Part shown: positions 1 through 64,000 of the stretch, piece by piece | Position numbering within the stretch: the stretch's first letter is position 1 | Layout: every line of letters starts with the position of its first letter | Source of the DNA: Closterium sp. NIES-65 | Lineage: Eukaryota > Streptophyta > Zygnematophyceae > Desmidiales > Closteriaceae | Direction of reading: 5' to 3' | Assembly (NCBI GenBank): GCA_948144175.1 | Contig: CANXME010002008.1 | Location: forward strand, 248,001 to 312,000 | Length of the DNA: 64,000 nucleotides | Notes under the pieces: generated by a model | The model's input: the letters and a program-made list of their open reading frames with translations, nothing else | Databases searched by the model: none | What the model was told of the DNA's origin: nothing | Program-made: the position numbers and the translations under genes

Positions 1-693
1 ACGACCGCGAAATGCTCGCGATCGTGCATGCATTCAAAGTGTGGCGCTGCTACTTAACCGGCGCAGACGTGACAGTACGGACAGACCATCGATCCCTATA
101 GTACCTCCGCGCACAGCCCCACCTCAACCCACGACAGATTCGGTGGCTCGATTTCCTCGAGTCAAATTTCCATTACACAGTCACCTATAAAAAAGGAGCC
201 TCGAATATCGCCGACGCACTGACCCGCCCCACTGCCCAGATCCATGCGATACTACTCGCCCAGACCAGCCCGCTACTAACAGGACTATTTACCCACGGAT
301 ATCAAACAGACCCATTCTTCACAGGAGGAAACTCGCAGCAATTCGCAGTAGCCAAGGGAGTCTATTACGTAAAAGCTGGGACCGACCGCATCTGGGTACC
401 AGGGTACACACTACTACGGGAATTACTGTTACAGGAGGCACACGACGGAGTTACCTCGGGACATTTCGGAGTAGAGAAAACACGGCAGCAGTTGCAGCGG
501 TATTATTACTGGCCCGAAATGTTGACCGACGTGCAACGACACGTGGCATCGTGTCCCACTTGCCAGGTCATGAAGTCAACCAGGAAGCGGCCGGCGGGAC
601 AATTGCAACCAATCCCACCCCCAGAGCGTGCTTGGCAGCAAGTGACGATGGACTTCGTCACGGGGTTACCGGCCAGGGCGAGTGGGAATGACG
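1..693 (+). pseudogene. Gypsy-1 RNase H end and integrase start
   Basis: The translation begins in the RNase H region with the DREMLAIVHAFKVWRCYLTG block. It continues through the tether segment and reaches the integrase zinc-binding domain, which has a histidine pair (GHFGVEKT) and a Cys pair (CPTC), then the first part of the catalytic core (MDFVTGLP). The segment ends at the Copia A insertion. As a fossil Gypsy copy it is not expected to make a full product. Confidence 0.85.
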
Positions 694-826
694 TGTGAAA
701 CAATGAGAAGAGGAATGAGATGACTAAGTCACAAATTGGTACAAATAACCAACCCTAGGAATCTGTACCCCATATGTGCTACCCCACTATAGCCTACAAA
801 CATGTATCAGCTATAATGTTCTGACA
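694..826 (-). repeat. 3' LTR of Copia A
   Basis: 133 bp, identical base for base to the copy at 8001-8133, with TG/CA termini. The plus-strand left neighbour TGACG is the target duplication. Confidence 0.95.
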
Positions 827-1032
827 CACCCCCATAGGCAAAGTGGGGGAGAACAAGGGGTCACAAGACCAGTCAAGCAAAGCAAAGCAAGCTCAGGGTG
901 GATCACAAAGTCACCACACAGTCCGAGCACAAGAGCAGGGCCAGAGGCCAGTTCACATGCAGGAGTACAGACATATATATAATACTAGACAAGCAAGAGC
1001 AGGTATATATATATGTCACAGTACAAGTGAAG

Positions 1033-4000
1033 TCAGGAAGAGAGCAAGTGAGGCAAGACAGGCACAAGACCCAGCTGGGTACAGAAGCGCTGATGGTCAC
1101 AAGGCGCGAGTGCCTTGGTGAACACATCAGCAGTGTTGGCCTCAGAGGCCACGTACGCAAGTCGCAGCTGACCACGCTGCTGCAGCTCACGAGCAAGGAA
1201 GTAGCGAAGAGCAATGTGCTTCGTTCTGTGCTCCAGACGCTGCTCTCGACACAAGGCCAGCATGGCCTTGTTGTCTACGTACAGCACTGGAGGAGAACGA
1301 GGCGGCTCTCCAAGGTCAGTCAGCAGGTAGGTGAGCCAGCGAAGCTCCTGTGCAGCCATGGCCCCGGCGTAGATCTCAGCCTCACAACTGGAGCCGAGAA
1401 CCGAAGACGAGCGAGTAGACCGCCACGAGACAGAGCCGGAACCAAGGCTGAAGGTGTAACCCTGTGACGACCGCTGCGTAGCCTGGTCGTCAGCCCAAGA
1501 AGCGTCCGCGTGGCCCGTAAGGACCACTGGACTCCGCCCTCCAAGCACTAGCCCCATGCCCGACGTACTGCACAGGTAGCGCAATACCCTCTTCGCTGCA
1601 GCCATGTGCTCAGGTCGGTGTCTCCCAGGAGCAACATAGCGTGCAAGGATGCTCAGAGGGTATGCAAGGTCAGGTCGTGTGCAGGTCATCAGATACATGA
1701 GGCAGCCAACAAGCTCTGCATACGGGCCACTCGACTCTACGGACTCATCCGAAGGCAGAGCTGAGAGCGAGTGGCGAGTAGGCAGAGGAGTGGCCTGAGG
1801 CGAGGAGTACGTGAAGCCGAAGCGCTGAAGGACCTGCTGCACCATGTGTGACTGAGTCAGGGTAATGGTGCGGCGTGCTCTGTCCCGAGTGATCTGCAAG
1901 CCAAGGTAGCTGCGCAGTTCACCCAGGTCTGTGCACGTGTGTCTCTTCAGCAGCTCGGACTTCACGTAGGCGAGTCCAGCAGTGTCCGCTGTGGCAAAGA
2001 CCAAGTCGTCGACGTACACGAGGATGTAGAACGGCGGCAAGGAAGTGTCGGTGCGAAGAAACAGCGACGGGTCAGCAGTGGAAGGAGCAAACCCAAGAGC
2101 CGCAAGCGTAGTCCTCAGTGTGTCGTGCCACTCACGCGGTGCCTGGCGGAGACCGTAGACTGGCCGTCGGAGGCTCCACTGGGTGCCAGGAGGGAAAGTC
2201 CCAGTGAATCCAGGCGGACGGCGCAGCCAGATCTCCTCGTGCAGGCTACCCTGCAGGAACGCAGTGCTGAAGTCGAGAGAGTGAAGCTCGTAGTCGCGCT
2301 GAGCGGCAACGTGCAGCAGCACCCGAAGAGTAGTCATCTTCGGAGTGGGAGAGAAGGTCTGAAAGTAGTCAACTCCCTGCCGCTGACTGAAGCCACGAGC
2401 GACGTAACGCGCCTTGAAGACAGGCGGAGAGCCCGGCGGCAGCTTCACCCTGAAGATCCACATGCCACTGACGATGTTCGCCCCAGGAGGGGGAACTGCG
2501 TCAACGTAGGTGCCTGTGGACTTCCAGGAAGCCATCTCTGCATCCATAGCTGCCTGCCACTGAGAGGAGTAGGGACCCTCTACAGCCTCCGCGTAAGAAC
2601 GCGGAGTCGGGATGTCTAGTGCATCCGGGTCTCCCTCAGGGGCAAGCAGTACAGACGCGAGATGAGGTGAAGCAGCCGCTAGACACTGTAACTCCTCCTG
2701 CCTGTCCTCTAGGACGTCCGTGCCAAGAGCACACTCACCCCCGACGGACGGAGGACAGACAGACGCAGACTCAGCAACAAGACTAGCAGCGTAGTCTAAG
2801 CGACAGCGAGCAGCAAAGTCGACAAGCTCAGTGAGTAGGGCAGACGCAGCAGAAGACTCGAAAGAAGGGTCAGTGACCACAGTAGCAAGGAAACGCGTGA
2901 CAGTAGGACTGGCAGCACGCAGAGAGTCCGACGCAGGGTCGGCAAGCGCAGGAAGAGAGGACGCAGGAGGAGAAGGCAAAGGGGCACGCAGAGGAGCAGT
3001 GGACGGACGCAAAGACATCTGGTGCGTGCCAGGGACAGGAGGAGGACGCTGACGCGAACCGCGACCAGTAGCGCGAGCAGGACGAACAGGCGACGCAGGA
3101 CGAGACGCAGGCTCACGACGCTCAGCAAGACCTCCAGTAGGACCAGTGTAAGGAGAGGGAGCAGGTAGTGGAGAGGAAGGCTCCAGCAGGGATTGCGACT
3201 GGACAGGCGGTGGACTCTCTACTGGAGGAGAAAGACCAAGAACCTGTTGCAGGAGCGGAACGAAGTACGGTCGAGGCCGCTCAGCAGCTCCAGGCGCAGC
3301 AGGGACAGCTCCAGCACCCTCAGCGACAGCACCAGGGCCACCAACTCCTCCAGCAGCAGGACCAACAGCAGCAGTCTCAGCACCAACACCCTCAGCAGCG
3401 CCAGCTCCAGGAGGACCCGCAGGCCCAGCAGCTCCGGGAGCGGCAGCACCAGCACCCCTGTCAGTCGAAGAAGGTCCAGCTCCAGCTCCAGCAGCACCCC
3501 CAGACTCAGCAGCACGCCTCCAACGACGAGCGAACCACTCGCGCAGCTCCTGTGGAGAGAGAGGCTCCCGGGGAGGCTGAGCAGCAGGAGAAACCCCAAG
3601 CGCAGCAGCTCCAGACGCAGCACCCCCAGGCTCAGCAGCTCCAGACACAGCACCGCCAGACCCAGCACCTCCAGTGACAGCACCCCCCGGCGCAGCACTC
3701 CTAGGCTCCGCACCCTCCGCACTAGCACCCCCAGGCTCAGGACCCCCAGCAGCAGCTCCTCCAGGCTCAGCACCCCCGCGGACAGCACCCCCAGAGTCAG
3801 CACCCCCAGGCTCAGCACCCGCAGCAGCACCAGAGTCACCAGTAACCTCGACCGGGTCAACGGCGTCTACCTGGGACACACCTGAGGGAGCAGGAACCTG
3901 AGGGGGAAGGGGGTCTACCGGGGGGGGAACCGGCACAAGGAAGTCCGGGGGAGGGGGGAGGGAAGGAGTGCGGTAGGGGAAGAGACGGTAGAAGGGGACC

Positions 4001-6969
4001 GACTCGTCGAACGTGACGTCCTGGGAGGACAGAACACGACGAGAGGAGGGGTGGTAGAACTGCCACCCTGGGGCGTCAGTGGGGAAGCCAAGGAAGACAC
4101 AGGGAGCAGCACGAGGGGACAGCTTGTCCGCAGACAAGTCGCGGACAAACGCCCGAGATCCCCAGACACGAAACACAGACGCATCGCCAACCTTCCCCGT
4201 CCACAGCAAGGCTGGGGACATCGCAGGCCTAGAGACCCGCGGGTGAAGGTTGAGCTGATGCGCCGCGTACCTCACCGCAAACGGCCACAGGAAATGGGGG
4301 GCAGCCGCATGCATCATGGACGTACGAGCGACATCCATGACCATGCCAATGCGGCGCTCAGCAATCCCATTTTGCTGTGGTGAGTCCGGAAGCGTGAAGG
4401 TCTGGCGGATCCCCCGTGCACGACAGTAGTCTCGCAGAAGGCGAGAGGAGAACTCTCCGCCTCTGTCCGAGTGCAGACGCAGAACAGGAAAGTCAGAGCC
4501 GAAGCTCTTCCTGAGCTGGAGACGAGCCTCGCGGATCTAGTCGATCAGCACCTCAGTGACAGCACCCTTGCTGCGCAAGGGGAGGACTGTGGTGTAACGC
4601 GAGTAGTCGTCAACCACCAACAGGAAGTAGCGCTCGTAACCCTGCCCACGGACGGGGGCCGGGCCCCACACATCCATGTGAAGCGTCTTCAGCGGAGCCT
4701 CTGTCGGGGGGAAGTGGGAGGAGTGAGGAGTAGCCCGGAGGCGACCCTCGACACAGGGGACACAGGAAGGCCCTGGCCCGGGGGGGGGAGGAGGGAGAGA
4801 CCGGGGAAGACCAGAGACAAGGACACGGGAAGCCATGCTCCGAAGACGAGCCAAGGAGGGGTGGCCTAGACGGTGGTGCCACAGGAGAGTCTCGTGAGAC
4901 AGGAGGCGACAGGAACAGGGGGCAGACTCAGGACCTGACCGGGACGCAGCAGCAAACACCTGACCTGACGCAGCTACCCGACCAGACACAGGGACAGGAG
5001 GAGACGAAGTGGTCAGGGTGTAGAGACTCGACCCCGGCCGACGCGAAAAGGTGGCCAGGTGTCGGCCTGTGTCTGCGTCCGTGCAGTGAGTCACTCGCCG
5101 CCTCGCAGGAGTGAACTGGTGAACCCCCGCATCCTGTAGGTCCGCACCACTCACCAAGTTCGTAGAGAACGAGGGAAGGTACAGACCAGACAGGGTGCCC
5201 GAAGGGGCAGCCGGACACGGGAGGACAGTGGAGAAGTGAGACAGGACAGGACCCCCAGAGGGGTCAGCAAGGGAGACCGCAACCGGTCGGCCAAGTGGCG
5301 TGAGAGTAGTGCGGTCTCGAAAGAAGGAGCGCGAAGCCCCAGAGTCAAGTGTGAAAGTGAGGGAGGACGAGGGCGACGCAGTACCTGAGAGCGCAGTCTC
5401 ACCAGCACCTGAGAGCGCAGTCTCACTAGTACCTGAGAGCGCAGACGCACTGGCACCTAGAGCAGCAGCCTCACAAGTACCTAGTGCAGCAGTACCAATG
5501 CCCGGGTCGGGCTGGAAACACCGGTAACCCTCATTCTCCTCACTATAAGTCACAGCATACATAGCAGAAAGGATAGCATCAAAATCAAGATCAAAGATCG
5601 CTACACCAGCCCTAAGGAGCTCATCCCAGCGAGGGATCTCACTAGCCCCGGGGAACTGCTGACGCCAAGCGTCCGTCAGGCGGCCAAAGCAGCGCTGGGT
5701 GGAGTGGGCACCCCCACACTGCTCACCCGCGCGGTCGCCGGAACGAAGAACGTAGGCGCAGGGACCAGTACCCCCACCCCTCTGACGCGCAGCGTACCAC
5801 TCACGAAGCTGCTGAGGCGGAGGGATGTCCCGCGAACGCTGCTGCTGCTGCCGCTGCGAGCGCTGGCCACCACCACCGCCGCTCCGCTGCTGGGTACCAC
5901 CACGACCAGCTCCACCTCCTCCACCACCACCGCCTCCTCCGCCGCCGCCTCCACCGCCTCCACCTCCACCGCCTCCACCTCCACCGCCTCCACTCCCGCT
6001 GCTGCCTCCACCACCACCGGTGCCACCACCACCACCGTCTCCGCCGCTGCTGCCACCACCACCACCACCACTACCACTACTCCCGCCGCCACCCCCACTC
6101 CCTCCGCCGCCCCCGCCGCCACCGCCACCGCCCCCTCCAGCTCCGCCCGCGCCCTTGCCCCCCTTGCCCTTGCCAGAGCGACGTCTCCCACTAGGGGCAG
6201 ACGCCGCGCCGACCGACTCAAGACCAAGCAGGTCGGCCGCAGCAGCAGAGGCAACAGAGGGCAGCAGGGGGGAAGGAGAGCACCCCTCAAAGATGGGGGT
6301 GCGAGGGTCACCACGAGAGGCACCGACAGCGACTATGCTCTTCTCCGCTGCGAGGAGGGCCTTCTCGAGGAGGTCGACGGTGAGAGTGGTGGGACAGACT
6401 GCGAGAAAGTGGTCCCTGACTACGCGGAGGGAGTCAGGGAGGCGCGCGACTACGTAGTAGAGAGTGATGTACATGGGGGGGGGGTTCTTAGCGCAGAACT
6501 CAGCAGGAAGGGCGGCGCGGTAGCGAGTGTCACTAGTGCGGAGGTGCGTAATGAGGTCAGCGACAGTGGGAAAGGCAGAGAGGTCAGGAAAGAGGTAGGG
6601 AAGCATGAGACGGCTCAGTGCAGCAGTGGCAGGAGAGGAGTAGCGCGCAACTACAGCGTCGTACAAGGTCTGAGCACTCTTGTACTGACTAAAATGCGCA
6701 CGCTCAGAGGTAGGGAGGTGGCGACGCACAGCAAGACGTGCAGCAGCATCGCGGGTGGCCCACTGAGAGCGGACAGTGGGATCAGCATCGGCAGCAGGAG
6801 CAGGAGAGGCGCCAGAGGTGAGGTCAAAGAGAGAAAGGCTGTCAGCTCTGTCGCACTGTAAGAAAAGCTGAAGGTCATCTAGCCAGACCTCAAAATCAAT
6901 GGCGCGACCCTCGGCGTCAAAGGCTAGGACACTAGGGGTGGCCATGATGACGACAGCGAAGCAGTGCAA
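1033..6969 (-). pseudogene. Copia A Gag-Pol polyprotein region
   Basis: Copia order read from right to left: a Gag region with a long Gly tract and an extended Cys-His knuckle; an aspartic protease with a DSGAS active-site motif; the GAG-pre-integrase HHRLGHPS block; an integrase core with VVDDYSRY and HSDRGGEF; a Gly/Ala pentapeptide-rich linker; reverse transcriptase with YVDD (near 2010); and RNase H with the DASWADD and SCEAEIYA blocks. Most of the region reads openly, with about one break. It is close in sequence to the coding region of element D. Confidence 0.92.
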
Positions 6970-6999
6970 GCAGTAGGGAAGGAGGGCGCAGTGACAGAG

Positions 7000-7930
7000 G
7001 GACTGTGCTCACCAGGCAGGGCAGGCCGTGCAGCTCGACAGAATAGCAGAGCGGCGACCGGGCGGCTCGGGTGTACAGCTGCTCAGCTCCCGGGCGGCTC
7101 GGCGGCAGGGCGGCTCGGGTGCAGGGCGGCTCGGCTCCCGGGCGGCTCGGCGACGGACGGCTCGGGTGCAGGGCGATTCGGCTCCCGGGCGGCTCGGCGA
7201 CTGGGCGGCTCGGCTGCCCGGCCGCCCGACTGCTGCAGGTGAGGCGGCGGGGTCGCGTGAGAGAACCGGGGCGGGGCCGCGAAGGGGCCGGCGGTAGGGC
7301 CGCGTAGGAGCCGGGGCAGGGCCGCGTTGGAGCCGGCGGCAGGGCCGGCGGTAGGGCCGGCTTAGGAGCCGGGGCAGGGCCGCGTTGGAGCCGGCGGCAG
7401 GGCCGCGTAGGGGTCGGCGTAGGGCCGAGCAGAGGCCGGCGGCAGGGCCGCGTAAGGAGCCGGCGGACAGGGCCGTGAAGGAGCCGGGACGGGGCCGCGT
7501 GAGAGCCGGCGCGGGGCCGAGTAGGAGCCGGCGGCGGGGCCGCGTAGGAGCCGGGGCAGGGCCGCGTAGGAGGCCGGCGGCGGGGCCGCGTAAGGGGCCG
7601 GCGCGGGGCCGCGTAAGGGGCCGGCGGCGGGGCCGCGTAAGGGGCCGGCGGACAGGGCCGCGTAGGAGCCGGGGCGGGGCCGCAATGGAGCCGGTGGCGG
7701 GGCCGCAATGGAGCCGGTGGCGGGGCCGAGTAGGAGCCGGGGACGCCGCGTAGGAGCCGGCGCGGGGCCGCTTAGGAGCCGGCGCGGGGCCGCGTAAGGG
7801 CCGCGTAAGGGGCCGGCGCGGGGCCGCGTAAGGAGCAGGCGGCGGGGCCGCGTAAGGGTCAGGGCGGGGCCGCGACAGAGTGGGCGGCGAGGCCGCAGGG
7901 GAGAGGGCGACTCGAGGGGTCGCTAAAAAA
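7000..7930 (-). repeat. GC-rich minisatellite leader of Copia A
   Basis: This stretch between the primer site and gag consists of imperfect units such as GGGGCCGCGTAGGAGCCGG and GGCGGCTCGG. It yields only Arg/Pro/Gly/Ala shadow frames on every strand. The same kind of leader is present in elements B, C, D and E. It is a long structured 5' untranslated region of the element RNA. Confidence 0.8.
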
Positions 7931-7935
7931 AACCG

Positions 7936-7952
7936 CGCCTCGGGGCGCGCTT
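7936..7952 (-). other. Leader hairpin beside the Copia A primer site
   Basis: A CGCGCC / TCGG / GGCGCG stem-loop lies close to the primer site, within a GGGCCCACCG-like context. The same hairpin is recognisable in elements B and D and is multiplied in C. A role in RNA dimerisation or packaging is an inference from its position. Confidence 0.5.
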
Positions 7953-8000
7953 CGGTGGGCCCAAAAAAAATCGGTCCTGGAGGGACCTAGCTCTATACCA

Positions 8001-8133
8001 TGTGAAACAATGAGAAGAGGAATGAGATGACTAAGTCACAAATTGGTACAAATAACCAACCCTAGGAATCTGTACCCCATATGTGCTACCCCACTATAGC
8101 CTACAAACATGTATCAGCTATAATGTTCTGACA
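8001..8133 (-). repeat. 5' LTR of Copia A
   Basis: 133 bp, identical to 694-826. TGACG follows directly and the Gypsy integrase reading resumes there. The LTR should carry the promoter of the element, read leftwards. Confidence 0.95.
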
Positions 8134-9154
8134 TGACGCGATCTTGGTCGTCGTCGATCGACTGACGAAAATGGCACACTTCGCAGCCTGCAAGAAATCA
8201 ATCACAGCCGAAGAAACAGCCCGCCTCTTCATCTCTACCGTCGTTCGACTGCACGGGATACCAACATCGATCATCAGCGACAGAGACACGAAGTTTACTA
8301 GCAATTTCTGGCGGAACCTGTGGCAGCAGTTCGGCACGCGCCTATAGTTCAGCTCATCGTATCACCCCGAGACTGACGGACAGACCGAACGGACAAACCA
8401 GACCATGGAGCAGCTCATTCGGGCCACGTGCGACGATCCTAACACGTGGGAACAGCAACTGCCACTTATCGAATTCGCATACAATAACGCCCCATCCGCC
8501 ACGACCCAACAGTCACCGTTTTACCTGAATTACGGACAAGACCCTACAGTACCCATGACCCCGAATCCCGACAACCCCGTCCCACGCGCACAACAGTTCG
8601 CCGAAATTTTGCAAGCAGCACGGACCAGGGCGGCAGAAGCAATCAAAAAATCAAACATCATCGCTAAACGCAACGCCGACCGCCACCGCAGACCTGTCAC
8701 TTACCAGCCCGACGACCTCGTTTTACTTGACACTCAAAATCTCCGCCTGCCCATCACCCCAAAACTCCGCCCTCGATAATGTGGGCCATTTCGAATTAGC
8801 CATATGATAACACCTGTCACCGCACACCTCCTCCTCCCTGCTGACTGGTACGTCAGCCCCTCGTTCCACGTCAGCCTGTTTCGTCCCTACGTCCCACCCA
8901 CAAGCCAACTCCCACGCAATCGCCCAGCCAGCATGGCACGACCGCCAACCGAACCAATCATCACCCCCGACAAAATCATGAGCCACAGAGTTCGTGACCC
9001 TCGAGGAGCCCGAAAGATCGAGTTCCTGATCCGCTGGAAAGACCGTACACCCACCGAAGACAATTGGGTTCCCCTGGACAGAATCGAAAACCACCCTGTT
9101 CTCACCGAGTATCTACGCAGCCGAAACTTCAGGGACGTCCACGCCCTTTCGTAA
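8134..9154 (+). pseudogene. Gypsy-1 integrase core and chromodomain
   Basis: This continues the same integrase beyond Copia A. The LVVVDRLTKMAHF block and the SSYHPETDGQTERTNQ block are typical of the Ty3 integrase core. The C-terminal part contains a chromodomain-like segment (FLIRWKDRTPTEDNWVPL), which assigns the element to the chromoviruses, where this domain is thought to guide insertion towards modified chromatin. The copy is broken. Confidence 0.85.
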
Positions 9155-9181
9155 GGAGGACCTCCTTAGGAGGGGGGGTAG

Positions 9182-9526
9182 TGTAAGGAAAATTCCTTTT
9201 CCTTACTTCGCACCCCTGCTCAACGCGTACATCACTGTAGCACCACTGTCAGCAGCACCGTTACCACTCGCGATCCTCGCATCAACAATCAGCCCGCCAC
9301 TTTCGCACATCGCACCCCAACCTCACGGCTCGGCTGGTAACCCGCGCCCCGGGCCTCCGCTTCGACACTTTCCCCAACCTAGGTCCCAGGCCCGTCGCGC
9401 GACAACCACAGTCCATTACCGTTACCACTGTAGTTTCGCTATATATTCTTCTCTCATGCCTTCGCTCATTGTATTCTTGCTTCGATAGTGCAATTCTAGT
9501 TCGCTCACTCAATTGCACTCGTAACA
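9182..9526 (+). repeat. 3' LTR of Gypsy-1 (345 bp)
   Basis: The LTR begins TGTAAGG and ends GTAACA, and is preceded by a G-rich polypurine tract. It is homologous to the 343-344 bp LTRs at 33124 and 54558. Its first 25 bases form a perfect 10-bp inverted repeat. The matching 5' LTR is outside the window, so age cannot be estimated from an LTR pair. Confidence 0.88.
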
Positions 9527-9865
9527 CTTGCTCTCCATCTTCTCCATCTTCTCTTTGTCAATAGCAGAGACATAAGCTGTGCAATTACCCCTTTTGGACC
9601 CACCAGTAGCAGAGGCTCTTCGGAAAGTAAGATAAACATAAGCATGTTTGAAGGAGCTCATACCATTATTATTAAGGTGGGTGGATGCAGCGATGCCATG
9701 GACTCTGCCTGCTTGGCATGGGCAAGCGTGGCAGAATGGATGGCATTGCCCCATCGGCTATAATCTATACCCCCTAAGCACATTAGCTACAATATATGTA
9801 CAGCTCCTAAACGCGTTGGAGCTGTCCACTCGTTCTCCTGTGATGGAAGCAGCTCAGCCCAGCGT
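9527..9865. other. Host flank right of Gypsy-1, unassigned
   Basis: The first host sequence after the LTR contains a short minus-strand open stretch, roughly 9527-9754, rich in Lys/Glu near its C-terminal side. It could be an exon remnant. I do not recognise a family, and no splice sites can be fixed. Confidence 0.3.
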
Positions 9866-11050
9866 TCAGGGGGATAGTAGTCTACTATGCAGGGTGGGCA
9901 TTGACACAACGCGGGCCGACCTTGTCCGTTCATACTCTGACGGGAACGCGGAAACCATTGCGCGGGACGAGCCGCGCGAGTTAGCGCGAACGGAGTCTCT
10001 GCAGCAAACGGCACCCGTAATTTCCCTGCGGATGCGGCTGACGGCGCGGAGCGAGCGGCTCACACTTCCCCCCCTGCTACCGCCGCTGCTAGTCCTTTCG
10101 CACAGCCTTTGAGATCTGTTCCCGTGCGATCGATTCTCCGAGCCGTCACGGCTGCTGGTGCGATTGATAGAATCGGCCACGCGTCGCCTGCTTCGCACGC
10201 TGCCCGCCAGGTCATCGCAAGCAATGTCTCTCTTACGACCACTCGCTGAGTCCTGCGACGAGTCGCCGTGAAGGCTGCGCCAGGAACATGACCACGTCGC
10301 GAGCTCGTTTCGCTCCGCCGCCTCCCAGATATTGCTCCCGGACCGCTGGTTATCGTCTGAAGCTGATTCGACTAAGTCAGGGTTTGAGGTGGATGTGGCT
10401 CGAATAAAAGGCCTCAATGCTCGATCCCTGACGAATCGGTGAGTCTTCGAGACTGCGGCGATGAGCCATCCGCTTGGGAGGCGGCGAGATGTCGCTGCGT
10501 GCGGGGAAACTGGAGGTGAAAGTCCGTCTGAAGAGTCTGGTAATGAGGTGTCACGAGGGACCACCCTGTCTGCACATGCTCTAAGATTGTGTCGTACTTT
10601 CATTCTGTTACGACTGTTAGCTGCTACGCTGGAAATGCAAGGTCTCAAATTAGCTGGATGATGGCGCAACGACGAATTGCAAGAAGGAAAGAATGGCATT
10701 GATTCCGAACAGAAAATTCCCCGTCGCCTCGAACACTTGTTTTCCCCCAATCTGACTCCTCCCCGGACAGCACCGAACAGCATTTTCGCTGGGTTACCAC
10801 GTACAGCTGTGTGGTGTCGTCGTGACTCGCGGTCAGTGAAGTGAAGTGGGCTGGCAGGAAGGCGGGGCCGGACACGGGAAGAGCGACGCGGAAATTCACG
10901 AGGACTAGCGGGGAGGATGGGGGAGGGGACCCGTGGAATTGGATTTTCCGTGTTGAAGCGCACGAGGGGGCGAGACGCGCACCGACATCGCGTCCGCTTG
11001 CGCGACGAACTCTCGCGAAGCTGCAACGAACGACCGATGTTCCCACACAA
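9866..11050 (-). CDS. Uncertain 394-residue Ser/Arg-rich open frame
   Basis: This long single-exon frame is rich in Ser and Arg, with no domain I recognise. Around its second half it reads a CSWR tetrad followed by DIACD and an RSRR stretch. This faintly recalls the CSW...ACDP...DDARSRI module of the two frames at 11226-12359 and 13543-14352, but with a spacer between the parts. It lies directly downstream of them in the same orientation, so a decayed or divergent third relative is possible. It may equally be a chance frame in GC-rich DNA. No RNA evidence is available. Confidence 0.3.
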   Translation of the reverse strand: MCGNIGRSLQLRESSSRKRTRCRCASRPLVRFNTENPIPRVPSPILPASPREFPRRSSRVRPRLPASPLHFTDRESRRHHTAVRGNPAKMLFGAVRGGVRLGENKCSRRRGIFCSESMPFFPSCNSSLRHHPANLRPCISSVAANSRNRMKVRHNLRACADRVVPRDTSLPDSSDGLSPPVSPHAATSRRLPSGWLIAAVSKTHRFVRDRALRPFIRATSTSNPDLVESASDDNQRSGSNIWEAAERNELATWSCSWRSLHGDSSQDSASGRKRDIACDDLAGSVRSRRRVADSINRTSSRDGSENRSHGNRSQRLCERTSSGGSRGGSVSRSLRAVSRIRREITGAVCCRDSVRANSRGSSRAMVSAFPSEYERTRSARVVSMPTLHSRLLSP

Positions 11051-11225
11051 CCGTCCCTACCTGAGTCAACAAGCACACAAGAAACACTCAATGATAAGTA
11101 TTGTATCATGGCATACAGCTTCATAATAGGTATTGATAATCATCCAAAGCCAGCATTTGCACACTACTACAAAATCATAAAGGCTGTACATCATAGCACA
11201 CAAGCATGTGAGTCCATGTGAATTT

Positions 11226-12359
11226 CTATTCAACACTAATCCCTAGTCTTTCGCTTTTGTTTTGGCCACGCATCACCCATCCCCTTGCAGCAGCCACAAT
11301 TCTCACAATTGCACCAGGCTGTCTACCAGATTCCACAGGCTTGATTTGAACGCGCTCCACACCTCGCCTTGTATCCATTCCCCTTGTTGCCTTTTGAGGC
11401 GCCTCAAAAGCAGGCTTGGTTTGAACGCGCTCCAGACCTCGCCTTGTACTCATTCCCCTTGTTGGCGTTCCTACTCGCGCACTCAGTGCCTCTGCAGCCT
11501 GCTGTGCCTCCACAACAGCCAAAGCTGCCCCGCCTATTCTTGATCGGGCATCGTCAATCCACGAAGGATCACATGCCAGTTCTGCGTCAAGCCACGAGCA
11601 GCCCTCGCACGACACAGTAGCAGTCACATCACTGTCTCGCGAGCGTGCGTGAAAGCATCTCTTGCATCTCACATCCTTATCCTCCTGGGAGTCAGTCAAA
11701 GAATCAAAGGCATATGAGGAGGACCGGTAGAGGGTGGAGGAGACGGAGTGGCGGCGCTGAAGGCCGTCTGTGCGCAAGTCACTGGCGTCAGCAAAGGTCT
11801 CTGAGTGGCTTGCGCGAAGGGACGTGGAACCTTGATTGGTTCTGCTGCATCTTGAATCTCCAAGAGACGAGGAAGAGCCTGAGCGGTGAGAGGCAGAGTA
11901 GTGAACGGAAACATGGTACGTTGATTCCGTGTCACCATCCTCTGTCAGCGATCCGGGTGAGGTGGAGTGTGTGGTGTCCTCCTCTAAGCGCTGAGCTAGA
12001 CGGATCCAAACGCTGAGATCACAGTCGCTTGAGATTTGAGGCGTGGAAGAGAGGCGCCTCAAGCACGGCCGATCCGCCTGCCCCGCGTTGCGGCCTGAAA
12101 AGGTGGGGTTGCGAGGAGGGAGCTTCGAGGTCTCTAAGCTCTTCCGGGCCTTGGGGCCCTCCGCGCCGCGACCGTCACGATGACGGAAACTGCTGTCATG
12201 ACTGTCTTGCCGAGTATCAGGGCGTGACGAGAGAAGCACGGAGTCCGTAGAATGCTGTCTCTCGTGCGTGTTTTCAGCCATCCCGATTATTTCTACGCTG
12301 TCTGTTGCTAGCATGAGGTGGACGGGAGAAGCTGATATGCTGATTGACGGCGTTCTCAA
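11226..12359 (-). CDS. Unknown host protein with CxxCSW/ACDP module (377 aa)
   Basis: This single-exon frame belongs to no family I recognise. The N-terminal 220 residues are Ser-rich and look disordered. Two Cys pairs follow: CKRC at about 232-235 and CEGC at 251-254. The second opens a 46-residue module with CSW, ACDP, W, DDARSRI and an Ala-rich helix-like tail (AALAVVEAQQAA) up to about 296. The same module occurs in the frame at 13543-14352, whose other parts are unrelated, which supports real coding and a shared origin. After the module there is an internal duplication of about 25 residues (around 298-345). FEAPQK joins its two halves and is encoded by a perfect 20-bp palindrome. The start could instead be the Met at residue 27. 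The paired Cys might bind zinc; this is inference. Confidence 0.6.
   Translation of the reverse strand: MRTPSISISASPVHLMLATDSVEIIGMAENTHERQHSTDSVLLSSRPDTRQDSHDSSFRHRDGRGAEGPKARKSLETSKLPPRNPTFSGRNAGQADRPCLRRLSSTPQISSDCDLSVWIRLAQRLEEDTTHSTSPGSLTEDGDTESTYHVSVHYSASHRSGSSSSLGDSRCSRTNQGSTSLRASHSETFADASDLRTDGLQRRHSVSSTLYRSSSYAFDSLTDSQEDKDVRCKRCFHARSRDSDVTATVSCEGCSWLDAELACDPSWIDDARSRIGGAALAVVEAQQAAEALSARVGTPTRGMSTRRGLERVQTKPAFEAPQKATRGMDTRRGVERVQIKPVESGRQPGAIVRIVAAARGWVMRGQNKSERLGISVE
11336..11465. repeat. Direct 55-bp duplication with a palindrome at its junction
   Basis: The left arm (11336-11390) and right arm (11411-11465) both begin CAGGCTTG and continue through TTTGAACGCGCTCCA. They differ at about five positions. 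The 20 bp between them (11391-11410) read CTTTTGAGGCGCCTCAAAAG, a perfect palindrome. Arm plus palindrome is 75 bp, so the coding frame of the surrounding 377-residue protein is kept. Confidence 0.9.
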
Positions 12360-13542
12360 GCTTGTTCAACTGAACGAGGTGGAAGAAGTGACTGCAAGGA
12401 TTGAGAATCGAACCCCTTTTCCATTTTCGGAGCTCAACACCTGCGCTTGCAAAGCAAGCCTCACGCCATTGCGTCCGCACATCCATTTCCGCAACGTGAT
12501 TCGACGACTCAGTTAGTGCATCTACGTCGGCTGGTTAGTTGAACTGAAAGTGAAGGATCTGATTCTGGCCACCTCTACGCACGAGTTCATCGGCCGGTCG
12601 CGTCACTGGAAGTGATTCGGCCACGGCGCTGACATGGTGCTAGGACAGCCAGAGCCGCACATTTCGTCACTGAGGGATCTGTGCAATCCTTTTCTCGCTC
12701 TAGCAAGGTTCGCTCATTACGAGCTGTATGCGTCAGGAAGAGCAGGGTCCGCACAATGTGCTGCAAGCATCATAAAAGCTAGTGCTATTGACTTAATCAC
12801 GTGAAGCGCATGCGCTGCTCAGGACAAGCATTTCTGGCTTGCACTCCTAGACCAGACTAGGGGAGGGGACTTCTCTACCATTCAGATACCCTGTAAGGAG
12901 CAAGCTGTCAAAGCCGACTTCAGTGTCAGGCGCTGTGTCGTTGAGCTGTGATGCTGGTGGTGCTGACCTCTCTCCGCCACGCAGGTTGAATCATTGCTTT
13001 CATCCCAGCCCGTGCTATTTTTCTCGTGAGCCGCATTCTTCGTGGTGGCTGACCTGTGAGGCTGGGTCGTCGTGTGGGTGGATAGGGAAGGGAGCTGGGA
13101 AGGAAGGCAAGTCATTCGGGTGCGTGTGTGTTGTGTGGTCATCGTGATTGGAATGGTTGAATGGATGGGAGCAGCGCAACTGTCCGCTGGATGACGGTAC
13201 CAAGGCACGGCATTCAAATTATGTGGAGGGAGGCTGTCGCTCGCTGGCTGAGGTGGCCGAAGAGCAATGGTACATTCGTGCTCGTGGTTGCATTGTAACA
13301 GCTTCGCAATATTATATTCCATAAACCGAATGTCGTACATTCTAGCAGCAATCCTACATATCATATTATTATTATATATTCTTGTTCCATTAAAAAAAAC
13401 ATCTTCTCCAAAAAGGTTGCACCACCCAGCGCATTTGACAAGAATGGCATAAGCCAATATATATATAAAAAAAAAACCACAGTTACTATCACGTGGTTGG
13501 GCGCATAAACGGAGCTTGATTATACTTGATGTGGGTGGGCGC
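12360..13542. other. No gene recognised; AT-rich patch at 13290-13480
   Basis: This lies upstream of the 377-residue frame and downstream of the 269-residue frame. It contains an A/T-rich stretch with TATATATA and poly-A (about 13457-13480). A weak tRNA-like segment near 12398-12475 was rejected. Short open frames here lack recognisable motifs. Confidence 0.4.
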
Positions 13543-14352
13543 CTAGCTTGCCGGGTTACGGCGCCACAACCTCGCCATACTCCCGACGCAAATGCGGAGC
13601 TCGCTGTTTACTTTACGGATCTGAGGCAGCCGCCGCGTGCTGTGAATCCGTTCCGCCGTGCTGCTGCGATCCCCATCACGCTGCTCAGAAACATTAGATC
13701 GGCCCATGGAGAACCACGCGTTGCGGGACTTGCCCCGAGGCGTGGGAGCTTCTGAGGCGTCTTGAGCTGTAGTGGCGGCTGGGGATGGTTCGCTGCGGCT
13801 GAAGCGGAGGGAGGCATTGGCGGAGTAAGGAGTCGGACGCTCTGATTCGTAATGCGCCGAGTCTGCCCGCGCGCTCAGCTCCACTGCCGCCTGCTGCGCC
13901 TCGACGACCGCCAGAGCCGCTTCCTTGATTCGCGACCGCGCATCGTCAACCCAGACGGGATCGCATGCCATGTCAGCAACCCTCCAGGAACAGCTCGCGC
14001 AGAGGTCGTCGCCGAATATCGACCGCGAAGTAGCGAGGCCTCTGGAAGTTGGGGAGTCGAATAGCTCATCCTCGACGGAACACTCGTCGGAATCGTGATC
14101 GAAGCTCGCGGTGTAACAATCTTTTTCATCGCTGCCGTCGAGAGAGTTCGATGAAGGTGTGGTGCGAAGCTGACCAAATATTCCCGTGTTCAACGAGTCA
14201 TGGCTTCCTCTTGACTGGCTTATCGTCTCTGCGAGGTTTCCCGAGCTGCAGTTGCTGCATCTTCTGAAATCGCCGAAAGCCTGCACTGATGCTGAAGGAA
14301 GGTGGTTCTCGAAAATTGTTCGCTGCTCCCGAGTATAGTCGAAGTAACACAT
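13543..14352 (-). CDS. Unknown host protein with CxxCSW/ACDP module (269 aa)
   Basis: This single-exon frame is paralogous to the one at 11226-12359 through one module only. CASCSW (118-123), DMACDP, WVDDARSRI and EAALAVVEAQQAA (to about 156) match their counterparts at nearly every position, while flanking sequence is unrelated in length and order. An earlier Cys pair (RCSNC, 31-35) also has a counterpart in the relative. The rest is Ser-rich, with acidic residues between 85 and 100, and a basic tail (SMARLWRRNPAS) ends the protein. No signal peptide or membrane segment is seen. Function is unknown; a small Cys-rich binding module inside an otherwise disordered protein is the plainest description. 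Confidence 0.6.
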   Translation of the reverse strand: MCYFDYTREQRTIFENHLPSASVQAFGDFRRCSNCSSGNLAETISQSRGSHDSLNTGIFGQLRTTPSSNSLDGSDEKDCYTASFDHDSDECSVEDELFDSPTSRGLATSRSIFGDDLCASCSWRVADMACDPVWVDDARSRIKEAALAVVEAQQAAVELSARADSAHYESERPTPYSANASLRFSRSEPSPAATTAQDASEAPTPRGKSRNAWFSMGRSNVSEQRDGDRSSTAERIHSTRRLPQIRKVNSELRICVGSMARLWRRNPAS

Positions 14353-15628
14353 GTTTAGAAATGAGAACTAGGACGAAGTGGATAGTGAAGGTTTTTGAGG
14401 TAGCCTGGAAATGAGAGAAGAGTTCGAGGTAGTGGGACTTCTTCCACCTGTCTGCGTTGGAGTGATGAAAGGACGGAGGGATTGGACAGAAGATGGTCCT
14501 TGTTTGCATGAATTCTGGGATTACCGCACTGAAAGGACGGTCCGATGTCCACCGGGCTTATCCGCAACCAAGGTTGCGTTGAGAGGACGTGGCGGGGAGA
14601 GTGACCTTTCTTCGAATTGGCTCCCCCCCGCATCGGCTTGGTGAAAAGCACCACACCTTGGGAATGCTTTGCTGCTGATTGGCTTCTGTCGTGCTGGCGT
14701 AAAGGTTCACGTGGGAACACCGCAAGTAGGGGGAAAACAGCTGGAAAGCGACACAAAAAAAGGTCAGATTGCTCACTATGCGATGCGATTTGAAACAAAT
14801 TTTGTGCGAGGCCCACGCCCTCTACGTTCCAATCCACCAAACTAGGCACACAGCTGTTATGACGGCGAAGCGCCATACGTTGGGACTGCTGTCACTTCTC
14901 ATGATTGGGCCAGGAAGTGCTGACGCTGCAATGCACCATGTGACGCGTACATCAAATCGCAAACAAGCGACAAAATTCTTGAAAGCGAGAGCCACCTCAG
15001 CGTTCTTTGAGAGTCAAACCCCGACACAGTGAAGTTCTAACAGAGAATGTATATCTCACTGTTGGGGTACCCAACTTTTTCGGGAATCACGGGCACGGGC
15101 CCAGATACTGGCAGCGTTTCTGGACTGGAAACAAGGTCTGCGAAACTGCTTGATTTGCGAAAGAGGCGATGCTTCGTGTGACCGTGTCGGCATCTGTTCG
15201 TGCGGAACAGATCAAGCTTGTCGCAAACGTCGTTGTGAAGCGAGTGACAATCTCCCAACCGAACCCAACATCCATACTCGTAGAAGTGGTGATGGTCGGT
15301 CAACCTCTGTACAGTTATTGTGACGCTTGTGGTACACCAAAGACATCAGAACTACTCCTCATGCGGTACAACTATTATGAGGTTTTGCACAAAGACTCGA
15401 TAATCGTTACTCATGCTAGCTAACAAGCTGGTTCCCTATCATATCAACATTAATACAGAGGCAAAGTGAACGGGACTAAAGGGAAGCCACTGAGCTTGAC
15501 TTGGGTTTTGTTGTGGCCCTGCATAATCCTTTGTGGGTATGCCGGGGATGCATCACACGGTGCCCACATTCCCCAGATGCTACTGCTAGGGAAGGGCTAA
15601 AACAGCACCAGATTATGCATAGCTTGAC
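14353..15628. other. Intergenic, no gene recognised
   Basis: This lies between the start of the 269-residue frame and the 3' end of the FAS1 gene. Several short frames (up to about 170 residues) exist on both strands but none shows family motifs. The part nearest 15628 should hold the FAS1 3' untranslated region. Confidence 0.35.
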
Positions 15629-17046
15629 TCAGACGGAAGGCGGTACTAGCACGGAGTCGGTGCCATGAATGTACATGTCCTCGCCCTCATACATGTCTGG
15701 TAGTACCACTCTAACGGGTATATCGCCCTTCCCCTTGAACGCGAGCTTGGACGAATTAACTTTGGACACTTTGGTGACGAACGAGCCTTCCATGGTGGGC
15801 AGGCGCGTGTTGATGGGTAAAGCTTTCAGTTGCCACGCCTTGTACGCGCCCCTGATCGCGTGGTACGTGAACATCCGCGCCACCTGCGCATGAGCGACGG
15901 GATTGGAAAAAGAACACGAAAGAGGAGGTGTTCTTCCAAAAGACATCTCCGTGCTGGTCAATTTCGGAGCTCGGGTGTTACTCATTCGCTACCTGGTTAA
16001 GTCACAAACAGTTTGTCTCTAGAGCATGCTGCATCAATTGTTGACTGCTACCAAGTTTGTGGTCGGTGGAACAAGAGGCGCGAACCAGCGCCGCTCCAAC
16101 GTATCCGTGCGGATGTAGCTGCTGTCTGTACAGTTTCGTTCAGCGTTGTTTTTATAATTGTGAACCGTCATTAATGTTGAGGAATGTTCAGGGGGTATAC
16201 TCATGAGCGCATGGACGCGCATGGTGATTCGAAAAGGGTGCGCAGATAATTCTCAAAAGCTTTGACTGTTGACGAAAGCTTAACGACATACCTGATCACT
16301 TCTGAACGTGGCGATGGACATGGCGAAAGCCGCCGCGTTGACGGGGAAGAGCAGCGTCGCGTTCTTTAACACGGCGACTCTGCCAGTGTCTGCAGCCACA
16401 GCACAGAGGAGGACCATAGTCGCGAGGTGGGGAATATGAAGCAGGTGCACGGGATGGATCAACCGGAATGCTGACATTGGACGCGGTGTGTGGCACGCGG
16501 CGGCAGCAAATTGAATAACTACAGTGTTGGGTCCGCGCTGTCGCTAGACTCTACCGTACCATTATTCGAATTATCGTCTGGCGGCGCGTCTGGGGGCGTA
16601 TCGTCGCTGTTCGTCTTCGGCTTGGCACCGCCGGTCGAGTTGCTCTTCTTCCCTCCAGGAGGCCGCACATCCCCGCCGCTTCCTCCGCCTCCACCTCGAG
16701 TTTTCGACCCTCCGCTGCCTCCATTCCCTCCCGCTCCTCCCCTACCCGCCCCTGGCGCAGAAACCGGCGGTGGGCCTTTTCTCACCCCTGTGCCGCCCCC
16801 AGAGCCCCCTCCACCGCCCACACTACCCCCTGGTTTCCGCGGAGAGCCTGCACCGCTAGTGGGCTTTATCGGGGATTTTGCTACAGATTTGGGCTTTGTC
16901 GGAGACGTAGCGTTAGTCGGTCTTCCGGAACGAGTGGACGCTTTCAGTGGACTGCCTACTAAATCTTCTCGCGGTTTCATCTCAGCAGAGGCACAAATGA
17001 TGAGCAGAGATAGTGCTACTAACAGAAGGAAAGGTTGCCGAGACAT
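15629..17046 (-). CDS. Secreted fasciclin-like (FAS1) protein, 306 aa, 3 exons
   Basis: Inferred exons on the minus strand are 16560-17046, 16292-16470 and 15629-15883. Their phases agree (1, 0) and the borders are GT-AG (donors GTACGG and GTATGT; acceptors TCAG and GCAG). The product starts MSRQPFLLLVALSLLIICASA, a clear signal peptide. A Gly/Pro/Lys/Ser-rich stretch of about 140 residues follows, then one FAS1 domain (about residues 175-305). Its first half reads HLATMVLLCAVAADTGRVA and TLLFPVNAAAFA. Its second half has the YHAIRGAY block, LPTMEG, and the terminal IHGTDSVLVPP corresponding to the usual HVIDRVLLP. FAS1 proteins are extracellular or wall-associated adhesion proteins. No GPI-anchor signal is visible, since the protein ends at the domain. 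Confidence 0.85.
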
Positions 17047-17916
17047 GACTGTTATGAGCGCTTAAAACACGTGGCGCGTAAGTTTCTCTACTTGTATAGT
17101 TCAGGGAATGAAGACTCTGGACTAGAAACCTTTTTCTGTCAGATAAACTTCAACTTTCGAAAGGAATCATCACTTCTGGTGCAACTATTAGGAAATGGTC
17201 ACTCGATTTGTTGGAGGCATTGAGTTGGCAGCACCGACGGTGCAATTGTTTGTGGTGCACTCACCAACATTTCAGAAAGCGAGTGCGCGTCTGTATGCGA
17301 GATTCGTATGACAGAGATACTACGGTCGTCGGCCACTCTCAACGTTCGTACTCGTCAACGGGACTTCGCATCATGAGTGACGACAACAAAATCGAACCAT
17401 GTAATTTCGCGTGCGGTCCGTATATTTGTGAAGGCGCCCTGGCAAAGAGTGACGAGAACGTTTGAGATGGCATTTTGGTTGCCGGAGTACGGACCATCAA
17501 ACTGAGCGATGCGAGATTCGTCACAAATGAATGACCACCATACACAGCTAATGGATATATGAGTTAGACAGTATAATCCATCAAATAAAAAAAACAGGTG
17601 CTACCTTTACATTACAGTCTAACCTTTCATTCCAGAGACACGACTGAAAAATCTGAGAGTTTTGGTACGTAGGCTAATGTAAGATGAACAGTTCTGCGTG
17701 CTAGAGAGAGACAAGCCAAACATGTCAGGGAAACAGCACGGATGTGCTTTTAACGAGCCTTCTGCTAGTAACTGCAATTACAGAGGGGAACATGTTAGTA
17801 GGGATTAACCACATTCATAATATAATGCAGCAGCTGAAAGGTACTTGGCATGCTTGCGAACGACCCGTATATAAATATTTGCATGCACAACCAATTACCT
17901 GTATCCATACCCGGCT
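17047..17916. other. Spacer between FAS1 and endosulfine genes
   Basis: About 870 bp. It should contain the FAS1 promoter and the endosulfine 3' untranslated region. It is AT-richer than the genes and holds no recognisable coding sequence or repeat. Confidence 0.5.
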
Positions 17917-18932
17917 TCATTGATCAGGCTCTGATAGCGACGACCTCCGCGCTGGGAATGGTTGATGCGGGGTGGGCTGAATGGACACAGCAGCGAGAGA
18001 GGCAGTGGCGGGTGACGATCCAGATAAGAAGCTGATGAACATACTGAACATTCTGGTTTGCAGGCATGTATAAAAAAGGGGGAATAGCAGCTGGGAAGAC
18101 AAACAATTCTAAGGAAAGACAATGCTTTAGGAGACGTTGGCCAGGTCAAGAGCCATATATTGATTCAGAGCTTTAAGTGGCAACTCACCTCTAGCTTTGG
18201 CTGTAGACCCCCCTCATTGGCTGCTGGAGGCTTAACTTCGCCACCTTTTTGCTGCAAGAAGACAATTGGCCACATGTGGAACAATTCTTCATCAGTGCAA
18301 GGACCAAGAGGAACAAAAACAAAGAAATTGTGGAGACAATGAGCCAAACCAATGGCATTTCTGGGAGGTGAAGCAGTCTTTGAGATGTCTTTGCTGCTCC
18401 AGGGAGGTTCAGATATAGAGGGATAAGGTTGCTGACCTTTTGAATTGCCCACTCGGCTGAGTCAAAAAAAGCTCTCTCATGACCCTGCAGGCAACGAACA
18501 CCCATCATCGTATATCACAGGATAACCAGTGTAAGAAAGAGGAAATAATGTGTGAGACTAAAGGACAGTGAGCACCGGAGATAAGGCTAAGGGTTAACAC
18601 TTGTGATTGCATTACCTTCGAAAGAAGCCCCTTTTTCTTTGGAAGCGCTCCGCCATATTTCTTCTTCAAGCGCGCCTCCTATACACGTGAGGAAGTATGG
18701 AAGGAGGACCATTGTAGAGCAAGCACGCGCGGGAAATTGGGTAGGGGGGCGAAAGAAGGTTAAGAAACGTGGAAAAAGGGAAGAATCATCACCCAAGCAA
18801 GCATTTGAAGATAACATAATCCATTGTAAGAGTTGTTTTGAGAGCGCAATTAGTGGACTTACAATCGGCAGTAGTTCAAATTAGGAACGAATCAAGTACC
18901 TGCTCTGCCATAGACAATTCTTGGTCCGCCAT
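17917..18932 (-). CDS. Endosulfine (ENSA/ARPP-19) family protein, 88 aa, 5 exons
   Basis: Inferred exons are 18900-18932, 18616-18678, 18437-18484, 18189-18251 and 17917-17976. All introns are phase 0 with GT-AG ends, and exon lengths are 33, 63, 48, 63 and 60 nt. The product begins MADQELSMAEQ and contains LKKKYGGALPKKKGLLSK, then GHERAFFDSAEWAIQK, and ends PTPHQPFPARRSSLSEPDQ. This is the plant endosulfine layout: KYGG-LPKK, HERAFFDSADWAL, LQPTPHQ. The family inhibits PP2A-B55 after Greatwall-type phosphorylation of the Ser in FDS, here Ser41, so a cell-cycle or nutrient-signalling role is expected. The central motif reads FDSAEW where animal members have FDSGDY. The start is the first Met of the 11-codon exon; transcripts could reveal an upstream exon. 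Confidence 0.88.
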
Positions 18933-19717
18933 GGACTCCGAAATCAAAAGGCTCCAAGAGTGTAGTGAAAATCCAAAATTGTAGGGCGTATATGTGTTCA
19001 GCGCAGAAAGAAACCAATAACAGAAGTGCAAATCGTCGAACAACGCAAAATACCCTTCGGTCTAATCTCCGAACAGAATGTGACACCGCGCGACGTCCTT
19101 AGCACAGGCTCGTAAAGTCTTCAGCTCCAATCGACACAGCTTTTGCTAGCCTAGGTTTTTCGAGAAACGTCACACAACTGTGGATGTTGGAACACAGCTG
19201 GTGCTGGTGTGGGGCGACAGCTGGGAAAGATTACGATGGTGGGAGGAGTTGGTGGGGGTGTGAAGGGAAGGGGAAAGCGAGGTGCACCTGACGGTGTTTT
19301 GATCGCTTCCGTCGGTGAACACGGTTGCTGATTGGTCAATACGGCAGCCTGCCCGTTGGCGAATCGGAAAGGGTATGTTCGCGACTGAAAGTAGGCTATG
19401 ATTGGCAGCGAAACGAATGCTGAGCTCGTCAGCTGGTGACGGGCTGACAGTTCCACTGTGAGGAACCCTTGGGTAACTGTTTGCGGTGGATGCTGGGTTC
19501 TGGTGATGATGATCCATCACTCGGTTAGATCCGTTATGTGAAATCCGTATGTACCATTGGTACCTACACTAAATCATTGTCAGCTTAAGAAGCCAGTTAT
19601 TATGCATCTGTTACAAGGTGTGAAAAACTAGGAAGATACAGTGGTCACCATGCAATGACCATCGGCCACATGTATGTACACAAGAATCAACGAACATCGA
19701 GATCAAAACTTATCTAA
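18933..19717. other. Spacer between endosulfine and mannosidase genes
   Basis: About 785 bp holding the presumed endosulfine promoter (next to 18932) and the mannosidase 3' untranslated region (next to 19717). Short Pro/Ser/His-rich frames on the minus strand show no family signature. No repeat is seen. Confidence 0.5.
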
Positions 19718-22700
19718 TCAATCATCAAAGTGAACCACAAAAGTGCGAATCTCCATTGGTCCAAGCTCCACAATGAAAGGTCCGTCTGTGGAGTCAAATG
19801 CATTCCTCTGACCAACTCCATGGATGCCATTTGTTGACTCCACCTCCTCCTCAGTACTCCATTTCATTGGTGGCCGCATCTTTGAGAGCTTCTGATTGGC
19901 CATCAGGCTGAGCTCAGTTACCTTCTCAATCTGTCCAAATGTGGCAGCAATAGACTTGACTTCAGAAATGCAACAAAGAAGAGGTAGGTAGTATTCACGA
20001 TCATAAAAACAACTCCTTACCTCTTGGTGGGCAAAGAGCCTGTCAAGGTCCACACGAGCAGGCTGCGAGAGAACAGGGTCCTCATTGGCCTGTGACGGAG
20101 CAAGCCATAACAGGGTCAAGGGACGTCAGGGGAGGCAAGATAATGAGGACGGGCAATGGTTGACGTAAAGGGTGTTGGGTGAGAAGGAAGAGGGATAAGC
20201 AGACAGCCGGTGAAGAAGTGGGGGTAGACCAAGTGGGGTTTGGCACTGGGAGGGCAGTGCAGGGGCGGATGGAGCTCACTTGATAGAGATGGGCGAGTCG
20301 CAGCAGCACCTTGTACTCATGCACCTCCTGCAACAGAGGTAAGAGGGGAGAGAGTGAGAGAAACAGGGTGCGTGTGTGTGTGGTGCAAAGGGGGACATTT
20401 GACATTGCAAGGGAGGTGCCTCATCGTGTATTACTAGTGTACGCTGAACACAGGGTCAGTGTGACAAGGGCAACTGAGAGAGCATGATGGCACGAGGGGG
20501 CTGAATGGGCCTGGTGGTACCTCGAGTGTGATTATGGCAATGTTCTTCGGAAGCTCGTATGCGCCCTCCTTGCTCGCCCTCTCCCCACCCTTCTCACCCC
20601 CATCCACTGCCTCTGCATCCTCCTCATCATCGTCGTCCTCCTCCTCTCCCTCTTTCATCTCTTCTTCCTCCTCATAACCTTCCTCCTCCTCCACCTCCAC
20701 CTCGTCTTCCCCTCTTCTACCCTCAGATTCTTTCATTGCCCGCCTCCCTTCTCCGGCAAGCAGCATTGACAGCATTGGCTCCGTTGACTCCTCAGACTTG
20801 CTCCTCTGGGTGCCAGAGAACTGCCACGTGTACAGTCCACCCTCAGCTGCCAGGTCATCCTCATTCTGCACAAGTCAACAACAGTCAGCCGCATTGATCC
20901 CAGTCACGCCCAGACAACCATCAATATGAACCACCAGTGGCAATCAACCCCGGTCAAACCCATTCAAGCCCCCATCATGTCCCATCAAGGCAGTCAGCGC
21001 CAGTCATCCCCACCCAAGAGCAACAAGCCGCACACACACAAGAGTCAGCAACAAAAGGGAGCATTGTCAAGTACACAGACAGGCAACTTAGAGAGCACGG
21101 ATGCTGCTATAAGCCAAGTGAGGGGGCGGGAGGGGGAATGTGGATGCGGATGAAATGCGCCCCCCCCATGACCCATGTCACAACACCCAAGGCCTCAGCC
21201 GCAAGGCGCATGCGTCGCAACCACCCACCTCGACAGCAAACGCCACTTGCAGCGGAGAGAATATCCGTTGAACATTCCCACGCCGCCACTCCGCAGCCGC
21301 TTCAACTCCCTCCTCTGCCCCCTTCCCTGCCACCAACCCCTCTCGACTCCCTTCCACTCCTCCCACTTCCAACACACCCCCCTCGCTCCGCCCATGCGGG
21401 TGTAGCCCAAAGCGCAGAGTCCCAGAGACCACGAGGCCCATGCAGGTTGGCGGTTGCGGTTGTTGCACCTCCTGTGCCCCCTCCTGTGCCCCCTCCTGTG
21501 CCCCCTCCTGCGCGCCCACGCACACGCGCTCGTTGAGCGGCTCTGCCACGCCGCGGTGGTCGTCATGCAGCAGGCGGCGGTGCAGCATCACCTCCACCTG
21601 CCCATCTGAGAGGCTGGTCGCCCCGCTGGGTCGGTCCACCAGCACTGAGAAGTCTGTGTTGTTGTCGTGCAAATAGATGCCCGCGTTCAGCTGGTGGGGG
21701 AGAGGGCGAGTGGTGGCAGGCGGGGACGGGAGGGGGTGGGACAGGGAGGAGGGGCATAGGGAAAGAAGGAACTGGTGTTGAAACGCTGTTGTACCGAGGA
21801 CTGGAATGGTGTGGCAGGTTGGCTGGCACCTGGGATTGCAGTGAACAAAATACCATCCACTCACGGGGTAGTAGTTGCCAGCAGCAGGCTCTGTGACGGT
21901 GAGGTTCCAGTCGGGGCGGAAGTTGCGCTTGCGCTGGATGAAATCGCGGCCGTTGGAGTCAGTGTAGAAGGTGGCGTTGCTGGCGAGCGAGGAGGAGAGG
22001 CGCAGCACCACCTCCTTGCCAAAGCCATCGTCTATGGGCACCGGTCCCACCTGCGATGAGCAGGGGGCACGTGGGCATGAAATGGGAGGGTGTGAAGGTG
22101 ATGATGTTGGTTGTTGCTGTTGCTGCAGAGGAAGGAAGAGAGGCGCAGCACCACCTCCTTGCCAAAGCCATCGTCTATGGGCACAGGGCCCACCTGTGAT
22201 GGGGCAGAGAGGGATAGGGGACAAAGGCAAGCGAAGAGACGGTGTGACGAAGGCTTTGGAATCACTTGAGAGGCGCACCACTGCCTTCCTGCCAACGCCG
22301 TCCTCTATGGGCACCGGGCCCTCCTGTGATGCAAAATGTTAAGTTGAGGAGGCGAGCAGGCAGGGGATGAGAGGGTGCAAGGGCGAAGGTTGTGGCAATG
22401 CTGCTGGGGGAGGAGGAGAGGCATGCCACTACATGCTTTCCAAAGCTGGCGTCTAGGGGCACTGGCTTCACTTGGCAGAGTGGGAAGAGGCAAGCAGGAT
22501 GGAGAGGAATGGTGTGACGAAGATGGCAACGAGGGGCAAAGGTGAATGGATGTGGCAGTACAGGCCTGGACTGGAGCAAAGGTGTCTGAACTGGAGAGCA
22601 AAAGAAGAGGTATCGTGAAACACGCGGCCATTGTGTTACGGCGTGTCACTGCTTCCCCAGGCCTTACATCGTTCACCGCACCCATAGCACTCAAAGCACT

Positions 22701-25700
22701 TCCAGTACTCACATCACCCACATCACCCACATCACCCACATCACCCACATCACCCACATCACCCACATCACCCACATCACCCACATCACACACATCACCC
22801 ACATCACCCACATCACCCACATCACCCACATCACTCACATCACTCACATCACTCACATCACACACATCACCCACATCACTCACATCACTCACATCACTCA
22901 CATCACTCACATCACGCACATCACCCACATCACCCACATCACCCACATCACCCACATCACTCACATCACTCACATCACTCACATCACTCACATCACTCAC
23001 GTCACTCACATCACTCACATCACTCACATCACCCACATCACCCACATCACCCACATCACCCACATCACCCACATCACCCACATCACCCACATCACTCACA
23101 TCACTCACATCACTCACATCACTCACATCACTCACATCACTCACATCACTCACATCACTCACATCACCCACATCACCCACATCACCCACATCACCCACAT
23201 CACTCACATCACTCACATCACTCACATCACTCACATCACTCACATCACTCACATCACTCACATCACTCACATCACTCACATCACTCACATCACTCACATC
23301 ACTCACATCACCCACATCACCCACATCACCCACATCACCCACATCACCCACATCACCCACATCACCCACATCACCCACATCACCCACATCACTCACATCA
23401 CTCACATCACTCACATCACTCACATCACTCACATCACTCACATCACTCACATCACTCACATCACTCACATCACTCACATCACTCACATCACTCACATCAC
23501 TCACATCACTCACATCACTCACATCACTCACATCACTCACATCACTCACATCACTCACATCACCCGCAGCACTCACCGCATACTCCAGCTCTGCATAGTT
23601 GGTGCCCTTGTACACTCTCACGATCTGACACACACAGATGGCAGGCAGAGGTGAGGGGGGGAGAAGCGAGCAGCATGAATAGCATGGAACTGGGAAGGAG
23701 AGATAGATAGTATAGCGCCCCCACTTAGTGCCCCCACTTAGTGAACCCACTTAGTCCCCCACTTAGCGTCCCCACTTAGCGCCCCCACCAAGTCTTGCAA
23801 GACGATAACAAGCAGAATATAGTCCCTTAAGAAAGGCATGGATTCAAGCTACTCTTATTGGCTTTTAAGCATTGCCTGATCAGGCCATGGTTTGACGTCA
23901 GCTTTGAGGTCAGGTGGGCGCTCAGGTTGGAGGTGCAGGTTGGAGGTGCAGGTTGGAGGTGCAGGTTGGAGGTGCAGGTTTGAGGTGCAGGTTTGAGGTG
24001 CAGGTTGGAGGTGCAGGTTTGAGGTGCAGGTTTGAGGTGCAGGTTGGAGGTGCAGGTTGGAGGTGCAGGTTGGAGGTGCAGGTTTGAGGTGCAGGTTTGA
24101 GGTGCAGGTTTGAGGTGCAGGTTTGAGGTGCAGGTTTGAGATGCAGGTTTGAGGTGCAGGTTTGAGGTGCAGGTTTGAGGTGCAGGTTGGAGGTGCAGGT
24201 TGGAGGTGCAGGTTGGAGGTGCAGGTTGAGGTGCAGGTTTGAGGTGCAGGTTTGAGGTGCAGGTTTGAGGTGCAGGTTTGAGGTGCAGGTTTGAGGTGCA
24301 GGTTTGAGGTGCAGGTTTGAGGTGCAGGTTTGAGGTGCAGGTTTGAGGTGCAGGTTTGAGGTGCATGACTCACCCCCCATGCATGACTCACCCCCCGTGC
24401 ATGACTCACCCCTCATCCATGACTCACCCCCCGTGCATGACTCACCCCCCGTGCATGACTCACCCCCCATGCATGACTCACCCCCCCGTGCATGACTCAC
24501 CCCCCGTGCATGACTCACCCCCCGTGCATGACTCATCCCCCGTGCATGACTCACCCCCGAGCATGACTCACCCCCCGTGCATGACTCACCCCCCGAGCAT
24601 GACTCACCCCCCATGCATGACTCACCCCCCGTGCATGACTCACCCCCCGTGCATGACTCACCCCCCATGCATGACTCACCCCCCATGCATGACTCACCCC
24701 CCGAGCATGACTCACCCCCCATGCATGACTCACCCCCCGTGCATGACTCACCCCCCGTGCATGACTCACCCCCCATGCATGACTCACCCCCCATGCATGA
24801 CTCACCCCCCCTGCATGGATCCATGTCGCCACCTGTCTTCAAGGTGCCTCAAGAGCAGATTTCCTACCCCTTTCCCCCCAGCCCCCCTCCCTCTCTCCCA
24901 CCCTTTCCCTCTCACCTCGAGGATCCAGGGCGCCACCTGGCGGTGCACCTCGTCCACCAGTGCGCCCCGCACCACCCGCATGGACGCCTGAAGGGGCGGG
25001 GAGAGGGATGAAAAAGAGAGAAGAGAAGTGATGAGCGAGCCGAGATGTGATCCCTGAGGTGCTTGCGGTGCTTGCGGAGGCCAAACATGCCCACCTGGCC
25101 ATGCCAATCGTCCACCCGTGCCCCTCGCACCACCCACACTGATGCCTGCCTGGGACGGCGGCAAGAGGGATAAAGCAGGGGAAAGAGATGAGAGAGAGCA
25201 ACGATGTGATGCCTGGGGAAGAGGGCGAGGGGCAACGGATGATGCACAGGGAAGGGGAAAGTGGAGAAGAGACACCGGGATGTGGGTTTTAGACTCCAAC
25301 TAATTCAGGTGTGGAGAGAGAGGTTGGGGGAGAGGGGTGGGGGAGAGAAAATGGGTGTGTTGGAGGGAGCAGGGGGGACAAGAGAGCAGGTGCGCAGGGC
25401 CATACTGCAGTGGCGTTGGGCGGGGTGATGGGCACGGGATCGGAGGAGACGGGGCGGAAAATGTACGCCCCTGATGCCTCCCTGCTCGCCTTTCCATCAC
25501 TCGCATTGTACCATGCCCACTCCACACCCACATCCGCCGCTGCTGCAGCCCCCGCTGCTGCTGCTTCCCCTTCCTCCGCCTTTGCTTGCCCCCCGCTCCG
25601 CTTCAGCAGCACAGCGCGGGTCATCCTGCCCCCCTGAGCCCTGGAGAAAGCAAGTGTCAGCGCACTGTTGCTGCTACTGCCCTCGCCCTCCTCCCCTTCC

Positions 25701-28700
25701 GCCCAACCACCAATCACTATCTCATCCTCCTCCTCCTCTTCAACTTCCTGCATCACCTTCCCCTCTTCCTTCCGGCCCTCCGTCACTCTCCCTTCCATGC
25801 TACCCTCCTGCTCCACACCCTCTTCTCCTGCTATCTCCTGCCACATTCCCTCCTCAACTCCTCCCTGCTTCCTGCCTTCAGGGTATTTATAGAGCACGAA
25901 GTACGAGGCAACACCTAGGGGAGGCGCATCTGCCCAAAACACCAGCGACAGCGCCTCCGACTCTGCACTACCAGGCTCGGCACCAGCTGTAGCTTCGGGT
26001 CCGGCAGCAGATCTGGCGTTTGGTTTGGCATCAGGTCCGGCATAGGCTTGGATGAGGAAGGAACGGGTGGAGGGGAGGAGGAGGGTGTCTGGAAGGACTT
26101 GGGAGGGGATAATTGCCCCGCTGGCATTCATTACTTCCACGTCAGCAGTTGACACCTGGACAAGGCAGGCGTGCGGTAAGACGAAGGAGAGGGAGAAAAC
26201 ACAAGGGGGAGTAGGAGCGGAGAGGAGGGAAGAGGAGAAAGGAAACATCACGATGGGATGAAAACAGAGAAGAGGGTGAGGAGGGGAAAGAGCAGAAACT
26301 AGAATGGAGCTCCTGAGAGGGTGCAATTGCGAAAAGGTGGGAAGAGAGGACGCAGTGGTGAGAGGCAAAAGCCGACGAGGGCCCAGGGAGGGTGAAGGTG
26401 GCTCACAGGGAATCGGACGATCTCCTTGCGCGCCCATGCCAGTGGATTGTACACCGCTACCACCTGGGTTTGGCACATGCATGCAGGTATAGCACAGCAC
26501 AAGGCAGCATGCATGACATGGCATTAGAATCCATCCCGTCGCAAGGCAACGCATCAGAGAGGTGCTAGAAGAGACACGCGTGGTGCGATTTGTATATATG
26601 ACAGCAAGGCACACAGGGAGTGGACACTCACCAGGACTTTCCCATCCTGAAGATCCGTTTGCGAAGGCGGGCAGAATGAAATGTTTGCGAGCGGGCACTG
26701 GGGCAGGAGAGAGGGGCACCGGGGAGAAGCAAGAACGGTTATGTCAGGTTGCTGGTGACAGATGAATGAGCAATTAACCAACTGAAAAGGAACAGAAAAG
26801 CAAAGAAGATTTTGCAAACGTTGTGTCAAGCCATGGCTGCACTCACCAGCTCAAAGTCCAGCTTCAGACCCTGCCTGCGTGTGCCTGTTTGGTTCTCCGG
26901 TGCTGCTGCTACCGGTAATGCTTCTTCTGCTGCTGCTGCTGCGCCCCGTTTCTTGAGCGCTCGCAGGAGGGGCGAGGTGGGAGGGCGGGTGGGCCGGGAG
27001 CGTGGCATCTGCTGCAGGAGAGACTGGGCCTGCCACGTGTCAGCGTCTGACTGCCGAGAGATCATGTAGCGAATGGCCCGTGTGAGCAGTGAGGAGGCCT
27101 GAATAGACACAAGCAGGTGGGGATTGGGAACGGGCAGAAGATGGAGGTGGGGGATCAATGCACCAGCCAAGGGCTGGAACTGCATACGCTCCCTGCCATA
27201 CACAACCAAGGTGATGATGATTGATGTGGATGATAGACGGGGTAGAATCATTCTAGAACCACACAATGCCTCAGAGGGAAGATTAGATGATCTGTCCTGG
27301 CCCCCTGTGATCATCACAAGGGGCTCCGATGACAAGAAATTCACTCATCCCTGGCAGCATCTCTACACCTGCTATTACTCATCTGACCAGTATCATCTGC
27401 ATGATGCATGCATGCATGTGCCACGTGGCATGCCTCAGAGAGATGATCAGATGCTCTGACCTGACATGCCCCCCAGTGATCATCACAGGGGGTTCCAATG
27501 ACAAGAAATTCGCTCATCCCTGGCAAAACTTCTACACTTGCTATGACTCATCGGACACCTATCATCTGCATGATGCATGCATGTGCCACGTGGCACGCCT
27601 CAGAGAGAAGATTAGATGTTCTGTCCCGGCCCCCGGTGATCATCACAGGGGGCTCCAATGACAAGAAATTCGCTCATCTCTGGCAGCATCAATAGCAATG
27701 CTATCACTCATCCGACTCAGACAATGATTAGACGACCCATGGTGGCATGAACAGTGGTGCTGATTATATGAGCTATGCGCTCACTGATAAATTCTCTTGA
27801 TTGCCCATTGCGTGCATGTGCCACGTGGCACGCCTCAGAGAGAAGATTAGATGTTCTGTCCCGGCCCCCGGTGATCATCACAGGGGGCTCCGATGACAAG
27901 AAATTCGGTCATCTCTGGCAGCATCAATAGCAATGCTATCACTCATCCGACTCAGACAATGATTAGACGACCCATGGTGGCATGAACAGTGGTGCTGATT
28001 ATATGAGCTATGCGCTCACTGATAAATTCTCTTGATTGCCCATTGCGTGCATGTGCCACGTGGCACGCCTCAGAGAGAAGATTAGATGTTCTGTCCCGGC
28101 CCCCGGTGATCATCACAGGGGGCTCCGATGACAAGAAATTCACTCATCCCTGGCAGCAGCAACAGCAGCCAGCCATCCTTTCTACCCCTAAGATTATTGA
28201 GCACCTCATCTGATGCTTCCCATCCATCCGCCATGCAGCTATGTCGTGTGCCACATGCCATCCGGTTAGATAGTGAGTGAAGCAGACATGTGCCACTGCG
28301 AAAAGGACGTGATTTCCACGTGGAGGGTATGCGATGCGCACAGGGGGCTCCGATGACAAGAAATTCACTCATCTCTGGCATCACCACAGGCCCTTTTCAC
28401 CAACGCCCCACTGACTCAACACAGCCCTTCCAGCAGAGCCATGCAGAGCAGGCCCACACGAGGCCTGGCTGGTGTGTGTGTGTACAGCCATCACCAGCCA
28501 GCAAGCAAGACCAAGAACAGAGATAAGGAAACGCGAGATGTGGATGTGGAGTGGCGGGTGGGCGGGACAGATATCTCAGAGGGGATATAAGGGTCTGTCA
28601 CGGCCCCTCATGAGGGCTCCGATGACAAGAAATTCACTCATCACTGGCTGTGGCAGCATGGCCCTTGCTACCGGGACAGAAAAGCACATCACACTGACGT

Positions 28701-31700
28701 TTGGATACCACACCATAAACATGCATGAGCACATCACACCAAACTAAGAGACCAAGTTAATGCAGCGGGCGAGGATATATAACAGCAGAGCCCAGCAAAA
28801 GCACACGAGGCCCAATTCACACAGGCATTACCACGGAACCAGAGGATCAGGAACCGGTATGGGGAAGGCAGCCTGGGGGCACACGATGCCTCAGAGAGAA
28901 GATTAGATGCTCTGTCATGCCCCCCTGTGATCGCCACAGGGGGCTCCGATGACAAGAAATTCACTCATCCCTGGCAGCGGTACTGGCCTCTTCACTGGCA
29001 GCACCCACTTGACTTCACGCTTCCTTGCTTCCACTCAACAGCTCCACAGAGCCACACAAGAGGACAGGAATGCACAGACGGGATTCAAGACAGGCGTGCA
29101 CGATTGATTCTCCCCTCCCCGCGCTCACCTTTTGAGGCGCCTCAAAAGACAGGCGTGCACGATTGATTCTCCCCTCCCCGCAACGCTCACCTTCACGGCC
29201 CCGCGGTAGAGCCGCAGAGTGTAGTCGTCGTTGACGTGCTGCTTGGCCATGCCGTGCCGCTCACATTCAAGGCGTGTCAAAAGCAGCCCAGTCCCCGCAA
29301 CGCTCACCTTGACGGCCCCGCGGTACAGCCTGATGGTGTAGTCGTCGTTGACATGCTGCTTGGCCGTGCCGCTCACCGAGTCGTGGTGCTGCGCCACCGC
29401 CATCGCCTCCTCCAGCTCCTCCACCCCCCACTCCCGCCCCTCCACTCCCACACCCGCCTCCTCCACTCCTCTCCCCAGCCTGCTCCGCCCCACCAGGGTC
29501 TCCACTTGCCTGGCAGCCTGGCACGCAGGAAGGTTGGGCGAGAGGGGAGGCGGAAGAGGGTCACGGCAAGAGGGAACAAAGTGGACGGAAACGGAGATTT
29601 GCAGGACAAGTTGAGGGAGCGTTTGAGCTGCAAGCATTGAACTCGCAGCAACGGCATGCCGTATCAAGTGCAAGAACAAACGAGCCAGTCCAAGGAAAGG
29701 AGGAAACATGCAAGAGATGGTTGACGGGCGGCGGGGGCGTGCACGAGCGAGTGGGAGGGGCAGGGGCGGGGTGGGGAGGACAGAATGGGGCAGGGGCGGG
29801 CTAGGGAGGAACGAGGGGGGGGCAGGGGCGGGCTGGGAAGGGCAGGGTAGGGCAGGGGCGGGGCGTACGAGGAGCAGCGCGCTGCAGTGGCGCACGTAGC
29901 GTTTGAAGGCGGGGCGGGAGGAGAAGTACCCCGTCCAGTAGCAGTGCGGACAGTCCGCATAGCTGCATGCAAGGGGGGGCGGAGGATGGGAGCAGGACAG
30001 GGAAGTAGGGAGCGAAACAAATAGCTGAACATGTCAACGAGAGATGAGTAAACAGAGCCGCAAGTGAAGACGGCAAAGCGAAGTGGGGAGGGGTGGGGTA
30101 GGGGGGTGGGACTGAAAGATTCAAGACGATAACAGTACATGGGGGAAGGGGATGGGGGAAAGGGGAGGGGGGAAAGGGGAGTGGGGGAAGGGGAGGGGGG
30201 CAAGAGGAGGGGGGAAAGGGGAGTGGGGAAGGGGAAGGGGGGAAGGAGGGGAAGAGTAGCTCACGGGAAGAAGTCACCCGTTTTGACGGGCCAGGACTCG
30301 TTGGCGCGGTGCTTGGCGTCCACATAGATGGAGGGCGTGGAGTAGAAGGCGTTCACACGGCCGTCACGGTTGACGTAGTGGATGAGCTTGTCCATGTTGC
30401 GGAACCACGTCACCGCGTTGCTGTATGCAAAGTCGTCGCCCATCGTCCACATGATGTGGTTTGTACGGTAGCTCTCTGCCTGGTAAGGTGGTGCATGGGT
30501 TTAGGGCATGGGGGTAGGGCATGGGGTGTGGTGCATGAGGTGCGGTGTATGGGGTGTGGTGCTGGGGTGTGGTGCATGGGGTATGGTGCATGGGAAGTGG
30601 TGTATGGGGTAAGGAGGGATGTGGCGCATGGGATGTGGTACATGGCCCCACCCCACGGCCATTCCACCCCAAACCCAACCCCACCCCCAACCAGTCCCAA
30701 ACCCCCCACCTCGACCCACCCTCCCCCCCTATCCTGCGTTCCCTCTCCCCCCCTTACCTGTTTGAGCGCAGTTTCCACGAACTTGTCCACGCGCTCCTGC
30801 ACATTGTAGTCATATAGCTCAGGGTCGTCCTGTTACAGGGGGGGAGTTTGAGGGGGGGGGGAGGAGAATGAACCACTACACGGACGAGATCAGAACGAGA
30901 CGTCCCGCACACCCATGGGAGCGTAGACACAACCAGCATCACACTCCCAGGCTGCCACAGCCAGCAGCCAGCCCAGCGCAAGCTCTCTCGCGCGCATCTC
31001 ACCTGCACGGGCGGGTCCCAGTTGTTGGTGTCGTAGCGGAACGAGTCGGGCGGCAGGTAGTGCACGTACAGCCGCCCGCCGAACAACTCCGCGCGCTCCT
31101 TAAGCGTGTCGGACGCGCGCCACACGAACTCCGCCGTGCGCGCGCGGTACCGCGCCTCGCTGTCCTCGTAGTCCGCGCGCGCGAAGAACACCGCGTCAAA
31201 CCCGCCCTGTTGGGGGGAAAGCGGGCAGGGGAGAGGAGTAAAGGCCGAGGTGAAAGGTGAAACAGTGTACTGGTGGAACAGTGCTGTCCTCGTAGTCTGC
31301 TCTGCGCGTGCGCAGAACACCGGGCTGGCCTGTTGGGGGTAGGGGGAGGCGCGTCGGGAGGGGTAATCGTTTCCCCTCGAGTCATGCTGCACCAAGCAGT
31401 AACCAGGAAAACCTAGAAGCGCCCAGCAGAACCCAGCAGCACCGAGCAGCACGGACCTTGCGGAACCCACCATGGCGGAGATGAGGTAGCCCTGCACGGC
31501 GGAATGGCCGAAGGGGTCGATCTGCCAGGCGACGCGCGGCACCTGGCCGAACTGGCGGCGGATGAGGCGCAGCCCCAGCGACATCTGGTGCACCATGTCC
31601 GTGTAGTGCGTCGCCGCCTCGTCGTGCATGCACCACCCGCCGTTGCTATGGGAGGGGAGGAGGGTGTGTGGAGAGAGGAGAGGATGAGGCGCAGGCCGAG

Positions 31701-32669
31701 GGACATCTGGTGCACCATGTCCGTGTAATGCGTCGCCGCCTCGTCGTGCATGCACCACCCGCCGTTGCTGCACGAACAAGGCACGGGGGGCCCACGGGAT
31801 GTCGCCTATTCAGCTGCCTGGTGTCATCTGGACGCCATCTCCTTCAATTCCAAACGTCAGCAGACAAAAATGCTTCTCAAATCGCCGACATACGCCATTG
31901 TTGAAATGACCGCATTCATCCTCCCCCAACATCGCCGTCACCAGACCACATCATACATCCCTTCACGGCATATCCCCTGCTCCCGTATTAGAGCTCCGAC
32001 ATTCCCTTTAAGACTTACGTGAACTCCAATTGACCGTTCTTGACCAACCGCCTGACGACACGTTGCACGGCCTTGGATTGGCGGCGCCACCAGCGCTGGA
32101 AGAATGCCTGCTCCACCTGGATGAACTTCCGGTTGGGGTCCTCGCTCAGTTGCTCCACCACTGTATCGAGTATGTACTGTACTGCAGCGACCTAAAACAG
32201 ATCAACAGACCGTTATCACAAACGTGAATTAGCATCAGGTGATTAATCCAAATCCTCTTAAATTCACCCGAAATCACGATTAAAATGCACGAAAACAGAT
32301 CAGATTTACAGAGATTTGGGTGCACGGATGTCCACGTCAACTCACCTGAATGGAGTTGTTCGACCCGATATAGTACTGATCGACGGTTTTAAGCCATCCC
32401 ACGTCATCATGCGAATGCGCGACGAGGTGCACGTTCAGCTTCCCCTCCACGGGGCCGGCCCGCGTGTTGTACCTTCCACGCCTCCCCCCGCCCTTCCCAA
32501 AATCACGATGATCGTGATCGTGATGATGTTGACGATGGTGGTGACGTCTCTCACGGTGCTCATGGCCAGCACTAGCGGCCGTGATACAAGCGTTACCGAT
32601 TAAAGCTGCTATTATGAGGGATGCTAAAAGGAAATGCGACCGCAAAGCGGATCTTGAAAACTGCTCCAT
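19718..32669 (-). CDS. Lysosomal/vacuolar alpha-mannosidase (GH38), 1352 aa, 20 exons
   Basis: Inferred exons: 32346-32669, 32019-32191, 31471-31645, 31003-31206, 30758-30829, 30265-30479, 29869-29962, 29308-29517, 26847-27098, 26632-26697, 26407-26463, 25406-26155, 24916-24987, 23577-23624, 21865-22050, 21229-21690, 20521-20865, 20280-20327, 20021-20089 and 19718-19954. Phases agree throughout and borders are GT-AG. The enzyme removes alpha-mannose from N-glycans in the vacuole or apoplast. An N-terminal hydrophobic segment (about 12-34) suits a signal peptide, and a His-rich stretch (36-54) follows. Zinc-site HSHDD is at 85-89, the nucleophile Asp is in IDPFGHS (about 209), and the HHD zinc motif is at about 463-465. 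The C-terminal GH38 domains include [16 protein letters not shown] and [10 protein letters not shown]. Plant members have roughly 1000 residues. The excess comes from low-complexity inserts near 705-775, 1025-1040 and 1168-1213. The last intron (66 nt) is in frame and could be retained. Confidence 0.9.
22137..22480 (-). repeat. Three partial copies of exon 15 in intron 14
   Basis: Copies at about 22137-22200, 22267-22330 and 22411-22480 repeat the 5' part of exon 15 ([20 protein letters not shown]) together with its acceptor. Similarity falls with distance from the true exon: the nearest copy is almost identical and the farthest is clearly degraded. The first two keep an AG acceptor at the equivalent place. 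They are probably pseudo-exons made by stepwise tandem duplication. Confidence 0.85.
22711..23566 (-). repeat. 9-bp minisatellite in mannosidase intron 14
   Basis: About 95 units read on the gene strand as GATGTGAGT or GATGTGGGT, with rare variants. The two variants occur in runs, giving a block pattern. The array starts within a few bases of the exon 14 donor (GCG|GTGAGT), and each GATGTGAGT unit contains the donor consensus GTGAGT. Confidence 0.95.
23922..24364 (-). repeat. 13-bp minisatellite in mannosidase intron 13
   Basis: About 34 tandem units read on the plus strand as TTTGAGGTGCAGG or TTGGAGGTGCAGG. Frames through it (Thr/Cys/Ser/Asn/Leu/His/Lys/Pro/Ala repeats) are repeat artefacts. 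It directly abuts the 18-bp array. Confidence 0.95.
24365..24820 (-). repeat. 18-bp minisatellite in mannosidase intron 13
   Basis: About 25 units of ATGCATGACTCACCCCCC with small variants. On the gene strand each unit reads GGGGGGTGAGTCATGCAT, so each holds a GGTGAGT donor-like sequence. The array lies between the 13-bp array and exon 13. Confidence 0.95.
25092..25150 (-). repeat. Partial copy of exon 13 in intron 12
   Basis: About 58 bp resembling most of exon 13 (24916-24987), including an AG acceptor. The translated echo reads [13 protein letters not shown] against [13 protein letters not shown] in the true exon. Identity is roughly 75-80% by eye, so this echo is older than the exon 3 echo. 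Confidence 0.75.
27262..28980. repeat. Tandem 170/235-bp repeat array in intron 8
   Basis: Eight copies of a core containing GGCTCCGATGACAAGAAATT lie at about 27311, 27481, 27651, 27886, 28121, 28350, 28612 and 28946. Spacing is first 170, then 235 bp; later copies are less regular. Most units also have an inverted repeat (CCCC.GTGATCATCAC.GGGG) and a CCACGTGG palindrome. The two 235-bp units (27611-28080) are almost identical. No exon similarity is evident. Confidence 0.85.
29087..29191. repeat. Direct 43-bp duplication with a palindrome at its junction
   Basis: Two arms (about 29087-29129 and 29145-29191) share AGGCGTGCACGATTGATTCT and the following CCCCTCCCCGC...GCTCACC. Between them sits CTTTTGAGGCGCCTCAAAAG (29129-29148), the same perfect palindrome as at 11391-11410. 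It lies in intron 8 of the mannosidase, next to the exon 8 echo. Confidence 0.9.
29177..29263 (-). repeat. Partial copy of exon 8 3' end in intron 8
   Basis: This matches the last part of exon 8 and its donor. The echo reads [19 protein letters not shown] then GTGAGCG, against [19 protein letters not shown] then GTGAGCG in the true exon. A degenerate relative of the 20-bp palindrome (29264-29283, 15 of 20 positions) lies between echo and exon. Confidence 0.85.
31284..31339 (-). repeat. Partial copy of exon 4 5' end in intron 3
   Basis: About 55 bp matching the 5' end of exon 4 (about 31153-31206) and the pyrimidine-rich acceptor (TGTTGGGGG on the plus strand). It has several mismatches and no preserved reading frame. 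Confidence 0.75.
31682..31767 (-). repeat. Partial copy of exon 3 5' end in intron 2
   Basis: 86 bp copying the first half of exon 3 ([20 protein letters not shown]...), about 94% identical. It has its own AG acceptor (CAG at 31768-31770) in the same phase as the acceptor at 31646-31648. Using it would read on into a shifted frame, so the downstream acceptor is chosen for the gene model. Confidence 0.88.
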
Positions 32670-33123
32670 ATGGTCAACAACGACGGAGCGCCTGGATACG
32701 GAATCTGGCAATCTCTTGACCTTTCGTCCAATCCACGAGAGGTCAGCAAGTGCCCGCGACTGACGGATTCCGGCGTACGAAAAACAGCACTGAGAACACG
32801 ATGTTCTCAGCTGCTGGAAACAGCAAAATGGCAGGACAGAGACACAAGGGTGCAGGAGATAGAGGAGATTCACCGAGGTCGGAAAAATCTGAACCTGAGC
32901 AGCTTCATTTCGGTGCTGCCTTCAGCTTCAGGCGCAGGGCGGGGAAAGCTTTTCGCCTGACAGCAAGCGGTTGGATGGAAATCGGGGTGAAGGGGATTGC
33001 TATGGCCATGTCAGCTCGCCCAGCTCAGATTGGGCGGAGTCCACGTGGTCATGGCCTGGCCATTTGCCAACAGTAAATACAACGATTCTGAGAACATATT
33101 TAGATGCATTTCCAGCACATTAT
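32670..33123 (-). promoter_or_regulatory. Presumed upstream region of the mannosidase gene
   Basis: About 454 bp between the mannosidase start codon and the 5' LTR of Gypsy-2. The mannosidase frame stays open upstream to a Met at 32873, so a longer N-terminus is possible. The Met at 32669 fits a signal peptide better. No clear TATA box is seen. The divergent Gypsy LTR marks its outer limit. Confidence 0.4.
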
Positions 33124-33467
33124 TGTAAAGGAAAATCTCTTTTTCCTTACTTCGCATCCCTGCTCAACGCGTACATCACTGTAGCGCCACAGTCAGCACC
33201 GTTACCACTCGCAATCGTCGCATCGACAATCCGCCTGCCACCTTCGCACGTCGCACCCCCACCTCACGGCTCGGCGGGTAACCCGCGCTACGGGCCTCCG
33301 CTTCGACACTTTTCCTAACCTCAGTCCCAGGCCCATCGCGCGACAACCACAGTCCATTACCGTTATCACTGTAGTTTCGCTATATATTCCTCGCTCATAC
33401 CTTCGCTCATTGTACTCGTGCTTCGATAGTGCAATTCTCGTTCGTTCACTCAATTGCACTCGTAACA
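33124..33467 (+). repeat. 5' LTR of Gypsy-2
   Basis: 344 bp, TGTAAAG...GTAACA. It lies 455 bp upstream of the divergent mannosidase start codon and is followed two bases later by the primer site. Confidence 0.92.
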
Positions 33468-33469
33468 CT

Positions 33470-33483
33470 TGGTATTCAGAGCC
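33470..33483 (+). promoter_or_regulatory. Primer binding site of Gypsy-2
   Basis: TGGTATTCAGAGCC closely matches the complement of the plant initiator-Met tRNA 3' end (TGGTATCAGAGCC) with one extra T. It marks 33124-33467 as the 5' LTR. Confidence 0.8.
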
Positions 33484-33651
33484 TACGATCTCTTCTAGGA
33501 CCGCACCCACACCTTCGCTTCCCCACTATCTCAGTTTTGTGAGGGGGGGTAGACCTCTCTCAGCGACACAGCACCGCCGCTCGTAGTGCTCTCTCGTAAG
33601 CACGCACGGCCACAACTGAGGCTCTCGCTGAGCTCGCCCGACACCCCCGCC

Positions 33652-34250
33652 ATGGCCGAATTCACGCTCGCCACATTGACGCAGGAGCAGCTCGACCGTC
33701 TGGTACGCCAACTCGAAGATTCGGCGCTCGAAATTGCGATGCTTACAGCGGAACGTGACTCCGCGCGTCAGCAATCAACGGTGAACACTCCAGCAGCACC
33801 ACACGCACCAACAAATGCACCTGCACAATCGGACGAGCCAATTGTCATCTCGTCCGGGACACCGATACAACACGACAGCGTGGGACAGCGCTCGGGCGCA
33901 GCCAGTGATAGCGCCGCCCAACCAATGCCTGGCATGGGAGGAAACAGGGGCGCGCCAAGCCCGCAGGAGCCTCGCGAAGCCCGTCCGCACGTAGAGTTCG
34001 CGGCGACAAGTGGCGAACAGGCCATCATGGCACCAATGCCACTCAAGCCGCAACGCCCGCCCTGTTTCGACCCGAGCCAGCGTGGAGGTCCGACCGTTCA
34101 ATCATGGGTTTTCACGATGAACGTCTTCTTCGACGCGAATTACGTCGAGTCGGACGCAGCGAAGATTCGGTATGCCGTTTCGCTGTTAAGGGGCCCCACC
34201 ATGGACTGGTGGCGAGTCATCGTGACGTCGCCACGCGCCTACGAGCCACC
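33652..34250 (+). pseudogene. Gypsy-2 gag, first part
   Basis: Opens with MAEFTLATLTQEQLDRLVRQ, an N-terminal helical segment. A Pro/Ala-rich stretch and a capsid-like block follow (VQSWVFTMNVFFD, YAVSLLRGPTMDWW), typical of Ty3 retrotransposon Gag. It ends where Copia B is inserted. Confidence 0.82.
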
Positions 34251-34381
34251 TGTGGAAACAAAGAACGAGAATGAATGACTATGAAGTGAAGTGAATACAA
34301 ATAGGAAACCCTAATGTGTTGTACCCCCTATGGGATACCCCACTATAGCCTACACAAACAAGTAAGCTATATGTTCTGACA
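34251..34381 (-). repeat. 3' LTR of Copia B
   Basis: 131 bp, identical to 41453-41583. The polypurine tract (CCCCCATAGGCAAAGTGGGGG on the plus strand, overlapping 34383-34403) lies beside it on the element's internal side. Confidence 0.95.
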
Positions 34382-34578
34382 CACCCCCATAGGCAAAGTG
34401 GGGGAGAACAAGGGGTCACAAGACCAGTCAAGCAAAGCAAAGCAAAGCTCAGGGTGGATCACAAAGTCACCACGCATTCCGAGCACAAGTTCAAAGGCCA
34501 CAAGGCCAGTTCACATGCAAGATCATATATAGAGATATACAAGAGCAAGAGTATATATATGCGAAGGCACAAGCAAGG

Positions 34579-37500
34579 TCAAGAGGAGAGCAAGTGAAGC
34601 AAGACAGGCACAAGACCCAACTGCGTGCAGCAACGCTGATGATCACAAGGCGCAAGTGCCTTGGTGAAGACATCAGCAGTGTTGGCCTCAGAGGCCACGT
34701 ACGCAAGTCGCAGCTGTCCACGCTGCTGTAGCTCACGAGCAAGAAAGTAGCGAAGAGCAATGTGCTTCGTTCTGTGCTCCAGTCGCTGCTCTCGACACAA
34801 GGCCAGCATGGCCTTGTTGTCTACGTACAGGACTGGAGGAGAACGAGGCTGCTCTCCAAGGTCGGTCAGCAGGTAGGTGAGCCAGCGTAACTCCTGTGCA
34901 GCCATAGCCCCAGCGTAGATCTCAGCCTCACAACTGGAGCCGAGAACAGAAGACGAGCGGGTAGCCCGCCACGAGACAGAGCCGGAACCAAGGCTGAAGG
35001 TGTAACCCTGTGACGACCGCTGCGTAGCCTGGTCGTCAGCCCAAGAAGCGTCTGCGTGCCCAGTGAGGACCACTGGACTGCGCCCTCGAAGCACTAGCCC
35101 CATGCCCGACGTACTGCACAAGTAGCGCAACACCCTCTTCGCTGCAGCCATGTGCTCTGGTCGGTGTCTCCCAGGAGCAACAAAGCGTGCGAGAATGCTA
35201 AGAGGGTATGCGAGGTCAGGTCGTGTGCAGGTCATCAGGTACATGAGGCAGCCAACAAGCTCTGCAAACGGGCCACTCGACTCTACGGACTCATCCGAAG
35301 GCAGAGCTGAGAGCGAGTGGCGAGTAGGCAGAGGAGTGGCCTGAGGCGAGGAGTACGTGAAGCCGAAGCGCTGAAGGACCTGCTGCACCATGTGTGACTG
35401 AGTCAGGGTAATGGTGCGGCGTGCTCTGTCCCGGGTGATCTGCAAGCCAAGGTAGCTGCGCAGTTCACCCAGGTCAGTGCACGTGTGTCTCTTCTGCAGC
35501 TCGGACTTCACGTAGGCGAGTCCAGCAGTGTCAGCTGTGGCAAAGACCAAGTCGTCGACGTACACGAGGATGTAGAACGGCGGCAGAGAGGTGTCGGTGC
35601 GCAGAAACAGCGACGGGTCGGCAGTGGAAGGAGCAAACCCAAGTGCCGCGAGCGTAGTCCTCAGTGTGTCGTGCCACTCACGTGGCGCCTGGCGGAGACC
35701 GTAGACTGGACGCCGGAGACTCCACTGGGTACCAGGAGGGAAAGACCCAGTGAAGCCAGGTGGGCGACGCAGCCAGATCTCCTCGTGCAGGCTGCCCTGC
35801 AAGAAAGCTGTGCTGAAGTCGAGAGAGTGGAGCTCGTAGTCACGGTGAGCAGCAACGTGCAGCAGAACCCGAAGAGTGGTCATCTTCGGGGTGGGGGAGA
35901 AGGTCTGAAAGTAGTCAACCCCCTGCCGCTGACTGAAGCCACGAGCCACGTAACGCGCCTTGAAGACAGGCGGAGAACCCGGCGGCCGCTTCACCCTGAA
36001 AATCCACATGCCACTGACGATGTTCGCCCCAGGAGGGGGAACAGCGTCAACGTAGGTGCCTGTGGACTTCCAGGAAGCCATCTCTGCATCCATAGCTGCC
36101 TGCCACTGAGAGGAGTAGGGACCCTCTATCGCCTCCGCGTAAGAGCGCGGAGTCGGGATGTCTGGTGCATCCGGGTCTCCCTCAGGGGCTAGCAGTACAG
36201 ACGCGAGACGAGGTGAAGCGGCGGCCAGACACTGGAACTCCTCCTGCCTGTCCTCAAGGACGTCCGTGCCAAGGGCACACTCACCCCCGACGGACGGAGG
36301 ACAGGCGGACTCAGACTCAGTGACAAGACGAGCAGCGTAGTCTAGACGACAGCGCGCAGCAAAGTCGACAAGCTCAGTGACAAGGGCAGACGCAGCAGAC
36401 GACTCGAAGGAGGGGTCAGTGACAGCAGTAGCAAGGAGACGCGTGACAGTAGGACTGGCAGCACGAAGAGAGTCCGACTCCGGGTCGGCAAGAGCAGGAA
36501 GAGAGGAAGCAGGAGGAGAAGGCAAAGGGGCACGCAGAGGAGCAGTGGACGGACGCAGTGACATCCGGTGCGTGCCAGGGACAGGAGGAGGACGCTGACG
36601 CGACCCGCGACCACTAGCGCGCTCAGTACGAACAGGCGACACAGGACGAGACGCAGGCTCACGACGCTCAGTAAGACCTCCTGTCGGACCAGCGTAGGGA
36701 GAAGGAGCAGGCAAAGGGGAGGCAGGCTGTATCTGTGGCTGTGACCGGACAGGCTGCGGACCCTCTAAGGGAGGAGGAGGAGGTGTAAGACCAAGAACCT
36801 GCTGCAGGAGCGGAACGAAGTATGGTCGGGGCCGCGCGGGGACGCTAGAAACAGCAGGAACAGCACCAGCAGCCCCGGCAGGTGCACCCACTCCAGCAGC
36901 ACCTCCAGCAGCACCACCAGAAGCTCCAGAACCTCCAGCCGCAGCACCAGGAGCACTGTCAGTCGGACCGCCAACGGCAGGCTCAGCGCCAACACCCTCA
37001 GCAGGACCAGCTCCAGGAGAACTCTCAGACTCAGCAGCTCCAGCACCCACAGTACGAGCACCGGCGGGGCGCGCAGCAGCAGTACCCTCTGCAGCCGAAG
37101 AACCACCAGCACCAGCAGCACGCCTCCAGCGCCTGGCAAACCACTCACGCAGCTCCTATGGGGAGAGTGGCTCCAGGCGAGACGAAGCACCCCCAGGCAC
37201 AGCACCTCCAGGCTCAGCACCCCTAGACACAGCACCCCCAGGCACAGCACCCCCAGGCTCAGCACCCCCAGGCTCAGCACCCCCAGGCTCAGCACCTCCA
37301 GGCTCAGCACCCCCAGGCACAGCACCCCCAGACTCGGCACCTCCAGGCTCAGCACCCCCAGGCTCAGCACCCCCAGACTCGGCACCTCCAGGCTCAGCAC
37401 CCCCAGACTCCGCACCCCCAGGCTCAGCTCCCGCAGCAGCACCAGAGTCACCAGTGACCTCGACAGGCTCGACCGCGTCTACCTGGGACACACCTGAAGG

Positions 37501-39452
37501 GGCAGGACCCTGAGGGGGGAGGGGGACTACCGGGGGGGGACCTGGTACCAAGAAGAGCGGGGGCGGGGGGAGGGACGGAGTGCGGTAGGGGAAGAGGCGG
37601 TAGTAGGGTACCGACTCGTCGAACGTGACGTCCTGGGAGGACAGAACACGTCGAGAGGAGGGGTGGTAAAACTGCCACCCAGGGGCGTCGGGGGGGAACC
37701 CCAGGAAGACGCAGGGAGAAGCACGAGGGGACAGCTTGTCCGCAGACAGGTCGCGAACAAACGCCCGAGATCCCCAGACCCGGAACGCCGACGCATCGCC
37801 AACCTTCCCCGTCCACAGCAGGGCTGGGGAGGTCTCCGGTCGAGAGACCCTGGGGTGGAGGTTGATCTGGTGCGCAGCGTAACTGACCGCAAACGGCCAC
37901 AGAAAATGGGGAGCAGCCGCATGCATCATGGACGTACGAGCGACGTCCATGACCATGCCAATGCGGCGCTCAGCAATCCCATTCTGCTGTGGTGAGTCCG
38001 GAAGCGTGAAGGTCTGACGGATGCCTCGCGCACGACAGTAGGCACTCAGGAGGCCAGAGGAGAACTCTCCGCCTCTGTCCGAGTGCAGACGCAAAACAGG
38101 GAAGTCAGAGCCAAAGCTCCTCCGAAGCTGGAGACGAGCTGCGCGGATCCAGTCGATCAACACCTCAGTGACCTCACCCTTGCTGCGCAAGGGGAAGACT
38201 GTGGTGTAACGCGAGTAGTCGTCAACCACCAGCAGGAAGTAGCGCTCCTGACCCTGTCCACGGACGCGGGCTGGGCCCCACACGTCCATGTGAAGCGTCT
38301 GCAACGGGGCCTCTGTCGGAGGAAACTGGGAGGAGTGAGGGGCAGCACGCTGGCGCCCCTCGACACAGGGGACACAGGTGGGGCCAGGGCCCGGAGGAAG
38401 GGGAGGGAGAGACCGGGGAAGACCAGACACAAGGACTCGCGAGGCCATGCCTCTGAGCCGAAGCAGAGAGGGGTGGCCAAGGCGGTGGTGCCAGAGGAGG
38501 GTCTCGTGAGACAGACGACGGCACGAGCAGGGGGCAGACTCAGGACCAGACCTGGACGCTGCAGCAAACACCTGACCAGACGAAGGGACCCTACCAGACT
38601 CAGCACCTGGAGGAGAAGCAGTGGTCAGTGTGTACAGGCTCGACCCTGGCCGACGTGTAAACGTAGCCAGGTGGCGACCTGTATCCGCCTCCGTGCAGTG
38701 GGTCACCCGCTGACGAGCAGGGGTGAACTGGTGGACACCCGCATCCTGGAGGTCAGCACCACTCACCAAGTTCGTCGAGAACGAGGGGAGGTAAAGACCA
38801 GTCAGGGTGCCAGAGGGGGCCGCCGGACACGGGAGGACAGTGGAGAAGCGAGACAGGACAGGCCCCCCAGAGGGGTCAGCCAGGGACACCGCAACCGGCC
38901 GACTCAGCGGCGTGAGAGTGGTGCGGTCCCTAAAGAAGGAGCGAGACGCTCCAGAGTCAAGGGTGAAGGTGTGAGAGGCCGAAGCCGACACAGTACCTGA
39001 GAGGGCAGACTCACCAGCACCTGAGAGCACAGACGCACTGGCACCTAGAGCAGCAGCCTCACTAGTACCTGACGCGGCAGTACCAATGCCCGGGTCGGGC
39101 GGGAAACACCGGTAACAGTCATCCTCATCACTACCAGTCACAGCATACATAGCAGAGAGAATAGCATCAAAATCAAGATCATAAATAGCTACACCAGCCC
39201 TAGACAGCTCTCCCCAGCGGGGGATCTCAGCGGCCTCCGGAAACTGCTGACGCCAGGCGTCGGTCAGGCGGCCAAAGCAGCGGCGGGCTGTGTGGGCGCC
39301 TCCACACCTCTCCCCTGCACGGTCACCGGTGCGAAGAACGTAGGGGCAGGGACCAAGTGCACCACCACGCTGACGCTGCAAGTACCACTCACGGAGTTGC
39401 TGAGGGCCGGGGACGGTGCGAGAGCGCTGCTGCTGCTGTGGCTGCTGCTGCG

Positions 39453-39483
<31 letters not shown>

Positions 39484-40578
39484 CTGACCACCCCCAGAGC
39501 TGCTCCGCTGGGACGAGCCACTCCGACCCCCGCCTCCACTGCCACCCCCGCCTCCACCGCCACCCCCGTCTCCACCGCCACCTCCCCCACCAGGACCGTC
39601 GCTCCCACCGCTCCCACCGCCTCCTCCGCTACCACCTCCTCCGCCACCTCCGCCTCCACCGCCGCCACCAGTACCTCCACTCCCGCCACCACCCCCACCG
39701 CCACCCCCACTCCCCCCGCCACCCCCACCGCCTCCTCCACCGCCCCCTCTAGCTCCACCCGCTCCCTTGCCCCCTTTGCCCTTGCCAGAGCGGCGTCTGC
39801 CGCTGGGGGCAGACGCCGCGCCGACCGACTCAAAACCAGTGAGGTCGGCCGCAGCGGCAGAGGCGACAGAGGGCAGCAGGGGGGAAGGACCACACCCCTC
39901 AAAGATGGGGGTGCGAGGGTCACCCCGAGAGGCCCCTACAGCGACAATACTCTTCTCAGCCGCTAGCAGGGACTCCTCAAGGAGGTCGACAGTGAGAGTG
40001 GTGGGACAGACAGAGAGAAACTGGTCCCTAACGACACGAAGGGACTCAGGGAGACGGGTGACGAGAAAGTAGAGAATGATGTACATGGGAGGAGGGTTCG
40101 CAGCGCGGAACTCAGCAGGAAGGGCAGCGCGGTAGCGGGTGTCACTAGCACGGAGGTGGGTAACGAGGTCAGCGACAGTGGGAAAGGAAGCGAGGTCAGG
40201 GAAGAGAAACGGTAGCATGAGGCGGCTAAGGGTAGCGGAGGAAGGGGAGGAGTAGCGTGCAACTACAGCGTCGTACAAGGCCTGAGCGGTCTTGCACTGA
40301 CTAAAGTGGGCACGCTCAGAGGAAGGGAGGTGGCGACGCACAGCAAGACGTGCAGCAGCATCGCGGGTCGCCCACTTGGAGCGAACGGCAGAGTCAGCAT
40401 CAGCAGGTGGGGCAGGGACAGCGCCAGAGACAAAGTCAAAGAGAGAGACCTCATCTATCGCATCACACAGTAAGTACAGCTGCAGGTCTTCAATCCAGAC
40501 GGCAAAGTCAATGGCCCTCCCCTCAGCGTCAAAAGTAAGAACATTGGGGGTGGCCATGGCAGCAGCTGAAAGTCTCAC
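34579..40578 (-). pseudogene. Copia B Gag-Pol polyprotein region
   Basis: Contains all Copia parts in order: Gag with long Gly and Gln tracts and the Cys-His knuckle (CPYVL...ERCGGAHTARRC); protease DSGAS; the HHRLGHPS block; an integrase core (VVDDYSRY, HSDRGGEF, DSPQQNGIAE); a pentapeptide array of the GGAEP/GGAES type, the longest among the copies here; RT (FSTAFLQG, YVDD); and RNase H. There is about one break. Relative to element D the linker array differs most. Confidence 0.92.
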
Positions 40579-40619
40579 CGGGCTGGGAGAGTCGGGTAGG
40601 TCAGCAGCAGAGGAACACA

Positions 40620-41375
40620 GCTCAGGAACAGCAGCACGGCTCCTCAGGCGGCTCGGGCGGCTCGGGCGGCTCGGGCGGCTCGGGCGGCTCGGGCGGCTCG
40701 GGCGGCACGGGCGGCTCGGGCTGCTCGGGCGGCGGCTCGGCCGCAGCTCAGCGGCGGCTCGGGCGGTGGCTCAGGTGGCCCGGGCGGCGGCTCAGGCGGC
40801 GGCGGCTCGGCGGCGGCTCGGCTGCTGCTGGGCGGCTCGGCTGATGCTGGGCGGCTCGGCGGGGCCGCGTAGCAGAGGGCGGCGGGGCCGCGTAGCAGAG
40901 GGCGGCGGGGCCGCGACCGAAGAGGGCGGCGGGGCCGCGTAGCAGAGGGCGGCGGGGCCGCGTAGCAGAGGGCGGCGGGGCCGCGTAGCAGAGGGCGGCG
41001 GGGCCGCGATCGAAGGGCGGCGGGGCCGCGTAGCAGAGGGCGGCGGGGCCGCGTAGCAGAGGGCGGCGGGGCCGCGTAGTAGAGGGCGGCGGGGCCGCGT
41101 AGCAGAGGGCGGCGGGGCCGCGTAGTAGAGGGCGGCGGGGCCGCAATCGAAGGGCGGCGGGGCCGCGTATCAGAGGGCGGCGGGGCCGCGTGGCAGAGGG
41201 CGGCGGGGCCGCGTAGCCGAGGGTGGCGGGGCCGCGATCGAAGGGCGGCGGTGGGGCCGCGTAGCAGAGGGCGGCGGGGCCGCGATCGAAGGGCGGCGGG
41301 GCCGCTAGGGAAGGGCGGCGGAGCCGCTAGGGGAAGGGCGGCGCAACGGGCCGCTAGGGGCGACACGACGGGTCG
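40620..41375 (-). repeat. GC-rich minisatellite leader of Copia B
   Basis: One block of GGGCGGCTCG units and one of GGCGGGGCCGCGTAGCAGAG units occupy the leader between primer site and gag. A CGCGCCTCGGGGCGCG hairpin follows at about 41385-41402. No coding sequence is supported in this block. Confidence 0.85.
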
Positions 41376-41452
41376 CTAAAAAAAACGCGCCTCGGGGCGC
41401 GGTTCGGTGGGCCCTAGAAGCAGTCCCTAGGAGGGAACCTGCTCTGATTCCA

Positions 41453-41583
41453 TGTGGAAACAAAGAACGAGAATGAATGACTATGAAGTGAAGTGAATAC
41501 AAATAGGAAACCCTAATGTGTTGTACCCCCTATGGGATACCCCACTATAGCCTACACAAACAAGTAAGCTATATGTTCTGACA
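41453..41583 (-). repeat. 5' LTR of Copia B
   Basis: 131 bp, identical to 34251-34381. CCACC follows and the Gypsy-2 gag reading resumes. Confidence 0.95.
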
Positions 41584-41588
41584 CCACC

Positions 41589-43603
41589 GTCGCAAGAGAA
41601 AGGGCCCACGGGTCCAGCTATCACCTGGAGTTCATTCTGCGAGACCGCCCAATACAGCACGTGGGATGCGTAGTGCTCAGGGCTTCGGGCGCGCTTCGAG
41701 CCGATCGCGGCTTCTATTTCGGCGCGTCAGAGATTGCGCACTTGGCGGCAGCTCGGGTCGGTTCAAAATTACACGAGCGGTTTTCTCGCACTTTGCGAGC
41801 AGGTCGGCTACATGCACAAAGCGGAGCGGGTGGACCGTTACGTTGGAGGGTTGAAGCCGGATATCTCGCACGAAATCATGCTGCGCGGACTCTCAAACTT
41901 CAACGAGATTCTCGCGCTCGCCGAGAAAATCGACATTCTACGCCGACCGAGACCGGGGTTCTACTACGGACATCGTCCTCGGGGACCGATCGAGCACGCC
42001 ACTGTAAACGCTGTTGCAATGAATGCAGCTGCCACACCGTTTAAGGGGCGCTTCTTTGCTTGCAACAGGCCGGGCCATCGCAAGAGTGAATGCTCAGAGG
42101 AGCTAAGGCGTCGCGAAGCAGAGCAGGGGAGGGAGTCTCAGAGGCAAGGAAACGCCAGCAGTCAGTAGAATTTGGGCCAACTACTGACGAGACTGCCTGC
42201 TCGCCCAACCGCACCGACCCTCACCGAGTCACTGTACCGATTCACGCCATCGATCGGGCTCGGATGAATAAGGAGGGTACAATGACGGATTGCCCAGTAC
42301 TGATCCACGGGAAAATACAGGGAGCAGCAGTGAAGATTTTTATTGACGGAGGAGCAAGCCACTGTTTAGTTAATACCGCAACTGCGCGAAAATTACAACT
42401 GATACTTAGTCGCTGCTTACCTGAGATCGACGCACGCTTAGTTGACGGCACGCCGCTGGCCATACGGGAGAAGGTGGAGAGAGTAAAAGTTCGCTGCGGG
42501 GGAAACTTCGGGTTTACACAGGAAATGCTCGAGACGACATTGGATGGGCATGATGTTTTACTGGGACGTGATTGGCTACAACGGTACAACCCACAAATCG
42601 ATTGGACGACGGGTAGCTGCACTATGCGAAGTAGCGGTAACTGGGTCATGCTACCTCGCTAGCAGTCGCCCGAGTCTTCAACGGTCCACGTCAACGCCAT
42701 CACGATGAAACGGGTTGTCGCCGCTGGAGCTGACGTGTACGCAGTAGATATAGCATTAGTAGGAGAAGCGGAGCAGCCGAGCGATTTTCAGAAACTGTTG
42801 GCAGCAGTACTGCCCGAACTACAGGAACTGTTGAAACGGTACACGGGGATTTTTCCAGACGACTTACCGGAAGGGCTGCCACCTCAGCGGGCGCATGATC
42901 ATAGGATCGAGTTAGAACCGGGGGCACAGCCAACTGTACAGCGCCAGTTCAGAGTGACACAGCTCGAGCTCGACGAACTGAGGAAGCAGTTAGATTATTT
43001 GTTAGAGAAGCAGTTTATTCGACCAAGTTCGTCACCGTTCGCCGCACCGATACTGTTCACATCGGAAAAAGACGGAGGGTTTTGCATGTGCATCGATTAC
43101 CGAGCGCTCAACAGGGTAACAGTCAAGTCGCGGTACCCCATTCCCCGCGTCGACGAACTGATCAACCAACTGCGAACAGCACGGGTGTTTTCGAAAATAG
43201 ACTTACGGGGGGGGTTACCATCAGATTCGGGTCGAACCATCGGACTGCGCCAAGACAGCATTTAGGACTAGGTATGGGTCGTTTGAGTACACGGTGATGC
43301 CTTTCGAGCTGACCAACGCGCCCGCAACATTTCAGATGACCATGAACAAGGCGTTTAGGCCACTCTTAGATAAATGCGTGATAGTCTACCTCGACGACAT
43401 CCTTGTCTACAGTCGCGACAAGCAGCAACATTTAGCGGATCTCGAAGCAGTATTTAAAGTTTTAGAGGAACATCGGTTACTAACCAAAGGCTCTAAGTGT
43501 GAGTTTTTTCGGGACAGACTAGAATTCTTGGGACACGTTATTTCGGAGGCTGGTGTTGAAATCGACCCAAAGAAGCTGGATACGGTAAAAGCGTGGCGTC
43601 CCC
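41589..43603 (+). pseudogene. Gypsy-2 gag end, protease and first part of RT
   Basis: Continues Gag after Copia B and includes a CCHC-like knuckle (CNRPGHRKSEC). The aspartic protease follows (VKIFIDGGASHCLVN), then RT blocks: [53 protein letters not shown] and VYLDDILVYS. The RT is cut by element C. Broken copy. Confidence 0.88.
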
Positions 43604-43733
43604 TGACAAAAGTTAGAAGAAGAAAGAGGAATGAACTAGCAGAAATGGGGATACAAATAGCAAACCCTAGAAGGGTTGTACTCGCTATAGAGCACCCCAC
43701 TACAGGCTAGAACATAAGAATAATATTCTGACA
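43604..43733 (-). repeat. 3' LTR of element C
   Basis: 130 bp, identical to 45110-45239. It is only moderately similar to the Copia A, B, D and E LTRs but shares their central CCCCACTA-AGGCTA block. Confidence 0.93.
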
Positions 43734-44469
43734 CACCCCCATAGCCAAAGTGGGGTGTAATCAGCAGAGCAGGCAAAGTAGTACAAGCTCAAGGTGGATC
43801 ACAATGTCACCACACATTCTGAGCACAAGTTCAAGAAGAGATAGTTTAGAGTTCACAATTATGAGCAGAGCTAGTGGTAGTCACAACGGGCAAGTGAGGA
43901 GGAGGAGAGAGAGTGAGGGGAGAGGAGATAGGAGGCGACGGCTGAAGCTGCAGGCACACGGGCAACAGGAGGCACACTGGCACAGCGGCTACCGGACAGC
44001 GCCCGGACTACAGGAGTAACAGGCCCCGCGGCTCAAATAGCGGCGGACGGGCAACGGACCCACGGGCGGCTGGCACAGCTGGCTACGACTGGGCTACCGG
44101 GACAGCGCCCCGGACTACAGGTGCTGCGAACGACAAACTGACAACCTCCACTCAACCTCCCGCACACAGTCCCACCCCCCTGATGCACACCCACTGCTAC
44201 ACCGCTAGCTGCACTCCCACGCACCCCCCTTAAACCCTAAACCCGAGTCTCCCACACAACCACCCCCCTCAGCGACAGCTGCAGCAGTGGGAGACGAAGG
44301 AGGAGGAGGAGCAAAGGGAGGAAGGCACACCGAGCACCCCCATACCCGCCACCCCACACCGCAAGCGGCCCCCTCAGGTCGCCTCGACGGACGACGGGAA
44401 ATGGCAGGGGAAGGGGGGGGCGGGGGGGGGGGGGGAGGCGGTGTGGTGAAAGGGGCCCACCACGGGCCT

Positions 44470-44890
44470 GGTTGGAGGGCGGGGCCGCGACAAGGGGCGG
44501 GGCCGCGACGAGGGGCGGGGCCGCGACGAGGGGCGGGGCCGCGACGAGGGGCGGGGCCGCGACGGTCAGGCAGGGCCGCTTCGAGGGGCGGGGCCGCGAC
44601 ACAGGGCGAGGCCGCGACGTAGGGCGGGGCCGCGACGGTCGGGGCGGGGCCGCGACGTAGGGCAGGGCCGCTTCGAGGGGCGGGGCCGCGACACAGGGCG
44701 GGGCCGCGACGTAGGGCAGGGCCGCGACGGTCGGGCAGGGCCGCGACGTAGGGCGGGGCCGTGACGGTCGGGGCGGGGCCGCGACGTAGGGCGGGGCCGC
44801 GACTGTAGGGCGGGGCCGCGACGGTCGGGGCGGGGCCGCGACGTAGGGGCGGGGCCGCGACGCAGGGCGGGGCCGCGACGGTAGGGCAGA
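44470..44890 (-). repeat. GC-rich minisatellite leader of element C
   Basis: Tandem units of the type GGGGCGGGGCCGCGACG, with GTAGGGC or GTCGGGC variants. This is the same class of leader as in Copia A, B, D and E, although the unit differs in detail. Confidence 0.88.
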
Positions 44891-44891
44891 C

Positions 44892-45032
44892 GCCCGCCGC
44901 GCGCCTCGGGGCGCACAGCGGGCAAAGAACCGCCGCGCGCCCCGGGGCGCACGGCGGGCAGAAAACCGCCGTGCGCCTCGGGGCGCACGGCGGGAAGGAA
45001 AACCGCCGCGCGCCTCGGGGCGCACGGCGGGA
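44892..45032 (-). repeat. Four tandem long hairpins in the leader of element C
   Basis: Four copies, spaced about 36-38 bp, of an inverted repeat. The third copy is perfect: a 12-bp stem CCGCCGTGCGCC, loop TCGG, then the complementary arm. The others have one or two mismatches. The array sits between the minisatellite and the primer site, where retroelement RNAs commonly hold dimerisation or packaging structures. Confidence 0.85.
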
Positions 45033-45109
45033 AGGAAAGGTAGCAGCGAAAGCGAGGTGGAAACCCACCCACAGGATCGATCCAAGGGGATCGACCTGCT
45101 CTGATAGCA

Positions 45110-45239
45110 TGACAAAAGTTAGAAGAAGAAAGAGGAATGAACTAGCAGAAATGGGGATACAAATAGCAAACCCTAGAAGGGTTGTACTCGCTATAGAGCA
45201 CCCCACTACAGGCTAGAACATAAGAATAATATTCTGACA
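45110..45239 (-). repeat. 5' LTR of element C
   Basis: 130 bp, identical to 43604-43733. The primer site (minus strand TGCTATCAGAGCAGG, 45095-45109) abuts it. Confidence 0.93.
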
Positions 45240-45244
45240 TCCCC

Positions 45245-45546
45245 CGACGAACATCACGGAACTGCAGAGTATTTTAGGGCTCGTTAATTATGTTCGTCGG
45301 TTCGTCCCCGACATGGCACAGTTGACTGCCCCGCTGACGGATTTACTGCTAAAAGGGGTCGTTTTTATGTGGGGGGAGAAAGAGCATGCTGCCTTCTCTG
45401 CCCTGAAAAATGTTATCTGTTCATCGCCCGTCCTGCGCATCGCCGACCCACACCGCCCCTTCGAGGTTGTTACAGACGCAAGCGACATCGCCATTGGAGC
45501 CGTACTGCTACAGGAATTCGGCAACGACCTACACCCCATCGCATAC
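45245..45546 (+). pseudogene. Gypsy-2 RT thumb and RNase H start
   Basis: Reads LGLVNYVRRFVPDMAQLTAP, then FEVVTDASDIAIGAVLLQ, which is the start of the Ty3-type RNase H with its first catalytic Asp. It is bounded by element C on the left and Copia D on the right. Broken copy. Confidence 0.88.
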
Positions 45547-45677
45547 TGTCAAACATTATATATGTTATGCTTGTGTAGGCTACAGTGGGTTAGCCTATAG
45601 GGGGTACACAATTCTAGGGTTCCTACTTGTACTCATTTCACTGCTAGTTCATTCATTCCTGTTCACTTCTTTTCACA
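45547..45677 (+). repeat. 5' LTR of Copia D
   Basis: 131 bp, TGTCAAAC...TTTCACA, identical to 52639-52769. CATAC precedes it. Confidence 0.95.
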
Positions 45678-45694
45678 TGGTATAGAGCGGGTCC
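45678..45694 (+). promoter_or_regulatory. Primer binding site of Copia D
   Basis: TGGTATAGAGCGGGTCC directly follows the LTR. It resembles the initiator-Met tRNA complement (TGGTATCAGAGCCAGG) with a small internal difference, and the equivalent site in element A is nearly the same. Confidence 0.7.
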
Positions 45695-45779
45695 TTCCTT
45701 AGGACCGTTTTTTTTTTTTAGGGCCCACCGAAGCGCGCCCCGAGGCGCGCCCTTTTTTTTAGCGACCCCTCGGGTCGCC

Positions 45780-46480
45780 ATTTCCCTCGCGGCCCCGCTG
45801 TCCCTCAGACGCGGCCCCGCCACCCCTCCTGATCGCGGCCCCGCCGCCTGCTTGACGCGGCCCCGCCGCCTCCACTGACGCGGCCCCGCCGCCGGCTCTG
45901 ACGCGGCCCTGCCGGCCCGCCGCTGCACCCTACGGCCCGCAGCTGCACCCTACGGCCCGCCGCCTCACCTGACGGCCCCGCCGCTGCACCTGCCGGCCCG
46001 CCGCTGCACCTGCCGGCCCGCCGCTGCACCCAGCGGCCCGCCGCTTCACCTGACGGCCCCGCCGCTGCACCTGCCGGCCCGCCGCTGCACCCTACGGCCC
46101 GCCGCTGCACCCTACGGCCCGCCGCCTCACCTGGTCGGCCCGTCGCTGCACCCTACGGCCCCGCCGCTGCACCTGCCGGCCCGCCGCTGCACCGGTCGAC
46201 CCGCCGCTGCACCTGACGGCCCCGCCCCTGCATCTCCCGGCCGAGCCGCCCCAGCAGCAGAGCCGCCCCAGCAGCCGAACCGCCCGGGAGCCGAGCCGCC
46301 CAACGCCGAGCCGCCCGGGAGCCGAGCCGCCCTGCACCCGAGCCGCCCTGCCGCCGAGCCGCCCGGGAGCCGAGCCACCCTGCGCCCGAGCCGCCCAGCC
46401 GCCGAGCCGCCCGGGAGCCGAGCCGCTGTGCACCCGAGCCGCCCGGTCGCTGAGCCGCCTTTCTGCAGAGCTGCACGACC
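45780..46480 (+). repeat. GC-rich minisatellite leader of Copia D
   Basis: Units such as GCCCGCCGCTGCACC and GAGCCGCCCGGGAGCC fill the leader up to just before gag. A GCGCGCC-CCGA-GGCGCGC hairpin lies upstream near 45733-45750. No coding is supported. Confidence 0.85.
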
Positions 46481-46534
46481 TGCCCTGCCTGGTGAGCACA
46501 GTCCCACTGACACTGCGAGCTCTTTCCCTACTGC

Positions 46535-49500
46535 TTGCACTGCGTCGCTGTCGTCGCCATGGCTACCCCTAGTGTCCTAGCTTTTGACGCTGAGGGTCGC
46601 GCCATTGATTTTGAGGTCTGGTTAGACGACCTGCAGCTGTTCTTACAGTGCGACAGGGCTGACGGCCTTTCTCTCTTTGACCTCACCTCTGGCGCCTCTC
46701 CTGCTCCTGCTGCTGATGCTGATCCCACTGTCCGCTCTCAGTGGGCCACCCGCGATGCTGCTGCACGTCTTGCTGTGCGTCGCCACCTCCCTACCTCTGA
46801 GCGTGCGCACTTTAGTCAGTACAAGAGTGCTTAGACCTTGTACGACGCTGTAGTTGCGCGCTACTCCTCCCCTGCCACTGCTGCACTGAGCCGTCTCATG
46901 CTTCCCTACCTCTTTCCTGACCTCTCTGCCTTTCCCACTGTTGCTGACCTCATTACGCACCTCCGCACTAGTGACACTCGCTACCGCGCCGCCCTTCCTG
47001 CTGAGTTCTGCGCTAAGAACCCACCCCCCATGTACATCGCTCTCTACTACGTAGTCGCGCGCCTCCCTGACTCCCTTCGCGTCGTCAGGGACCACTTTCT
47101 CGCAGTCTGTCCCACCACCCTCACCGTCGACCTCCTCGAGAAGGCCCTCCTCGCAGCGGAGAAGAGCATAGTCGCTGTAGGTGCTTCTCGTGGTGACCCT
47201 CGCACCCCCATCTTTGAGGGGTGCTCTCCTTCCCCCTTGCTGCCCTCTGTTGCCTCTGCTGCTGCTGCCGACCTGCTTGGTCTTGAGTCGGTCGGCGCGG
47301 CGTCTACCCCTAGTGGGAGACGTCGCTCCAGCAAGGGCAAGGGGGGCAAGGGCGCGGGTGGAGCTGGAGGGGGCGGTGGCGGTGGCGGCGGTGGCGGCGG
47401 AGGGAGTGGGGGTGGCGGCGGGACTAGTGGCGGGGGTGGTGGTGGTGGTGGCAGCAGCGGCGGAGACGGTGGTGGTGGTGCCAGCGGTGGTGGTGGAGGC
47501 AGCGGCGGAGGTGGAGGCGGCGGAGGTGGAGGCGGTGGAGGCGGCAGCGGAGGAGGCGGTGGTGGTGGAGGAGGTGGAGCTGGTCGAGGTGGTACCCAGC
47601 AGCGTAGCGGCGGTGGTGGTGGCCAGCGCTCGCAGCGGCAGCAGCAGCAGCGCTCGCGGGACATCCCTCCGCCTCAGCAGCTTCGTGAGTGGTACGCTGG
47701 GCGTCAGAGGGGTGGGGGTACTGGTCCCTGCACCTACGTTCTTCGTTCCGGCGACCGCGCGGGTGAGCAGTGTGGGGGTGCCCACGCCACCCAGCGCTGC
47801 TTTGGCCGCCTGACGGACGCTTGGCGTCAGCAGTTCCCTGGGGCTAGTGAGATCCCTCGCTGGGATGAGCTTCTAAGGGCTGGTGTAGCGATCTTTGATC
47901 TTGATTTTGATGCTATCCTTGCTGCTATGTATGCTGTGGATTATAGTGAGGAGAATGAGGGTTACCGGTGTTTCCAGTCCGACCCGGGCATTGGTACTGC
48001 TGCGCTAGGTGCTTGTGAGGCTGCTGCTCTAGGTGCCAGTGCGTCTGTGCTCTCAGGTACTGGTGAGACTGCGCTCTCAGGTACTGCGTCGTCCTCGTCC
48101 TCCCTCACTTTCACACTTGACTCCGGGGCTTCTCGCTCCTTCTTTCGAGACCGCACTACCCTTACGCCGCTCGGCCGGCCGGTTGCGGTCTCCCTTGCTG
48201 ACCCCTCTGGGGGTCCTGTCCTGTCTCACTTCTCCACTGTCCTCCCGTGTCCGGCTGCCCCTTCGGGCACCCTGTCTGGTCTGTACCTTCCCTCGTTCTC
48301 TACGAACTTGGTGAGTGGAGCGGACCTGCAGGATGTGGGGGTTCACCAGTTCACTCCTGCGAGTCAGCGGGTGACCCACTGCACGGAGGCACGCACAGGC
48401 CGACACCTGGCCACGTTCTCGCGTCGGCCGGGGTCGAGTCTCTACACCCTGACCGTTGAGTCTCCTCCTGTCCCTGCGTCTGGTCAGGTGGCTGCGTCGG
48501 GTCAGGTGCTTGCTGCTGCGTCCCCGTCAGGTCCTGAGTCTGCCCCCTGTTCTTGTCGCCTCCTGTCTCACGAGACTCTCCTGTGGCACCACCGTCTTGG
48601 CCACCCCTCCTTGCCCCGTCTTCGGAGCATGGCTTCCCGTGTCCTTGTCTCTGGTCTTCCCCAGTCTCTCCCTCCTCTCCCCTCCGGGCCAGGACCTTCC
48701 TGTGTCCCCTGTGTCGAGGGTCGCCTCCGGGCTACTCCTCACTCCTCCCACTTCCCCCCGACAGAGGCTCCCCTGCAGACGCTTCACATGGATGTGTGGG
48801 GCCCAGCCCCCGTCCGTGGGCAGGGTCACGAGCGCTACTTCCTGTTGGTGGTTGACGACTACTCGCGTTACACCACAGTCCTCCCCTTGCGCAGCAAGGG
48901 TGCGGTCACTGAGGTGCTGATTGACTGGATCCGCGAGGCTCGTCTCCAGCTCAGGAAGAGCTTCGGCTCGGACTTTCCTGTTCTGCGTCTGCACTCGGAC
49001 AGAGGCGGCGAGTTCTCTTCTCGCCTTCTGCGGGACTACTGTCGTGCACGGGGGATTCGCCAGACCTTCACGCTTCCGGACTCACCACAGCAAAATGGGA
49101 TTGCTGAGCGCCGCATTGGCATGGTCATGGATGTCGCTCGTACGTCCATGATGCATGCGGCTGCCCCCCATTTTCTGTGGCCGTTTGCGGTGAGGTACGC
49201 GGCGCATCAGCTCAACCTTCACCCCCGGGTCTCTCGGCCTGCGATGTCCCCAGCCTTACTGTGGACGGGGAAGGTTGGCGATGCGTCTGTGTTCCGTGTC
49301 TGGGGATCTCGGGCGTTTGTCCGCGACTTGTCTGCGGACAAGCTGTCCCCTCGTGCTGCTCCCTGTGTCTTCCTTGGCTTCCCCACTGACGCCCCAAGGT
49401 GGCAGTTTTACCACCCCTCCTCTCGTCGTGTTCTGTCCTCCCAGGACGTCACGTTCGACGAGTCAGTCCCCTTCTACCGTCTCTTCCCCTACCGCACTCC

Positions 49501-52432
49501 TTCCCTCCCCCCTCCCCCGGACTTCCTTGTGCCGGTTCCCCCCCCGGTAGACCCCCTCCCCCCTCAGGTTCCTGCCCCCTCAGGTGTGTCCCAGGTAGAC
49601 GCCGTTGACCCGGTCGAGGTTACTGGTGACTCTGGTGCTGCTGCGGGTGCTGAGCCTGGGGGTGCTGACTCTGGGGGTGCTGTGCGCGGGGGTGTTGTGC
49701 CTGGGGGTGCTACTACTGGGGGTGCTGGGCCTGGGGGTGCTACTGCGGAGGGTGCGGAGCCTTGGGGTGCTGAGTCGGGGGGTGCTGTGCCTGGAGGTGC
49801 TGGGTCTGGGGGTGCTGGGTCGGGAGCTGCTGAGCCTGGGGGTGCTGCGTCTGGAGCTGCTGAGCCTGGGGTTTCTCCTGCTGCTGCGTCTCGCCGGGAG
49901 CCCCTCTCTCCACAGGAGCTGCGTGAGTGGTTCGCTCGCCGCTGGAGGCGTGCTGCTGAGTCTGGAGGTGCTGCTGGAGCTGGAGCTGGAGCTTCTTCGA
50001 CCGTCGAGGGTGCGGGTGCTGCCGGTCCCGGAGCTGCTGGACCTGCGGGTCCTCCTGGAGCTGGAGCTGCTGAGGGCGTTGGTGCTGAGCCTACTGCTGT
50101 TGGTCCTGCCGCTGGAGGTGTGGGTGGCGCTGGTGCTGTCGCTGAGGGTGCTGGTGCTGTCCCTGCTGAGTCTGGCGCTGCCGCGCGGCCTCGGCTGTAC
50201 TTCGTTCCGCTCCTGCAGCAGGTTCTTGGTCTTTCTCCTCCAGTAGAGGGTCCACCGCCTGTCCAGTCGCAGTCCCTGCTGGAGCCTTCCTCTCCACTGC
50301 CTGCTCCCTCTCCTTACACTGGTCCTACTGGAGGTCTTGCTGAGCGTCGTGAGCCTGCGTCTCGTCCCGCGTCGCCTGTTCGTGCTGCTCGCGCTAGTGG
50401 TCGCAGTTCGCGTCAGCGTCCTCCTCCTGTCCCTGGCACGCACCGGATGTCTTTGCGTCCGTCCACTGCTCCTCTGCGCGCCCCTTTGCCTTCTCCTCCT
50501 GAGTCCTCTCTTCCTGCGCTTGCCGACCCTGAGTCGGACTCTCTTCATGCTGCCAGTCCTACTGTCACGCGTCTGCTTGCTACTGTCGTCACTGACCCCT
50601 CTTTTGAGTCCACTGCTGCGTCTGCTCTAGTCGCTGAGCTCGTCGACTTTGCTGCTCGCTGTCGTCTCGACTACGCTGCTAGTCTTGTTGCTGAGTCTGC
50701 GTCTGTCTGTCCTCCGTCCGTCGGGGGTGAGTGTGCTCTTGGCACGGACGTCCTAGAGGACAGGCAGGAGGAGTTACAGTGTCAAGTGGCTGCTTCACCT
50801 CATCTCGCGTCTGTACTGCTTGCCCCTGAGGGAGACCCGGATGCACTAGACATCCCGACTCCGCGTTCTTACGCGGAGGCCGTAGAGGGTCCCTACTCCT
50901 CTCAGTGGCAGGCAGCTATGGATGCAGAGATGGCTTCCTGGAAGTCCACAGGCACCTACGTTGACGCGGTTCCCCCTCCTGGGGCGAACATCGTCAGTGG
51001 CATGTGGATCTTCAGGGTGAAGCGGCCGCCGGGCTCTCCACCTGTCTTCAAGGCACGGTACGTTGCTCGTGGCTTCAGTCAGCGGCAGGGAGTTGACTAC
51101 TTTCAGACCTTCTCTCCCACCCCAAAGATGACTACTCTTTGGGTGCTGCTGCACATAGCCGCTCAGCGCGACTACGAGCTTCACTCTCTCGACTTCAGCA
51201 CTGCGTTCTTGCAGGGTAGCCTGCACGAGGAGATCTGGCTTCGCCGTCCACCTGGCTTCACTGGGACTTTCCCTCCTGGCACCCAGTGGAGCCTTCGACG
51301 GCCAGTCTACGGTCTCCGCCAGGCACCGCGTGAGTGGCACGACACACTGAGGACTACGCTTGCGGCTCTTGGGTTTGCTCCTTCTTCTGCTGACCCGTCG
51401 CTGTTTCTTCGCACCGACACTTCCCTGCCGCCGTTCTACATCCTCGTGTACGTCGACGACTTGGTCTTTGCCACAGCGGACACTGGTGGACTCGCCTACG
51501 TGAAGTCCGAGCTGCTGAAGAGACACACGTGCACAGACCTGGGTGAACTGCGCAGCTACCTTGGCTTGCAGATCACTCGGGACAGAGCACGCCGCACCAT
51601 TACCTTGACTCAGTCCCACATGGTGCAGCAGGTCCTTCAGCGCTTCGGCTTCACGTACTCCTCGCCTCAGGCCACTCCTCTGCCTACTCGCCACTCACTC
51701 TCAGCTCTGCCTTCGGATGAGTCCGTAGAGTCGAGTGGTCCGTATGCAGAGCTTGTTGGCTGCCTCATGTACCTGATGACCTGCACACGACCTGACCTTG
51801 CATACCCTCTGAGCATTCTTGCACGCTATGTTGCTCCTGGGAGACACAGACCGGAGCACATGGCTGCAGCGAAGAGGGTATTGCGCTACCTGTGCAGTAC
51901 GTCGGGCATGGGGCTAGTGCTTGGAGGGCGGAGTCCAGTGGTCCTTACCGGCCACGCGGACGCTTCTTGGGCTGACGACCAGGCTACGCAGCGGTCGTCA
52001 CAGGGTTACACCTTCAGCCTTGGTTCCGGCTCTGTCTCGTGGCGGTCTACTCGCTCGTCTTCGGTTCTCGGCTCCAGTTGTGAGGCTGAGATCTACGCCG
52101 GGGCCATGGCTGCACAGGAGCTTCGCTGGCTCACCTACCTGCTGACTGACCTTGGAGAGCCGCCTCGTTCTCCTCCAGTGCTGTACGTAGACAACAAGGC
52201 CATGCTGGCCTTGTGTCGAGAGCAGCGCTTGGAGCACAGAACGAAGCACATTGCTCTCCGCTACTTCCTTGCTCGTGAGCTGCAGCAGCGTGGTCAGTTG
52301 CGACTTGCGTACGTGGCCTCTGAGGCCAACACTGCTGATGTGTTCACCAAGGCACTCGCGCCTTGTGACCATCAGCGCTTTTGCACCCAGCTGGGTCTTG
52401 TGCCTGTCTTGTCTCACTTGCTCTCCTCTTGA
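46535..52432 (+). pseudogene. Copia D Gag-Pol polyprotein region
   Basis: This is the most nearly whole Copia coding region here, with about one break. Parts: Gag (about 46560-47850) with a retro-Gag core, a Gly tract (47360-47590) and an extended knuckle (C-x13-C-x3-H-x4-C near 47730-47800); protease DSGAS (about 48117); GAG-pre-integrase HHRLGHPS (about 48588); integrase with MDVWGP, VVDDYSRY and HSDRGGEF (48790-49200); a Gly/Ala repeat linker (about 49620-50200); RT from about 50950 with FSTAFLQG and YVDD (51447-51460); and RNase H to the end (DASWADD, SCEAEIYAGAM, YVDNKAM). The integrase-before-RT order defines Copia. Confidence 0.94.
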
Positions 52433-52638
52433 CTTCACTTGTACTGTGACATATATATATACCTGCTCTTGCTTGTCTAGTTTTATATATATGTCTGTAC
52501 TCCTGCATGTGAACTGGCCTCTGGCCCTGCTCTTGTGCTCGGACTGTGTGGTGACTTTGTGATCCACCCTGAGCTTGCTTTGCTTTGCTTGACTGGTCTT
52601 GTGACCCCTTGTTCTCCCCCACTTTGCCTATGGGGGTG
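52433..52638 (+). other. 3' untranslated region of Copia D
   Basis: It contains two TATATATA tracts and a conserved segment (GATCCACCCTGAGCTTGC), ending in the polypurine tract. Practically the same sequence occurs in elements A, B, E and F, and parts of it in C. Confidence 0.8.
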
Positions 52639-52769
52639 TGTCAAACATTATATATGTTATGCTTGTGTAGGCTACAGTGGGTTAGCCTATAGGGGGTACA
52701 CAATTCTAGGGTTCCTACTTGTACTCATTTCACTGCTAGTTCATTCATTCCTGTTCACTTCTTTTCACA
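52639..52769 (+). repeat. 3' LTR of Copia D
   Basis: 131 bp, identical to 45547-45677. CATAC follows and the Gypsy-2 RNase H reading resumes. Confidence 0.95.
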
Positions 52770-52774
52770 CATAC

Positions 52775-54526
52775 GAGTCACGAAAACTGCATTTGCCTGA
52801 GCGAAATTACCGGATACACGACCGCGAAATGCTCGCGATCGTGCATGCGTTCAAAGTGTGGCGCTGCTACTTGACCGGCGTAGACGTGACAGTACGGACA
52901 GACCACCGATCACTATAATACCTCCGCGCACAGCCCCACCTCAACCCACGACAGATTCGGTGGCTTGATTTCCTCGAGTCAAACTTCCACTACACAGTCA
53001 CCTATAAAAAAGGAGCCTCGAACATCGCCGACGCACTGACCCGCCCCACCGCCCAGATCCACGTGATACTACTCGCCCAGACCAGCCCGCTACTGGCAGG
53101 ACTATTTACCCACGGATATCAAACGGACCCATTCTTCACAGGAGGAAATTCGCAGCAGTTCGCAGCAGCCGAGGGAGTCTATTACGTAAAAGCCGGCACC
53201 GACCGCATCTGGGTACCAGGGTACCCACTGCTACGGGAATTACTATTACAAGAGGCACATGACGGGGTTACCTCGGGACATTTCGGGGTAGAGAAAACAC
53301 GGCAGCAGCTGCAGCGGTATTATTACTGGCCCGAAATGTTGACCGACGTGCAGCGACACGAGGCATCGTGTCCCACTTGCCAGATCATGAAGTCAACACG
53401 GAAGCGGCCGGCGGGACAGTTGCAGCCAATCCCACCTCCAGAGCGTGCTTGGCAGCAGGTGACGATGGACTTCGTCACGGGGTTACCGGCCGAGGAGAGT
53501 GGAAATGACGCGATCCTGGTGGTCGTCGATCGACTGACAAAAATGGCACACTTCGCAGCCTGCAAAAAATCAATCACAGCCGAAGAAACAACCCGCCTCT
53601 TCATCTCTACCGTCGTTCGACTACATGGGATACTAGCATCAATCATCAGCAACAGAGACACGAAATTCACCAGCAACTTCTGCCGGAACCTGTGGCAGCA
53701 GTTCGGCACGCGACTACAGTTCAGTTCATCGTACCACCCCGAAACAGACGGACAGACGGAACGGACAAATCAGACCATGGAACAGCTCATCCGGGCCACG
53801 TGCGACGACCCAAACACGTGGGAACAGTAGCTGCCACTCATCGAATTCGCATACAACAACGCCCCATCCGCCACGACCCAACAGTCACCGTTTTACCTGA
53901 ATTACGGACAAGACCCAACAGTACCCATGACCCCGAATCCCGACAACCCGGTTCCACGCGCACAACAGTTCGCCGGAATTTTGTAAGCAGCACGGACCAG
54001 GGCAGCAGACGCAATTAGAAAAGCTAACATCATCGCTAAACACAACGCCGACCGCCACCGCAGACCTGTCACTTACCAGCCCAACAACTTAGTTTTGCTC
54101 GACACCCAAAATCTCCGACTGCCCATCACCCCGAAACTCCGCCCCCGATATTGCGGGCCATTTCGCATAAGCCACATGCTTACACCTGTCACCGCCCACC
54201 TCATCCTCCCTGCTGACTGGTACGTCAGCCCCTCGTTCCACGTCAGCCTGCTTCGCCCTTACGTCCCATCCACGAGCCAACTGCCACGCAATCGCCCGGC
54301 CAGCATGACAAGACCACCGACTTAACCAATCATCACCCCCGAGAAAATCCTGAGTCACAGAGTTCGCGACCCTCGAGGAGCCCGAAGGATCGAGTTCTTA
54401 CTCCGCTGGAAGGACCGTACACCCACCGAAGACAATTGGGTTCCCCTGGACAGAATCGAAAACCACCCCGTCCTCACCGAGTATCTGCACAGCCGGAATT
54501 TCAGGGATGTACACGCACTTTCGTAA
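52775..54526 (+). pseudogene. Gypsy-2 RNase H end, integrase and chromodomain
   Basis: The sequence resumes with the RNase H block (LPERNYRIHDREMLAIVHAF). The integrase zinc-binding domain (GHFGVEKTRQQL, CPTC) and core (LVVVDRLTKMAHF, SSYHPETDGQTER) follow, then a chromodomain (LLRWKDRTPTEDNWVPLD). This is the same family as Gypsy-1, to which it is very similar. Broken copy, several breaks. Confidence 0.88.
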
Positions 54527-54557
54527 GGAGGGCCTCCTTAAGGGGGGGGGGGGGTAG

Positions 54558-54900
54558 TGTAAGGAAAATCTCTTTTTCCTTACTTCGCGTCCCTGCTCAA
54601 CGCGTACATCACTGTAGCGCCACAGTCAGCACCGTTACCACTTGCAATCCTCGCATCGACAATCCGCCTGCCACCTTCGCACGTCGCACCCCGACCTCAC
54701 GGCTCGGCGGGTAACCCGCGCTCCGGGCCTCCGCTTCGACACTTTTCCTAACCTCAATCCCAGGCCCGTCGCGCGACAACCACAGTCCATTACCGTTACC
54801 ACTGTAGTTTCGCTATATATTCTTCGCTCATACCTTCGCTCATTGTACTCTTGCTTCGATAGTGCAATTCTCGTTCGTTCACTCAATTGCACTCGTAACA
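54558..54900 (+). repeat. 3' LTR of Gypsy-2
   Basis: 343 bp, preceded by a long G tract (purine tract). It differs from the 5' LTR at about ten positions plus one indel. The first 25 bases form a 10-bp stem hairpin. Confidence 0.93.
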
Positions 54901-55008
54901 TGTACTCACAACTTGCAAGAAATTAAATATAGTCAACATGCCACTTTAGGTCTCCCTGATTTACAACCACGGCATGATTTGAAATTTAGAAAGAAGATGC
55001 TTGAGGCA
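54901..55008 (+). other. AT-rich fragment between Gypsy-2 and Copia E
   Basis: 108 bp with composition unlike its surroundings (many AAA, TTA, AGA triplets). It continues after Copia E at 61302-61346. One plus-strand frame is open through it (KYSQHATLGLPDLQPRHDLK and onward) and runs across the Copia E target site until a stop. I do not recognise a family. Confidence 0.35.
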
Positions 55009-55140
55009 TGAGAAAGTTAGAACGAGAATGAAATGACTATGAATTAAGTGAGTACAAATAGGAAACTCTAGTTGGGTTGTACCCCCTATGGGATACCCCA
55101 CACTAGCCTACACAAATAAGTAAGCTATAATATTCTGACA
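55009..55140 (-). repeat. 3' LTR of Copia E
   Basis: 132 bp with three differences from 61165-61296. The polypurine tract lies next to it on the internal side. Confidence 0.93.
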
Positions 55141-55354
55141 CACCCCCATAGGCAAAGTGGGGGAGAACAAGGGGTCACAAGACCAGTCAAGCAAAACAAA
55201 GCAAAGCTCAGGGTGGATCACAAAGTCACCACACATTCCGAGCACAAGTTCAAGGGCCACAAGGCCAGTTCACATGCAAGACCATATATAGAGATATACA
55301 AGAGTCAAGCAAGCAAGAGCAAGAGTATATATATAGGTCGAGGTACAAGCAAGG

Positions 55355-58300
55355 TCAAGAAGTGAGCAAGTGAGGCAAGACACGCACAAGACCCAACTGC
55401 GTGCAGCAACGCTGATGATCACAAGGCGCAAGTGCCTTGGTGAAGACATCAGCAGTGTTGGCCTTAGAGGCCACGTACGCAAGTCGCAACTGTCCACGCT
55501 GCTGTAGCTCACGAGCAAGAAAGTAGCGGTGAGCAATGTGCTTTGTCCTGTGCTCCAATCGCTGCTCTCGACACAAGGCCAGCATGGCCTTGTTGTCTAC
55601 GTACAGGACTGGAGGAGAACGAGGCGGCTCTCCAAGGTCGGTCAACAGGTAGGTGAGCCAGCGTAACTCCTGTGCAGCCATAGCCCCGGCGTAGATCTCA
55701 GCCTCACAACTGGAGCCGAGAACAGAAGACGAGCGGGTAGCCCGCCACGAAACAGAGCCGGAACCAAGGCTGAAGGTGTAACCCTGTGACGACCGCTGCG
55801 TAGCCTGGTCGTCAGCCCAAGAAGCGTCCGCGTGCCCAGTGAGGACCACTGGACTCCGCCCTCCAAGCACTAGCCCCATGCCCGACGTACTGCACAAGTA
55901 GCGCAACACCCTCTTCGCTGCAGCCATGTGCTCTGGTCGGTGTCTCCCAGGAGCAACATAGCGTGCAAGAATGCTAAGAGGGTATGCAAGGTCAGGTCGT
56001 GTGCAGGTCATCAGGTACATGAGGCAGCCAACAAGCTCTGCATACGGGCCACTCGACTCTACGGACTCATCCGAAGGCAGAGCTGAGAGCGAGTGGCGAG
56101 TAGGCAGAGGAGTGGCCTGAGGCGAGGAGTACGTGAAGCCGAAGCGCTGAAGGACCTGCTGCACCATGTGTGACTGAGTCAGGGTAATGGTGCGGCGTGC
56201 TCTGTCTCGGGTGATCTGCAAGCCAAGGTAGCTGCGCAGTTCACCCAGGTCAGTGCATGTGTGTCTCTTCTGCAGCTCGGACTTCACGTAGGCGAGTCCA
56301 GCAGTGTCAGCTGTGGCAAAGACCAAGTCGTCGACGTATACGAGGATGTAGAACGGCGGCAGAGAGGTGTCGGTGCGCAGAAACAGCGACGGGTCGGCAG
56401 TAGAAGGAGCAAACCCAAGTGCCGCGAGCGTAGTCCTCAGTGTGTCGTGCCACTCACGTGGCGCCTGGCGGAGACCGTAGACTGGACGCCGGAGGCTCCA
56501 CTGGGTACCAGGAGGGAAAGACCCAGTGAAGCCAGGTGGGCGACGCAGCCAGATCTCCTCGTGCAGGCTGCCCTGCAAGAAAGCTATGCTGAAGTAGAGA
56601 GAGTGCAGCTCGTAGTCACGGTGAGCAGCAACGTGCAGCAGTACCCGAAGAGTGGTCATCTTCGGGGTGGGGGAGAAGGTCTGAAAGTAGTCAACCCCCT
56701 GCCGCTGACTGAAGCCACGAGCCACGTAACGCGCCTTGAAGACAGGCGGAGAACCCGGCGGCCGCTTCACCCTGAAAATCCACATGCCACTGACGATGTT
56801 CGCCCCAGGAGGAGGAACAGCGTCGACGTAGGTGCCTGTGGACTTCCAGGAAGCCATCTCTGCATCCATGGCTGCCTGCCAGACTCCGCACCCCCAGGCT
56901 CAGCACCCGCAGGCGTAGCACCTCCAGTCTCAGCACCCCCAGGCTCAGCTCCCGCAGCCGCACCAGAGTCACCAGTGACCTCGACAGGCTCGACCGCGTC
57001 TACCTGGGACACACCTGAAGGGGCAGGACCCTGAGGGGGGAGGGGGTCTACCGGGGGGGGACCTGGTACCAAGAAGAGCGGGGGCGGGGGGAGGGACGGA
57101 GTGCGGTAGGGGAAGAGGCGGTAGTAGGGTACCGACTCATCGAACGTGACGTCCTGGGAGGACTGAACACGTCGAGAGGTGGGGTGGTAGAACTGCCACC
57201 CAGGGGCGTCGGGGGGGAACCCCAGGAAGACGCAGGGAGCAGCGCGAGGGGACAGCTTGTCCGCAGACAAGTCGCGGACAAACGCCCGAGATCCCCAGAC
57301 CCGGAACGCCGACGCATCGCCAACCTTCCCCGTCCACAGCAGCGCTGGGGAGGTCTCTGGCCTGGAGACCCTGGGGTGGAGGTTGATCTGATGCGCTGCG
57401 TACCTGACCGCAAACGGCCACAGAAAATGGGGGGCAGCCGCATGCATCATGGACGTACGAGCGACGTCCATGACCATGCCAATGCGGCGCTCTGCAATCC
57501 CATTTTGCTGCGGGGAGTCCGGAAGCGTGAAGGTCTGGCGGATGCCTCGCGCACGACAGTAGGCACGCAGAAGGCCAGAGGAGAACTCTCCGCCTCTGTC
57601 CGAGTGCAGACGCAACACAGGAAAGTCCGAGCCAAAGCTCTGCCTGAGCTGGAGACGAGCTGCGCGGATCCAGTCGATCAGCACCTCAGTGACATCACCC
57701 TTGCTGCGCAAGGGGAAGACTGTGGTGTAACGCGAGTAGTCGTCAACCACCAGCAGGAAGTGGCGCTCGTGACCGAGTCCACGGACGCGGGCAGGGCCCC
57801 ACACGTCCATGTGAAGCGTCTGTAACGGAGCCTCTGTCGGAGGAAACTGGGAGGAGTGAGGGGCAGCACGCTGGCGCCCCTCGACACAGGGGACACAGGC
57901 AGGGCCAGGGCCCTGAGGAAGGGGAGGTAGAGACCGGGGGAGACCAGACACAAGAAGACGGGAGGCCATGCCTCTGAGCCGAAGCAGAGAGGGGTGGCCA
58001 AGGCGGTGGTGCCAGAGGAGGGTCTCGTGAGACAGACGGCGACACGAACAGGGGGCAGACTCAGGACCAGACCTGGACGCTGCAGCAAACACCTGACCAG
58101 ACGAAGGGACTCTACCAGACTCAGCACCTGGAGGAGAAGCAGTGGTCAGTGTGTACAGGCTCGACCCTGGCTGACGTGTAAACGTAGCCAGGTGACGACC
58201 CGTGCTAGCCTCCGTGCAGTGCGTCACTCGCTGACTAGCAGGGGTGAATTGGTGGACTCCCGCATCCTGTAGGTCAGCACCACTCACCAAGTTCGTAGAG

Positions 58301-60074
58301 AACGAGGGGAGGTAGAGACCAGACAGGGTGCCAGAGGGAGCCGCCGGACACGGGAGGACTGTGGAGAAGCGAGCCAGGACAGGACCCCCAGAGGGGTCAG
58401 CCAGGGAAACCGCAACCGGCCGACTAAGCGGCGTAAGTGTGGTGCGGTCCCGAAAGAAAGAGCGAGACGCTCCAGAGTCAAGAGTGAAGGTGTGGGAGGC
58501 CGAAGTCGACGCAGTACCTGAGAGCGCAGACGCACTAGTACCTGAGAGAGCAGTCTCACGAGCACCTGAGAGCACAGACGCACTGGCACCTAGAGCAGAA
58601 GCCTTACCGGCACCTGGAGCAGCAGTACCAATGCCCGGGTCGGGCGGGAAACACCGGTAACAGTCACCCTCCTCACTAATGGTCACAGCATACATGGCAG
58701 CAAGGATAGCATCAAAATCAAGATCAAAGATAGCTACACCAGCCCTAGACAGCTCTCCCGAGCGGGGGATCTCCGCGGCCTCCGGGAACTACTGACGCCA
58801 AGCGTCCGTCAGGCGGCCAAAGCAGCGCTGGGCGGAGTGGGCACCCCCACACTGCTCTCCAGTGCGGTCGCCAGTGCGGAGAACGTAGGTGCAGGGACCA
58901 AAACCCCCACCGCGCTGACGCTGCGTGTACCACTCACGGAGCTGCTGAGGGGTGGGGACGTCGCGAGAACGCTGCTGCTGCTGCTGCTGGCGCTGACCGC
59001 CACCAGTGCCGCTCCGCTGCGAAGCTCCACTCCGACCACCTCCACCTCCTCCACCCCCGCCTCCGCCTCCACCGCCCCCGCCTCCACCTCCACCGCCGCC
59101 ACCTCCGCCACCTCCGCTACCACCGCCACCGCCGCCGCCACTCCCGCCTCCACTGCTGCCACTAGCACCCCCACCCCCGCTACCACCTCCACCGCCACCC
59201 CCACTCCCTCCGCCGCCTCCACCTCCACCGCCACCGCCCCCACTGGCCCCACCCGCTCCCTTGCCCCCCTTGCCCTTGCCAGAGCGGCGTCTCCCGCTAG
59301 GGGCAGACGCCGCACCGACCGACTCAAGACCAACGCGGTCGGCCGCAGCGGCAGAGGCGACAGAGGGCAGGAGAGGGGAAGGAGAACACCCCTCAAAGAT
59401 GGGGGCGCGGGGGTCACCTCGAGAGGCTCCTACAGCAACTATGCTCTTCTCTGCTGCAAGGAGGGCCTTCTCGAGGCTGTCGGCTGTGAGGGTGGTGGGA
59501 CAGACCGCGAGGAAGTGGTCCCGGACTACACGACGGGAGTCAGGGAGGCGAGTGACTAAGAAGTAGAGAGTGATGTACATGGGGGGGGGTTCCTGGCGCA
59601 GAAGTCAGCAGGAAGCGCAGCGCGGTAGCGAGTGTCACTAGTGCGGAGGTGCGTGATGAGATCAGCGACAGTGGGAAAGGCGGCAAGGTCAAGGAAGAGG
59701 AAGGGGAGCATGAGGCGGCTCAGTGCAGCAGTGGCAGGGGAGGAGTAGCGCGCAACTACAGCGTCGTACAAGGTCTGAGCACTCTTGTACTAGCTAAAGT
59801 GCGCGCGCTCAGCGGTAGGCAGGTGGCGACGCACAGCAAGACGTGCAGCAGCATCGCGCGTGGCCCACTGAGAGCGAACAGTGGCGTCAGCATCAGCAGC
59901 AGGGGCAGGGACGGCGCCAGAGGTGAGGTCAAAGAGAGACAGACCGTCGGCCCTGTCGCACTGTAAAAACAGCTGCAGGTCGTCGAGCCAGACCTCAAAG
60001 TCAATGGCTCGACCCTCAGCGTCAAAAGCAAGGACACTGGGTGTAGCCATGACGACGACAGTGGAGCAGTGCAA
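55355..60074 (-). pseudogene. Copia E Gag-Pol polyprotein region
   Basis: Gag with a Gly tract and the knuckle motif (CTYVL...EQCGGAHSAQRC), protease DSGAS, the HHRLGHPS block, integrase (VVDDYSRY, HSDRGGEF), RT with YVDD, and RNase H are all recognisable from right to left. The region is broken in several places and shorter than in its relatives. Confidence 0.9.
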
Positions 60075-60109
60075 GCAGTAGGGGAAGGGTACGCAGTGAC
60101 AGCAGTGCA

Positions 60110-61090
60110 GTGCTCACCGGGCAGGGCAGGTCGGGCGGCTCGGGAGGAAGGTCGCCTGGCGACACGGCCGCTAGGCTGCTGGGCGGCTCGGCTCCTGGGC
60201 GGCTCGGCTGCTGCTGGGCAACTCGGCTGCTGCTGGGCGGCTTGGCGGCTGCTGGGCGGCTCGGCGGCTCCGGGCGGCTCGGCTGCTGCTGGGCGGCTCG
60301 GCGGCTCCGGGCGGCGCGGCTGCTGCTGGGCGGCTCGGCTGCTGCTGGGCGGCTCGGCGGCTCCTGGGCGGCTCGGCTGCTCCGGGCGGCTCGGCTGCTG
60401 CAGTTGGGCGGCTCGGCTGCTGCAGTCGGGCGGCGCGAGAGCAAGGGGCGGCGGGGCCGTTAGTGCTGGGGCGGCGGGGCCGCGAGACCAGGGGCGGCGG
60501 GGCCGCGTAGTAGGGGCGGCTGGGGTCGGGAGCGCTTGGGGCGGCGGGGCCGCGAGATCAGGGGCGGCGGGGCCGTGAGCGCTGGGGCGGCGGGGCCGCG
60601 AGATCAGGGACTGCGGGGCCGTGAGATCAGGGGCGGCGGGGCCGGGAGCGCTGGGGCGGCGGGGCCGCGTATCAAGGGCGGTGGGGCCGGGAGCGCCGGG
60701 GCGACGGGGCCGCGTATCAGGGGCAGCGGGGCCGGAAGCGCTGGGGCGGAGGGGCCGCGAGATCAGGGGCGGAGGGGGGGGGCCGTGAGCGCTGAGGCGG
60801 CGGGGCCGTGAGATCATGGACGGCGGGGCCGCGCGTGCTTGGGCGGCGGGGCCGCGAGATCAGGGGCGGCGAGGGCCGCGCTTTCAGGGTCAGCGGGGCC
60901 GCGAGATCAGGGGCGACGGGGCCGCGAGATCAGGGGCGGCGGAGCCGCGTGAGGAAGGGCGGCGAGGGCCGCGAGAGCAGGGCGGCGAGGCCGCTAAGGC
61001 GGCGCGAGGGCGGGCAGCGGGGCGCGGGCGTTAAGGCGGCGCTCGGGCTGCTAGGGCGGGCGGCTCGCTAAGGCGGCGCTCGGGCCGTTA
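60110..61090 (-). repeat. GC-rich minisatellite leader of Copia E
   Basis: A block of GGGCGGCTCGGCTGCTGCT units is followed by GGGGCGGCGGGGCCGCGAGATCA units. At nearly 1 kb it is the longest leader in the window. The CGCGCC/GGCGCG hairpin of A, B and D is not evident here. Confidence 0.85.
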
Positions 61091-61164
61091 GGGCAGACCG
61101 AAAAAAAAGGTTCGATGTGGTGGGCCCTAAGCACAGTTCCCACAGGGGAACCTGCTCGATACCA

Positions 61165-61296
61165 TGAGAAAGTTAGAACGAGAATGAAATGACTATGAAT
61201 GAAGTGAGTACAAATAGGAAACTCTAGTTGGGTTGTACCCCCTATGGGATACCCCACTATAGCCTACACAAATAAGTAAGCTATAATATTCTGACA
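61165..61296 (-). repeat. 5' LTR of Copia E
   Basis: 132 bp, followed by the AGGCA target duplication and the resumed AT-rich host fragment. Confidence 0.93.
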
Positions 61297-61346
61297 AGGC
61301 AAACCTCCCCCGCACTTATATTACACTAATTTAAAACCATACCTTC

Positions 61347-61481
61347 TGTTGAGATAGAGGCGAGGAATGAGTGCACTATGAAATGAAACAAGTACAAGTA
61401 CCAACCCTAATTGGGTTGTACCCCCTATGGGCTACCCCACTACAGCCTAAATATATGCATCAGTAATATAATCATCTGACA
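61347..61481 (-). repeat. 3' LTR of Copia F
   Basis: 135 bp beginning TGTTGAGATAG and ending CATCTGACA. Its partner lies outside the window, so target duplication and age cannot be judged. Confidence 0.85.
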
Positions 61482-61701
61482 CACCCCCATAGGCAAAGTG
61501 GGGGAGAGCAAGGGGTCACAAGACCAGTCAAGCAAAGCAATGCAAAGCAAAGCAAGCTCAGGGTGGATCTCAAGGATACCACACAAATTCCGAGCACAAG
61601 GTCAAGGCCACAAGGCCAGTTCACATGCAGCAGAGCATATATATATAACAGTGCTAAACAAGCAAGAGCAAGGATATATATATGCAGCAGTACAAGCAAG
61701 G

Positions 61702-64000
61702 TCAAGAGGTAAGCAAGTGAGGCCCAGTGGGCACAAGGCCTAGCAGAGTGCAAAAGCGCTGATGGTCACGAGGCGGAAGTGTCTTGGTGAACACATCAGC
61801 AGTGTTGGCCTCAGTGGCCACAAAACGCAGGCGAAGCTGACCACGCTGCTGCAGCTCTCGAGCAAGGAAGTAGCGCAGAGCAATGTGCTTCGTCCTGTGC
61901 TCCAGTCTGTGCTCCTCACACAAGGCAATGGTTGCCTTGTTGTCGACGTACAGCACTGGAGGAGAACGAGGCCGCTCTCCAAGGTCAGTCAGCAGGTAGG
62001 TGAGCCAGCGAAGCTCCTGGGCAGCCATGGCCGTGGCGTAGATCTCAGCCTCACAGCTGGAGCTAAGAACCGAAGACGAGCGAGTAGAGCGCCAAGAGAC
62101 AGAGCCAGAGCCAAGACTGAAGGTGTAACCCTGAGACGACCTCTGAGTAGCCTGGTCGTCAGCCCAAGAAGCGTCTGAGTGCCCAGTGAGCACAGGCCGC
62201 TCACGCCCTCCAAGCACTAGCCCCATGCCCGACGTACTGCACAAGTAGCGCAACACCCTCTTAGCTGCATCCATGTGCTCCTTCCGGTGACGGCCGGGAG
62301 CAACATAGCGTGCTAAGATGCTGAGAGGGTATGCGAGGTCAGGTCGAGTGCAGGTCATCAGGTACATGAGGCAACCCACAAGCTCTGGATACGGACCACT
62401 CGACTCTACGGACTCATCCGAAGGCAGAGCTGAGAGCGAGTGTCCCGTAGGCAGAGGAGTGGACTGAGGCGAGGAGTATGTGAAGCCGAAGCGCTGAAGG
62501 ACCTGCTGCACCATGTGTGACTGAGTCAGGGTAATGGTGCGGCGTGCTCTGTCCCGGGTGATCCGTAAGCCAAGATAGCTTGTCAGTTCACCCAGGTCTG
62601 TGCACGTGTGTCTCTTCTGCAGCTCGGACTTCACGTGGGCGAGTGCGGCAGTGTCCGCAGTGGCAAAGACCAAGTCGTCGACGTACACGAGGATGTAGAA
62701 CGGCGGCAGCGAGGTGTCGGTGCGCAGAAACAGCGACGGGTCAGCAGTAGAAGGAGCAAACCCAAGAGCCGCAAGTGTAGTCCTCAGTGTGTCGTGCCAC
62801 TCACGCGGCGCCTGGCGGAGACCGTAGACTGGCCGCCGGAGGCTCCACTGGGTACCAGGAGGGAACGACCCAGTGAAGCCAGGTGGGCGACGCAGCCAGA
62901 TCTCCTCGTGCAGGCGGCCCTGCAGGAAAGCAGTGCTGAAGTCAAGAGAGTGTAGCTCGTAGTCACGCTGAGCAGCGATGTGCAGTAGAACCCGAAGAGT
63001 GGTCATCTTCGGGGTCGGGGAGAAGGTCTGAAAGAAGTCAACTCCCTCTCGCTGACTGAAGCCACGAGCCACGTAACGCGCCTTGAAGACAGGCGAAGAA
63101 CCCGGCGGCCGCTTCACCCTGAAGATCCACATGCCACTGACGATGTTCGCCCCAGGAGGGGGGACAGCGTCAACGTAGGTGCCTGTGGACTTCCAGGAAG
63201 CCATCTCTGCGTCCATGGCTGACTGCCACTGAGAGGAGTAGGGACCGGCCATCGCCTCTGCGTAAGAGCGTGGGGTCGGGATGTCTAGAGCATCCGGGTC
63301 TCCCTCAGGGGCAACAAGCATGGACACGAGATGGGGCAAAGCGGCGGCAAAGCACTGGAACTCCTCCTGCCTGTCCTCAAGGACGTCCGTGCCAAGAGCA
63401 CAGTCACCCCCGACGGACGGAGGACAGGCAGACGCAGACGCAGCAGACGCAGACTCAGCAGACTCAGCAACAAGACTGGCAGCGTAGTCCAGATGACACG
63501 CAGCAGCAAAGTCGACCAGCTCAGCAACTAGGGCAGACGCAGCAGCGGACTCAAAGGAAGGGTCAGTGACAAGAGAAGCAAGAAGACGCGTGACAGTAGG
63601 ACTGGCAGCACGGCGAGAGTCCGACTCCGGGTCGGCAAGTGTAGGAAGAGAAGACTGAGGAGGAGAAGGCAAAGGGGCACGCAGAGGAGCAGTGGACGGA
63701 CGCAGAGACATCTGGTGTGTGCCAGGGACAGGAGGAGGACGCTGACGCGAACTGCGACCACTAGAGCGAGCAGCTCGGACTGGCGACGCAGGGCGGGACG
63801 CAGGCTCACGACGCTCAGCAAGACCTCCAGTAGGACCAGCGTAGGGAGAAGGAGAAGGCAGGGGAGAGGCGGGCTGTAACTGTGACTGTGACGGGACAGG
63901 CTGCGGACACTCTACGGGAGGAGAAGGACCAGTGGAAGGCGGGAGACCAAGAACCTGCTGAAGGAGCGGAACGAAGTACGGCCGAGGCCGCGCAGCACCG
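61702..64000 (-). CDS. Copia F RT and RNase H (partial polyprotein)
   Basis: An open frame extends from the window edge to 61702. It contains the end of the integrase-RT linker, RT (SGMWIFRVKRPPGSSPVFKA, FSTAFLQGRLHEE, YVDD) and RNase H (DASWADDQATQRSS, SCEAEIYATAMAAQ, YVDNKATIAL), and finishes with the ANTADVFTKTL block typical of Copia C-termini. Cut by the window edge; a fossil or recent copy of a transposon enzyme, not a host gene. Confidence 0.88.
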   Translation of the reverse strand, partial: GAARPRPYFVPLLQQVLGLPPSTGPSPPVECPQPVPSQSQLQPASPLPSPSPYAGPTGGLAERREPASRPASPVRAARSSGRSSRQRPPPVPGTHQMSLRPSTAPLRAPLPSPPQSSLPTLADPESDSRRAASPTVTRLLASLVTDPSFESAAASALVAELVDFAAACHLDYAASLVAESAESASAASASACPPSVGGDCALGTDVLEDRQEEFQCFAAALPHLVSMLVAPEGDPDALDIPTPRSYAEAMAGPYSSQWQSAMDAEMASWKSTGTYVDAVPPPGANIVSGMWIFRVKRPPGSSPVFKARYVARGFSQREGVDFFQTFSPTPKMTTLRVLLHIAAQRDYELHSLDFSTAFLQGRLHEEIWLRRPPGFTGSFPPGTQWSLRRPVYGLRQAPREWHDTLRTTLAALGFAPSTADPSLFLRTDTSLPPFYILVYVDDLVFATADTAALAHVKSELQKRHTCTDLGELTSYLGLRITRDRARRTITLTQSHMVQQVLQRFGFTYSSPQSTPLPTGHSLSALPSDESVESSGPYPELVGCLMYLMTCTRPDLAYPLSILARYVAPGRHRKEHMDAAKRVLRYLCSTSGMGLVLGGRERPVLTGHSDASWADDQATQRSSQGYTFSLGSGSVSWRSTRSSSVLSSSCEAEIYATAMAAQELRWLTYLLTDLGERPRSPPVLYVDNKATIALCEEHRLEHRTKHIALRYFLARELQQRGQLRLRFVATEANTADVFTKTLPPRDHQRFCTLLGLVPTGPHLLTS

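Follow-up and report, generated by a model that had tools for sequence, protein, structure and literature searches.

A short palindrome found genome-wide at the joints of local direct duplications in Closterium sp. NIES-65

Two palindromes within local duplications

The stretch of DNA considered here, hereafter the window, comprises 64,000 nucleotides of the genome of Closterium sp. NIES-65 (G000:C1710:248001-312000), from an assembly of 874,075,685 bases in 2400 contigs. It carries several Copia-type retrotransposon frames (RVT_2, rve, gag_pre-integrs) at 1033-4344, 34579-40578, 46838-52432, 56767-58695 and 61702-63711, and an alpha-mannosidase-like exon. Tandem repeats include a long array of about 97 copies of ACTCACATC (22707-23576), an array of 37 copies of GGTTTGAGGTGCA, which resembles the TTTGAGG half unit (23889-24365), and a 235-bp repeat with about 97% matches and an internal GTGCCACGTGGCAC palindrome (27574-28167). 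Comparison of the window with Rfam gave no match at the gathering threshold. Across the whole genome, the GRAS family gave 98 matches at exon level; this family occurs in land plants as well as in their closest algal relatives and is not known from chlorophytes.

Two identical copies of a perfect 20-bp palindrome lie in the window, each between direct repeats and each at the position reported in the initial annotation (Table 1). The arms at the first site, described there as 55-bp direct repeats, do flank the palindrome; they are imperfect copies of 54 bp (50/54) rather than exact 55-mers. In the ungapped alignment of these arms, the inserted stretch corresponds to 11390-11410 and the arms lie 75 bp apart, that is 25 codons, in frame. 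The proposed FEAPQK reading is indeed seen in the 377-residue minus-strand frame, flanked by two copies of a TRRG.ERVQ.KP stretch, and a comparison of this frame with Pfam returned no family at E 0.001. At the second site, the arms starting at 29089 and 29148 are identical over 34/34 bases at a distance of 59 bp. The overlapping, more diverged duplication has in its spacer a sequence that is tentatively regarded as a decayed palindrome, with 5 mismatches out of 18 bases as counted by eye, which places it outside the 4-mismatch limit of our scan for decayed palindromes. The window holds no further match to the 20-mer at up to three mismatches, and 100 shuffles yielded none.

Table 1. Coordinates of the palindromes, duplicated arms and open frame in the window
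Feature	Position	Strand	Remarks
Open frame, 377 aa (possible gene)	11226..12359	-	Holds the in-frame duplication with the FEAPQK linker
Left arm, first duplication	11336..11389	.	54 bp, 50/54 identical to right arm
Perfect palindrome CTTTTGAGGCGCCTCAAAAG	11391..11410	.	GCGC-core type; same letters in the region's second copy on C1953
Right arm, first duplication	11411..11464	.	Ungapped alignment
Left arm, second duplication	29089..29128	.	34 bp exact, then gapped up to the palindrome
Second palindrome copy	29129..29148	.	The homologous stretch of C1953 lacks it and one arm
Right arm, second duplication	29148..29190	.	Base 29148 common to arm and palindrome
Left arm, overlapping more diverged duplication	29175..29254	.	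Duplicates the end of the alpha-mannosidase-like exon and, as judged by eye, the splice-donor region of this exon
Tentative decayed palindrome ATTCAAGGCGTGTCAAAA	29265..29282	.	In the 29255-29291 spacer of the more diverged duplication; also missing from C1953
Right arm, overlapping more diverged duplication	29292..29371	.	Partner of 29175..29254

Abundance of the palindrome and its association with duplications

The genome contains 30,327 exact occurrences of TTTTGAG-N4-CTCAAAA, against 4 of the reversed control. At up to two mismatches, the 20-mer itself occurs 21,742 times, TCGA and ACGT cores included, and its reversed control not once; the initial estimate that its recurrence is far beyond chance is thereby supported, and the search of the whole genome finds the 20-mer massively enriched. 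The TCGA-core form TTTTGAGTCGACTCAAAA is present in 13,080 copies (control, 0), and the mixed core TCGC was found 63 times on one strand and 69 times on the other (132 TCGC/GCGA; control, 0). Random joining of mixed halves was considered and rejected, given the rarity of mixed cores (132 vs 13,080 TCGA).

Copies were read in a sample of 264 kb made up of the window and twenty 10-kb regions (L numbers), which lie on the first contigs listed and were picked for holding the GCGC 20-mer, so that the palindrome density in them is biased upward. This sample holds 122 TTTTGAG-N4-CTCAAAA palindromes with TCGA (53 copies, 37 of which belong to a single array in L024), GCGC (49), ACGT (6), AATT (5) or other (9) cores. 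The palindrome initially annotated is thus one of four core types present, and the core is self-complementary (TCGA, GCGC, ACGT or AATT) in 113 of the 122. The next commonest 7-mer found with its complement at the same spacing reached 10 occurrences vs 122, and no second palindrome family of comparable number appeared among the palindromes tabulated from the sample. In the small numbers available, a GTCG extension beyond the 18 bases is partly kept; the outer bases of TCGA copies are mostly alike on both sides, as in the symmetric GAC...GTC, and the outer extension of GCGC copies is mostly longer on one side. The palindrome folds as a hairpin of 7-8 bp (-3.7 to -5.0 kcal/mol).

Outside this genome, matches to TTTTGAGKCGMCTCAAAA were found in 2 viral and 26 prokaryote stretches, at one place each. 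A self-complementary core occurs in 12 of these 28 and a flanking repeat in none; on these counts the foreign copies were taken as chance, and a spread of the palindrome to viruses or prokaryotes was rejected.

For the association with duplications, palindrome copies were grouped into 53 clusters, one of which, at a locus edge, was left out of the abutting and single-best-repeat tests (n = 52). Flanks of 150+150 bp contained a local repeat scoring at least 15 at 48/53 clusters, at 0/247 swapped flanks and at 185/493 random positions. The last count reflects a genome rich in local duplications, and as it made this first control too lenient, an adjacency-constrained score was used. A repeat abutting the palindrome was then found at 47/52 clusters vs 80/500 random positions at a score of at least 10, and at 42/52 vs 69/500 at a score of at least 12, with 1/296 for swapped flanks at both scores and 0/28 for the foreign chance copies. 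Flanking by direct repeats is found at most clusters examined (47/52) and, together with the enrichment above, supports the initial interpretation; clusters failing adjacency number five of 52 at the loosest score and ten at score 12. A cruder test that counted the best-scoring repeat alone yielded weaker figures, with 19 or 28 of the 52 clusters passing vs 29 or 39 of 600. Arms measure 15-96 bp at the 42 clusters scoring at least 12, with 120-bp flanks searched. No target motif was apparent by eye at the arm boundaries of 16 aligned sites. The palindrome-at-duplication pattern is genome-wide, and its enrichment is far beyond chance.

The association was also counted from the side of the duplications, in the window and the regions chosen for the palindrome, leaving out duplications with the selection 20-mer in their spacer. 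A palindrome with up to four mismatches was present in 11/21 spaced duplications with exact arms, 21/48 with arms 93-99% identical and 20/110 with arms 80-93% identical, against a background of 30/1341. Since the share of palindromes falls with arm identity, palindrome and arms seem to be born together and to decay together. Of 216 spaced duplications in a looser listing, a perfect palindrome was present in 31 and a half or decayed motif in 40, which leaves 145 with neither; a sizeable share of the local duplications is unrelated to the palindrome.

Homologous copies and complex sites

Positions 11180-29460 of the window have a homologous copy on another contig (C1953:189893-209729). The two copies differ by several insertions; one place shows 481 matching bases without a difference, and at another the identity is 95-98%. 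Six sites were compared between such copies, namely the two window sites and four sites in three stretches picked for near-identical arms. In the alignment at 29129, window positions 29111-29291 (181 bases) have no counterpart in C1953; they span the palindrome, one arm and the more diverged duplication with its decayed palindrome-like spacer, and C1953 keeps a single arm. At L025 8560, C1907 has a single 39-bp target and no palindrome, and C21 reads target-palindrome-target with 38/39 arm bases alike; the usual outer bases GTCG of the palindrome here overlap the target by 2 bases (CG). Judged from match coordinates and not from letters, L034 9130 has one extra 86-bp unit in C1835 vs C43. The palindrome is also present in the C1953 copy of the 11391 site (481/481 bases identical) and, again by match coordinates and not letters, in the copies found for L034 9316 and for L019 8799, where the comparison took in three contigs. 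Palindrome and second arm are thus jointly absent at two of six sites, the number of units differs at one and three show no difference; a palindrome with a single arm was found at none of the six.

On the evidence of these alignments, palindrome and duplication seem to arise together, and the empty copies would represent the ancestral state. The initial suggestion that the palindrome may promote local duplication finds no direct support here, the palindrome being seemingly made together with the duplication. The differences between homologous copies at the compared sites indicate a process that is recent or continuing. These homologous contigs may be duplicated segments and not alleles, since haploid Closterium samples hold many duplicated genes according to excerpts of the genomic study of these algae (PMC10407611).

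Several sites are more elaborate, with inserts longer or more complex than the palindrome alone. At L019 3656-3732, three arms are joined first by a GCGC and then by an ACGT palindrome, and the difference in core type indicates that the two joints arose separately. At L032 4395-4481, two arms enclose a 51-bp piece, and both joints of this piece carry a palindrome. Outside this locus the piece is matched best, at 90% identity, by an exon-like stretch of the same contig at a distance of 203 kb, and the 240 bases read around that stretch hold no palindrome. The insert at L037 4325-4424 has several repeated 12-bp half units (CNGCCTCAAAAG-like) between two palindromes, and around L020 8770-8821 a longer inverted repeat, as judged by eye, encloses a palindrome. 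A 37-bp unit of L025, consisting of the palindrome and 19 further bases, is dispersed over many contigs and often arrayed. It corresponds to a dispersed satellite, seen at L025 8788-8910 and on C354, C2399, C983, C836, C1673, C526 and C2019, each unit of which consists of the GCGC palindrome and GTCGTCTCATGTCTCGCGG; this satellite may be a longer donor form. At L025 7310-7400 and at L032 4507-4620 an ACGT core is set, by eye, in the same longer sequence, with CCAATCTTCATACACGTGG or its complement to one side; this may be a larger palindromic element. Outside perfect palindromes, 110 half units were counted in the 264 kb, many of which are decayed palindromes (by eye) or belong to tandem arrays. 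No longer element ending in a half unit was recognised among these 110.

Origin of the palindrome-bearing duplications

We consider it rather probable that the palindrome is an inserted unit, placed at a staggered break whose fill-in duplicates the target. The chromosome would be cut with a stagger of about 15-96 nt, and a palindrome of 18-24 bp would be set between the cut ends in the form TTTTGAG-NCGN-CTCAAAA, or its AATT counterpart, plus a few partly conserved outer bases. Once the overhangs were filled in, the target would stand in duplicate, its copies joined by the palindrome (A-P-A'), and later unequal exchange or renewed hits could build arrays (A-P)n. The observations that bear directly on this model are the enrichment at duplication joints, the joint absence at two of six sites and the rarity of mixed cores; from them we infer insertion instead of loss, a staggered cut with fill-in, and a donor that is either a template or a short DNA. 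Against insertion at any single site, recombination between the arms could delete the palindrome together with one arm. The self-complementary cores and the rarity of mixed ones suggest either a ready-made palindrome or two identical tails joined via the 4-base core. An RNA template, a transposon or captured DNA may be the donor; neither a donor nor an enzyme for the insertion was found in the sequence read.

A tentative proposal, conceivable yet not the one we would expect to hold, is that of a built-in repair linker. The cell, a selfish RNA or an enzyme would furnish the two ends of a staggered break with identical short tails, which would be joined via their self-complementary 4-base core, leaving a palindrome at every such joint, including those of foreign filler. 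The 113/122 self-complementary cores, the 132 mixed cores vs 13,080 TCGA copies and the double joint at L032 4395-4481 are hints in this direction.

The insertion model also has an RNA-donor version, target-primed or telomerase-like copying, to which we assign a rather low likelihood. A reverse transcriptase would extend the two 3' ends of a staggered cut with copies of a short RNA, and these cDNA tails would anneal by their self-complementary core (twin priming). Such copying finds a precedent in telomerase RNA copied at breaks, for which twin priming is discussed in the portions of PMC2246262 at hand. It would fit target duplications of varying length (arms of 15-96 bp), the self-complementary core of 113/122 copies, the partial presence of the outer bases GTCG and the repeated 12-bp half units at L037 4325-4424. 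However, four core types would need four templates, and no longer element with the same end, no RNA and no enzyme was found. The reverse transcriptases in the eight window frames searched are of the Copia type (RVT_2), and no longer members with a reverse transcriptase or an RNA tail were recognised in the 264 kb.

That the palindrome is a MITE-like cut-and-paste element reduced to its two terminal inverted repeats, with the transposase encoded elsewhere, appears doubtful. MITEs and foldback transposons are non-coding, inverted-repeat elements, dispersed and subject to presence/absence variation. The fixed palindromic sequence, its high copy number, the empty copies and the symmetric outer bases of TCGA copies (GAC...GTC) would suit such an element, and the whole unit, being a perfect palindrome, does consist of terminal inverted repeats. 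Cut-and-paste families, however, make a fixed short target duplication, whereas the arms here span 15-96 bp, and no full-length element was found among the 110 half units outside perfect palindromes in the 264 kb. The Closterium palindrome further differs from MITEs and foldback transposons in having no interior, a variable duplication length and no partner transposase seen.

It is very improbable that the palindrome came first and that its hairpins then promoted slippage or tandem duplication of the neighbourhood. The palindrome can indeed fold as a hairpin, and it occurs in arrays whose copy number differs between two homologous copies. Slippage nevertheless predicts many palindromes without an adjoining repeat, seen at 5/52 clusters at the loosest threshold, and a duplicated P+A unit with two palindromes instead of A-P-A'. 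Nor does the joint absence of palindrome and arm at two of six sites, with the polarity inferred above, place the palindrome before the duplication, and self-complementarity, found in 113/122 cores, is more than a hairpin loop requires. The scarcity of clusters without an adjoining repeat and this joint absence disfavour slippage; of the three origins initially put forward, a tiny mobile palindrome and a templated insertion during repair remain. A sequencing or assembly artefact, which a short and identical palindrome might bring to mind, can be dismissed with near certainty as the palindrome occupies the same place in separate homologous contigs (481/481 bases at one site, three contigs at another) and exists in decayed forms and four core types.

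Insertion of a palindrome with duplication of its target can be set against several known systems. Fungal mitochondria harbour mobile GC clusters and double-hairpin elements, which are palindromic, dispersed and tens of bases long; located in organelle DNA, these have a short target duplication or none. The Closterium palindromes, by contrast, lie on contigs of an 874-Mb assembly and have long target duplications. In plants, paired nicks or staggered breaks followed by fill-in repair give rise to local direct duplications, which to our knowledge carry no fixed palindrome at the joint. In rodents and primates, interstitial telomeric sequences were inserted at double-strand breaks, some with target duplications and microhomology, as described in parts of PMC2246262. 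The Closterium case would likewise involve a fixed short sequence placed at breaks, target duplication, microhomology and a comparison with a putative ancestral state, but its insert is a palindrome and not a run of telomeric repeats, and the clusters examined carry a duplication as a rule (PMC2246262, in part). The four core types likewise speak against the insert being a telomere repeat. Telomerase RNA copying, as far as the sections consulted of PMC2246262 extend, is the nearest precedent among the literature found. The introners of Amoebophrya, according to extracts of PMC7789003, have inverted repeats of 8-20 nt at the intron ends and direct repeats of 3-5 nt, with no transposase gene inside. 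They resemble the Closterium palindrome in being small and repeated and in combining both kinds of repeat without a transposase gene of their own, whereas the palindrome has no intron body and direct repeats of about 15-96 bp (PMC7789003, extracts). At 16 aligned sites the inserts measure 18-50 bp and contain no intron body, and an open frame runs through the insert at 11391. A literature search by sequence and by topic, with topic matches judged by title, returned no description of such a palindrome element, and the main text of PMC10407611 contains no word beginning with "palindrom".

New sequence arises in part from short local duplications, whose mode of formation is as a rule guessed at from the scars left behind. 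Extensive copy-number variation is reported, in excerpts of PMC10407611, for Closterium, which is related to land plants. If the palindrome is template-copied, it would point to a repair or mobile mechanism not found in the literature searched. Since the joint signature can be counted genome-wide, one duplication process can be measured for its rate, its length, its choice of target and its decay.
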